Below, in pieces: positions 1 to 43,101 of a stretch of 43,101 nucleotides of DNA. Made by a program: the position numbers and the translations under genes. The notes under the pieces are model-generated. The model was given only the letters and a program-made list of their open reading frames with translations, did no database searches and was not told where the DNA came from. The stretch spans positions 1 to 43,101 of the forward strand of contig JAJZPQ010000032.1 of NCBI GenBank assembly GCA_021811085.1, written 5' to 3'. Each line of letters starts with the position of its first letter. The stretch's first letter is position 1. Source of the DNA: Pseudomonadota bacterium. GTDB taxonomy: Bacteria; Pseudomonadota; Gammaproteobacteria; Burkholderiales; SG8-39.

Positions 1-160
1 ACTTGCCCACCCCGTCCGGCCCGATGAAGCCGACCACGCAGCCGGCCGGAAGATCGAGATCCACTGCACTGAGGGCCTCTACCGCAGCATAGCGGTGCGT
101 CACGCCGCGCAGTCGCGCGACCGCTTGTCGCGGCGACTGTCGTTGCAGTGAAATGTTCAC
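1..160 (-). CDS. ABC transporter ATP-binding protein, RbbA/YhiH-like, N-terminal fragment (runs off the window)
   Basis: Only the first 53 codons are present. The GTG start at 160-158 overlaps the TGA stop of the upstream HlyD gene, so the two are translationally coupled. The visible residues form the beginning of an ABC nucleotide-binding domain, ending in the Walker A sequence GPDGVGK. The aspartate in the P-loop is typical of the RbbA/YhiH family of double-ATPase ABC proteins rather than of ordinary GPNGAGK exporters. In Enterobacteria this family is encoded next to the HlyD-type protein YhiI and acts as an efflux or ribosome-associated ATPase with a permease of the ABC-2 type. The pairing seen here supports the same module. 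The substrate is unknown, and everything after the P-loop is outside the window. Confidence 0.75.
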   Translation of the reverse strand, partial: MNISLQRQSPRQAVARLRGVTHRYAAVEALSAVDLDLPAGCVVGFIGPDGVGK

Positions 161-1224
161 TGCGGCAGCTTGACCTGCAGCTGGCTTGGCCATTGCGCAT
201 CAGCGGCCAGCCGAACGTAAGCCACACCGGGCAATCCGGTCTTTACCCGGGCCGGAAAGCGCTGCAGCAATTCGGGGGCCACGCGTGCCTTCACGCGGAA
301 TACCAGCTTCTGGCGCTCGGTGCTGGTCTCGACCGTCTTCGGCGTGAACTGCGCCTCCGAGGCGACGAAACTCACGCTCGCAGGAATGACGTACTGCGGC
401 GCGGCGTCGAGCACCAGCCGCGCTTCGGCGCCGATGGCAAGCTTGCCGGCCGTGGATTCCGGCAGGAAGAAATTCATGTAGACGTCGCTGAGGTCGATCA
501 GCGTCAGCACCTTGCCGCCGCTTCCAAGCACTTCACCCGGCTGCGCGACGCGGTGCTGTATGCGCCCGGCGCGAGGCGCCTTCAGGCTGGCGTCGGCCAT
601 TTCCACCTGCAGCCGTTCCACGGCGGCGCGCGTCGCCTCGATCGCGGATTCGGCTTCGGTCACCTGCGAGTGCGCCGCGACGATGTCGGAGTCCGCCTCG
701 AACACCTGCGACTGCGCAGCCGCCAAGCCGGCTTGGGCGCTTTCCCGCCTGCTGCGGTCCGAATCGAGTTTCTGCGACGTGATGAAGCCGCGCGCCACCA
801 GATCCTGCGAGCGCTTGAGTTCGGTTTCGGCCAGCGCCAATTCGGATTTGCGCTGCGCGACGACGGCCTCGGCGCTCGCGCGCATGCTTTGGCGCTGGCG
901 CACGATCGCAATCGCCGTGGCGCGCGCATTCTCGCTGCGCCTCACCTGCGCCTCGGCCTGGCGCAGTTCCGACGCGAGGCTGTCGGTGTCCATGCGCGCG
1001 ACCGTCTGTCCCGCCTGCACCATATCGCCTTCATCGACCAGGATCTCGCGCACGCGGCCCGCGGTCTTGGCGGCAATATCGACATCGACCGCCTCGATGC
1101 GGCCGTTGCCGCTGGCAAAGCCCGCGGACAGCGCTGCCGGCTGCTGCGATTGCCAGACCCAGTAGCCGGCGCCTCCAACCGCCAGCACCGCCGCTACCCC
1201 CAATAAACCCCAGCGCCTGTTCAT
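157..1224 (-). CDS. HlyD family secretion protein (membrane fusion protein), YhiI-like
   Basis: 355 residues, the same length as E. coli YhiI. An N-terminal signal anchor (about residues 5-25, rich in L, V, A and G) is followed by a biotinyl-lipoyl-like half (SGNGRIEAVDVDIAAKTAGR). A long alpha-hairpin or coiled coil follows (about residues 80-215, rich in A, E, Q and R), then the second lipoyl half (LKAPRAGRIQHRVAQPGEVL) and a beta-barrel. The protein should be anchored in the inner membrane and bridge the periplasm as the adaptor of an ABC efflux system. The next gene, overlapping by 4 nt, encodes the RbbA-like ATPase. The ATG start at 1224 gives a normal positively charged start before the anchor. 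Family assignment is firm; the transported compound cannot be deduced. Confidence 0.88.
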   Translation of the reverse strand: MNRRWGLLGVAAVLAVGGAGYWVWQSQQPAALSAGFASGNGRIEAVDVDIAAKTAGRVREILVDEGDMVQAGQTVARMDTDSLASELRQAEAQVRRSENARATAIAIVRQRQSMRASAEAVVAQRKSELALAETELKRSQDLVARGFITSQKLDSDRSRRESAQAGLAAAQSQVFEADSDIVAAHSQVTEAESAIEATRAAVERLQVEMADASLKAPRAGRIQHRVAQPGEVLGSGGKVLTLIDLSDVYMNFFLPESTAGKLAIGAEARLVLDAAPQYVIPASVSFVASEAQFTPKTVETSTERQKLVFRVKARVAPELLQRFPARVKTGLPGVAYVRLAADAQWPSQLQVKLPQ

Positions 1225-1367
1225 TGCCGCACTCCCATGGCGATGACCCGCCCGTTCGCAGGCCTATAGGGGATTTTTTACCGGAAGTCGGGCAGCGGCA
1301 CCTTGCGTTCTATCAACTCGGTAGTAATGGGACGCCCATTGGCTGGATGCGAATGCTATGACCCCGG

Positions 1368-2606
1368 TCAGCTCCCCATGCCCGGGAAACCGTTTGCACC
1401 TGTCTTGCGCAACAAGTAGATCTTCGCCAGCCCGCCTTGCGCGGTTTCGCGATAACTCGATTTCATGTCGCAGCCCGTTTCCCACATGGAGCGCACCACT
1501 TCGTCAAAAGACACGATGTGATGCCCGTCGGAGAGCAGCGCATAGGTTGCGCAGTCGACGGCGCGTACCGCAGCGATGGCATTGCGTTCGATACACGGAA
1601 TCTGCACGTATCCACCGATGGGGTCGCAGGTGAGCCCGAGGTGATGTTCCAGCCCCATTTCCGCCGCATATTCGATCTGGCGTACGGAGCCGCCCAATAG
1701 CTGAGCAGCGGCAGCGCCGGCCATGGCGCAGGCGGTTCCCACTTCCCCTTGGCAGCCGACTTCGGCCCCGGAGATCGACGCGTTGCGTTTGACGATATTT
1801 CCGATCATTCCGGCCGTGGCGAGCGCGCGGCAGATTTTCTCATCGGAGAATTGCAACTGTCGTTGCAGAAAAAACAGCACGGCCGGCAGCACGCCACAGG
1901 CGCCGCAGGTCGGCGCGGTGACGACCTCGCCGCCCGACGCGTTGGTTTCCGATACAGCCAGGGCGTAGGCAAACAGCAAGGCGGTTTCGCCGGAGTGGCC
2001 GGCCATGCTTTGCGCGCGCGCATAGTAGGCAGAAGCCTTGCGCGGCACATTCAATGAACCGGGCAGCCTCCCCTCTGTGTTCAATCCGGTTTCAATCGCC
2101 TTTTTCATGGCCACCCATACGCCGACCAGGTACGGCCAGATTTCCCGCCCCTCGTGCAGATCCGCAAGCTGCCAGAGCAGAAGACCTTCGCGCTCAGTCT
2201 GCTCCAGAATCTCCCGCATAGAGGTGTAGGGATAGACCTCGCCGCCGCCATCGGGCTTGCCGTCTTCATCCAACAAGGCGCCGCCGCCCACGGAATACAT
2301 GATGCGGGAGGCAACAATGTTTCCGGACGCATCGAGCGCCTCAAACTTCATGCCATTGGGATGACGCGGCAACGATTGCTCCGGCGCCCATACGATCTCA
2401 ACCGGCATCGGTGAAAACGGCTCACTGACTGCGACATCGGTCAGATGTCCGCGTCCGGTTGCGGCAAGGCTGCCGTAGAGCGTGACGCGCAGGCGCGCCG
2501 CTGCGGTTGTCGACGCGTTGAAGGCCTCTGCGGCAAAGCGTGGCCCCATGGTATGACTGCTGGAGGGGCCAAGGCCGAGCCGATAAAGCTCCCTGAGGGA
2601 ATTCAA
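1368..2606 (-). CDS. L-serine ammonia-lyase, iron-sulfur-dependent, single-chain
   Basis: 412 residues containing both SdaA beta and alpha regions. The beta domain begins with the catalytic loop GPSSSHTMGP (residues 13-22). The alpha domain carries C285 (GCQGEVG), C327 (TCDPIGG) and C338. The spacings of 42 and 11 residues match the known [4Fe-4S] ligands of bacterial L-serine dehydratases. The enzyme converts L-serine to pyruvate and ammonia. It is somewhat shorter than the usual ~455 residues, mainly at the C-terminus. The start used is TTG at 2606; an ATG at 2620 is out of frame by one base, so either TTG is used or a one-base deletion lies near the start. It is the last gene of the catabolic operon and probably performs its final step, but a related beta-substituted amino acid could be the real substrate. 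Confidence 0.88.
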   Translation of the reverse strand: MNSLRELYRLGLGPSSSHTMGPRFAAEAFNASTTAAARLRVTLYGSLAATGRGHLTDVAVSEPFSPMPVEIVWAPEQSLPRHPNGMKFEALDASGNIVASRIMYSVGGGALLDEDGKPDGGGEVYPYTSMREILEQTEREGLLLWQLADLHEGREIWPYLVGVWVAMKKAIETGLNTEGRLPGSLNVPRKASAYYARAQSMAGHSGETALLFAYALAVSETNASGGEVVTAPTCGACGVLPAVLFFLQRQLQFSDEKICRALATAGMIGNIVKRNASISGAEVGCQGEVGTACAMAGAAAAQLLGGSVRQIEYAAEMGLEHHLGLTCDPIGGYVQIPCIERNAIAAVRAVDCATYALLSDGHHIVSFDEVVRSMWETGCDMKSSYRETAQGGLAKIYLLRKTGANGFPGMGS

Positions 2607-2650
2607 GTTTCACGCACCATTATTAAAAGTCGTAGCTGGGTGATCTATCG

Positions 2651-4108
2651 TTACCCGCCTGCCTCCGCGTTGAACTCATCGATCATCTTGTCCAGTTCTG
2701 CAGTCTGGGTGCGCAGGCATCCCCAGTAATTCCTGTGGTCGTCCCATTGGGCACGCAGCTCTTCTACGGTCTTGCCGAGTTGTTCGACCCAAGAGAAATA
2801 CTTGAGCTGATGCACGCGGCGCTTGTCGACTTGCGAGAGCTCGAGCATATGGTCTGACGAAATGCCCGAGAGCCTGTCGTAATCGCGGTCAGCCTGACGC
2901 TGGTCGTATGCGCCACGTTCCGCGTCGAGCTCGGTCAAACGGCTCCGGTACATCGCCATGGAATCCGTGAATACGGTGAATACCACGTCGTTTTCCCCGA
3001 GTTCGTAGTATTTCGCGAATTTGATCGAGGCGATCATGTTGCCGACGCTGGAAATCCCCATCCATTCGAGTTGGTCGAGAACCTCCTTGCTGACTCCGTT
3101 TTCGGCCAGAACTTTTCTTCCGTCGGCCTCATTAAACAGTCGAATGAAACGAATCGGCAGTTCGTCGTCGACGCCGATTGCCGCGTCGGTTTCCCGCATA
3201 TTGTGGATCCAGGGGATATGTTTGTCGCCAATTCCCTCTATGCGATGATCGCCGAAGCCGTTCTCGAGGATAGTCGGGCACTGGAGAGCTTCGGCAACGC
3301 CTACCTTTGCCCCCGGGAAGTTGTCGCGAAGATAGGATCCTGCCGCCATTGTTCCGGCGGAACCCGAGGCAAGGACTGCGCCTGCAACCGAATCAGCCGG
3401 CTTGGCGATCGTCCTGAACACCTCCTCCATGGCCGGCCCGGTCACGTTGTAGTGCCAGAGGGAATTGGGAAGCTGGTCGAACTGGTTGAAGATGACCGCG
3501 TCGGGGCGCGTGCGTTCGAGTTCGATGCACTTGTCGAAGATTTCCTTTACATTGGATTCGCAGCCCGGCGTTGCGATGACTTCCTCGGCCATCGTCCTGA
3601 GCCAGGCAAAGCGCTCCTTTGACATGCCTTCCGGCAGGATTGCGACCGAAGGGCAGGAAAGCAGTCGTGATATGTATGCGCCGCCGCGGCAGTAATTCCC
3701 CGTGCTCGGCCAGACCGCTTTTTTGGTCGCGGGGTCGAAGCGGCCGGTCACGAGCTCGGGCAGGAGACAGGAAATGGCCGGGCCTACCTTGTGCGCTCCT
3801 GTCGGAAACCATTTGCCTGCGATGCCGACGATCCTCGCCTTGGTGCCGGTGATGGCGCGCGGAAGTTCCAAGAAATTGACACCGCCGAATCCGCCCCCTT
3901 TTTCGACAGGTTCGTTATGCCAGTTGATGCGAAACAGATTCCTGGGATGCACGTCCCACAGACCGATTCCTGCCAGTTCCTTTTTTACCGTGTCGGGAAT
4001 CTTTGCAGGGTCGCGCATCTGCGCATAGGTGGGGAGGATGATCCCTTTTTCCCTGCAGCGCTGGATGTTTTTCTTGCGCTGTGCTTCGTTGATTTTCAGG
4101 TCGATCAT
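2651..4108 (-). CDS. PLP-dependent fold-type II enzyme of unknown substrate (cysteine-synthase/TrpB-like)
   Basis: 485 residues. A tryptophan-synthase-beta or cysteine-synthase fold is indicated by the lysine in PTGAHKVG (K107, the likely PLP Schiff base), the asparagine/glycine loop in WPSTGNYCRGGA, and a later glycine-rich phosphate-binding stretch SGSAGTMAAGSY. About 60 residues precede the core and a ~100-residue helical tail follows, making it larger than CysK or threonine dehydratase (about 320-420). The ATG at 4108 has GGAG upstream. It sits 19 nt after the threonine-synthase-like gene and 44 nt before the serine ammonia-lyase. Family chemistry would be beta-elimination or beta-replacement on an amino acid with a leaving group. 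I recognise the superfamily but not a characterised member, so no specific reaction is assigned. Confidence 0.8.
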   Translation of the reverse strand: MIDLKINEAQRKKNIQRCREKGIILPTYAQMRDPAKIPDTVKKELAGIGLWDVHPRNLFRINWHNEPVEKGGGFGGVNFLELPRAITGTKARIVGIAGKWFPTGAHKVGPAISCLLPELVTGRFDPATKKAVWPSTGNYCRGGAYISRLLSCPSVAILPEGMSKERFAWLRTMAEEVIATPGCESNVKEIFDKCIELERTRPDAVIFNQFDQLPNSLWHYNVTGPAMEEVFRTIAKPADSVAGAVLASGSAGTMAAGSYLRDNFPGAKVGVAEALQCPTILENGFGDHRIEGIGDKHIPWIHNMRETDAAIGVDDELPIRFIRLFNEADGRKVLAENGVSKEVLDQLEWMGISSVGNMIASIKFAKYYELGENDVVFTVFTDSMAMYRSRLTELDAERGAYDQRQADRDYDRLSGISSDHMLELSQVDKRRVHQLKYFSWVEQLGKTVEELRAQWDDHRNYWGCLRTQTAELDKMIDEFNAEAGG

Positions 4109-4127
4109 CGTAGGTCTCCAGGTAATT

Positions 4128-5294
4128 TCAATCTTCCAGTCCCAATCCCAGCGCCGCGGCTTTGATGTCCTTCAAACCGGAGCCGGTGATGAGCAATATG
4201 CATGTTTGCGCTGCAGGCACGGATTCCCGCGTCTTGAGCCAGCCTGCGAAGGCGGCGCTCGAAGACGGTTCGGCGAAAAGGCCCGAAGCGGAAGAGAGCG
4301 TTTTCTGTGCGCAAAGGATCTCAGCGTCCGAAACGACGACCGCCTTGCCCCCGTATTTTTTAAGCTTGGCCAAGGCGTGCAGTCCGTTCCGGGGAACGTC
4401 GACTGAAATGGAGTCGGCTATCGTATTGGAAGGGATAGGGTCGCCAAAAGCATTGTTTCCGGACTGAGGCGAGGCGAGCGCGCGCGCGATGCCGCTCGAT
4501 CCTTGCGCCTGACAGGCCCAGATGGTCGGCATGTTGCGGATTTTTCCCAGCCTGAGCAGGTTTTCGAATCCCCGGTATACGCCCGCAAGAATGACGCCGT
4601 CACCTACCGGAACGAATACATGGTCAGGGGCGCCCGACCCGGCCTTGATCAAGTCTTCGGCGATTTCGAATGCAACGGTTTTTTTCCCTTCGATGGTAAG
4701 GGGGTTATAAGCCGTATTGCGCGAGAGAGAGCCGGTCCTGTTCGAATACTCGAGCGATAGCTCATACGCCTGGTCGTAGGTCCCGTCCACGGTGATGAGC
4801 TCGGCACCGTATTGCAGGACCTGAATGCGTTTGGCGAGCGGAGCCTTCGCGGGAAGGAATACCTTGACGCGGAGCCCGGCAGCGGCACCCACAGCAGCCA
4901 TGCTCGAGGCCGCATTGCCGGTGGACGCGAGAACTACTTCCCTGAGGCCATGCTTTCTGGCGAAGGCCGCGACCAGGAATGATGCCCGGTCCTTGAACGA
5001 GCCGGAAGGATTGCAGGTATCGTCCTTGAGCCACAAATTGGGAGCGCCAAATTCGTCCCTAAGGCGCAATGGTGACCAAAGCGGCGTGTTCCCGACTGGT
5101 ATTGGAGGAAACCACTTCTCCTCGACCGGCAATGGAATCGTACGGGGATCAGGCTCGCCTTCCCATTCCGCCTCGAGCACGCCTTCAAGCGGCCGGTCCT
5201 TTTCCTGCCGCATCGCGCAGGAATCGCAGAGATATCGGCCCGGAACAATATCGTACCTTGCTCCGCAGCTGTGACAACGGTAGATCCATTTCAT
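4128..5294 (-). CDS. Threonine synthase-like PLP enzyme with N-terminal zinc ribbon
   Basis: 388 residues from ATG 5294, chosen because GAAGG lies 7 nt upstream and the protein then begins at the zinc ribbon; an upstream TTG would add 16 unlikely residues. C7, C10, C23 and C26 form two CxxC pairs. The PLP lysine is K101 in NPSGSFKDRAS, followed by the cofactor loop ASTGNAASS and a C-terminal ITGSGLKD motif. The layout matches the archaeal/plant-type threonine synthase family. A separate biosynthetic thrC of the other class lies at 41636-43048, so this copy is unlikely to make threonine. Its place in a catabolic operon with carbamoylases and serine ammonia-lyase suggests an elimination, for example a diaminopropionate-type lyase reaction. 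That role is inferred, not shown. Confidence 0.82.
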   Translation of the reverse strand: MKWIYRCHSCGARYDIVPGRYLCDSCAMRQEKDRPLEGVLEAEWEGEPDPRTIPLPVEEKWFPPIPVGNTPLWSPLRLRDEFGAPNLWLKDDTCNPSGSFKDRASFLVAAFARKHGLREVVLASTGNAASSMAAVGAAAGLRVKVFLPAKAPLAKRIQVLQYGAELITVDGTYDQAYELSLEYSNRTGSLSRNTAYNPLTIEGKKTVAFEIAEDLIKAGSGAPDHVFVPVGDGVILAGVYRGFENLLRLGKIRNMPTIWACQAQGSSGIARALASPQSGNNAFGDPIPSNTIADSISVDVPRNGLHALAKLKKYGGKAVVVSDAEILCAQKTLSSASGLFAEPSSSAAFAGWLKTRESVPAAQTCILLITGSGLKDIKAAALGLGLED

Positions 5295-5376
5295 GTCCAC
5301 GCCTTCAATGCATATACCATGCTCGGCCCGCCCGGGCGGCAAAGCCCGGACAGGGTCGCGAGCATCGCAATCGGCC

Positions 5377-6414
5377 TCAGTTCTTGGAGGCCTTGTCGAT
5401 GGCTGCCTCGAATTCCTTCAGCATGGCTTCGCCGTCCTTGCCGTAGCTCTTCGCGATCTGAGCCTTGACCGCCGGCTGCGCCAGCGCGCGGAACTTGGCG
5501 ATTTCCGCCGGCGTGGGCGAGTAAATCTGCATTTTTTGCGCCAGCGCCGGCAACCCGCGGTCGGACGCCTCGATAATGCGGTTGATGCCGCGGCAGGCGA
5601 CGATCGCCGAGCGTGCGGCAGCGTTCACGACCGATTTCTCCTGCGCGGACAAACCGTCATAAAACTGCTTGTTGATCACCCACACATAGGGCGTGAATAG
5701 ATGATTGGTCAGCGTCAAATACTTCTGCACCTCGTCGAACTTGGCGAACTTGATGATCGGTATGGGATTCATCTCGCCGTCGGCGACGCCGGTCTGCAGC
5801 GAGGTGTACACCTCCGCCCAGTTGATCGCCACCGGCTGTCCGCCGAGGCTGCTGACCACCGCCTTGTGCGAGTCCAGGCCCATGGTGCGAATCTTCAGGC
5901 CTTTCATGTCTTCCGGCGTCTTGATCGGATGCTTGGAGTTGGTGAAGGCGAAGAAACCGCCGGAATCGCCGAAGCCGAGCACGTCGAGACCGGTTTTGGC
6001 GGTGATGTCGGCCGCCAGGTGCTTGCCGAATGGACCGTCGAATACGTCGTAGGTAACGGCAATGTTGGGATAGGCAAAAGGCACGTCGAGCACGCCTATC
6101 ATCGGGTACACCGAGGCGATGCCGCCGACGCTCGCGATCGTGGACTGCACCACGCCGGCCTTGACTTGCTGGATCACCTCGTTGTCTTTGCCCAGCTGTC
6201 CATCCGGAAAGATCTGCACCTTGACCGAACCGTTGGTACCGGCTTCGACCAGCGACTTGAACACCGTTGCCATCGCGGCGGAACCATTATCGAACGGATC
6301 GTTCTTGTTCAGGTGGGCGAGCTTGATGATTTTTTCGGCGTGTGCCGCTGCCGGCAGCATGCCCACAACAAGGCTGAGCGCTGCGGCTACTGCGATTGAT
6401 TTGAACATGCGCAT
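5377..6414 (-). CDS. dctP: TRAP transporter solute-binding protein (DctP family)
   Basis: 345 residues with a clear Sec signal peptide (MRMFKSIAVAAALSL then cleavage near AHAEKI). The mature part follows the DctP pattern: an opening beta strand IIKLAHLN, the segment FPDGQLGKDNEVIQQV, and the conserved region PEDMKGLKIRTMG containing the arginine that binds the substrate carboxylate in this family. The ATG at 6414 is preceded by GGAGGT with 8-nt spacing. The protein captures an acidic or zwitterionic organic solute in the periplasm and delivers it to the DctQM membrane part. Gene order is Q, M, P, with an 83-nt gap after dctM. The ligand is probably the N-carbamoyl or related amino acid handled by the adjoining hydrolases, judged only from context. 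Confidence 0.9.
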   Translation of the reverse strand: MRMFKSIAVAAALSLVVGMLPAAAHAEKIIKLAHLNKNDPFDNGSAAMATVFKSLVEAGTNGSVKVQIFPDGQLGKDNEVIQQVKAGVVQSTIASVGGIASVYPMIGVLDVPFAYPNIAVTYDVFDGPFGKHLAADITAKTGLDVLGFGDSGGFFAFTNSKHPIKTPEDMKGLKIRTMGLDSHKAVVSSLGGQPVAINWAEVYTSLQTGVADGEMNPIPIIKFAKFDEVQKYLTLTNHLFTPYVWVINKQFYDGLSAQEKSVVNAAARSAIVACRGINRIIEASDRGLPALAQKMQIYSPTPAEIAKFRALAQPAVKAQIAKSYGKDGEAMLKEFEAAIDKASKN

Positions 6415-6497
6415 GGAAAAGACCTCCGTCTAGGTTGGGTTACTCGGTTGATGCTCGGTTAGTGCTCGGTATCCGATTACCGTGATTGCTCACAGAC

Positions 6498-7778
6498 TCA
6501 TAGGCCGAGCAATCTTGGAACGGTCAGCGTCAGGCTGGGCCAATACGCCACCAGGAACAATACTGCCACCTCGGCGATCACGAATGGCCACATGGCCGCG
6601 CTGATGCGCTCAATGCTTTCGCCGCTGATCGAGCTCAGCACGAATAGGCTGGCGCCCACGGGCGGCGTCATGAGCCCGATGTTGAGCGCGAGCACGATCA
6701 TCAGCCCGGCCTGCACCGGATTCATCCCGATGGAGGCGGCCAGGGCGCCGAGGATCGGGCCGAGGATGATGAGGATGGCATTGATGTCCATGAACATTCC
6801 CAGCACCAGCAGCAGCAGCAAAATCATGAGAATGATGATGGGCGGATCTGAGGACACGCCGAGGAACAGATGCGTGATCATCTGCGGCAGCTGCATATAG
6901 GTCATCCACCAGCTCAGGATGGAGGCTGCAGCGATGATCAGGAACACCACTCCGGTGATGCGCGCGGTGCGCACCAGCATCTCCATCAGATCGGAGAAAT
7001 ACACCAGGCGATACACGAACCGGCCAAGAATCAGGGCGTAGAACACCGCAATCGCCGCGGCCTCCGTCGGCGTGACCACGCCGCTCAGGATGCCGCCGAG
7101 AATGATGACCGGCATGATCAGGGCGCTCAAGCTGCGACGGAAGGCGCGCAGGATGCGCACCAGACTCGGCCGCTCGCCGCCTTTGGGCAACTGCAGCCTG
7201 CGTCCCAGGCCGGCGATGACCGCCATGCAGATGAGGCCCATCACTACGCCTGGAAGAATCCCGGCGGCGAACAAGCCCGCAATCGACACGCCCATCATCG
7301 AGCCGTAGATTACCATCAGGTTCGAAGGCGGAATGGTGGGACCGATGATCGATCCGGCAACCACCACGGCGCAGGCGAACGGCCGCTTGTAGCCGTTCTT
7401 CTCCATCGCCGGCACCATGGTGCTGCCGAAGGCCGCCGCCTCGGCCACGGCGGCGCCGGTAATGCCGGCGAACAACACCGAGGACACCATGCACGAATGG
7501 GCCATGCCGCCGCGCAGATGGCCGACCAGTGCGTCAGCGAACTCGGCTAGGCGCGCGGTGATCCCGGCGCGATTCATGATCTCGCCGGCGAGGATGAACA
7601 GCGGCATGGCAAGGAAGGTGAACAGGTCCAGCCCGGCGAAATAGCGCTGCGGCGCCATCGTCAGCATCTCGGTGCCGCCGATCTGCATGATGCCGAGCAC
7701 CCCGGCGATCCCGAGCACGTAACCGATCGGTACGCCGATCACGAGGAGCGCGAAGAACACCGCGAGGACCCAAATCAT
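6498..7778 (-). CDS. dctM: TRAP transporter large permease (DctM family)
   Basis: 426 residues, the normal length for DctM. The start is ATG 7778 (MIWVLAVFFALLVIGVPIGY), overlapping the dctQ stop by 4 nt; a longer open frame to 8234 is only read-through of dctQ in another frame and has an arginine-rich non-membrane sequence. About 11-12 hydrophobic segments are visible, including the conserved GITGAAVAEAAAFGSTMVPAM and IIGPTIPPSNLMVIYG regions and the closing GLMTPPVGASLFV motif. It carries the substrate with sodium across the inner membrane. It is part of the catabolic operon and is translationally coupled to dctQ. Confidence 0.92.
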   Translation of the reverse strand: MIWVLAVFFALLVIGVPIGYVLGIAGVLGIMQIGGTEMLTMAPQRYFAGLDLFTFLAMPLFILAGEIMNRAGITARLAEFADALVGHLRGGMAHSCMVSSVLFAGITGAAVAEAAAFGSTMVPAMEKNGYKRPFACAVVVAGSIIGPTIPPSNLMVIYGSMMGVSIAGLFAAGILPGVVMGLICMAVIAGLGRRLQLPKGGERPSLVRILRAFRRSLSALIMPVIILGGILSGVVTPTEAAAIAVFYALILGRFVYRLVYFSDLMEMLVRTARITGVVFLIIAAASILSWWMTYMQLPQMITHLFLGVSSDPPIIILMILLLLLVLGMFMDINAILIILGPILGALAASIGMNPVQAGLMIVLALNIGLMTPPVGASLFVLSSISGESIERISAAMWPFVIAEVAVLFLVAYWPSLTLTVPRLLGL

Positions 7779-8323
7779 TGTGCTTCCTTCAAAATCGTGG
7801 CGGGCGGCGGGCCCAGGAAAAAATCGCGCACGCCCGTCAGCGCGAGTTGCACACACGCCAGCACCGACGAAACCGGCACTGCGGCGAACGGTATCCACAT
7901 CGTCATATCGAAGATAGTGGCGTATTGAGTCGCGCCCTGCTTCGTCATATCGATACCGAAGTAGGCGAGAAACGCGAAAAACGCGATACCGAGCGCGTCG
8001 ATCGCCACGCCCAGATACCGCTGCAGGTTCCGCGGCAGGCGCTCCAGCAGCGCGGTGACCGCCACATGCTCGCGCCGCGCGACCGCGCTGGAGACGGCCA
8101 GAAGCGCTGCCCAGATCATCAGATAGCGAGCGAGTTCTTCGGTCCAGGTCACGGGAAGCTCGATCACGTAGCGGCCGAATATCCCGACCCCCACATCGAG
8201 CACCAGCACCGCGAGGATCACCGCGCACAGCCACTCCACCCAGCGGTTGATGTAGGCGCTCGCCGCCGCACAGGCCTCGCCCAGTCGGTTCGGCCGCGCA
8301 TTTGCATGCATACTATTTGTCAT
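7775..8323 (-). CDS. dctQ: TRAP transporter small permease (DctQ family)
   Basis: 182 residues with four hydrophobic segments, the DctQ topology. The family signature is visible around FGRYVIELPVTWTEELARYL, where the WTEE acidic pair is characteristic. The stop codon overlaps the dctM start (ATGA). The gene lies 50 nt downstream of the D-carbamoylase gene. The small subunit supports the large permease and the periplasmic binding protein; it does not itself define specificity. Confidence 0.9.
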   Translation of the reverse strand: MTNSMHANARPNRLGEACAAASAYINRWVEWLCAVILAVLVLDVGVGIFGRYVIELPVTWTEELARYLMIWAALLAVSSAVARREHVAVTALLERLPRNLQRYLGVAIDALGIAFFAFLAYFGIDMTKQGATQYATIFDMTMWIPFAAVPVSSVLACVQLALTGVRDFFLGPPPATILKEAQ

Positions 8324-8373
8324 CGGTGGTCCATGTGTTATCGGTGACGGGCATTGCGGAAATGGTCAAAGCA

Positions 8374-9330
8374 TCAGTCTGATGCAAACAATGTGCCATC
8401 CGCCTTCAGACGCACACCTTTTCTCTCGACGATCATGCCGTAGGCGGATGGCTGCCGATGCACGTCGAAATTGAAGGTCGTGCGCTTGTACGAATTGCAC
8501 AGGTCGAGATCGCAGCGCGCCAGCGCGATTTCGTCTCCTTTGGTCGTGCAGGCGGCGACGATCTCACCCGAGGGCGCGATGATGCAACTCCCGCCGATCT
8601 GGTCCACGCCTTCCTCGATCCCCGCCTTGGCCACACCCACGACCCAGCTGCCGTTCTGATAGGCCCCGGCCTGCAATACAAGTTGATTGTGGAACAGCGA
8701 AAGATCGTCGTGCTCGGGCGCCGGCGGATTGTGCACCGGCGTGTTGTAGCCGATCAGGATCAGCTCCACCCCCTGCAGCCCCATGACGCGATAAGTTTCG
8801 GGCCAACGGCGGTCGTTGCAGATGGCCATGCCGAGGACGCCGCCGAACGCCTGGACCACATCGAAGCTCTCGCCCGGCTCGAAGTAACGTTTCTCCAGGT
8901 GCTGGAAGCGGCGCCAGGGCTCGTGCTCGGCGTGCCCCGGGAGATGCACCTTGCGGTACTTCGCCACGATGGCACCCGCACGGTCCACCAGGATGGATGT
9001 GTTGTAGCGATGCGCCCGCCCCTGCTCCAGCGACAGTTCGGCGTAGCCGAGGCAGAAGCCGATGCCCAGCTCGCGCGCAAGATCGAATAGCGGCTGCGTT
9101 TCCGGACCGGGCATTTCGCGCTCGAAAAAGCTGTCGATTTCGGCCTGCTCAGCCATGTACCAGCGCGGGAAGAAAGTCGTCAGCGCGAGTTCGGGATAGA
9201 CGATCAGGTCGCAGCCCATCGCACTGGCTTGGTGCATCAGCGCCTTCAGGCGCACCACCACCTGCGGCCGCGTTTCGCTGCGGGCGATCGGACCGAGCTG
9301 GCCGATCGCAACATTTACAAATCTTGCCAC
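8374..9330 (-). CDS. N-carbamoyl-D-amino-acid hydrolase (nitrilase superfamily)
   Basis: 318 residues. The catalytic triad of the nitrilase superfamily is present at E47 (VYPELAL), K127 (KYRKVHLPG) and C171 (AICNDRRWPE). Spacing and flanking residues follow the Agrobacterium D-carbamoylase closely, including GYNTPVHNPPAPEHD and the C-terminal FNFDVHRQP. The enzyme hydrolyses N-carbamoyl-D-amino acids to the D-amino acid, CO2 and ammonia in the cytoplasm. The start is GTG 9330 with AAAGGAG five bases upstream. The L-specific carbamoylase is immediately upstream (18 nt), so the operon can process either enantiomer. No hydantoinase or hydantoin racemase is in the window. Family identity is strong; the physiological side chain is not known. 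Confidence 0.9.
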   Translation of the reverse strand: MARFVNVAIGQLGPIARSETRPQVVVRLKALMHQASAMGCDLIVYPELALTTFFPRWYMAEQAEIDSFFEREMPGPETQPLFDLARELGIGFCLGYAELSLEQGRAHRYNTSILVDRAGAIVAKYRKVHLPGHAEHEPWRRFQHLEKRYFEPGESFDVVQAFGGVLGMAICNDRRWPETYRVMGLQGVELILIGYNTPVHNPPAPEHDDLSLFHNQLVLQAGAYQNGSWVVGVAKAGIEEGVDQIGGSCIIAPSGEIVAACTTKGDEIALARCDLDLCNSYKRTTFNFDVHRQPSAYGMIVERKGVRLKADGTLFASD

Positions 9331-9348
9331 TTGAGCTCCTTTGAATTG

Positions 9349-10590
9349 TTATTGTGTTGCTTGCCGCTCGGCCAGATGCAGTAACACGCGCAACAGCACC
9401 CTCGCTCCGGCCACCAGGTCGCGCGGCTCCGTATGTTCGCGCACGTTATGGCTCAGGCCATTGACGCTGGGGACGAAGATCATCGCCGCCGGGCAGTTGC
9501 GCGCGAGAATCTGCGCATCGTGTCCGGCGCCGCTGGGAAGACGCCTCACCGAGAACCCCAAGTCACGCGCCGTCTTTTCGACCAGACTCACCAATCCCGG
9601 GTGAAAAGCCACCGGTTCGAAGCGCGCGAGCGACCGGCGCGAGATCTTCACACCCTCCGCCGCGGCCGCCTCGTCGGCGAAAGCCCACAGGCGCTGTTCG
9701 GCCGATTTCAGGACCGCTTCGTCGGTATTGCGTAGATCCACCGTGAACACGACGCGATTCGCAATCACATTGACCAGATTCGGAAACACAGTCATGGACC
9801 CGACCGTCGCCACCTGATTGCCGCCCAGTTCTCTCGCCAGCTCGCGCGCAAAGCAGGCAACGCGCGCGGCGATAAGGCCGGCGTCGTGGCGCAAGCGCAT
9901 CGGCGTCGTTCCCGCATGATTGGAAACGCCGGAGACATTGAACTCGGTCCACGAAATCCCCTGCACACCTTCCACCGCGCCGATCGCGATCTTTTCGATA
10001 TCTAGCACAGGGCCCTGTTCGATGTGCAGCTCGACATAGCTGTCCACCTTCATCGCACCCGCCGGCGCCGATCCGCGGTAACCGATGCGCTCCAGGTTTT
10101 CCCGCACCGTCGTGCCGTCGATCCCCTTCGTATCCAGCGCCGCCTCGAGCGGCAGATCGCCCTGAAAAACGAGGCTGCCCATCATGTCCGGCGCGAAGCG
10201 CGAACCTTCCTCGTTGGTGAAGAACGCCACCGCGAGCGGCTTGCGCGTTCGCATCCCCGCCTGTTTGAGCGTGCGCACCACTTCCAGTCCCGCCAGGACG
10301 CCGTAGTTGCCGTCATAGAGTCCACCGGTGCGTACCGTGTCGATGTGCGAACCCGCCATGACCGGTGGCGCCTCTTCCCGCCCGGCGTAGACGCCGACGA
10401 CATTGCCAATGCCATCCACGCTCACGCTCATCCCCAGCGTCTTCATCTGTGCCACCACCCAGTCCCGCCCGGCTTTGTCTTCATCGGTTAGCGCCAGCCG
10501 GCATACACCGCCGCCATCCAGCGCGCCGATCTGGCCGAGTTCCTGCAACGAGGCCAGCAGCCGCTCGCCGTTGATGTCCATATACGCCAT
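9349..10590 (-). CDS. N-carbamoyl-L-amino-acid hydrolase / Zn-dependent M20 amidohydrolase
   Basis: 413 residues of the M20 peptidase, beta-ureidopropionase/allantoate amidohydrolase/L-carbamoylase type. Likely metal ligands are H82 (GSHIDTV), D93 (YDGNYG), E128 (NEEGSRF), H189 (ELHIEQGP) and H381 (GLSHNVREHT). The dimerisation insert NHAGTTPMRLRHD carries the asparagine, histidine and arginine typical of L-carbamoylases. ATG at 10590 is preceded by AAGGAAG. It lies directly after the regulator and before the D-carbamoylase. The most likely reaction is hydrolysis of N-carbamoyl-L-amino acids. Allantoate amidohydrolase and beta-ureidopropionase are close relatives that cannot be excluded from sequence, but pairing with a D-carbamoylase favours the amino-acid role. 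Confidence 0.85.
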   Translation of the reverse strand: MAYMDINGERLLASLQELGQIGALDGGGVCRLALTDEDKAGRDWVVAQMKTLGMSVSVDGIGNVVGVYAGREEAPPVMAGSHIDTVRTGGLYDGNYGVLAGLEVVRTLKQAGMRTRKPLAVAFFTNEEGSRFAPDMMGSLVFQGDLPLEAALDTKGIDGTTVRENLERIGYRGSAPAGAMKVDSYVELHIEQGPVLDIEKIAIGAVEGVQGISWTEFNVSGVSNHAGTTPMRLRHDAGLIAARVACFARELARELGGNQVATVGSMTVFPNLVNVIANRVVFTVDLRNTDEAVLKSAEQRLWAFADEAAAAEGVKISRRSLARFEPVAFHPGLVSLVEKTARDLGFSVRRLPSGAGHDAQILARNCPAAMIFVPSVNGLSHNVREHTEPRDLVAGARVLLRVLLHLAERQATQ

Positions 10591-10643
10591 TCCCAGCTTC
10601 CTTCGTGAACCACCACTTGGTGTGGTTCATCTCTTGAACAGGT

Positions 10644-11486
10644 TCAGTCCTCTATGTCAGCGAGGATTTCGTGGATGCGTTCAATACGTTCCATGCGCTT
10701 GCGCGCGCCGGGCCGCATCGCGGCGACCAGAGATGCCGCGAGATAATTGACGATGCTCATCGGAGCCACATAGGAATCGAACACCGCCGATCCGCCAGTC
10801 ACGCAGCCAAGGATGACATCGGCCGGTCGCGCCAAGGCCGAAACCGGCGAGTAGGTGAGCAACACGATTTTGGCGCCGGCTTCCCTGGCGACGCTGACAA
10901 TCTGCCCGAGCAGCCTGATCCGCCGCCTGAAATCGACGACGAAAAGAACGTCCTTGTCGCCCACATCTGCCATCAGGTCGGCGATCTTGGCGGCTGCGTC
11001 GTTAAGCAGGAAAACATTCGACTTTGCATGCGAGAACAATGCGTGAGCGTAGAACGCCGTGGCGTAGCCGTTGCGGTAGCCGACGATCCACACGCGCTGC
11101 GCGCCCTTCAGTACCGCCACTGCAGCCTTGATGTCGTCGTGACTCAGACCTCGGAGCGTGGTGGCGAGGTTCTGCGCATCGATCGAGAAATGCCGCTCGA
11201 GGCCTGAACCGTTGCCCGCGAGCTTGGCTACATCCTCGAGCTTGTACAACGGCGATTCAGCGGGAGGATTGGCCCGCACATCCGAGCGGAACTGACTGAA
11301 GCTTTCATAGCCGAGGCGGCGGAAAAACCGCGCCGCGGTGGCCTTCGACACCCCCGCGAACCGTGCCAGCTCGGTAGCCGAATAGCTTGCAAGATCGGTC
11401 CGGCGCTGCATAACGACATCCGCGAGCTTGCGCTCCGACGGCACCAGCTCGTCGTAGGACTCCAGAATCAGTTCGCGCAGACTCAT
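10644..11486 (-). CDS. RpiR family transcriptional regulator (HTH + SIS)
   Basis: 280 residues from ATG 11486 (MSLRELILESYDEL); a TTG 51 nt upstream would extend the protein but has no ribosome-binding site, whereas AAGGGAAG precedes the ATG. The N-terminal HTH_6 domain (about 1-80) contains SATELARFAGVSKATAARFFRRLG. The SIS sugar/ligand-binding domain spans about 120-255 (VWIVGYRNGYATAFYAHALF). RpiR proteins sense phosphosugars or other small acidic ligands and usually repress neighbouring catabolic genes. This gene is first in the operon, 53 nt before the L-carbamoylase, downstream of a strong promoter containing a palindrome. It is therefore probably autoregulated and controls the whole operon. 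Confidence 0.87.
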   Translation of the reverse strand: MSLRELILESYDELVPSERKLADVVMQRRTDLASYSATELARFAGVSKATAARFFRRLGYESFSQFRSDVRANPPAESPLYKLEDVAKLAGNGSGLERHFSIDAQNLATTLRGLSHDDIKAAVAVLKGAQRVWIVGYRNGYATAFYAHALFSHAKSNVFLLNDAAAKIADLMADVGDKDVLFVVDFRRRIRLLGQIVSVAREAGAKIVLLTYSPVSALARPADVILGCVTGGSAVFDSYVAPMSIVNYLAASLVAAMRPGARKRMERIERIHEILADIED

Positions 11487-11564
11487 CTCGGACGGCTTCC
11501 CTTGGCCAGCCGACCGGCGCTTGGAAGGTCCGGTCAAATTGGTTAAGCTACACGCTAAGTTACG

Positions 11565-11602
11565 ATAGTTTCACGATTAACTATACGTGGAACTTTTGTT
11601 CC
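11565..11602. promoter_or_regulatory. Candidate operator palindromes of the RpiR regulator
   Basis: Two inverted repeats overlap the operon promoter. GGAAC-N4-GTTCC (11589-11602) lies entirely within the -35/-10 spacer. ATAGTT-N8-AACTAT (11565-11584) covers the -10 and start site. Such positions fit repression by blocking RNA polymerase. Assignment to the adjacent RpiR protein is inferred from location. Confidence 0.5.
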
Positions 11603-11609
11603 TTGTCAA
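11580..11609 (-). promoter_or_regulatory. Sigma-70-like promoter of the rpiR-led catabolic operon
   Basis: On the minus strand a perfect -35 TTGACA (11609-11604) is followed after 18 bp by -10 TATAGT (11585-11580). The predicted start site near 11573 gives an ~87-nt leader before the regulator's ATG. No other good promoter is seen before the co-directional genes down to 1368, so this could drive all of them. Confidence 0.65.
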
Positions 11610-11672
11610 CAGCCGCGATTGCCGGCGCATGACCCGAGCGCGCAAGCTCAAATCGTCTGCATGCGCATTCAA

Positions 11673-11763
11673 GGCTTAACGCTACGCATCCCGGGTTGGA
11701 ATTGCGCCGATGAATAAGCCGGACTCCGCCGCGGGCAGCGCCCACACCCCGATGACGCAAGAG
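11673..11763 (+). pseudogene. Decayed duplicate of the mutS leader and first codons
   Basis: This 91-bp stretch aligns without gaps to 14409-14499, the region just before and including the mutS start. From 11693 to 11751 the match is almost complete and includes the ATG (11710); the first eight residues are MNKPDSAA in both. After about 18 codons the similarity stops. It cannot make MutS. It marks one end of the 2.7-kb segment that now separates the rpiR operon from mutS. Confidence 0.8.
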
Positions 11764-11815
11764 GTTTCTTCTACTATGAAGAATGCCCTCCTTGCGACCT
11801 GCCCGATGCGCTTAT

Positions 11816-13939
11816 TCAAACCTTGGAATCGTAAAATCGGATTGAATTGCGCCCACCATCCTTGGCTTGGTACATCGCCGCGTCAGCCCATTTGAGGACA
11901 TCGCCCTGACTGGCTTCATTGCCAACGAAAAGCGCGACGCCGATGCTTGTGCTGCAGCGATGTTCGATGGTGGCATCCGGCTTTCCATCCCGCTTGATCG
12001 CCAGCAGGTAAGGTTCAGACAAACGAGTCCGCACTTTCTCAGCGATGATTCCGGCTTGCGCGGTTGATTCAGCTTTATCCGGATTCAAATCGCTCAGCAT
12101 CACCACAAACTCGTCGCCGCCGAAGCGTGCCACGGTGTCGGTTTCGCGCAGACAAGCGTTCAGCCGCGCTGCGGCTTCGATCAGCAGCAGATCGCCGACC
12201 AGATGCCCATGCCTGTCATTGAGCGGCTTGAAGTTGTCCAGGTCGAGGATCATCACCGCACCATACAATGCACTGCGCTTACTCGCCGACATGGCCTGGC
12301 TCAGGCGGTCGTTGAGCAGGCGCCGATTGGGTAATCCGGTGAGCGGGTCATAGAACGCGAGTTGGCGCACCTGCTCTTCCATTTGTTTGCGTTCGCTGAT
12401 GTCGGAGCTGGTACCGACCAGGCGCAGGGGCTTGCCCTCGCTGTCGCGGCTGACCACCATGTCGCGCCCCAGCGTCCATTTCCAGCTGCCGTCCTTGCAC
12501 CGGAACCGGTACTCCACCGAAGGCGGCAGCGTCTCGCTGCTGAGGTGTTGCTCGATGATGCCGATGACCTCGGTCAAATCCTCCGGATGGACGCGACTCA
12601 GCCACTCCGACTTGCTGCTTCCGATTTCAGCCTCGGTGAACCCGAACATTTCTTTCCAGCGTTTGGAGTACAGCACTTTACCGGTCTGGTAGTTCCAATC
12701 CCAGACGCCGTCGTTTGCCCCTTCCAGCGCGAATTTCCAGCGTTCTTCGCTCTCTGCCAATGCGTTTTCCGCCTGCTTGCGCTCGGTGATATCGATGTAG
12801 CTGGTGACGAAGCCGCCGCTCGCGATGGGCGTGCCGCGTATTTCGAGCCAGCGTCCGTCCGGCCGCGCCCGCTCCATGCGGTGGGCCCGGAAATCCCGGG
12901 CGCGCGCGACGATGGCCTGCACCTGCTCGTCCGGATCGCCCGCGCCGTATTCCCCGCGGTTGACGTTGAAGCGGGCAAGCTCTTCGATGTGGACCCATCC
13001 CTTCTCGAACAGGGACGGCGGAAAATCGAGCAACTCCATGAACTGGGCGTTGTATGTCGTGAACCTGAGATCAGCGTCGCACAGCGAAATTCCGCCGGGG
13101 AAATTGTCGATGACGGTTTTCAGAACGTCGCGCTGGCGCGTGAGTTCCTCCTCGCTGCGCTTCTGGCCCGTGACGTCCGTGTAGGTCGTGACGAATCCCG
13201 ATATTTCGCCGCCCGATATGAACGGAAAGCCCTCTACCTGGACAGTGCGGCCGCCGGTCAGCTGCCGCTCGAAACGGTGCGGCAGAAATTCGCGGGCGCG
13301 CGCGACGATGGCCTGCACCTGCTCTTCGGGATCGCCGGGACCATAGTCCCCGCGCAGCGCGTTAAGGCGGATGAAATCCTCGAACCGGGCGTGCCTGAAT
13401 ACCATGTCTTGCGGAAAACCGAGGACCTCGTGGAATCGCCGATTCCAGAGAATGAGATAAAGATCCTTGTCGATGACGCTGACCCCCTGCGGAAGCGCGT
13501 CGAGCAAGGCCTGCAGTTGCGTAATCACTTTTTCATGAGCGGCATCGCGGTCTTTTTCGTTGGTGATGTCTCGGAACGTACCAGCGAAACGTGCTGGACC
13601 TTGCTCCATCCCGATGTGCGCTCCGCGGACGGCGATGTAGGGCCGTTGGCTGCCGCTGCCGACCAGTTGGAGTTCAATATTCAGCGCCAGACGCCCGGCA
13701 ATCGCCTGATCGAGCGCGCTCAGGAAGCGCCTGCGCTCGCTGTCACACAAAAGGTCCATGAAGGACCGGCGGGCATCGAGAGAAACACCAATAATGGAAA
13801 TCAGAAGATCCAACGAAGGCCCGGGCAGAGAAATCGCCCGTTCCATGGAATCGAATTCCCAGTAGCCGATCCGGCCGACGCGCTGAATGAAATCCAATTG
13901 CCAGCGTTCCGCGCCGTCCTGAGCTTGATTCGCTTTCAC
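11816..13939 (-). CDS. Diguanylate cyclase with four PAS-type sensor domains
   Basis: 707 residues. Four PAS-like units occupy roughly residues 15-130, 141-260, 270-390 and 395-518; the second and third are clear duplicates of each other (both contain DEEQVQAIVARAR-like text). The GGDEF domain (about 525-700) has an intact active site FGGDEF (607-611) and an inhibitory I-site RETD (598-601) five residues upstream. There is no EAL or membrane segment, so a soluble cyclase making c-di-GMP with product feedback is expected. The start is GTG 13939 with GGGGGA upstream. The gene lies between a broken mutS start copy and intact mutS, on the opposite strand to mutS, and was probably brought in by the event that duplicated that start. 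Confidence 0.88.
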   Translation of the reverse strand: MKANQAQDGAERWQLDFIQRVGRIGYWEFDSMERAISLPGPSLDLLISIIGVSLDARRSFMDLLCDSERRRFLSALDQAIAGRLALNIELQLVGSGSQRPYIAVRGAHIGMEQGPARFAGTFRDITNEKDRDAAHEKVITQLQALLDALPQGVSVIDKDLYLILWNRRFHEVLGFPQDMVFRHARFEDFIRLNALRGDYGPGDPEEQVQAIVARAREFLPHRFERQLTGGRTVQVEGFPFISGGEISGFVTTYTDVTGQKRSEEELTRQRDVLKTVIDNFPGGISLCDADLRFTTYNAQFMELLDFPPSLFEKGWVHIEELARFNVNRGEYGAGDPDEQVQAIVARARDFRAHRMERARPDGRWLEIRGTPIASGGFVTSYIDITERKQAENALAESEERWKFALEGANDGVWDWNYQTGKVLYSKRWKEMFGFTEAEIGSSKSEWLSRVHPEDLTEVIGIIEQHLSSETLPPSVEYRFRCKDGSWKWTLGRDMVVSRDSEGKPLRLVGTSSDISERKQMEEQVRQLAFYDPLTGLPNRRLLNDRLSQAMSASKRSALYGAVMILDLDNFKPLNDRHGHLVGDLLLIEAAARLNACLRETDTVARFGGDEFVVMLSDLNPDKAESTAQAGIIAEKVRTRLSEPYLLAIKRDGKPDATIEHRCSTSIGVALFVGNEASQGDVLKWADAAMYQAKDGGRNSIRFYDSKV

Positions 13940-14445
13940 GCCATTCCCCCGGGGGTGCGCAGGAACAGTCTCCGGCCACCAACAATTGTACCCGCCGCAA
14001 TTGAATGTTCACGATTGGGCACCGGTACGCCATGGTAACGGACCAATCCTGGCTATGCGCTGGTGTCTACCTTGCGTCCGATCCGATTGTCGCACTCCGT
14101 CGAGCAATGATTGGCGGCAACCGGAGCCTTCTTTTCGGCAGCAACATCGTTGCGCGGGCGCTGGTGCACAGACTTTCCCTTGCCATGGTCAGGTTTGCGC
14201 CCCCCAGGCCCATTCTCCATATATTTGATGCCACCGACCAAATTCATGATCAGGTCCCATGTTATTGATAACATCGGCAGGAAGCTTGATTTCTTGAATC
14301 ACCGTAGTCGCGGCCTGTCGAATCGACAGCGGGAGTTCGAGCGCTTGCCTCAGATTTTCGGCGCTGTCCACACCTAAGAACCCGAAAGCACCCCGCGGGC
14401 ACATTTCCGGCTTAGCGTCGTGGGTCTCGGGTTAGAATTGCGCCG
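13940..14445. other. 506-bp region between the GGDEF gene and mutS without a confident gene
   Basis: Two short minus-strand open frames (14189-14404 and 14053-14274) overlap in different frames and read like pieces of one degraded protein, but I do not recognise the family and no ribosome-binding site is convincing. The last ~37 bp (from 14409) are the mutS leader that is duplicated at 11673. No terminator or clear promoter is seen. Confidence 0.4.
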
Positions 14446-17001
14446 ATGAACAAGCCGGACTCCGCCGCGGCCAGCGCCCACACGCCAATGATGCAGCAGT
14501 ACCTGCGCCTCAAAGCGCAGCATCCGGACATTCTGCTGTTCTACCGCATGGGCGACTTCTACGAGCTGTTCTACGCGGACGCGGAAAAGGCCGCGCGGCT
14601 GCTCGACATCACGCTGACCACGCGCGGCGCCTCCGCCGGCGCGCCGATCAAAATGGCCGGCGTGCCCTATCACGCGGTCGAGCAATACCTCGCCAAACTG
14701 CTCAAGCTGGGCGAGTCGGTCGCGATCTGCGAACAGATCGGCGACCCGAATACCTCCAAAGGGCCGGTAGAGCGCGCGGTCACGCGCATCGTCACGCCGG
14801 GCACGCTCACCGACTCGGCCCTGCTCGACGAAAAATCCGACAACCTGCTGCTCGCGCTCGCGATCGAAAACAACAGCGTCGGCCTCGCCTGGCTGAGCCT
14901 CGCCAGCGGCGAGCTGCGCGTGGCCGAAATGCCGCAGCGCCAGCTCGCGGGCGAACTCACGCGCCTGCGCCCGGCGGAAATCCTGGTCGCGGACCGCGCC
15001 TCGATTTCGGGCTTGAACGCCGCGGCCGCCGTGACGCGCCTGCCCGAATGGCATTTCGACTACGCCGCCGCGCGGCAACAGCTACTCAAGCATTTCAACG
15101 TGCACTCGCTCGCCGGCTTCGGCTGCGAGGACCTGCGGCCGGCCATTGCGGCAGCCGGCGCGCTGCTCGAATACGCGAAGAAGACCCAGGGCCAGACGCT
15201 GTCGCACGTGAATGCCTTGCGCCCGGAGCGCGCCGACGACTACGTGCGCATGGATGCGGCCACCAGGCGCAACCTCGAACTCACCGAGACCCTGCGCGGC
15301 ACACCGGCGCCTACGCTCTACAGCCTGCTCGACGGCTGCGCCACCGGCATGGGCAGCCGCCTCCTGCGCCACTGGCTGCATCACCCCTTGCGCGACCGCG
15401 CCGTGCTCGCAAACCGCCACGAGGCGGTGGAGGAACTGGCGCAGAGCGCCGGCACCGCCCTGCGCGACGCGCTGCGCCGCATCGCCGACGTCGAGCGCAT
15501 CAGCGCGCGCATCGCGCTCGCGAGCGCGCGCCCGCGCGACCTCTCGGGCTTGCGCGACAGTCTCGCCGCCCTGCCCGCGCTCGCCGCGCTGCTCGCCGGC
15601 GCGTCCGCACCGCGTTTGGTGGAGCTGCGTGCCGGCCTCGCGGTGCCGCCGGAGGGCGCCGCGCTGCTCGTGCGCGCGATCCTGCCCGAACCCGCGGCGC
15701 TCTTACGCGAAGGCGGCGTCATCAACGACGGCTTCGACGCCGATCTAGACGAATTGCGCGCGCTGCAGACCAACTCGAGCGAGTTCCTGGTCGCGCTCGA
15801 AGCGCGCGAGCGCGAGCGCACGGGCATCCCCAACCTCAAGGTCGAATACAACCGCGTGCACGGCTTCTACATCGAAGTCACCCACGCGCACGTGGAAAAG
15901 ATTCCCGCGGATTATCGCCGGCGGCAGACGCTGAAGAACGCCGAACGCTACATCACGCCGGAACTCAAGACGTTCGAAGACAAGGCGCTGTCGGCGCAGG
16001 AGCGCGCACTGGCACTCGAGAAAGCGCTGTACGAGCAGCTGCTGCAGGATCTGCAGCCGCATATTCCGGACTTGCAGCGCATCGCGCGCAGTCTGGCCGA
16101 ACTCGATCTACTGGGCTCGTTTGCCGCCGACAGCCTGCGCCTCAACTGGTGCCGGCCCCGGTTCGTGGCCGAACCGCTGCTCGAAATCGAGGCCGGGCGC
16201 CATCCGGTAGTCGAAGCCCAGGTGGACCAGTTCATCGCCAACGACTGCCGCCTCAACGCGACACGCCAGCTGCTCTTGATCACCGGGCCGAACATGGGCG
16301 GCAAGTCCACCTACATGCGCCAGGTGGCGCTGATCGCGCTGCTCGCCCATGTCGGCGCCTTCGTGCCCGCACGCGCGGCGCGCCTGGGGCCGATCGACCA
16401 GATTTTCACGCGCATCGGCGCCGCCGACGACCTCGCCGGCGGCCGTTCCACGTTCATGGTGGAAATGACGGAAAGCGCCAATATCCTGCACAACGCCACC
16501 GCGACGAGTCTGGTGCTCATGGACGAAGTCGGCCGCGGCACTTCGACCTTCGACGGCCTCGCGCTCGCCTGGGCCATCGCGCGCCACCTGCTGGAGAAGA
16601 ACCGCTGCTATACCCTGTTCGCGACGCACTACTTCGAGCTCACGCGGCTGGCCCTCGAATACCGCGAAGCCGCCAACATCCACCTCGATGCGGTCGAGCA
16701 CAAGGATTCGATCGTGTTCCTGCACGCGGTCGAGGAAGGTCCGGCCTCGCAAAGCTACGGCCTGCAGGTCGCGGCGCTCGCCGGCGTGCCCGGCAGCGTA
16801 ACGCGCGCGGCGAAGCGCTATCTGCTGCAACTGGAGCAGCAAAGCCTCACCAGCGGCGGGCAGACCGACTTGTTTGCCGGCGCCGCGCCCGAGCCCGAGA
16901 GCGAACCGCATCCGGCGCTGGATCTGCTCGCGACGATCAAGCCGGACGAGCTGAGCCCGAAGGAAGCGCTGGAACTGCTGTACAAGCTCAAGAGCCTCTG
17001 A
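14446..17001 (+). CDS. mutS: DNA mismatch repair protein MutS
   Basis: 851 residues, the normal size. The mismatch-recognition motif is at F38-Y39-E40 (MGDFYELF). The ATPase has Walker [10 protein letters not shown] (about residue 614), Walker B/signature [17 protein letters not shown], and the dimer helix-turn-helix near the C-terminus. A QTDLF sequence at residues 806-810 fits the beta-clamp-binding motif of bacterial MutS. MutS recognises base mismatches and small loops and recruits MutL. The stop overlaps the next start by one base (TGATG), so the phosphoesterase gene is probably coupled. The start ATG 14446 lacks a good Shine-Dalgarno sequence. Confidence 0.97.
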
Positions 17002-17945
17002 TGCGCGCAGCACTCTGCCTCGCGCTCGCGCTGCTCGCCGGCCCTGCCTTGGCCCAGACGCCCGCCCGCTTTTCCTTCGCCATCGTCGGCGATGCACCCT
17101 ACAACAGCGTGGAAGAAATCGAGTTCGCGCAAGAGCTGAAGAACATCGATCGGGAAGATGTCGCTTTTATCGTGCATGTCGGCGATATCAAGAGCGGGCG
17201 CAGCCCTTGCAGCGATGCCTTGTTCGCCCGGCGCCTGCAGCAGTTCCAGTCCGTGCGCCACCCGTTCATTTATGTCCCGGGTGACAACGAATGGACCGAT
17301 TGCCATCGCAGCGGCGCGGATCCCCTGGAACGGCTGGCCAAGCTGCGCGAGCTGTTCTACGCGGGCGACTACAGCCTCGGTGAGCGCAAGCTCAAGCTCG
17401 ACCGCCAGAGCGCCGATCCGCGCTTCGCCGAATATCGCGAGAACGTGCGCTGGCGCTTCGGCTCCGCATTGTTCATCGGTCTGAACATTCCCGGCGGCAA
17501 CAACAATCTGGGCCGCACGCCGCGAATGGACGCCGAATACGCGCGGCGCAGCGCGGCCAATGCCGCCTGGCTGGCAGAGGGTTTCGAGCTGGCGCAAAAG
17601 AATGCCGATACGGCGGTGTTCATCGTGACCCAGGCCGATCCCTATTTCGAGCGCCCATTCTGGCGTCCCAGCGGCGCGGCCGACGGCTACGGCGCATTCC
17701 GTCAGGAGCTGCTCGCGCACACGCTGGCCTTCGGCAAGCCGGTGATCCTGATCCACGGCGACACCCACCGCTACCGCGTCGATCATCCGCTCGTCGATCC
17801 GGCGACGCAAAAGCCGGTCGAGAATTTCACCCGCATCGAGAGCTTCGGTTCGCCGTTCGTCGACTGGATCAAGGTAAGCGTAGATCCCAACGCCCCGAAT
17901 CTGCTGGCGATCAAGACCGGCACGGAGATCAAGTCGGCGCGGTAG
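17001..17945 (+). CDS. Secreted metallophosphoesterase
   Basis: 314 residues. A signal peptide ([18 protein letters not shown], cleavage before QTPAR) directs export to the periplasm. Calcineurin-like metal motifs are visible in order: FAIVGDAPY, HVGDIKSG, YVPGDNEWTDC, and a late IHGDTHRYRVDHP. Together they supply Asp/His/Asn ligands for a dinuclear metal centre. The substrate is unknown; family members are phosphomonoesterases or phosphodiesterases. The ATG overlaps the mutS stop codon. Placement after mutS is probably positional rather than functional. Confidence 0.82.
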   Translation: MRAALCLALALLAGPALAQTPARFSFAIVGDAPYNSVEEIEFAQELKNIDREDVAFIVHVGDIKSGRSPCSDALFARRLQQFQSVRHPFIYVPGDNEWTDCHRSGADPLERLAKLRELFYAGDYSLGERKLKLDRQSADPRFAEYRENVRWRFGSALFIGLNIPGGNNNLGRTPRMDAEYARRSAANAAWLAEGFELAQKNADTAVFIVTQADPYFERPFWRPSGAADGYGAFRQELLAHTLAFGKPVILIHGDTHRYRVDHPLVDPATQKPVENFTRIESFGSPFVDWIKVSVDPNAPNLLAIKTGTEIKSAR

Positions 17946-17965
17946 CGGAGAATACCCAGGCGTCT

Positions 17966-17994
17966 CTGACAAGTACAAACGGGAGTGATAATAT
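17966..17994 (+). promoter_or_regulatory. Promoter of the toxin-antitoxin pair
   Basis: -35 CTGACA (17966-17971) and -10 TAATAT (17989-17994) are separated by 17 bp, predicting a start near 18001, about 23 nt before the antitoxin ATG. An A/T-rich stretch coincides with the -10. Confidence 0.5.
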
Positions 17995-18023
17995 AAACGA
18001 ATCAATTGCACCGGGAGTTGCCC

Positions 18024-18281
18024 ATGCCCACGCTGCTTCTTAACTCGACCCAACAGCGCCGCCTGAACAAACTAGCCCGCGATGCCGGACGCACGCCTGA
18101 GCAAACGCTGCGATTCGTATTGCGCGACGGCTTCGATTTTTGCGAATGGGAGGTGCGCGAATCCCTGGCGGCCGAGTCGGATGCAGCGCGGCATGGCACC
18201 ATCCCGAACGACGAAGTACAGCGCCGGACGGGTGCGCTGATCGAGTCCGTCCATGCACGGCGCCGCAAACAAGCCGCTTGA
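18024..18281 (+). CDS. Antitoxin, ribbon-helix-helix (ParD/CopG-like)
   Basis: 85 residues from ATG 18024 (MPTLLLNSTQQRRLNKLARD); GGGAG lies seven bases upstream, which decides this start over an in-frame ATG 18 nt earlier. The first ~45 residues fit a ribbon-helix-helix DNA-binding unit, followed by a charged tail that would wrap the toxin. The gene overlaps the downstream toxin gene by 29 nt. As with other type II antitoxins it should neutralise the toxin and repress the shared promoter. Confidence 0.7.
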   Translation: MPTLLLNSTQQRRLNKLARDAGRTPEQTLRFVLRDGFDFCEWEVRESLAAESDAARHGTIPNDEVQRRTGALIESVHARRRKQAA

Positions 18282-18549
18282 ATGGACTCCGCGCGCATTT
18301 CAGGCATACGCAGCAACCGTCACGCGCATCGCTGAAGAGGATCCGCTCACCGCGCAGCTCGTGCGCGAGCGGGTCGAACGCGCCGTTTCCCTGATTCAGT
18401 CGCAACCGGGTATCGGCACACCGTCCGTGCGCCGAGGAGAGCGCAGGTATCCCGTCTCAAACACTGGGCATGTAATCAATTATCGCGTACTGCGTCATGC
18501 GATCCGCATTGTTCTCTGGTATCGCGCTCGCCAGCATATCCGTGCTTAG
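18253..18549 (+). CDS. RelE/ParE family toxin
   Basis: 98 residues. The pattern matches the ParE/RelE fold: an opening WTPRAFQAYAATVTRIAEEDP helix pair, a turn GIGTPSVRRGERRYPV, and closing strands INYRVLRHAIRIVLWYRARQ. ParE members poison DNA gyrase and RelE members cleave mRNA; which applies is not clear. Overlap with the antitoxin and absence of another promoter indicate a bicistronic module. Confidence 0.78.
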   Translation: MHGAANKPLEWTPRAFQAYAATVTRIAEEDPLTAQLVRERVERAVSLIQSQPGIGTPSVRRGERRYPVSNTGHVINYRVLRHAIRIVLWYRARQHIRA

Positions 18550-18751
18550 AACCGCGTTACCTTTTGCTCGATTCGGGTATGTGCCATGACGGTTTGGCGC
18601 GCCAGGCGCTCGTATGTAACTGATCGACTTGTAGGATAAAATTATTACCCCTGTCCCTGTGGGCGCCCAGCATCACGGGCGGGGATCCCACCTTGCGCTT
18701 CGTTCCGGCTTTCCACCGCGAATGGCGTGCCGATCGTATACTCGCATTGGC

Positions 18752-19465
18752 TTATGCGCCGTGCCGCTTTGTAAGCCTGTCGTTCGAGCGGTTCTTGGCC
18801 GCGAGCACCTTGATCAGGCCATTCACACCACGTTCGCGCACCTGGCTCGTAAACGTATCGCGATAGGTAATCACCAGGCTGATGCCGTCGATATCGACAT
18901 CGTAGACCTCCCACCCCGCCGGCTCTTTTTCCATGGAGTAGTCGATGTGGATCGGCGCAGTGCCAGGCTGCTTCACCACAGACCTGACCGTCACGTCGGT
19001 GTCCCCGGGCGCCGCGTGAAACGGCGCGAAGCCTATTTTTTGGTTGCGATAAAGGGTCAACGCCGCCGAATAAGTATGCACCAGCAGTGTCTTGAACTCC
19101 GCGATCAGAGCCTGCTGCTGCTCGATCGAGGCAAGCCGCCAGTTTCGTCCCATTGCGAGCCGCGTCATGCGGGCAAAATCAAAGTGCGGCACGATCCTGG
19201 CCTCCACGAGCCGGGCGATCTTCGCCGCATCGAGAGCGCCGCTGTTCTTGCCGATGACGCCGGCGACTTCACGCGTGACCGATTGGATGAGCGCATCCGG
19301 AGCGATGTCCTGCGCGATCGATACCCGCGCTGCCAGCGCAAGCAAGATTCCGCCGACAAGAAGCCGGAACGAAATCGCATGGCGCATGACTTGGGCCTTT
19401 ACCTGATTTTGGCGCACGCTCTTGAAATTGGCCGCGGCTGCGTTCGCATTATCGCTGAAAACCAT
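18752..19465 (-). CDS. MlaC/Ttg2D-like periplasmic phospholipid-binding protein
   Basis: 237 residues. The MlaC domain covers about residues 60-215, with typical stretches DFARMTRLAMGRNWRLAS, QQALIAEFKTLLVHTYS and WEVYDVDIDGISLVITYR. MlaC proteins shuttle phospholipids between outer- and inner-membrane Mla complexes. The start is debatable: ATG 19465 has a perfect AGGAGG seven bases upstream but places the hydrophobic signal (FRLLVGGILLALAARVSIAQ) 30 residues in. ATG 19387 would give a conventional signal peptide but has a weaker ribosome site. No other mla genes are in the window, so this is an orphan copy. Confidence 0.82.
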   Translation of the reverse strand: MVFSDNANAAAANFKSVRQNQVKAQVMRHAISFRLLVGGILLALAARVSIAQDIAPDALIQSVTREVAGVIGKNSGALDAAKIARLVEARIVPHFDFARMTRLAMGRNWRLASIEQQQALIAEFKTLLVHTYSAALTLYRNQKIGFAPFHAAPGDTDVTVRSVVKQPGTAPIHIDYSMEKEPAGWEVYDVDIDGISLVITYRDTFTSQVRERGVNGLIKVLAAKNRSNDRLTKRHGA

Positions 19466-19588
19466 CTCGTCTCCTCCTGCGATCCGATCGCCTATTTGCT
19501 ATCACTGTAAGCCGGCGTCCGTAATGGCGAAAGCCGCCAGGAAATGCATACGCGTTGTCGCCACGGCGGGTCGGCAGCGGTTGTCGCT

Positions 19589-20071
19589 TCACTTCGCCAG
19601 CGTTTCGCTGCCACCTTGCACCCGGTGCTTGGCCAGTATGAAATCGGCGTGCGAGACGTAGAGTAGGTCGGCAAGCTTGCGCACCAACTGATCTTCGTAC
19701 ATGTCGATTTCTCCGTCGGCCATCGCGACGCGCCACAGCCGCTCGATAAACTGGGCCTTCTGCTCGGACGCGTAGCCCTTGTTGATCAATGCCACCGCCC
19801 CGTAGTAAGACGTCAAGCGGTTTTCCGGTCGGGTGACGTTCTTGATCATCGGCGCAAGTTCTTCGTTCGGGATGCCGAATTCCTCCCACATCGCCTGCGA
19901 TACTGCTTTGCCTTTTCGGCCGGCGCCCGTCGAACCGAGCTGCGCGACTTCCATCAACAAGCCGCAGCAGGCTGTTTGCATGGCCAAAGCCTCGCGCCGG
20001 GCGCGGATGCCGGGACTGGGCGCGATGTCCTCGATGAGGTCGCGGAGCTTGGCTAGGAGTGATGTGAGCAT
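19589..20071 (-). CDS. TerB family tellurite-resistance-like protein
   Basis: 160 residues, mostly helical. The TerB-type C-terminal half is recognisable: FIERLWRVAMADGEIDMYEDQ followed by LVRKLADLLYVSHADFILAKHR, with the acidic metal-binding-like DGEID segment. TerB-like proteins are cytoplasmic and linked to stress and metal responses, but their biochemistry is poorly defined. The ATG 20071 has no good Shine-Dalgarno sequence of its own; a strong one belongs to a short overlapping reading frame just upstream. Confidence 0.72.
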   Translation of the reverse strand: MLTSLLAKLRDLIEDIAPSPGIRARREALAMQTACCGLLMEVAQLGSTGAGRKGKAVSQAMWEEFGIPNEELAPMIKNVTRPENRLTSYYGAVALINKGYASEQKAQFIERLWRVAMADGEIDMYEDQLVRKLADLLYVSHADFILAKHRVQGGSETLAK

Positions 20072-20124
20072 GCTGGAACTGGAATGTCGGCCATCGCCGG
20101 CGCCGCAGGTTTCCTGAATGGCAT
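20053..20124 (-). CDS. 23-codon leader ORF overlapping the terB-like start
   Basis: ATG 20124 has AAGGAG with 7-nt spacing, the best ribosome site in this stretch. It encodes MPFRKPAAPAMADIPVPACSHHS and stops at TAG 20055-20053, overlapping the TerB start in another frame. It may couple translation to terB. Alternatively it is the true N-terminus separated by a one-base frameshift. Confidence 0.35.
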   Translation of the reverse strand: MPFRKPAAPAMADIPVPACSHHS

Positions 20125-20395
20125 TTGAGTTCTCCTTATGTAGATCGTCGAAAAAGTTTGGCTAGGATCGCAACGCTTTGACCCGATTGGTCATGGATCG
20201 CCGCGATCTGTAACACAAGCTTATGGCCGGCCCCTTAAGCGAACATTAAAAACGACGGCTATGTCGCCTTCGTTCAAAAGTTTATCTCAGGGCACCCGAT
20301 GTGCTGGTGCGGGAACGGGGGACCGCCCAGGCTCGACCCTCTGTCGCAGTACTCAAACGCAGGAATGTCACGCCGGCGAAGGGAACGCGCCGAGT

Positions 20396-20457
20396 TTAAG
20401 CCTGGCTTAATTAGGCGCTTCCACACTGGCGGTCATGACGGGGACCGTCCCCGTCAT
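20396..20457. promoter_or_regulatory. Two palindromes upstream of the EF-hand gene
   Basis: TTAAGCC-T-GGCTTAA (20396-20410) and ATGACGGGGAC-C-GTCCCCGTCAT (20435-20457) are perfect inverted repeats. The second is 23 bp long and ends 7 nt before the AGGAGA ribosome-binding site at 20464. Either could be an operator; in RNA the second would form a strong stem next to the ribosome site. No regulator can be assigned. Confidence 0.45.
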
Positions 20458-20475
20458 CCGATCAGGAGAAACGCG

Positions 20476-20982
20476 ATGAGCTCGACCAAGACAGCACGAT
20501 CCAGGAACGCGGCAGAGAACGCCGATGCGATTGCAGCTACCCCATCGGATTGGCGGTCTGAATTGTTCCGGACGGAGCGGATGCATGGAGGAGTTCGACT
20601 TCCCCCCAGCGGTAACGGAATGAGTGATGCTATGCGTACTATTGTTTGGGTTACGGGGGTGGCGTTCGGCGTCTTCGCCCCGGGCGCCTTTTCTCAGAGC
20701 GCCATCGACGCGGGCGACACGCGGCCAAACCCCGTGTTCCAGAAGCTCGATCCCAACCATGATGGGTTTGTCAGTCGCGATGAGGCGAAACAATACACCG
20801 CTGTCAATGCGGTTTTCTGCCAGGCGGATATGAACAAGGACGGCAAGCCCGGTGAGGACGAGCTGATCAAGGCGCTATCGATCAGTCAGGGCGAAGCCGT
20901 TGAGAAGACCGCAGTCGATGGCGCATCTGCGGCGGGCGAATCGGGCGTAAAGTCGGTGCTGAACGACCTGACGGCAAAATGA
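20476..20982 (+). CDS. Exported EF-hand calcium-binding protein
   Basis: Two EF-hand loops are clear: DPNHDGFVSRDE and DMNKDGKPGEDE, each with aspartate/asparagine/glutamate at the calcium-binding positions. They precede a short acidic C-terminal tail (total 168 residues from ATG 20476). That start has AGGAGA seven bases upstream. However, the signal peptide MRTIVWVTGVAFGVFAPGAFS begins at ATG 20632, and starting at 20620 or 20632 would give a normal exported protein of about 117-121 residues. Location is probably periplasmic. The function, calcium buffering or sensing, is inferred from the motif only. Confidence 0.65.
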   Translation: MSSTKTARSRNAAENADAIAATPSDWRSELFRTERMHGGVRLPPSGNGMSDAMRTIVWVTGVAFGVFAPGAFSQSAIDAGDTRPNPVFQKLDPNHDGFVSRDEAKQYTAVNAVFCQADMNKDGKPGEDELIKALSISQGEAVEKTAVDGASAAGESGVKSVLNDLTAK

Positions 20983-21107
20983 TCGTTCATTTCGGGCTTG
21001 CCTCGGGCGCCTCCGGGGGTTCCCGCGAGTCGATGCCTGGCGGACGCTGGAGCAGGATGCCCGAGCCGCATCCTCGGCGCGGCCAAATGCCACAGGCATG
21101 GCTCCGC

Positions 21108-22991
21108 TCACGAATCCAGTGCCGGCGCCAGCGCGACGCTGATCGTGGTGCCTTGTTGCGGGGCGCTATGGATGGCAAGGACGGCCCCGATCAGTTGTGC
21201 CTGCTCACGCAGACCCGGGAGGCCGTAATGCCCCGGATGCGCGGCCTGCGCGTCGAAACCGACGCCATCGTCGGCGATAGCGAGGGTTAATTCACGGCCG
21301 CCGGGAGACACGCGCAACGAAATCGTAACGCGCGTCGCCCCGGCATGGCGTTCGACGTTGCGCATTGCCTCTTCGGCGATCCGGAACAGCGCCTCCGCCC
21401 GTTCATCGGCGAAAGCACCCGCCGGCGCATCGCTCGTGTAATCCACCGGAATGCCGGTACGCTCGACAAACATTTTCACGAAATCACCCAGCGCCGCGGC
21501 AAGCCCCGCATCGCGTACCGGGTTGAAACGCATCTGGGTAATCGCGGCGCGGGCCTCCTTCAGGCCTTGATGGGCAGTTTCCTCGGCGCGCATCAATTCC
21601 TCCGCCAGGGCTCCCGGATTGACGGCCCAAAGCCTCTTCAGAAGCCGGATCTGAGCGACCATCGCCATCATCGAATGCGCCAGGGTGTCATGCAGGTCGC
21701 GCGCAATCTTCAGGCGCTCGCGCACCACGGCGGCATAACGCGCCTCGTCCGCCAGCCGTTCGATTTCGCGGGTACGCGCCGCCACGCGCTGGTCCAGCTC
21801 GGCATTCAAGGTTTGCAATGCGCTGCGTTCGCGCTGCAGCGAAGTGAGCAGCTCGTCCAGTGCGCGTCCCAGCCGCGCCGCTTCATTGCGGCCGGGAGGC
21901 ACGGCGATTCTTTGCGCGGCGCCAGAACGGACGGCATCGGCCGAGCGAGCGATGGCATCCAGATCACGTGTAACGCGGCGTGTCAGCAACAATCCGAGCA
22001 TCGCGGCGAGCAGCCCCAAGCCAAGCAGGACGGCGGTGATCTGGCCTTGCAGGATTCTGATGCGCTTTGCGGCGTCTTGGAATGGCTGCAGCACCACGAC
22101 GCGCCAGCCGAGGACAAGGCGCAAGGGATCGGACGCCCCCGGCGTTGCGCGCACGACCAGATAACGCCTGCCATCAGCCAGCCGTTCAACCCGCGAGGGC
22201 GACTCATCGCTGCCCCATAGCGCATTCACCGCTACGATCGGCGCAGGGGTGTCCGTCGATTCCAGGCTATTCTCCCAGCGCTTGCCTTCAAGGCTCGCGG
22301 GCCCGACCAGTATCGTGCCATCCTGGTCCAGCAGCAGCGCTTCGGCACCGGCAGACCCGCGCACCTTCTGCCCAAGTCTTCCTGCAAGATCCAGCAGCCA
22401 GCGTCTGCTCAATAGCGCCCCAATGACGCCGATCGTCTCTCCCTTGCCGCCGATAACCGGGACGCTCAGGTCTATGAAGGACCTAGGTGCACCGTCGGTC
22501 GCGGCGGGCAGTGACTTCGCCGCCAGTGGCGCCGGTCGCGCATCGCCGATTCTCGCCCCCTTCAGACCCAGCGCAAACCACGGCCGGTCGGCAACGCTCA
22601 TACCCTCAGCCGCGCCATGGGTGGCGGCCAGTACCTGCCCTTGCGGGTTGGCCATACCGATCCACGCGAATTCGGGCGCAACCTGTTGCACGCCCTCGAA
22701 AATCTTGCGCAGCGTCGCCTGGTTATCGTCGCCAAGCTCAGTAGCCAGTATCGCAGCCAGGGTACCCACCCGTTGCAACCGAAGCTCAAGATTGAGGTTC
22801 AGCTCGGCGGCGATACGGTCGGCCGTTCGGTCCAGTTGCCGGCCGCGCTGGTCGAGCAGGTTGGCGCGTACGATGTCGCCCACCCACACGCTGGCAACCA
22901 GCACGAGACCGATCGCTAATGCGAACACCAGCCAGCCGACGGCGGAGGCCAGACTGCGGCGAGGGTCGAAGTAGCGGACCAGCGGGTGCAT
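21108..22991 (-). CDS. NarL-type sensor histidine kinase with extracytoplasmic Cache-like sensor
   Basis: 627 residues. Transmembrane helices at about 16-38 and 318-336 bracket a ~280-residue periplasmic sensor of the Cache type (DRPWFALGLKGARIGDARPA, PVIGGKGETIGVIGALLS). A HAMP region (about 337-390), a coiled coil, and a HisKA_3 dimerisation domain with phospho-acceptor H434 in ARDLHDTLAHSMM follow. The HATPase domain near the end contains EEAMRNVERHAGATRV and DDGVGFDAQ. It should autophosphorylate and pass phosphate to the divergently encoded NarL-family regulator at 23344. The signal sensed is unknown. The shared intergenic region carries a diverged copy of the box pair found in the five promoter modules downstream. 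Confidence 0.9.
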   Translation of the reverse strand: MHPLVRYFDPRRSLASAVGWLVFALAIGLVLVASVWVGDIVRANLLDQRGRQLDRTADRIAAELNLNLELRLQRVGTLAAILATELGDDNQATLRKIFEGVQQVAPEFAWIGMANPQGQVLAATHGAAEGMSVADRPWFALGLKGARIGDARPAPLAAKSLPAATDGAPRSFIDLSVPVIGGKGETIGVIGALLSRRWLLDLAGRLGQKVRGSAGAEALLLDQDGTILVGPASLEGKRWENSLESTDTPAPIVAVNALWGSDESPSRVERLADGRRYLVVRATPGASDPLRLVLGWRVVVLQPFQDAAKRIRILQGQITAVLLGLGLLAAMLGLLLTRRVTRDLDAIARSADAVRSGAAQRIAVPPGRNEAARLGRALDELLTSLQRERSALQTLNAELDQRVAARTREIERLADEARYAAVVRERLKIARDLHDTLAHSMMAMVAQIRLLKRLWAVNPGALAEELMRAEETAHQGLKEARAAITQMRFNPVRDAGLAAALGDFVKMFVERTGIPVDYTSDAPAGAFADERAEALFRIAEEAMRNVERHAGATRVTISLRVSPGGRELTLAIADDGVGFDAQAAHPGHYGLPGLREQAQLIGAVLAIHSAPQQGTTISVALAPALDS

Positions 22992-23017
22992 GCAGAAATC
23001 CGTAAATGTTTCACTTC

Positions 23018-23064
23018 ATTATCGCAAGTGACGAAGGTAACATTAAACTCATGACCTGTGGCCC
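23018..23064. promoter_or_regulatory. Kinase promoter and diverged tandem boxes in the kinase/regulator intergenic region
   Basis: On the minus strand an extended -10 (TGC-GATAAT, complement of 23018-23026) would start transcription of the kinase about 20 nt before its ATG. Directly behind it lie GTGACGAAGGTAAC (23028-23041) and ATGACCTGTGGCCC (23051-23064), centres 23 bp apart. This is the same spacing as the first two boxes of the five promoter modules; about 31 of 44 positions match without gaps. This suggests a shared regulator and autoregulation. Confidence 0.5.
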
Positions 23065-23155
23065 TCGCGAGCGCCCAAGAAATCCGGTAGATTGCCGTCG
23101 TGAGGACGTCTTCTGGTCATTTCTGTGCAAGCTCACGACCCTGGGGTATTTCGAC

Positions 23156-23347
23156 GTGGATGAACTGATTCAACTGGTGGCGCAACGGGCGGGGATCTCT
23201 TCCGCCCAGGCAGCAGTTGCCGTTGCGACCATGTTGGGATATCTGACGGCGCGGCTTCCATCGCCGGTGGTCGGGCGCATCCGCGAACAATTGGGCGAGG
23301 TGCAATCCCCGCGTGAACGCGATGGCTGCGAAGGAGGTGTCAAGTGA
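23156..23347 (+). CDS. Small DUF2267-like helical protein
   Basis: 63 residues from GTG 23156: it begins MDELIQLVAQRAGISSAQAA and continues into LGYLTARLPSPVVGRIREQLG. This resembles small bacterial proteins starting MDELI that have one DUF2267-like helical repeat. The frame is open upstream (ATG 23051 and 23006 are possible starts), but those would place the coding region over the predicted regulatory boxes, and family members usually start at MDEL. The stop overlaps the response-regulator GTG by 4 nt, and the regulator's AAGGAGGT lies inside this gene, so the two are coupled. Function is unknown. Confidence 0.55.
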   Translation: MDELIQLVAQRAGISSAQAAVAVATMLGYLTARLPSPVVGRIREQLGEVQSPRERDGCEGGVK

Positions 23348-24093
23348 CGGCGGCATCCCCGGCCGGAGTTCGCCGCATCCGGGTGCTCATTGCCGATGAT
23401 CAGGCCCTGATACGCCGCGGGATGTCGTTGATGCTCTCGGTCGAGCCGGACATGGAGGTAGTGGGTCAGGCAGCTGACGGCGTCGAAGCCGTTGAGATGG
23501 CGGAGCGCCTGCGTCCCGACGTGGTGCTGATGGATTTGCACATGCCGCGCAAAGGCGGTGTGGCCGCCACGCGCGAAATCAGGCTGTCGCTGCCCCACAC
23601 GCACGTGTTGGTGCTGACTACGCTGGACGCCGAAGAAACGGTTTTCGAGGCGGTCCGCGCCGGTGCCCATGCCTACTTGCTGAAGGACGCGGGCGAAGAT
23701 GAGGTGCTCGAAACGGTGCGCGCGGTGCATCGCGGCGAGTCCCGGCTGACGCCGCAGATCGCGCGCAAGGTGATGGATCAGTTTCGGCGGATCGCTCCGC
23801 CGTTTGCGGCGCCGCCCACAGACAGCACTGCGGCCGCTGCTGCCGCGCCGGGGAAGGCGTCGAACGCCGCCCGGCTCAATTCTCCCGCTTCGTTGACCGA
23901 AACGCTTAGCGACAAGGAGGAAAAAATTCTGAGCCTGATCGCCGAGGGCAAAAGCAACAAACGGATCGCGGCTGCGGTGTTCCTGGCCGAAGGCACGGTG
24001 AAGAATTACGTGAGCCGCATCATGGAAAAACTCCATGCCAACACGCGCACCGAGCTCGCCGTGATGTCGCTGCGCCAGCGGCGCGGCGAGTGA
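23344..24093 (+). CDS. NarL/FixJ-family response regulator
   Basis: 249 residues. The receiver domain (about 12-130) has the acidic pair D18-D19, phospho-acceptor D64 (VVLMDLHMP), a TT pair near 92 and K114 (LLKDAG). A low-complexity alanine/proline linker (about 145-180) leads to a LuxR-type helix-turn-helix (TLSDKEEKILSLIAEGKSNK, then EGTVKNYVSRIMEKLHA). The GTG start is preceded by a perfect AAGGAGGT. It is the likely partner of the divergent kinase. Its position directly before the first of the five promoter modules makes it the leading candidate regulator of that set, an inference from location and shared boxes. Confidence 0.92.
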   Translation: MTAASPAGVRRIRVLIADDQALIRRGMSLMLSVEPDMEVVGQAADGVEAVEMAERLRPDVVLMDLHMPRKGGVAATREIRLSLPHTHVLVLTTLDAEETVFEAVRAGAHAYLLKDAGEDEVLETVRAVHRGESRLTPQIARKVMDQFRRIAPPFAAPPTDSTAAAAAAPGKASNAARLNSPASLTETLSDKEEKILSLIAEGKSNKRIAAAVFLAEGTVKNYVSRIMEKLHANTRTELAVMSLRQRRGE

Positions 24094-24191
24094 CCGGAGG
24101 CCGCCGGCCGATCGGTTCGCGCACGATCCGCCGTTTTTCAACAACTCCGCGAGCGCCGGGGAAGATCCCGGCGTCATCGGCGAAGGTTCCC

Positions 24192-24503
24192 ATGTCAACC
24201 CATGCACCGAATAACCGCGCGAGCCTTTCACAGCACATTCTGCCGTCGTCGGCCACGATGGTGGGCGTATGCATCACCGCGCTTTCGATCCTCAAGCTGG
24301 TACGGCCGACCGGGCTTGGCTTTTGGGTGAATCACCTGCTCGCCCTCAGCAGCCTGGTATTCCTGACGAGCGGGATGTTGTCCTATGCCGCGATGCGTGC
24401 GGCGCAAAACACCCGGCTCGAACGCTACGCGGATGTCGCATTCATTGCCGGATCGATTCTGTTGAGTTTTTGCACGGTATTCATCGCGTTTGTCATTCAG
24501 TAG
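24192..24503 (+). CDS. Small integral membrane protein, unknown
   Basis: 103 residues from ATG 24192, chosen because GAAGG precedes it; a longer frame back to 24090 has a basic, unstructured start. Three hydrophobic segments are visible (ATMVGVCITALSILKLV, HLLALSSLVFLTSGMLSYAA, VAFIAGSILLSFCTVFIAFV). I do not recognise a named family. It follows the response regulator by about 100 nt on the same strand and might be co-transcribed. Confidence 0.6.
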   Translation: MSTHAPNNRASLSQHILPSSATMVGVCITALSILKLVRPTGLGFWVNHLLALSSLVFLTSGMLSYAAMRAAQNTRLERYADVAFIAGSILLSFCTVFIAFVIQ

Positions 24504-24509
24504 GCTGGC

Positions 24510-24680
24510 GAACGGCGCATTGTTCCGATCGATCGGCGCGAAACCGAGGGCAGCTTTGCCGAGTCTGGCAAACCTGATGATCGCGTATAACACGCGGGCT
24601 TGAAAAAGCCCGACGTCGCATCGGCTTCTCCACCCAACGGTTCGGCGATTAGCCACGCGAATCAAGCCGCTACTGCCCAG
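24510..24680. repeat. Long repeat, copy A, upstream of promoter module 1
   Basis: This 171-bp stretch is homologous to 38691-38863, with one 2-nt length difference. Both copies lie directly upstream of a promoter module. Read on the minus strand both give a similar peptide (FQAR/FEAR, YAII, FA, PID), so it may be a remnant of a coding sequence. No complete gene is supported. Confidence 0.6.
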
Positions 24681-24698
24681 CCTCCCGTCGTCGCAAAT

Positions 24699-24787
24699 GT
24701 GACCTTGGTCACATGCAGGTCGTGACCTGCGACACGTCCAAGTCATGACTTTCGGGCACTTACATCAGATAGGCCGAGGCTTAAAAT
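24699..24787 (+). promoter_or_regulatory. Promoter module 1 (OmpA-like gene)
   Basis: GTGACC-TT-GGTCAC (24699-24712), second box GTGACCTGCGACAC (24722-24735), AAGTCATGACTT (24740-24751), -35 TTACAT (24760-24765), 16-bp spacer, -10 TAAAAT (24782-24787). In this copy CAGGTC-GT-GACCTG (24716-24729) is also a perfect inverted repeat. It is the only copy without an ATG close to the -10; the leader to the OmpA start is about 95 nt. Confidence 0.8.
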
Positions 24788-24890
24788 TCGTCTTTTTCTG
24801 AAATCTACCGGGCAGATGTGCACAACACTGCATCAATGGATCTGTACAGGAGTCGTCGGTATGACCACCAAACACCAGGAAGGACGCCCC

Positions 24891-25604
24891 ATGAAATCGA
24901 ACTATTCAGCAACAGAATGCGCGACGCGGTCGCTGTCGCTGCAATCGCTCAGCGCCGTTGCGCTCGCTATGGTCACCGGCCTGTTTGCGTCGGCCGCGTT
25001 TGCCCAGCCAAAGCCTGACGGCTATCTCCAGGCCCCGGTTTCCGGTGTCACCGTAAAAGACCCATTCGGCCTGTGCTGGCGCACCGGCTACTGGACGCCC
25101 GCGATGGCGACCAAGGAATGCGACCCCGACCTGGTGCCGAAGGAAGCGGCGCCCGCACCCGCGCCGGTCGCCGCGCCGCCGGCGCCGGCGCCAGCCCCAA
25201 TGCTGGCGTCCAAACCCGTGGCGGAAAAAGTCACGCTTTCGGCCGATACGCTGTTTGATTTCGACAAGTCGACCCTGCGCAGTGAAGGAAAGGCCAAACT
25301 CGACGACCTCGTCGACAAACTCAAAGCGGTCGCTGTGCAAACCATCATCGACATCGGCTACACCGACAGGATCGGCAGCAAGGCCTATAACCTGAAGCTT
25401 TCCAAGCGGCGCGCCGATACGGTCAAGGCCTATCTGGTGAGCAAGGGCGTGCCTGCCGACCGGATCCTGGCCAAGGGCAAGGGCAAAGCGGACCCGGTAA
25501 CGCGGCCAGGCCAGTGCAACGGCCACGTGAGCCGCAAGCTCATCCAGTGCCTGCAACCCGATCGCCGCGTTGAAATCGAGGTGATCGGCACGCGCACACG
25601 CTGA
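24891..25604 (+). CDS. OmpA family protein
   Basis: 237 residues from ATG 24891, preceded by AGGAAGGA; ATGs at 24816 and 24861 are in frame but lack such a site. The signal peptide ends near FASAAFA (residue 38). A proline/alanine-rich linker (about 85-115) is followed by an OmpA C-terminal peptidoglycan-binding domain (about 125-235): TLFDFDKSTLRSEGKAKLD, NLKLSKRRADTVKAYLVSKG and the closing RRVEIEV. There is no N-terminal beta barrel, so it is a periplasmic or outer-membrane-attached cell-wall anchor. Driven by promoter module 1 and ended by a good terminator. Confidence 0.88.
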   Translation: MKSNYSATECATRSLSLQSLSAVALAMVTGLFASAAFAQPKPDGYLQAPVSGVTVKDPFGLCWRTGYWTPAMATKECDPDLVPKEAAPAPAPVAAPPAPAPAPMLASKPVAEKVTLSADTLFDFDKSTLRSEGKAKLDDLVDKLKAVAVQTIIDIGYTDRIGSKAYNLKLSKRRADTVKAYLVSKGVPADRILAKGKGKADPVTRPGQCNGHVSRKLIQCLQPDRRVEIEVIGTRTR

Positions 25605-25624
25605 CGGCGCCTGTACGCAGTGTG

Positions 25625-25655
25625 AAGGCCCTGCCTTGCGGCGGGGCCTTTTTTT
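25625..25655 (+). terminator. Rho-independent terminator of the OmpA-like gene
   Basis: AAGGCCC (25625-25631) pairs with GGGCCTT (25644-25650) around a 12-nt loop, followed by a run of seven T. Confidence 0.85.
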
Positions 25656-25688
25656 ATGACTGTGCGGCTTGCGCCTCGATCGCCGCGC

Positions 25689-26129
25689 TTACTTGCCGTG
25701 GCGGCTGGGAAACAGCCGCGAGGCCTGCCACAAATAGAATTTCACCGGATTCGAGGAGATCAGCGCGTTGCCGCCGCTGTCCACGACTTGCGCTTCGAGG
25801 GTATGCTCTCCGCGCGTGATCCCGGACAATTTGAAGCGCGTCGCGCTTCGCACCGATATCTGGCGGCCGTCGAGGATCAGCGTGATTCGATCCCCGGCGC
25901 GGGCGCGCAGGGCGGGCGAAACGGCGACCGTCACCGCCACATTGCCGGCATTGTTGAATACCGTTGAACCGCCCGCCGGTTTCACCACCGCAATCGAGTC
26001 ATAGGAAGAGGTCATTCCCGATTGCGCACCCGCGTCGATCGCATATGCGCCCGCGAGCACTGCGGCGAGCGCCAGTGAAACGCCGCCAGCGAGAATCGTA
26101 AATCGGCTTGCTTTTCTCATCGTCTTCAT
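25689..26129 (-). CDS. Exported hypothetical protein with Ig-like fold
   Basis: 146 residues. Signal peptide or anchor MKTMRKASRFTILAGGVSLALAAVLAGAYA, then a beta-rich domain: AVVKPAGGSTVFNNAGNVAV, AGDRITLILDGRQI, RGEHTLEAQVVDSGGNALIS. This pattern is like the Ig-like modules seen in small periplasmic proteins of betaproteobacteria. It is convergent with the OmpA gene and divergent from promoter module 2. A perfect 6-bp stem (AGGCGC-TTGT-GCGCCT, 26153-26168) lies just upstream of its start. Function is unknown. Confidence 0.65.
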   Translation of the reverse strand: MKTMRKASRFTILAGGVSLALAAVLAGAYAIDAGAQSGMTSSYDSIAVVKPAGGSTVFNNAGNVAVTVAVSPALRARAGDRITLILDGRQISVRSATRFKLSGITRGEHTLEAQVVDSGGNALISSNPVKFYLWQASRLFPSRHGK

Positions 26130-26343
26130 ACGGTGTAACGACCGTCAATCGGAGGCGCTTGTGCGCCTGCCCCGTGGTATGGACAAAGAACGCCGCCGTG
26201 CCACGCCCGCCCCATTTCCGGCTTGTCGTCGGCCGGCTTGAAATCTGGCGTGCATCCGTGGTGCGTGCATACGGAGATGATAACCGCGATGTCGGGTTTG
26301 ATCGAATGGAATTCATTGTGCGCATAGACCCAGCGCGGCGCAA

Positions 26344-26432
26344 GTGACCTTGGTCACATACAGGTCGTGACCCGGGACACGTCCAAGTCATGACTTTCGG
26401 GCGCTTACATCAGATAAGCCGAGGCTTAGAGT
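26344..26432 (+). promoter_or_regulatory. Promoter module 2 (YfdX-like gene)
   Basis: GTGACC-TT-GGTCAC (26344-26357), GTGACCCGGGACAC (26367-26380), AAGTCATGACTT (26385-26396), -35 TTACAT (26405-26410), 16-bp spacer, -10 TAGAGT (26427-26432). An ATG begins 8 nt after the -10 (26440), near the predicted start of transcription; it opens a frame (MDARAKTTPRRS) continuous with the downstream gene. Box centres lie at about -89, -66 and -49. Confidence 0.82.
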
Positions 26433-26523
26433 TCGACTCATGGACGCACGGGCAAAGACAACGCCGCGACGTTCAAACCCGATAGATCAATACGAACCTG
26501 AATTCACTTTGAAAGGAACACCC

Positions 26524-27222
26524 ATGAAACCGAAACTCATCCTCAAGCCCCTGACGGCAGCCGTCCTGATCGCCACCGCGCAACTCTCCGGTGTCGCGTT
26601 CGCACAGACCACGAAAGCACCCGCCGCGCCCGCGGCGCAAGCGGCGCCTGCGCCGGTGTCCGAAGAATCGCAATTGCATTTCGGCAAAGCCATTGAGGCC
26701 TTCGCAAGGAAGGACTACAACACCGCCGCCGGCGAGATCCGCAAGGCGACCGGCTACATGCGCCGGGAAGCCGGCCGCGTCACCCGCACTGCGAGGCAGG
26801 AACTCAACAGCTCGGCGTCCGAACTCGACAAGCTTGCCGCTTCTGTCGAGAAGGGCGGGGTCAAAGACGAGAAATCGATGGAAAAAGATTTCGCCAGAGC
26901 CAACCACGCACTCGCCCTGGCCCATCGCGCCGAGGCGGCCGAATCGTGGACACGCAAGCAATACAACCAGGCCGGCCGCGAGCTCAAGGAGGCGGCTCGC
27001 GACCTGGAACGCGCCGCGGGCTGGGCCGGCGCGCAAGCGAAGGCAGGCGCCGCCGGAGCGGTGGCCGGTACCGACGCGCTCGGCGACAAGCTCGCCACCG
27101 GTGCAACGTGGACCAGCGATGAAGTTGGCCGAGGCTTCGATGCGCTGGGACATGCGCTGAACGAACTCGGACACGAGATCGGTGCGAAGCAACAGGCCGC
27201 GCCGCTGAAACCGGGTTCGTAG
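26524..27222 (+). CDS. YfdX family exported protein
   Basis: 232 residues from ATG 26524, which has AAAGGA seven bases upstream and starts a signal peptide (MKPKLILKPLTAAVLIATAQ, cleavage near AFAQ). The mature protein is helical and charged: HFGKAIEAFARKDYNTAAGE, RKATGYMRREAGR, ANHALALAHRAEAAESW. This resembles the YfdX family, stress-linked proteins that in E. coli belong to the EvgA acid-stress response. It is paralogous to the C-terminal half of the 39702-40838 protein. The frame stays open up to ATG 26440 right at the promoter, so a 28-residue N-terminal extension is possible. A stem without T-run follows at 27232-27259. Confidence 0.72.
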   Translation: MKPKLILKPLTAAVLIATAQLSGVAFAQTTKAPAAPAAQAAPAPVSEESQLHFGKAIEAFARKDYNTAAGEIRKATGYMRREAGRVTRTARQELNSSASELDKLAASVEKGGVKDEKSMEKDFARANHALALAHRAEAAESWTRKQYNQAGRELKEAARDLERAAGWAGAQAKAGAAGAVAGTDALGDKLATGATWTSDEVGRGFDALGHALNELGHEIGAKQQAAPLKPGS

Positions 27223-27231
27223 CCGACTGGA

Positions 27232-27259
27232 TTTGCCTATCGCTTTCGCGATAGACAAA
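27232..27259 (+). terminator. Stem-loop after the YfdX-like gene
   Basis: CTATCGC (27237-27243) pairs with GCGATAG (27248-27254) around TTTC, and flanking TTTG/CAAA extend the stem with one mismatch. There is no T-run, so it may be a weak terminator or an mRNA end-protecting stem. Confidence 0.45.
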
Positions 27260-27410
27260 CATGACGTGCAGGTTCGGAGTCGATTCTTCCGGATTACCGC
27301 GCCGGGCGCAGCGGGAAATGCTGACGCCGTTATGGGCGGGCTGGAATGACTGGGTTGAATGAGGGGGGCTTAATGATTGATGAAACCGATTGTTGCAGAA
27401 CCGTTAGCCA

Positions 27411-28049
27411 GTGAATAGCCTGCTCGCTACGGTCCACCCCTACATCGTCCAATACGGTTACGGCGCGCTGTTCGGTGTGCTGTTCGCCGAGTCGTTTGGG
27501 TTACCGTTGCCGGGCGAGACCTTCCTCGTCGCCGCGTCGTTCCTCGCCGTACAGGGCCAGCTCAACATCTGGCTCGTGGGTCTGATGGCATGCGCGGCGG
27601 CGGTGCTCGGCGACAACGTTGGCTATGCCATTGGCCGCTTCGGCGGCCGCAGGCTGGTCGCTCGCCATGGCGCGCGCGTAGGCATCAGCGCCGGGCGGCT
27701 GAATCAGGCGGAGCGTTTCTTCGCGCATTACGGCGCGGAAGTCGTCATCGTCGCGCGTTTCTTCCCACTGCTGCGCCAGCTCAACGGCATCGTTGCAGGC
27801 AGTGCCCAAATGGACTGGAAACGCTTTGCAGTCTACAACGCGCTGGGCGGGCTCCTTTGGGTCGGCGCATGGAGTACGGGCGTCCACTATTTCGGTCAGC
27901 AGATTGCAGTATGGCTGCTGCGGGCTCATACGGCAGAATTGTGGCTGGCGGGCACGCTGGCGCTGCCCCTGCTCGCCGCCGCAGCTTACTGGGTCATTTC
28001 GAAACGATCGCGCAACCGACGCCGAGACCCAAATGCAAACCGGAACTGA
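27411..28049 (+). CDS. DedA family membrane protein
   Basis: 212 residues from GTG 27411. DedA/SNARE-associated signatures are present: FAESFGLPLPGETFLVAASFLA near the start, GDNVGYAIGRFGGRRLV, the arginine-containing ARFFPLLRQLNGIVAGSAQM, and a glycine-rich WVGAWSTGVHYFGQQI. Five to six hydrophobic segments are seen. DedA proteins are inner-membrane proteins linked to lipid-carrier flipping and to resistance to membrane stress. It lies between the YfdX-like gene and promoter module 3 with its own ~190-nt upstream region, in which no clear promoter is seen. Confidence 0.88.
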   Translation: MNSLLATVHPYIVQYGYGALFGVLFAESFGLPLPGETFLVAASFLAVQGQLNIWLVGLMACAAAVLGDNVGYAIGRFGGRRLVARHGARVGISAGRLNQAERFFAHYGAEVVIVARFFPLLRQLNGIVAGSAQMDWKRFAVYNALGGLLWVGAWSTGVHYFGQQIAVWLLRAHTAELWLAGTLALPLLAAAAYWVISKRSRNRRRDPNANRN

Positions 28050-28138
28050 TCGATGGCGACGGCACGCGCGCCGGCGGATGTCGGGTCGATGACCCCATTA
28101 CGATTGAACGCCCATACGGAAGGTCCAGCGCGGCGCAG

Positions 28139-28227
28139 GTGACCTTGGTCACATACAGGTCGTGACCCGGGACACGTCCAAGTAATGACTTTCGGGCGCT
28201 TACATCCGCCGGCCCTAGGCTTAAAGC
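28139..28227 (+). promoter_or_regulatory. Promoter module 3 (ferritin-like gene)
   Basis: GTGACC-TT-GGTCAC (28139-28152), GTGACCCGGGACAC (28162-28175), AAGTAATGACTT (28180-28191, one mismatch), -35 TTACAT (28200-28205), 16-bp spacer, -10 TAAAGC (28222-28227). The gene's ATG is 7 nt after the -10, leaving no room for a Shine-Dalgarno sequence. Confidence 0.8.
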
Positions 28228-28233
28228 TTTGAT

Positions 28234-29076
28234 ATGCCAGACCCGGATACAAATCTACCCATCGTCGCGCCGCATCCCTGGTCGATCGACCAGATTCCGT
28301 TCGAGCGGATTGTGCACGAGCGGCTGGCGGACGAGGATGTCTGGTTTTATGTACTTGCCGCCGCATCGTTCGTGGAGAGTTTGTCTGATTTGTACGCACA
28401 CAACCTGCTGGGCCACATGGAGGACGATGCCGACGCCGGCCAATGGCTGCGCGAGCGCTGGGAACCGGAGGAGTTGCAGCATGGACGCGCGCTGCGCCGC
28501 TACGTGGAGACGGTGTGGCCTGCATTTGATTGGCAGACCGCGTTTGATGGATTCTGCGCCGACTATCGCCCGCATTGCAAACCCGAACTGCTGGAGCCCA
28601 CGCGCGCGCTGGAGATGGTTGCGCGTTGTGTCGTCGAAGCGGGTACCTCGGGCCTGTATGGCCTGCTGCAGCAGATCAGCCCGGAACCGGTGCTGACCAC
28701 GCTGGTGCGGCATATCCGCAACGATGAAGTGGGACACTACAAATACTTTTACCATTTTTTCCTGCGCTACCTCGAGATAGAGCGCCCGTCACGCTGGCAG
28801 GTAGCGCGCGTGTTGCAGCAGCGCTTGGGCGTGATCGGCCAGGAGGACGCCTACCTGGCGTTGAAAAACGTATTTGCGCTACGCAACCCCGGGCAGACCT
28901 TCAGCCCACAGGATTTTCAGCGGTTTCAACACCAGGCGGGGCAGTGGGCGCGCGCCGACTATCCTTACGAAATGACGGTGAAAATGCTGCTCAAACCGCT
29001 GCGCCTGCCTGGCTTCGTCAACCACATGGCGTTGCCGCTGCTGCTGCACCATGCGCGGCGCGTGGTGGCACCGTGA
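28234..29076 (+). CDS. Ferritin-like diiron protein
   Basis: 280 residues, helical. A complete set of carboxylate-bridged diiron ligands can be placed: E48 (FVESLSDLY), E80 and H83 (EELQHG), E135 (VVEAGTSGLYG), E165 and H168 (DEVGHYKYF). This matches the ferritin/acyl-ACP-desaturase-like superfamily. Such proteins are oxidases, desaturases or oxygen/peroxide-consuming enzymes; the substrate cannot be told. There is no signal peptide, so it is cytoplasmic. The ATG lies at the expected transcription start of promoter module 3, so translation is probably leaderless. An inverted repeat GCGGGC/GCCCGC follows the stop (about 29081-29112). Confidence 0.8.
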   Translation: MPDPDTNLPIVAPHPWSIDQIPFERIVHERLADEDVWFYVLAAASFVESLSDLYAHNLLGHMEDDADAGQWLRERWEPEELQHGRALRRYVETVWPAFDWQTAFDGFCADYRPHCKPELLEPTRALEMVARCVVEAGTSGLYGLLQQISPEPVLTTLVRHIRNDEVGHYKYFYHFFLRYLEIERPSRWQVARVLQQRLGVIGQEDAYLALKNVFALRNPGQTFSPQDFQRFQHQAGQWARADYPYEMTVKMLLKPLRLPGFVNHMALPLLLHHARRVVAP

Positions 29077-29202
29077 TGCGGGCTAGTGACGACAAGCGCC
29101 GGCCCGCTGCTTTGATCGAACCGTTTTTGCATTGATGGCGCCCGGATAAACGCTAGTATTGGACGGGCATCTCAGCCAAATGGAACCTGTGAGCGCGTCC
29201 TG

Positions 29203-30429
29203 ATGAAACCTGCGCCACCCGCGCCGCATGCCGCGGGCTACCACGGCGACGACCGCTGGCTGCTGCTGTGGGCGGCGCTGATCGGCGTGGTCGGCGCGCT
29301 CGCCACGGTGGCCTTCCACGAGGGCATGGCCTTCACCGAGCGGCTGGCCACGCAGCATCCTGGCAGCCTGGTCAGCGCCGCCGAAGCGCTGGCGCCGTGG
29401 CGGCGCGCGATCACGCCGGCGCTGGGCGGCATTGCGGCGGGCCTGTTCCTGTGGCTGGCGCAGCGTGCCGCGAACGGCAGGAAGCAGTTGGACTATCTCG
29501 AAGCCATCGCCGTCGGCGACGGCCGCCAGGACGTGCGCGGCACCTTGCTGCACAGCCTGTCGTCCTTGTGCACCATCGGCTCCGGCGGTTCGATCGGCCG
29601 CGAGGGCGCGATGGTGCAGCTGGCAGCGGCCACCGGTTCCTGGATCGGGCGGATCGGGCGCTTCGACGGCGACGACCTGCGCCGCTGGCGCACTCGGAGA
29701 CTGCTTCGACGCCATCCGATACCTCACCACATTTGGCGCGATGTGACGCAACGCGCAGTTGCGCTGAGACGGCTGGATGCGGTGCAGATGGCGCACCTGC
29801 GCGAGTTGACGACGTGGTTTCTCGATCGCAAATCGATTACCGGGGTCCGGGGCCTGGAGGTGACGCTGCCGATGCGGGTGGCGGTGGCCGCACAGGCCAG
29901 TTTGTTGATCCTGAACCTCGGAGCCGAGTACTTCGACGGCTGGGTCGAGGTCATACTCTATCCTGGCGCGTTCCGCGTCAGCCGCGAGGAAGTGGACTCC
30001 TCGGGACTGGTTCACAATGAAGACCGGGCTTTGAGTGGCGAGTCATGGTTGCGCGGTCCGGTGGTTTTGTCCTGGGATGACGTGGAACGAGATACCTACG
30101 GCGGCCGCGCCGGCTGCAACGTGGTGCTGCACGAGTTCGCCCATAAACTGGATGGTCTCAATGGAAGAACGAACGGGATGCCGCCACTGCATCGCGATAT
30201 GAGTCGCGAACACTGGATCGAGGCCATGAGCGCGTCCTACGATGCCCTGTGCCTGAAAGTGGCAGCAGGAGAACCGGTCTTTATCAATCCTTATGCCGCC
30301 ACCAGCCCGGTGGAGTTTTTCGCGGTGGTGAGCGAGTATTTCTTTACCGCACCGGACATTCTGGAAAAAGAATGCCCCGGCGTCTATCGGCAACTCGCGC
30401 TGTTTTACCGGCAGGAGCCATTGCATTGA
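29203..30429 (+). CDS. Chimeric protein: truncated ClC chloride channel fused to MtfA peptidase
   Basis: 408 residues in one open frame. Residues 1-160 match the first part of a bacterial ClC channel: a hydrophobic helix WLLLWAALIGVVGALATVAF, then DYLEAIAVGDG and the selectivity motif GSGGSIGREGAMVQL (126-140). The sequence then switches abruptly, at about residues 161-168 (nt ~29683-29706), to MtfA: RRHPIPHHIW, TGVRGLEVTLPMR, GWVEVILYPGAF and the zinc motif HEFAH (310-314), with a later glutamate in SPVEFFAVVSEYF. MtfA (M90 peptidase) is normally soluble and linked to sugar-uptake control through Mlc. Here its first residues and all later ClC helices are missing. The fusion probably arose by deletion between neighbouring genes; the peptidase part looks intact and would be membrane-tethered. 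Confidence 0.85.
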   Translation: MKPAPPAPHAAGYHGDDRWLLLWAALIGVVGALATVAFHEGMAFTERLATQHPGSLVSAAEALAPWRRAITPALGGIAAGLFLWLAQRAANGRKQLDYLEAIAVGDGRQDVRGTLLHSLSSLCTIGSGGSIGREGAMVQLAAATGSWIGRIGRFDGDDLRRWRTRRLLRRHPIPHHIWRDVTQRAVALRRLDAVQMAHLRELTTWFLDRKSITGVRGLEVTLPMRVAVAAQASLLILNLGAEYFDGWVEVILYPGAFRVSREEVDSSGLVHNEDRALSGESWLRGPVVLSWDDVERDTYGGRAGCNVVLHEFAHKLDGLNGRTNGMPPLHRDMSREHWIEAMSASYDALCLKVAAGEPVFINPYAATSPVEFFAVVSEYFFTAPDILEKECPGVYRQLALFYRQEPLH

Positions 30430-30606
30430 TTCCCGGCCGCGATGACGTTTGGTCGAAAGGTTTTATCCGAGCCTCCTTAGAATTTGCCTGGCGGACATTC
30501 TTGCGACGACGCCCATGACAGATAGTTGCGGACGTTGACCTTCCTGTGCTTCCGGCCAACCCCGAGTAGAGGCCGCCGGCCCGCCGCCAGGTCCGGCGCG
30601 GCGCAA

Positions 30607-30695
30607 GTGACCTTGGTCACATGCAGATCGTGACCTGGGACACGTCCAGATCATGACTTTCGGACGCTTACATCCGCCACGCCGGGGCCTAGAGT
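30607..30695 (+). promoter_or_regulatory. Promoter module 4 (small ORF and csbD-like gene)
   Basis: GTGACC-TT-GGTCAC (30607-30620), GTGACCTGGGACAC (30630-30643), third box weakened (AGATCATGACTT, 30648-30659), -35 TTACAT (30668-30673), 16-bp spacer, -10 TAGAGT (30690-30695). ATG 30703 lies 8 nt after the -10. Confidence 0.8.
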
Positions 30696-30702
30696 TGAAG
30701 TC

Positions 30703-30810
30703 ATGGACACGCAGATTCGTGAGCAGGAAACGGGCATCCACGAACATTATGGGCGTCCCGGCTATTGGGCGGACGAAAAGAAGCGCGAAACAGCAACATC
30801 AGATCATTAG
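30703..30810 (+). CDS. 35-codon ORF at the start of module 4 transcript
   Basis: The ATG lies where transcription should begin. The peptide opens MDTQIREQ, echoing the MDAR openings after modules 2 and 5, and ends at TAG 30808-30810, 72 nt before the CsbD-like gene. It may be a leaderless leader peptide or simply a conserved 5' end of the RNA. No known family. Confidence 0.35.
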   Translation: MDTQIREQETGIHEHYGRPGYWADEKKRETATSDH

Positions 30811-30882
30811 CGCGAAAACGGAGGGCTTGGGGAACCATATTGTGCCCGCGCCCGTTTATCGAACAACGGCAAGGAGAGCGAA

Positions 30883-31059
30883 ATGAACCGGAACCGCATG
30901 GAAAGCAAATGGAAGCCATCCAAGGACAACGCCGATGAGCAGCCGTGGAACGAACCCATCATCGACGACCAGCTCGTCAACAGTATCCGAAACACCTACG
31001 GAATTGCGGACGACGAAACGGAATGCCAGCTCACCGACTGGCAGGCGCGCCTGAAGTAA
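30883..31059 (+). CDS. CsbD-like small stress protein (diverged)
   Basis: 58 residues; ATG 30883 is preceded by AAGGAGAG. The ends match the CsbD family (MNRNRMESKWKPSKDN at the start, RNTYGIADDETECQLTDWQ at the end). The central acidic section typical of the family is shortened and altered, so it may be decaying. CsbD proteins are abundant small general-stress proteins of unknown biochemistry. It is expressed from promoter module 4. Confidence 0.68.
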   Translation: MNRNRMESKWKPSKDNADEQPWNEPIIDDQLVNSIRNTYGIADDETECQLTDWQARLK

Positions 31060-31071
31060 ATCGGGCGGCGC

Positions 31072-31203
31072 CAGTCGGGCATTGTCGAGTACGCCGCCAA
31101 GCTGTGGCGCCATACGTTGTATCGCGACGCCCGTCCCGAGTACGTGGAATCGTTCTGGAACCTGGTGAATTTGGATTTCGTGGCGAAGAACCACGGCGGC
31201 TGA
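31072..31203 (+). pseudogene. Coding-like fragment, family not recognised
   Basis: A 43-codon open stretch reads QSGIVEYAAKLWRHTLYRD and continues to VNLDFVAKNHGG before TGA 31201. It has protein-like composition but no start codon or ribosome site, and is followed immediately by GlgX and HAD remnants. It is probably another gene scrap. Confidence 0.3.
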
Positions 31204-31372
31204 TTCATTTCGATTTGCCCCCGGTGGCGCCTGGGGCTCGGTGGCATCTGGCCGTGGACACCTCACGCGAAGCGCCGAAAGATATGTTTGCCGCGGACGA
31301 GCAAACGCTTTGAAAAATACGCAAACCTACCACCTGAGCCGGCGGTCCAGCGCCATACTGCCGGCTCGATGA
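31197..31372 (+). pseudogene. GlgX (glycogen debranching enzyme) C-terminal remnant
   Basis: The sequence RLIHFDLPPVAPGARWHL, followed by AVDTSREAPKDMFAADEQTL, resembles the C-terminal domain of GlgX. After a frame change near 31313 the terminal TYHLSRRSSAILPAR continues to TGA 31370-31372. The first ~90% of the gene is missing, and the remaining piece is frameshifted. Confidence 0.65.
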
Positions 31373-31409
31373 ACGAACATGAGTTGCAGGCGGCGTTGAC
31401 GGAGGCCGA

Positions 31410-31466
31410 ATGAAAAAACCATTCCCGCCAACGACGTTGTTTCTGGATATCAACGGTAGCCTGTAA
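31410..31466 (+). pseudogene. HAD-family hydrolase N-terminal remnant
   Basis: Eighteen codons, MKKPFPPTTLFLDINGSL, match the start of HAD-like hydrolases (usually FLDIGGVL) before TAA. Just upstream an ATGA overlap with the GlgX remnant opens a 14-codon frame (31369-31413). The rest of the hydrolase gene is absent. Confidence 0.5.
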
Positions 31467-31513
31467 CTGAATGAGGAGGAGTGATGTTGAAAGGTGTTGT
31501 TTAAGGAGTCGCA

Positions 31514-32041
31514 TTGACGCTAGTCGTTGCTCTGATCGGCGCTTACGCGCTGGTGCAAAGCGGGCTTATTCCGGCCAATGCCGACGCAAAACCCGGCCGG
31601 CTGGAAGCCTGGATGGCTCGCACATCGTTAGATGCAACACTGCGTCGCGATGCCCCAAAAGAGCAAAATCCGGTGGCGCTGACGGAGCAGAATCTCCTTG
31701 AAGGCGTTCATCTGTTTGCGCAGAACTGCGCGGTTTGCCATGGTTCCGCGAAGGGCACAGCCTCACTTTCCACAATAGCGAAAGGCGAGTATCCACCGCC
31801 TCCACAATTGGCGACCGATGGCGTTGAAGACGACCCGGAAGGTGTTTCGTTCTGGAAGATCAAGCACGGTATTCGTCTGACGGGCATGCCTTCGTTCGGA
31901 TACTCCTTCAGCGACCAACAGATATGGACGCTTGCGCTGTTTCTGAAGCATATGGACAAACTGCCGCCCGCAGTACAACAGACGTGGCTGCAAGTTCGGA
32001 ATTGGCCGGTGGTGTCCGTGAACCAGGCTGACCGGAAATAG
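31514..32041 (+). CDS. c-type cytochrome, 5' end disrupted by a nonsense codon
   Basis: 175 residues from TTG 31514. Heme-binding CAVCH is at 72-76 and a candidate axial methionine at M125 (LTGMPSFGY). A hydrophobic anchor (TLVVALIGAYALVQSGLI) leads the protein. The original start was probably ATG 31484 behind GAGGAGGAG: it reads MLKGVV, then TAA at 31502-31504, and continues in frame as GVALTLVV. The new TAA forms part of AAGGAG (31503-31508), five bases before the TTG, so re-initiation could keep the protein made. It should be a periplasmic, membrane-anchored single-heme electron carrier. Neighbouring gene remnants raise the possibility that it is decaying. Confidence 0.72.
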   Translation: MTLVVALIGAYALVQSGLIPANADAKPGRLEAWMARTSLDATLRRDAPKEQNPVALTEQNLLEGVHLFAQNCAVCHGSAKGTASLSTIAKGEYPPPPQLATDGVEDDPEGVSFWKIKHGIRLTGMPSFGYSFSDQQIWTLALFLKHMDKLPPAVQQTWLQVRNWPVVSVNQADRK

Positions 32042-32061
32042 TCTATTCGACGTCTCATGCG

Positions 32062-32088
32062 TTTACCGGCAGGAGCCATTGCATCGAT
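32062..32088 (+). repeat. Duplicated scrap of the mtfA 3' end
   Basis: Twenty-six of 27 bases match 30404-30430, the last codons and stop of the chimeric ClC-MtfA gene. It lies ~150 bp before the P-type ATPase gene. A second short match (GACATTCTTGCG and following CCCATGA) links 30494-30518 to the ATPase start at 32220-32244. Confidence 0.6.
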
Positions 32089-32240
32089 TGCGGTCATCTG
32101 TAAAACGGCGGCGTAAGTTCTTGTCGGTTTCAACCTCCGGTAATGACCCTGCCGAATTCGAGCCCCACCGGGTTCGAAGAGCAACTTGCCCGCGCTTCTG
32201 ATATTGGATTCATCCGGTCGACATTCTTGCGGGAACCCCC

Positions 32241-34679
32241 ATGAAAAAGCTCAACGCCGATAGCACCTCGACGCCCGCAAGCAAACCGGTTGCGGGTGGA
32301 GGCTCCGCTCTTGCGCCCGCGCCGCCCGCCGTAACCGCCTTACCTGAAGAGTCAGCAAGCGTCGTTAGAAACGGCCCACCGAGCGGTCTCACCGCTGACG
32401 AAGCCCGCCGTCGGCTGGAGCAGATCGGCCCGAATACCGTGGCGGATACGGCGCTGCATCCGCTGCGCAGGGCGCTCGCCAAACTCTGGGCGCCCGTTCC
32501 ATGGATGCTCGAGGCCGCGATTCTGCTCGATGTGGTGCTCGGCAAGTATGTGGAGGCCGCGATCATCGGCGGGCTGCTGCTGTTCAACGCCGCGCTCGGG
32601 TATTTCCAGGAAGGACGCGCGCAGGCGACCCTTGCCGCACTGAAGTCGCGGCTCGCGTTGAACGCGTCGGTCCGGCGCGACGGTATCTGGAACATCGTGC
32701 CCGCCGCCGAGCTGGTGCCGGGCGACGTGGTCAAGCTGTCGCTGGGTGCCGTCGTCGCTGCCGACGTGCATCTGGTCGAGGGCTCGGTCCTGCTCGACCA
32801 GTCCATGCTCACCGGCGAATCGATACCCATTGAAGCGGGCCCCGGCGTGCGGACGTATGCGGGAGCGCTGGTGCGGCGCGGCGAAGCCGTGGCGGAGGTC
32901 ACGGCGACCGGAGCGCGCACCAAGTTCGGCCGCACCGCGGAGTTGGTCCGCACCGCGCATGTCGTCAGCTCCCAGCAGAAAGCCGTTCTGCGCGTGGTGC
33001 GTAATCTCGCCCTGTTCAACGGCGTTCTCATCGCCATCCTGGTGGCCTATGCGTATGCCATCGCGTTGCCGTCCGCCCAGATCATTTCGCTCGTGCTCAC
33101 GGCGGTTCTCGCATCGATCCCGGTCGCGCTGCCGGCCACCTTTACCCTCGCGGCGGCGGTCGGCGCACAGGTCCTGGCCAAGCTGGGGGTCCTGCCGACG
33201 CGGCTCTCCGCGGTGGACGAAGCGGCGACGATGGATGTCCTGTGCGCGGACAAAACGGGTACGCTGACCAACAACGAACTGAAGGTGACCAGCGTCCGCG
33301 CCATGCGCGGCTTCGACGAAGCGCAGGTCATGGGAATGGCGGCGCTGGCGAGCTCGGACGGCGGGCAGGATCCCGTCGATGGCGCCATTCGCGCCGCCGC
33401 CTTGCGCAGCAGCGCGTCCGATCTGCCGAAGCTGATCGGGTTCGTGCCGTTCGATCCCGCCACGAAGATGTCCGAGGCGACGGTGACCGTTTCGAGCGGC
33501 GCCACGCTGCGCGTGGTGAAGGGAGCCTTTGCCGCCGTCGCCGGGCTCACGCAGGAATCGCCCGATGCGTCTGCGGCGGCGAACGAACTCGAGGCGCAGG
33601 GCTTCCGCGTGCTGGCCGTCGCAGTGGGCGTGCCGCAGGCAATGAGGCTGGCGGGAATCATCGCGCTCAGCGATCCGCCGCGATCCGACTCGGCGGCGCT
33701 GATCGCGGAACTCCACACGCTGGGCGTACGCACCGTGATGGTGACGGGCGATGCGCCGGCCACGGCAGCCATCGTGGCGCGTGCGGTGGGACTGGAAGGC
33801 GCGGTCTGTCCACCCGGTCCTATGCCCGATGTAGTACGCGCCGGGGACTTCGCGGTCTTCGCCGGCGTCCTTCCGGAGGGCAAGTACAAGCTCGTGCAGG
33901 CGTTCCAGCAGGGAGACCACACCGTCGGCATGTGCGGCGACGGCGCCAACGACGCGCCCGCGCTGCGCCAGGCGCAGATGGGCATTGCCGTATCGTCCGC
34001 GAACGACGTGGCCAAGTCGGCCGCCGGCATGGTGCTGACCCGACCCGGACTCGCCGGCATCGTTGCCGCCGTCAAGGAAGGCCGCATCACGTTCCAGCGC
34101 ATCCTGACCTATGCCCTCAACACCATCATCAAGAAGATGGTGACGGTGCTCTTTCTGGCGGTCGGCCTGGTCATGACCGGCCATGCGATCCTGACTCCCA
34201 TGCTGATGGTCATCATCATGGTGACCGGCGATTTCCTGACCATGTCCCTGACGACGGATAACGTTCGTCCGTCCCCGATGCCCAACGCATGGCGAATCGG
34301 CAACCTGACGATTGCGGGCGCCTTCATGGGACTTTGCCTTCTGGCCTTTTGCACCGCTGTTCTGGCCATCGGCCATTTCAGCATGGGGCTGGGACCCGCG
34401 GCGCTCGATACGCTGGCTCTTGTCGCCCTGGTATTCGGCAGCCAGACGACGCTCTATGCGATTCGCGAACGCCAGCGCCTGTGGTCACGCCCAAGCCCAT
34501 GGCTCAACCTGTCGTCCCTGGCCAATATTCTGATTATCTCGACATTGGCGTCAGCCGGAATCCTGATGTCGCCCGTGCCGATGCCGGTTGTGGCCGGCAC
34601 GCTTGCCGCGGCGGTCGGTTTCGGATTGGTTCTGAATGTGGTGAAAATTCCGATATTCAAGCGACTCAGGATCGCGTAG
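32241..34679 (+). CDS. P-type ATPase, plasma-membrane H+-ATPase (P3A) type
   Basis: 812 residues. Actuator motif MLTGES (about 192), phosphorylation site D337 in CADKTGTLTNNE, hinge motif CGDGANDAPALR (about 565) and about ten membrane segments are present. The sequence ATFTLAAAVGAQVLAKLGVLPTRL (in part) and the length resemble bacterial homologues of the fungal/plant H+-ATPase. The short N-domain, lack of CPC-type metal motif and lack of N-terminal metal-binding domain argue against Cu/Zn pumps. It would export protons at the expense of ATP, useful in acid stress. The first ~45 residues are low-complexity. It has no promoter module of its own. Confidence 0.88.
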   Translation: MKKLNADSTSTPASKPVAGGGSALAPAPPAVTALPEESASVVRNGPPSGLTADEARRRLEQIGPNTVADTALHPLRRALAKLWAPVPWMLEAAILLDVVLGKYVEAAIIGGLLLFNAALGYFQEGRAQATLAALKSRLALNASVRRDGIWNIVPAAELVPGDVVKLSLGAVVAADVHLVEGSVLLDQSMLTGESIPIEAGPGVRTYAGALVRRGEAVAEVTATGARTKFGRTAELVRTAHVVSSQQKAVLRVVRNLALFNGVLIAILVAYAYAIALPSAQIISLVLTAVLASIPVALPATFTLAAAVGAQVLAKLGVLPTRLSAVDEAATMDVLCADKTGTLTNNELKVTSVRAMRGFDEAQVMGMAALASSDGGQDPVDGAIRAAALRSSASDLPKLIGFVPFDPATKMSEATVTVSSGATLRVVKGAFAAVAGLTQESPDASAAANELEAQGFRVLAVAVGVPQAMRLAGIIALSDPPRSDSAALIAELHTLGVRTVMVTGDAPATAAIVARAVGLEGAVCPPGPMPDVVRAGDFAVFAGVLPEGKYKLVQAFQQGDHTVGMCGDGANDAPALRQAQMGIAVSSANDVAKSAAGMVLTRPGLAGIVAAVKEGRITFQRILTYALNTIIKKMVTVLFLAVGLVMTGHAILTPMLMVIIMVTGDFLTMSLTTDNVRPSPMPNAWRIGNLTIAGAFMGLCLLAFCTAVLAIGHFSMGLGPAALDTLALVALVFGSQTTLYAIRERQRLWSRPSPWLNLSSLANILIISTLASAGILMSPVPMPVVAGTLAAAVGFGLVLNVVKIPIFKRLRIA

Positions 34680-34837
34680 ACCCTTGACGCGATGCTTATC
34701 GCTGATCGGCGGTTTCAATCGGTCCTGTTACGAGGAGGTGCCGATTATATGTGCCTGTACCGCTCAAGATGCAGCGTGCCCTGCACGGATACGCTTTCGC
34801 TCGCGCGACGGCTTGGAGGGGCTTAGTCGAGGCGTCG

Positions 34838-37618
34838 CTAGGAAATCGATCCCGCAGATGGCGGCCGTTCGAGGCGCTTATCCGACTGCAGGAGCGCTAG
34901 AAACTGATCCGCCGGCAGCGGGCGGCTGAAATAATAGCCTTGCATCTCATCGCAGCCTTCCGACGCTAGGACATCGACCTGCTCGCGCGTCTCCGCTCCT
35001 TCGGCGACCACGCTCAGACCGAGGCTGTGGCCGAGAGCGATGACCGCCCTGACAATCGCAATGCTGTGCTTGTCCTCGATCATTCGACGGACGAACGACT
35101 GATCCACCTTCAATATGTCGACCGGAAACAAATGCAGATAGCTCAATGAGGAGTAACCGGTTCCGAAGTCGTCCACCGCAAACCGCGCCCCTATTGCTTT
35201 CCATTCGTGCAGAACATCGGAGACGCGCGCCGGGTCCTTCATCAGAGCGCTTTCCGTGATTTCGAGTTCGATCTGGTCGGGCTTCACGGGAGCGTCGCTC
35301 AGCGCTCGGCTGACCTGCGCCGTGAACTCGGGCTTGTTGAGCTGATGCGGCGAGACATTGACGGACACCCGCAACGCACCCCAGCCCCGCGCATGCCATT
35401 GCGCGAGCTGCCGGCTCGCCTCCTGCACGACCCAGGCGCCGACTTCCCCGACGAGTGCGGTCTGCTCCAGCACGGGGATGAATACCCCGGGAGGCACGAT
35501 TCCCCGCTCGGGGTGCCGCCAGCGCAGCAAGGCTTCGGCACCGGCGATGATCCCGCTCCTTAAATCCACACGCGGCTGGTAATGCAGGACGAACTCCTGC
35601 TTTTCTACGGCGCGGTAGAGTTCGGATTCGATCGTAAGGCGCTCGGTCGCCGCCGCGTGCGCCTGTGGAGAGTAGAAATGGAACGTATTCTTTCCGGCCG
35701 CCTTGGCCGTATCGAGCGCGAGCCCCGCATTGACGAGCAGCGCATCCGCGCCCGGCGCGTCGTCCGGCCCGACACTGATCCCGACGCTCGCGGTAAGGTG
35801 CAGATCGCGTTGCGCAACGGCCAGGGGCTGCGCCACCGTCCCAAGCAGTTTGCGCGCGACTCCGGCAATGTCGTTCGGAGAGGTGACGTCATCCAGGAGC
35901 ACGCCGAACTCGTCTCCGGCTATGCGCGCCACCGTGTCATCGGGCCGCACGGCCCGCGCCAGCCGGCCGGCGATCGCCTTCAGCGTTTCGTCGCCGGCTG
36001 CGTGCCCGAGCGCGTCGTTGATCGTCTGGAAGCGGTCCAGATCGAAGTACAGCACCCCCACATGCCGCGCATGGCGCGCCGCTCGCACCAGGGCGCGCTC
36101 CGTCTGATCGGCGAAGAGCGATCGATTCGCGAGCCCGGTCAATGCGTCGTGCTGCGCCAGATAGGCCAGTCGTTCTTCGGCCGCGACCCGCTCGCTGATA
36201 TCGGTGATAAAGCCCAGCACCGCCGGCGCGTCCTTCCAGCGGGTCAGCGCGACGTTCGCCTCGACCCATTTGGTCCGATCGTCCCTGGTCAACATGCGCA
36301 CGACCGAAATCCCGGCGACCTCCTCTCCCTGGATGCGCCTGCGGTTGCGGTCCTCGACCGAAGGCCGGTCTTCGCTGTGTATAAAATCCGAAAAATTCCG
36401 CCCGATGAGCTCCTCGCGGGCGTAGCCCAGCATGCCCGCCAGTTTTGGATTGACGAATTTCACTGTCCCGTCCTGCACGACCAGCACGCCCTCGTTGGCG
36501 CTTTCGACAAGCAGGCGATACTTTTCCTCCTCGGCACGCAATGCCGCCTCGCGCTGCTCGATCGATACCGCCATGTCGTCGAACGCGCGCGCCAACTGGC
36601 CGAACTCACCGGCCTGATGAGGCAATCCGGTACGCGCCGAAAGGTTTCCCTGGCGCAGTCGGTCCGCCGCGAACGCCAGGCGGTTCACCGTGCGTACGAT
36701 CAGGACAGATCCAAGCAGCCACGTGGCCATGACGGTGATCAACACCACGATCCCGCCCAGAGTGAGGTTCAAGGCGAGCATCTGCTTGACCTGACTCAGG
36801 ACCGAGTCTTCTGGGATGTCCAGGATCACCTCGGCGGCCCGATCTCCCTCGCTATCGCGGAGGGAGGCGAATGCATACAGTCGCCCCGTGCCGCTGCGCG
36901 TGACCTCGCGGGCGGTTCCCCGGCTCTTGTCAAGGGCGGTCCGGAGGACGACTTCGTCGGGGAATCGCTTGCCTAACCAATCCCCATCATCCGGTTGCCG
37001 CATGAAGATGCGCCCGGTCATATCGACCTTGGTCAATATCGCGCCCGGCGGGAGGTCTTCTCGGACATTGATCTCTTGTTGATTGAACCAGTCCAGGGAG
37101 ATCGATGCGAATAGAACGCGCTCCACGCGCGCATTCGCGTCAACCATCGGGTAGGCGATGACCAGAACAGGTTTGTGCACGATGCCGCCGATCTGGTAGT
37201 CGCCGATCGAGAACGACCGCGTTTCGAGCGCGCGCCGAAAGTAGGCGCGGTCAGAAAAATTCAACCTTTCTGATGTGGGAATCGCGCTGCAGTACAAATC
37301 GCCGTTGGGGTCGATCACCCCAAAGTTTGCATACCGGAGGTACTGCGTCTGCAGTTGGGCCAGGGATGCGGCGCATCGCTCCGGAGGCCCGCGCCAGATA
37401 TGCGGCATTTTCCCGAGGGCGACGAGCATCTCGCGGCCCGCCGCGATCAGGTTCCGTTCTTCACGAGCGATAATATGAACGGTCTGCCGGATATAGCGAA
37501 GCGCTTCTTCTTCCTCTAGGGTGCGCTGTTGTTGATAGGAATAGAACAGCAACGCTGCGAGAGGGATCGTCGCGAACGCGATCAGCAAAGCCAGCTTTGC
37601 ACGGATGCCGGTCAACAT
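34838..37618 (-). CDS. Cache-HAMP-PAS-GGDEF-EAL c-di-GMP signalling protein
   Basis: 926 residues. Transmembrane segments near 10-27 and 287-310 bracket a periplasmic double-Cache sensor; HAMP (about 310-365), PAS (about 370-490), GGDEF (about 495-660) and EAL (about 670-915) follow. The cyclase signature is AGDEF instead of GGDEF, with an I-site-like RPDD five residues before it. The EAL domain keeps EALLRW, NVSPHQL, ELEITESALM, DDFGTGYSSL and KVDQSFVR, so phosphodiesterase activity is likely, and the cyclase half may be active or regulatory. The ATG 37618 is preceded, a few bases upstream, by a run of nine G on the coding strand. Confidence 0.92.
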   Translation of the reverse strand: MLTGIRAKLALLIAFATIPLAALLFYSYQQQRTLEEEEALRYIRQTVHIIAREERNLIAAGREMLVALGKMPHIWRGPPERCAASLAQLQTQYLRYANFGVIDPNGDLYCSAIPTSERLNFSDRAYFRRALETRSFSIGDYQIGGIVHKPVLVIAYPMVDANARVERVLFASISLDWFNQQEINVREDLPPGAILTKVDMTGRIFMRQPDDGDWLGKRFPDEVVLRTALDKSRGTAREVTRSGTGRLYAFASLRDSEGDRAAEVILDIPEDSVLSQVKQMLALNLTLGGIVVLITVMATWLLGSVLIVRTVNRLAFAADRLRQGNLSARTGLPHQAGEFGQLARAFDDMAVSIEQREAALRAEEEKYRLLVESANEGVLVVQDGTVKFVNPKLAGMLGYAREELIGRNFSDFIHSEDRPSVEDRNRRRIQGEEVAGISVVRMLTRDDRTKWVEANVALTRWKDAPAVLGFITDISERVAAEERLAYLAQHDALTGLANRSLFADQTERALVRAARHARHVGVLYFDLDRFQTINDALGHAAGDETLKAIAGRLARAVRPDDTVARIAGDEFGVLLDDVTSPNDIAGVARKLLGTVAQPLAVAQRDLHLTASVGISVGPDDAPGADALLVNAGLALDTAKAAGKNTFHFYSPQAHAAATERLTIESELYRAVEKQEFVLHYQPRVDLRSGIIAGAEALLRWRHPERGIVPPGVFIPVLEQTALVGEVGAWVVQEASRQLAQWHARGWGALRVSVNVSPHQLNKPEFTAQVSRALSDAPVKPDQIELEITESALMKDPARVSDVLHEWKAIGARFAVDDFGTGYSSLSYLHLFPVDILKVDQSFVRRMIEDKHSIAIVRAVIALGHSLGLSVVAEGAETREQVDVLASEGCDEMQGYYFSRPLPADQFLALLQSDKRLERPPSAGSIS

Positions 37619-38139
37619 CTAGCCCCCCCCCGCTGACACAAGCGACGCGCCTGTGCCGTTCGAAGGCTTTGGATTTGTTCCGCGGCGCCACGCTAGGGCG
37701 TCGGGCCTCGAATTGGTGGAACAGCACTGTGATGCATTTTAATTCCGGCCAGGTGAATCTCGGTGCGATTGGAGTTGACCCGGTTTCGCGGACACTTTTC
37801 AATGTAGGGACTGAAGGAGGTTCGATAGGGTAACAGTTGTCTTAACTCCGTCCGAGTAACGAAGCCTATAAGTAGAATACACCATAGTCCATCGAACCAA
37901 TATATCAACCATATAATCGATATGGTTATGCGTGCCAGCTCTTGCGCGGATTGCCAGTAAATGGGGGATGCTGTAAGTCACCTAACCTGACCGTCAAAGT
38001 AAATCGGCGCAAACTTATTGTCATTCAAGTAACGTACAGGTGGTCTAATGCGCGCATATAACCTCGCTGAGCGTTGGGGGAAGTCCAGATAACAGCAGAC
38101 TGACGACGAAGCAGCTTTCTTTTCGGATGCCCGTGCACA
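37619..38139. other. 521-bp region without a supported gene, lower GC
   Basis: From about 37,700 the sequence is visibly richer in A and T than its neighbours. Only short open frames (up to ~70 codons) without ribosome sites are present. It includes the poly-C run (37623-37631) belonging to the leader of the GGDEF-EAL gene. No promoter module, IS end or tRNA is seen. Confidence 0.5.
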
Positions 38140-38469
38140 TTGCCGCCAAGATCGCGGCACCAGAGTGACCTATATCCACAAAGAAATTGGACGCAAATCG
38201 TTGCCGACCTGCTCGCGTTTTCGTTTGAGGTGGTGGAGGAAAGTCCCTCGGAGGGGCTAGGAGAACTGGTAGAGCCGCAATTTCAAGCGGAGATGGCGGA
38301 GCGGATCGGCAAGGCGGGTGAAAAGCTGTTCTATCTCGGCGGAATCAAGGGGGAATTCACGCAGCTGGCGAACAAGCATTATCGGAAACTGGAGAAGGAA
38401 CTCGGGAATACGAATCCAGAACCGCTTTACCAGGCGTCGACTCTCACTGAATCGGGCTTGAAGAAATAA
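38140..38469 (+). CDS. Hypothetical protein, doubtful
   Basis: 109 codons. The last ~85 (from VADLLAFSFEVVEESPSEG) have an amphipathic, charged composition that looks protein-like (AEMAERIGKAGEKLFYL, QLANKHYRKLEKELGN), while the first 20 do not. No good ribosome site precedes the ATG, and the likely start is further in. It lies in the AT-richer patch and may be a gene remnant. No family recognised. Confidence 0.3.
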   Translation: MPPRSRHQSDLYPQRNWTQIVADLLAFSFEVVEESPSEGLGELVEPQFQAEMAERIGKAGEKLFYLGGIKGEFTQLANKHYRKLEKELGNTNPEPLYQASTLTESGLKK

Positions 38470-38690
38470 AGCGATGGGGTACAACCTTCTTCTCTGCGGA
38501 TTGGACACGGTCGAATGCTGTTACCACCTGCGAGCACCTACCGGCGAGGACTGATCAAAGGCGATTCTTGACCTCATGACCGACAAGCGCGTAATGGGCG
38601 CGTTCACCGTGAGCGACGTTGAAAGTCCCCGGGGTGGCCCGCGACCGGGGCGGTGGCCGCGGCGGCGCGACCCTTGCTCACCCCGCTAGT

Positions 38691-38863
38691 GAACACCGCC
38701 TTGTTTGGATCGATCGGCGTGAAATAGAGCGCCACACTACCGGGCGTAGCGAACATGATGATCGCGTAGAAACCACGTGCTTCGAAAAGCTTAATCTCGA
38801 GAACCTCCTCCTCCACCCAACGGTTCAGCGAATGGGCACGCGGATGAAGCTGCTACTGCCCGA
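38691..38863. repeat. Long repeat, copy B, upstream of promoter module 5
   Basis: Homologous to 24510-24680 with constant offset apart from a 2-nt insertion. On the minus strand a 70-codon frame (38604-38816) reads FEARGFYAIIMFATPG then FTPIDPNKAVF, similar to the peptide of copy A. It is likely a remnant rather than a working gene. Confidence 0.6.
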
Positions 38864-38950
38864 TCTTGCGTCACCGCTGACGCCACCTGCCACGCAGCCG
38901 AGCTCCTAACTTGCATTGCGCTGGATACTGCAGTCCAGGAGTCGCCACAA

Positions 38951-39039
38951 GTGACCTTGGTCACTCGCAGATCGTGACCTGAGACACGTCCAAGTCATGA
39001 CTTTCGGGCGCTTACATCCGCCGGGCCGAGGCCTAGAGT
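38951..39039 (+). promoter_or_regulatory. Promoter module 5 (DUF1269/YfdX-like operon)
   Basis: GTGACC-TT-GGTCAC (38951-38964), GTGACCTGAGACAC (38974-38987), AAGTCATGACTT (38992-39003), -35 TTACAT (39012-39017), 16-bp spacer, -10 TAGAGT (39034-39039). ATG 39047 lies 8 nt after the -10 and opens MDARMKTIPRHS, in frame with the first gene. Confidence 0.82.
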
Positions 39040-39115
39040 TCGAAGCATGGACGCGCGGATGAAGACCATACCGCGACATTCAGTACCGAGTAATCAACCC
39101 ATAAAGGAATACATC

Positions 39116-39667
39116 ATGAACATGACCAAAACCGATATCGCCGTCGCCGTCTATGACCTGCACACCCAGGCCGAAACTGCGGTGAAGGCATTGCAGCGTG
39201 CCGGATTCGACATGAAGAAAATCTCGATCATCGGCAGGGACTACCACACCGAGGAACACGTCGTCGGCTTCCTCAATGCCGGGGACCGGGCCAAGGTATT
39301 CGGCAAATTCGGCGCATTCTGGGGCGGCTTGATGGGCGTGCTGTTCGGCTCCGCGATGATGTTCGTCCCGGTGGTCGGCCACGTGATCGTTCTGGGCCCG
39401 CTCGCGGCCGCGCTGTTCAGCGGTCTGGAAGGCGCCGCACTGGTAGGGGGCATCAGCGCCCTGGCCGGCGCCCTGATGGCGGTCGGGATTCCCAAGGACT
39501 CCGTGCTGCGCTACGAAACCGCGCTGAAGGCGGACAAGTTCATGCTGATCGTGCACGGCGACGAGGCGGAGATCAACCGCGCCAAGGGACTGCTGAACAT
39601 ATCCGGCCTGTCCTCCTTCGATCATCACCGCGCCGAGGACGAAGTCGCCGCGGCAGTCCACCAGTAA
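39116..39667 (+). CDS. DUF1269-like glycine-zipper membrane stress protein
   Basis: 183 residues from ATG 39116 (AAAGGAA upstream). An N-terminal alpha/beta domain (AVAVYDLHTQAETAVKAL then GFDMKKISIIGRDYH) resembles general-stress proteins of the GSP17M/DUF1269 group. A glycine-rich hydrophobic pair of segments follows (GAFWGGLMGVLFGSAMMFV and LGPLAAALFSGLEGAALVG), then a C-terminal KADKFMLIVHGDEAEINRAK unit. It is probably inserted in or associated with the inner membrane. The frame is open back to ATG 39047 at the promoter, giving a possible 23-residue extension shared in style with the 26440 gene. The YfdX-like gene follows after 34 nt. Confidence 0.72.
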   Translation: MNMTKTDIAVAVYDLHTQAETAVKALQRAGFDMKKISIIGRDYHTEEHVVGFLNAGDRAKVFGKFGAFWGGLMGVLFGSAMMFVPVVGHVIVLGPLAAALFSGLEGAALVGGISALAGALMAVGIPKDSVLRYETALKADKFMLIVHGDEAEINRAKGLLNISGLSSFDHHRAEDEVAAAVHQ

Positions 39668-39701
39668 TCAGCAGCGATTCGCTTTTCGCAAGGATCACCC
39701 C

Positions 39702-40838
39702 ATGGACTTCGCCCTCAAACCCATTGCGTTGGCACCGATTATCGCAGTGACCCAGCTCGCCGGCGTTGCCTACGCCGAGGCTCCGAAAGCATCCGCCGCG
39801 CCGATTGTCCAGCCTGCGCCAGCGGCGACCAGGGCGCCGGTCCCGACCAAGGCGCCGGAAGACTGGATCGTCTACGACGGCACCACTTACACGCCGGTGG
39901 TCGATGACGTGAGCCGGCAACTGGATGCGGCGCGCAAGGCCTTCGACGCAAAGGACAGCAAGAAGGCTGCCGCGGAGATGCGCGCCGCGGCCGAGGCGCT
40001 GAAACTGCAGACCGCTCGCACCGGCAGGGAGGACCGGGCGCTGGTAGCAGAGGACAGAGCGCTCCTGGCGGCCGACATGAAGTTTGCGCTGGGCACCCGG
40101 GACATCATCAAACGCTTGAATGCCAGCGCGCTGAAAGTCGGCGCTGCCGCCGCGGCTATCGACAGCGGCAAGATCAAGACCAAGGCGGATCTGGACAGGG
40201 CGATCGACAAGGCAGCGCGTGCCGACATGGAGCGTCGCTGGCTGATAAGCGACGTGACTACCTGGTACCCGGTCAGCGGAGAGCCACAGCGCCACTTCAC
40301 GAACGCCGCGGCGGCCTATGCCAAGAAGGACTACAAGTCAGCGGCTACCGATATCCGCAAGGCGACCGGCTACCTGCGCCTCGAGGCCGGCCGCGCCACC
40401 GGGGATGCCAAACAGGAACTCGACAGATCGGTTGTGCAACTCGACACGCTCGCCGCCTCGGTCGAAAACGGCGCGGTGACGGACGAGCAATCCTTGGACA
40501 CGGCTTTTGCGAAAGCCGACCACGCGCTCGCCCTGGAGCACCGCTCCAAAGCGGCCGAATCCTGGACGCGCAAGGAGTACGACCAGGCCGGCTACGAACT
40601 CAAGGCGGCTGCCCAAGGGCTGGAAAGCGCCGCGGGCTGGGTGGGTGGGGAAGCGCAGGCGGGCGCGTCAGCGACGGTGGCCGATACCAGAGCACTGGGC
40701 GACAAGCTCGCCTCGGGCGCCACCTGGACGCGCGACGAGGTCACCAAAGACTTCGAATCGCTTCGCAACAGCATCAATGCACTGGGTCAGAAAATCGGCG
40801 GCGCCAAAAAGGCATCGCCGTTCGACGTCGCTACCTGA
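39702..40838 (+). CDS. Double-domain YfdX family protein
   Basis: 378 residues. A signal-like N-terminus (ALKPIALAPIIAVTQLAGVAYA) precedes a first helical YfdX-like domain (about 45-190: DVSRQLDAARKAFDAKDSKK, RALVAEDRALLAADMKFA) and a second (about 200-370) that closely matches the whole mature 26524 protein: IRKATGYLRLEAGRAT, ADHALALEHRSKAAESWTRK, LGDKLASGATWTRDEV. It is therefore a tandem or fused version of that family, likely periplasmic and stress-linked. AAGGAT precedes the ATG. It is second in the module 5 operon. Confidence 0.75.
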   Translation: MDFALKPIALAPIIAVTQLAGVAYAEAPKASAAPIVQPAPAATRAPVPTKAPEDWIVYDGTTYTPVVDDVSRQLDAARKAFDAKDSKKAAAEMRAAAEALKLQTARTGREDRALVAEDRALLAADMKFALGTRDIIKRLNASALKVGAAAAAIDSGKIKTKADLDRAIDKAARADMERRWLISDVTTWYPVSGEPQRHFTNAAAAYAKKDYKSAATDIRKATGYLRLEAGRATGDAKQELDRSVVQLDTLAASVENGAVTDEQSLDTAFAKADHALALEHRSKAAESWTRKEYDQAGYELKAAAQGLESAAGWVGGEAQAGASATVADTRALGDKLASGATWTRDEVTKDFESLRNSINALGQKIGGAKKASPFDVAT

Positions 40839-40890
40839 CGTCAGTTCTGTCAACGCATCAAATTCTCAACACGCTGAAAAGACTCACATC

Positions 40891-41325
40891 ATGAAGATTC
40901 ATACCACTCTGACGGCCGTAGTAATCGGCGCCAGCTTGCTCGCAACACTGCCTGTCGCAGCCCGCGCGCAGGAACCGGTCTTCGCCGAGACCGTCGCCGC
41001 GACGACCTACGCCAACGGCGGCGTCGGCGCAGGCGAAGAAGCCACCATGCGCCGCATGGCGAAGGAATTCCCGCTGCGCATGACGTTCTCCGAGCACAAG
41101 GATGGCGCATTCCTCGCCGATGTGCCGGTTGTCATCGCCGATGCGCGCGGCAACCCGGTATTCGATCTGCCCAACGCCGGTCCCATGCTCTATGTCATGC
41201 TGCCCAACGGAAAGTACAAAGTGAGCGCGCGGTACAAGGGCCTGACCGAGTCGCATGAAATCACCCTCGACAGCAAGGACGGCAAGGATCTGTACTTCCA
41301 CTGGAAGGGAATAACATCTCGGTAA
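40891..41325 (+). CDS. Small exported protein with carboxypeptidase-regulatory-like fold
   Basis: 144 residues from ATG 40891. Signal peptide MKIHTTLTAVVIGASLLATL is followed by cleavage near ARAQ. The mature part has a beta-sandwich feel: FLADVPVVIADARGNPVFDL, LYVMLPNGKYKVSARYKGL, ESHEITLDSKDGKDLYFHW. This resembles small periplasmic proteins with a carboxypeptidase-regulatory or transthyretin-like fold. It lies 52 nt after the double YfdX gene and is probably the third gene of that operon. Function is unknown. Confidence 0.65.
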   Translation: MKIHTTLTAVVIGASLLATLPVAARAQEPVFAETVAATTYANGGVGAGEEATMRRMAKEFPLRMTFSEHKDGAFLADVPVVIADARGNPVFDLPNAGPMLYVMLPNGKYKVSARYKGLTESHEITLDSKDGKDLYFHWKGITSR

Positions 41326-41639
41326 AAAACAGCGTAGTCGGCACGATCAACACCGGTTCTATCGATACCATTGATCAGTCAATTTCCGCACTTGTCCAGA
41401 TCGGTGAGCCCTCTCTCGCGGAGGCCATCAAGGCGCTGTCGGAGGCAATACTTGAAAGTGGAGACTTGACGCGGAATCAGCGAAACGAGTTGGTGGACAT
41501 CTTACGAGGATACATGGTCGCCTGGAACGCAAGGACTGTCGCCGGTTTCCGGGCAGTTCAGGATGTTTCGCCTAGTCCATCTGTGATTCGACGGCACCAG
41601 TTCAGAGCAGGCCAGAACGGCCCAAGATGTCCGGCTTAA
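41313..41639 (+). pseudogene. Start-less coding remnant between the stress operon and thrC
   Basis: A 108-codon open stretch overlaps the end of the previous gene in another frame. Its first ~65 residues look like a real protein (VKNSVVGTINTGSIDTIDQ, EPSLAEAIKALSEAILESG, NQRNELVDILRG), then quality falls. No ATG, GTG or ribosome site is available at the beginning. It is most likely the middle of a lost gene, family not recognised. Confidence 0.45.
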
Positions 41640-43048
41640 AGCCCGGTATGACGCTCGATATAGGCTTTGACCGCCCCCGCATCCGCATCCATCACTTCGA
41701 AGCGTTGCGGCAGCGACTCCAGATTTTCGCAGCCCGGCGGATAGTCGGGGTCGCGCCCCAAGGCTTCGCGTATCGTGGCTGCGAATTTCACCGGCAACGC
41801 CGTCTCGAGACAGATCAGCGGTATGCCCGCCTGCCGGTGTTCCAGCCCGACCTTGAGCCCGTCCGCGGTGTGCGTGTCTATCATCACGCCGTAGTCCCGG
41901 TACACGCGGCGGATGGTCGCGAGCCGGTCCGCATGGCTGCTGGAGCCGGAGACGAAGCCGTATTCCTTCACCTTGGCGAAGTAAGGCGTGCCCGCGAGAT
42001 TGAATTCGCCGCCCGCATCGACTTTGCTCCATAGCTCTTTCACGAGGCCTGCGTCGCGCCCTACCAGGTCATAGACGAAGCGTTCGAAATTGGACGCCTT
42101 GGATATGTCCATCGACGGGCTGGAAGTCTGCGCCACCTGGTCGGACGGGCGCACGCGGTAGCGGCCGGTGCGGAAGAACTCGTCCAGCACATTGTTCTCG
42201 TTGGTGGCAAGGATCAGGCGCGCGATCGGCAGGCCCATCATACGCGCGATGTGGCCGGCGCAGATGTTGCCGAAATTCCCCGAGGGCACTGCAAACGCCA
42301 CCTGTTCGTCGTTTGATTTCGTGACCACGAAATAGCCGCGGAAGTAATACACGACCTGCGCCGCGACCCGCGCCCAGTTGATCGAGTTGACCGCGCCTAT
42401 CCTCTGGCGCGCCTTGAACGCCGCATCGTTGTTGACCGCCTTGACCATGTCCTGGCAGTCGTCGAACACGCCGCGCACGGCGATGTTGTAGATATTCGCG
42501 TCCTGCAGCGAGAACATCTGCGCCGTCTGGAACGGGCTCATTTTCCCGTGCGGCGAAAGCATGAACACATTCACGCCGCGCTTGCCGCGCAGCGCATATT
42601 CGGCTGAGGAGCCGGTATCGCCCGAGGTCGCGCCGAGGATGTTGATGCGCTCGCCCGACTTGGCGAGCACATACTCGAACAGGTTGCCGAGCAGCTGCAT
42701 CGCCATGTCCTTGAACGCGAGCGTCGGTCCGTTCGAGAGTTCGAGGATATGCAGCCCCGGCTCCAGCGTCTCCACCGGCGTGATCGCCTCGGTACGGAAC
42801 ACCGCCTTGGTGTAGGTCTTCTCGCACAGTGCCTTCAGGTCTGCTGCCGGAATGTCGTCGCAGAACTTGTGCAGAATTTCGTACGCGAGTTCGGCGTAAG
42901 ACAGCTTGCGCCAGGCCGCGAGCTCGGCCGCGCCGACGCGCGGAGTGCTCTCGGCAATCGCGAGCCCGCCGTCCGTGCACAGTCCGCCGAGCAGGATCTG
43001 GGTGAAGCTTTGCGGCGCCATGCCGCCGCGGGTGCTTATGTAGCGCAT
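41636..43048 (-). CDS. thrC: Threonine synthase
   Basis: 470 residues, the normal length of the bacterial (E. coli/yeast-like) class. The N-terminus MRYISTRGGMAPQSFTQILL and the PLP lysine K113 (GPTLAFKDMAMQ) are followed by the cofactor-binding ATSGDTGSSAEYAL and a later AVPSGNFGNICAGH. The enzyme converts O-phosphohomoserine to threonine and phosphate in the cytoplasm. ATG 43048 has AAGGA eight bases upstream. It differs in class from the zinc-ribbon paralogue at 4128-5294, which supports a different job for that one. In many betaproteobacteria hom lies just upstream, outside this window. Confidence 0.95.
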   Translation of the reverse strand: MRYISTRGGMAPQSFTQILLGGLCTDGGLAIAESTPRVGAAELAAWRKLSYAELAYEILHKFCDDIPAADLKALCEKTYTKAVFRTEAITPVETLEPGLHILELSNGPTLAFKDMAMQLLGNLFEYVLAKSGERINILGATSGDTGSSAEYALRGKRGVNVFMLSPHGKMSPFQTAQMFSLQDANIYNIAVRGVFDDCQDMVKAVNNDAAFKARQRIGAVNSINWARVAAQVVYYFRGYFVVTKSNDEQVAFAVPSGNFGNICAGHIARMMGLPIARLILATNENNVLDEFFRTGRYRVRPSDQVAQTSSPSMDISKASNFERFVYDLVGRDAGLVKELWSKVDAGGEFNLAGTPYFAKVKEYGFVSGSSSHADRLATIRRVYRDYGVMIDTHTADGLKVGLEHRQAGIPLICLETALPVKFAATIREALGRDPDYPPGCENLESLPQRFEVMDADAGAVKAYIERHTGL

Positions 43049-43101
43049 CTATCCTTGGCGACTTAAATCGTCGCCACTGTTGTTGCAGGCTTGCGATATT
43101 G
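43049..43101 (-). other. thrC upstream region at the window edge
   Basis: It contains the thrC ribosome-binding site. One minus-strand frame is open from the edge to TAA at 43065-43063 and could be the tail of an upstream gene, but 12 codons are too few to identify. Confidence 0.3.

Follow-up and report, generated by a model that had tools for sequence, protein, structure and literature searches.

Five copies of a control element in a 43,101-nucleotide stretch of DNA (the window, here always at its full length) are very probably activator-operated promoters, each of them a tandem operator for the NarL-type response regulator encoded nearby, held in a fixed register with the -10 hexamer. The repeat unit of the operator, GTGACyTTsGTCAC, is 14 bp long and recurs with a 23-bp period. 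Promoters with two or three such units share one register with the -10, and across genomes the arrays are mostly found together with the regulator, whose recognition helix is identical to that of DevR/DosR.

One control element precedes several genes

An earlier note on this DNA had described five copies of a promoter module, and all five are present at the positions it gave, on the + strand (Table 1). Much of its description holds. Box 1 (GTGACCTTGGTCAC) is identical in 5/5 copies; a second box, one mismatch away from GTGACN4GTCAC in each copy, follows at a start-to-start distance of 23 bp; the TTACAT -35 and the 16-bp spacer are invariant; and the distance from the start of box 1 to the start of the -10-like hexamer is 83 nt throughout. 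Pairwise identity is 83-92% across the 89-bp segment that begins with box 1 and closes with the -10. In the 4,478,932-base genome the exact word GTGACCNNGGTCAC is present five times, every time in the window. With two or fewer mismatches allowed, GTGACCNNGGTCAC has 15 matches, against a mean of 1.5 in shuffled sequence (0 of 100 shuffles reach 15). The matches to the element are thus not due to chance. A scan of the 4.48-Mb genome with R1, a sequence model built from the five window copies, returned the same five and no sixth.

Table 1. Features of the window, with positions counted from its first nucleotide
Feature	Position	Strand	Details
Divergent sensor kinase, proposed partner of the regulator	21108..22991	-	dCache_1, HisKA_3 and HATPase_c above cut-off
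Two-unit array before the regulator operon	23028..23093	+	Units 23028, 23051; -10 TAGATT at 23088 (+60); layout shared with relatives
63-aa ORF before the regulator	23156..23347	+	Overlaps regulator start; weakly DUF2267-like, below Pfam cut-off
NarL-type response regulator, proposed box binder	23344..24093	+	Response_reg and GerE above Pfam cut-off; DevR, VraR and DesR relatives
Array copy 1	24699..24787	+	Units 24699, 24722, 24745; -10 TAAAAT at 24782
OmpA-family protein, first gene after copy 1	24885..25604	+	Pfam; frame open from 24816
Array copy 2	26344..26432	+	Units 26344, 26367, 26390; -10 TAGAGT at 26427
Helical, secreted-looking protein after copy 2	26440..27222	+	No Pfam hit reaching cut-off; ATG 13 nt past -10 start
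Array copy 3	28139..28227	+	Units 28139, 28162, 28185; -10-like TAAAGC at 28222
280-aa protein after copy 3	28234..29076	+	No Pfam hit reaching cut-off; ATG 12 nt past -10 start
Array copy 4	30607..30695	+	Units 30607, 30630, 30653; -10 TAGAGT at 30690
58-aa ORF after copy 4	30883..31059	+	No Pfam match; preceded by 35-codon ORF at 30703
Array copy 5	38951..39039	+	Units 38951, 38974, 38997; -10 TAGAGT at 39034
YflT-domain stress-type protein after copy 5	39047..39667	+	ATG 13 nt past -10 start

The element is a repeat of one box

The note had read three different palindromes in each copy; instead, we find units of a single box, the last reduced to a half-site. We compared 71 loci encoding relatives of the neighbouring response regulator, chosen regardless of boxes, together with the window (72 loci). 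GTGACN4GTCAC at one mismatch or fewer gave 124 words in these loci, versus 14-63 for six control palindromes. Box pairs were spaced by 23 bp in 40 cases (6 in the window), by 22 bp in 13 and by 46 bp in 12, with at most 5 pairs at any other spacing; five control palindromes gave at most 5 pairs at any spacing. Because partner boxes pile up at that spacing, the unit is the 14-bp box with a 23-bp period. The inner C and G of the box are conserved across arrays. At one mismatch, GTGACN4GTCAC has 137 matches genome-wide versus 91 for a reversed control, so single weak boxes mean little and it is the array that counts.

Each of the five copies runs from a perfect box through a one-mismatch box to a half-site (ATGAC) beside the -35. 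This third unit, ATGACTTTCGGGCG or a variant ending GGGCA or GGACG, lies at +46 from box 1, with a single base between its end and TTACAT. The left half of the unit is retained, with TGAC present in 17 of 18 diverse arrays, unlike the right half (5/10 mismatches in all five window copies). The palindrome AAGTCATGACTT, which the note had counted as a conserved third box, is exact in 3/5 copies and fully self-complementary in 2/18 diverse arrays; it straddles the third repeat unit, and we rejected it as a separate site.

Two- and three-unit promoters share one register with the -10

Measured from strong boxes in 248 readings on both strands, TAnnnT lies at +60 in 27 and at +83 in 22, where an offset has 1.5 on average. 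These two groups of readings overlap, because both boxes of one promoter can be strong. Counted by locus with the window left out, the hexamer is at +60 in 16/47 and at +83 in 17/47, where the background has a mean of 0.79 and a maximum of 5. The two offsets differ by 23, and hence two-unit and three-unit promoters stand in one register, in which the -10 starts 37 nt past the start of the proximal unit. Two-unit versions also occur within the close family (L003:12336, from Sulfuriferula multivorans, a cultured environmental relative, and L008:16078). The register and the -10 position recur in diverged relatives, in keeping with the proposal that one control element precedes several genes as a local regulon.

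We considered whether the regulator might bind the arrays and repress, with the proximal unit covering the -35. The single base between that unit and TTACAT would suit such a role, but over 18 arrays, and between genera, boxes and -10 are conserved and the -35 is only poorly so, as would be expected of activator-dependent promoters, and the apparent addition of units upstream in 23-bp steps also speaks against it. We regard repression as unlikely and favour activation.

The same register bears on a second alternative, that the copies are a mobile repeat or a copied promoter cassette, alike because they were duplicated recently and not because of regulation. Homologous flanks of varying length surround the copies: a stretch of 178 nt that reaches into the leader is shared by copies 2, 4 and 5 (61% and 77% to copy 2), and about 200 bp of upstream sequence is common to copies 1 and 5 (73-75%). 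Thus the statement that conservation is confined to regulatory DNA stands in that it falls off outside the element, and fails in that it does not always stop at the gene. The 83-92% identity among copies, and a copy in genome G083 (85-91% to the window copies) where the regulator was not found, likewise fit a mobile repeat. However, the box period and the -10 register persist where the rest of the locus has diverged, every copy is co-directional with its genes, and the genome has no copy elsewhere. Duplication without regulation is therefore, in our judgement, very unlikely. Segmental duplication and promoter copying would both fit the origin of the copies, and duplication may explain how they arose, not why the pattern is conserved.

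In 30 of 60 arrays an ATG lies 12 nt (8 arrays) or 13 nt (22 arrays) past the start of the -10, with at most 4 at any other offset from 7 to 59; the 60 arrays were deduplicated by sequence, and a few of them were read on the reverse strand and probably arose by chance. Among genes for Crp/Fnr-like proteins, 6 of 8 examined (L010, L012, L017, L019, L021 and L029) start at an ATG 12-14 nt past the -10 start, and the six proteins align from their first residue. An ATG so near the -10 leaves no room for a ribosome-binding site, which suggests that array-driven mRNAs are in part leaderless, with the predicted transcription start at or next to the ATG. This suggestion is tempered by two points: CAT is also a common start-site context, and in several arrays the ATG past the -10 opens a short frame only.

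A neighbouring two-component system is the likely binder

The regulator, with a receiver and a GerE helix-turn-helix domain, adjoins a HisKA_3 kinase, the arrangement of a two-component system. Within the PDB set its DNA-binding domain is closest to that of DevR/DosR, with the identical recognition helix, TVKNYVSR. Of the 72 loci, 62 include the helix. Box pairs no more than 2 kb from the regulator gene occur in 26/40 loci with Y in the helix (window included), in 1/13 with H (Variovorax and similar) and in 0/9 with other helices; across these 62 loci, four control patterns together yielded 2 pairs. There are exceptions on both sides (14 of the 40 Y-helix loci have no pair, and L019 has an H helix and a pair), and the contrast follows lineage and therefore represents few events.

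Arrays and regulator are also linked across genomes. In 40 genomes (that of the window and relatives), R1 at E <= 0.01 marks four and the regulator at 1e-60 marks two, G000 and G010, which hold the two best R1 matches among the 40. We took the other two matches as chance (G006, E 0.003, without the regulator at 1e-30; G015, E 0.007, with a 46% partial match only). In 399 genomes of the order, a second model, R2, built from 18 arrays, finds an array in 7 and the regulator is found in 8, with both in 6 (P 3.6e-11). This test is in part circular, since R2 was trained on sequences from four of the 7 genomes with an array (G000, G321, G337 and G181, judged by contig and position). Two of the three array genomes outside the training set, G364 and G259, have the regulator. 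The third, G083, does not: we detected no regulator at 1e-30 and no kinase at 1e-60. Its array fronts a gene that by eye resembles the window's copy-2 gene, so that either promoter and gene were transferred together or the regulator falls in a gap of this 94%-complete genome. Conversely, G137 and G228 have the regulator and no R2 match; in G228 a perfect box lies 228 bp before the regulator's aligned start, and in G137 no box at one mismatch or fewer was found in the regulator-gene stretch examined. At the level of the class (369 genomes), R2 has matches in G000 and G544, and the regulator search marks G000 only. The G544 match lies within a coding frame and has no second box 23 bp away, and we took it as chance.

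The box also reads as GTGA-N6-TCAC, and its half-sites fit the Crp consensus of that form; tandem Crp/Fnr promoters likewise have a proximal site near -42. The arrays could accordingly be such a promoter, bound by a Crp/Fnr-family protein: the core is present in box 1 of 5/5 copies, the genome has 13 matches to Crp-type helix-turn-helix domains, and the array fronts a Crp/Fnr-like gene in the six loci named above for their start codons. However, C21, the contig that carries the window, has none of the 13 matches, box 1 in its exact form is found at the window locus only, the inner C and G are conserved, and the arrays track a response regulator across genomes. In E. coli CRP, a helix arginine reads the first G of GTGA; the relatives' Crp-like proteins have a SAETFCR-type helix without the matching arginine, and hence look like targets rather than binders. 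We consider a Crp/Fnr-family binder improbable. The likely binder of the boxes, judged from sequence, is the neighbouring NarL-type response regulator.

The arrays front probable envelope and stress genes

The note had called the five downstream genes unrelated. Their first genes do come from different families, yet the OmpA and YflT types suggest a common theme. A paralogue of the helical protein after copy 2, with 60% identity (111/185), is encoded at 39702, downstream of the first gene that follows copy 5. Assignments of the helical proteins to YfdX and of the 58-aa ORF to CsbD were unsupported by Pfam. In the relatives, where we took the first ORF after each array as its target, these include YflT-like proteins (by Pfam for L005, the others by N-terminal likeness), AcrB-type transporters (by Pfam for L020, six others by N-terminal likeness) and Crp/Fnr-like regulators (L010 being below Pfam cut-offs), together with the helical protein, OmpA-like proteins and others. 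The theme is probably envelope and stress genes, as of a local stress regulon.

Relation to known systems

The note had known of no published precedent for the layout. In the open-licence papers searched, we found the box words of the element in one aptamer study only, and no description that we recognised as this element, but the layout itself is known from promoters under DevR/DosR, the dormancy regulator of Mycobacterium tuberculosis, which responds to hypoxia or nitric oxide. As described in the available part of PMC3029386, DevR promoters have at least two close-packed sites, a strong primary and a weak secondary, bound cooperatively, with the proximal one overlapping the -35; the window arrays likewise have close-packed sites with the proximal one at the -35. 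The differences lie elsewhere. DevS/DosT are haem GAF-domain kinases, whereas the kinase here carries dCache_1 and its GAF_2 match (24.0 bits) is below the 28.6 cut-off. The DosR consensus half-site is GGGAC, against GTGAC here, one base apart and at equal distance from the dyad. Of the residues given as base contacts of DosR in the portion of PMC4082495 available (K179, K182 and N183), the regulator keeps K182 and N183 and has G in place of K179. The DosR consensus was not found in PMC12919924. Because half-site, one contact residue and the kinase GAF domain differ, we do not file the arrays as DevR/DosR; on present evidence the system reads as a local stress regulon that is DevR-like in layout and not a DevR member.

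Other comparisons are more distant. The OsdR regulon of Streptomyces coelicolor has a DevR-type regulator and palindromic sites at stress genes, according to the available text of PMC5069765, but its box there is AGGGCCGATCGGCCCT, not GTGACyTTsGTCAC, and the word 'tandem' is absent from that text. VraR/LiaR and DesR are, with DevR, the closest full-length relatives of the regulator in the PDB set, a likeness of protein sequence alone. For the low-oxygen lxa locus of Burkholderia, tried as a counterpart, nothing in the part of PMC9104464 at hand ties lxa to the element. We tentatively suggest, as a possibility short of a favoured one, that the arrays represent an undescribed proteobacterial DevR/DosR-like regulon, with the DevR helix, a shifted half-site, partly leaderless stress mRNAs, arrays that gain or lose whole 23-bp units in register, and a cassette copied before new genes, even into a genome without the regulator.

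A betaproteobacterial two-component system thereby gains a concrete operator, a promoter register and a target list, all directly testable. Arrays of two and three units, naturally present in one phase, would allow activator cooperativity to be studied. Comparing the helices (Y versus H, and G where DevR has K179) yields a testable prediction on half-site choice.

We propose that, on a signal, the divergent kinase would phosphorylate the regulator, a dimer of which would bind the near-perfect distal box. Cooperative recruitment would then bring further dimers to the second box, which is weaker, and to the half-site next to the -35. Relative to the predicted start, the units are centred near -88, -65 and -42, and dimers at the half-site could contact RNA polymerase and activate transcription. 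The output would be a local envelope and stress gene set, in which several genes apparently begin translation at an ATG that coincides with or adjoins the transcription start. The two-unit array before the regulator operon would provide autoregulation. A separate feature of this region is a 22-codon leader ORF before the regulator, which is weakly conserved.

Start codons and genes behind the arrays

In 30 of the 60 arrays (putative operator-promoters from the window and its relatives, deduplicated by sequence), an ATG lies 12-13 nt past the start of the -10 element, and this position suggests that mRNAs in this proteobacterial regulon would be leaderless. The regulon content has probably switched between lineages, since the array that follows the gene for the regulator, a NarL-type response regulator, fronts an AcrB-type transporter in seven relative loci (L009, L011, L014, L020, L023, L027 and L035; assignment tested against Pfam for L020 only). 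In six others (L010, L012, L017, L019, L021 and L029), arrays front Crp/Fnr-like regulator genes, hinting at a possible regulatory cascade there. An array with 85-91% identity to the window copies was also detected in genome G083 (locus L102); a search of this 94%-complete genome found neither the regulator nor the divergent sensor kinase proposed as its partner.

Sequence features of the window
Feature	Position	Remark
63-aa ORF	23156-23347	weakly DUF2267-like (below cut-off); overlaps regulator start
ATGs 12-13 nt past -10 start	26440, 28234, 30703, 39047	
Upstream of copy 1	24504-24705	
Upstream of copy 5	38685-38888	
Joined frame	29203-30429	

Organization of the window

Over roughly 200 bp of upstream sequence, array copy 1 resembles copy 5 at 73-75%, which argues that an older, larger duplication is probably common to both. 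A counterpart of the 63-aa ORF also precedes the regulator in L002-L005. Separately, we observed a single open frame in which an MtfA-like M90 peptidase is linked to the N-terminal portion of a ClcB-like chloride channel, either a fusion or a deletion scar.
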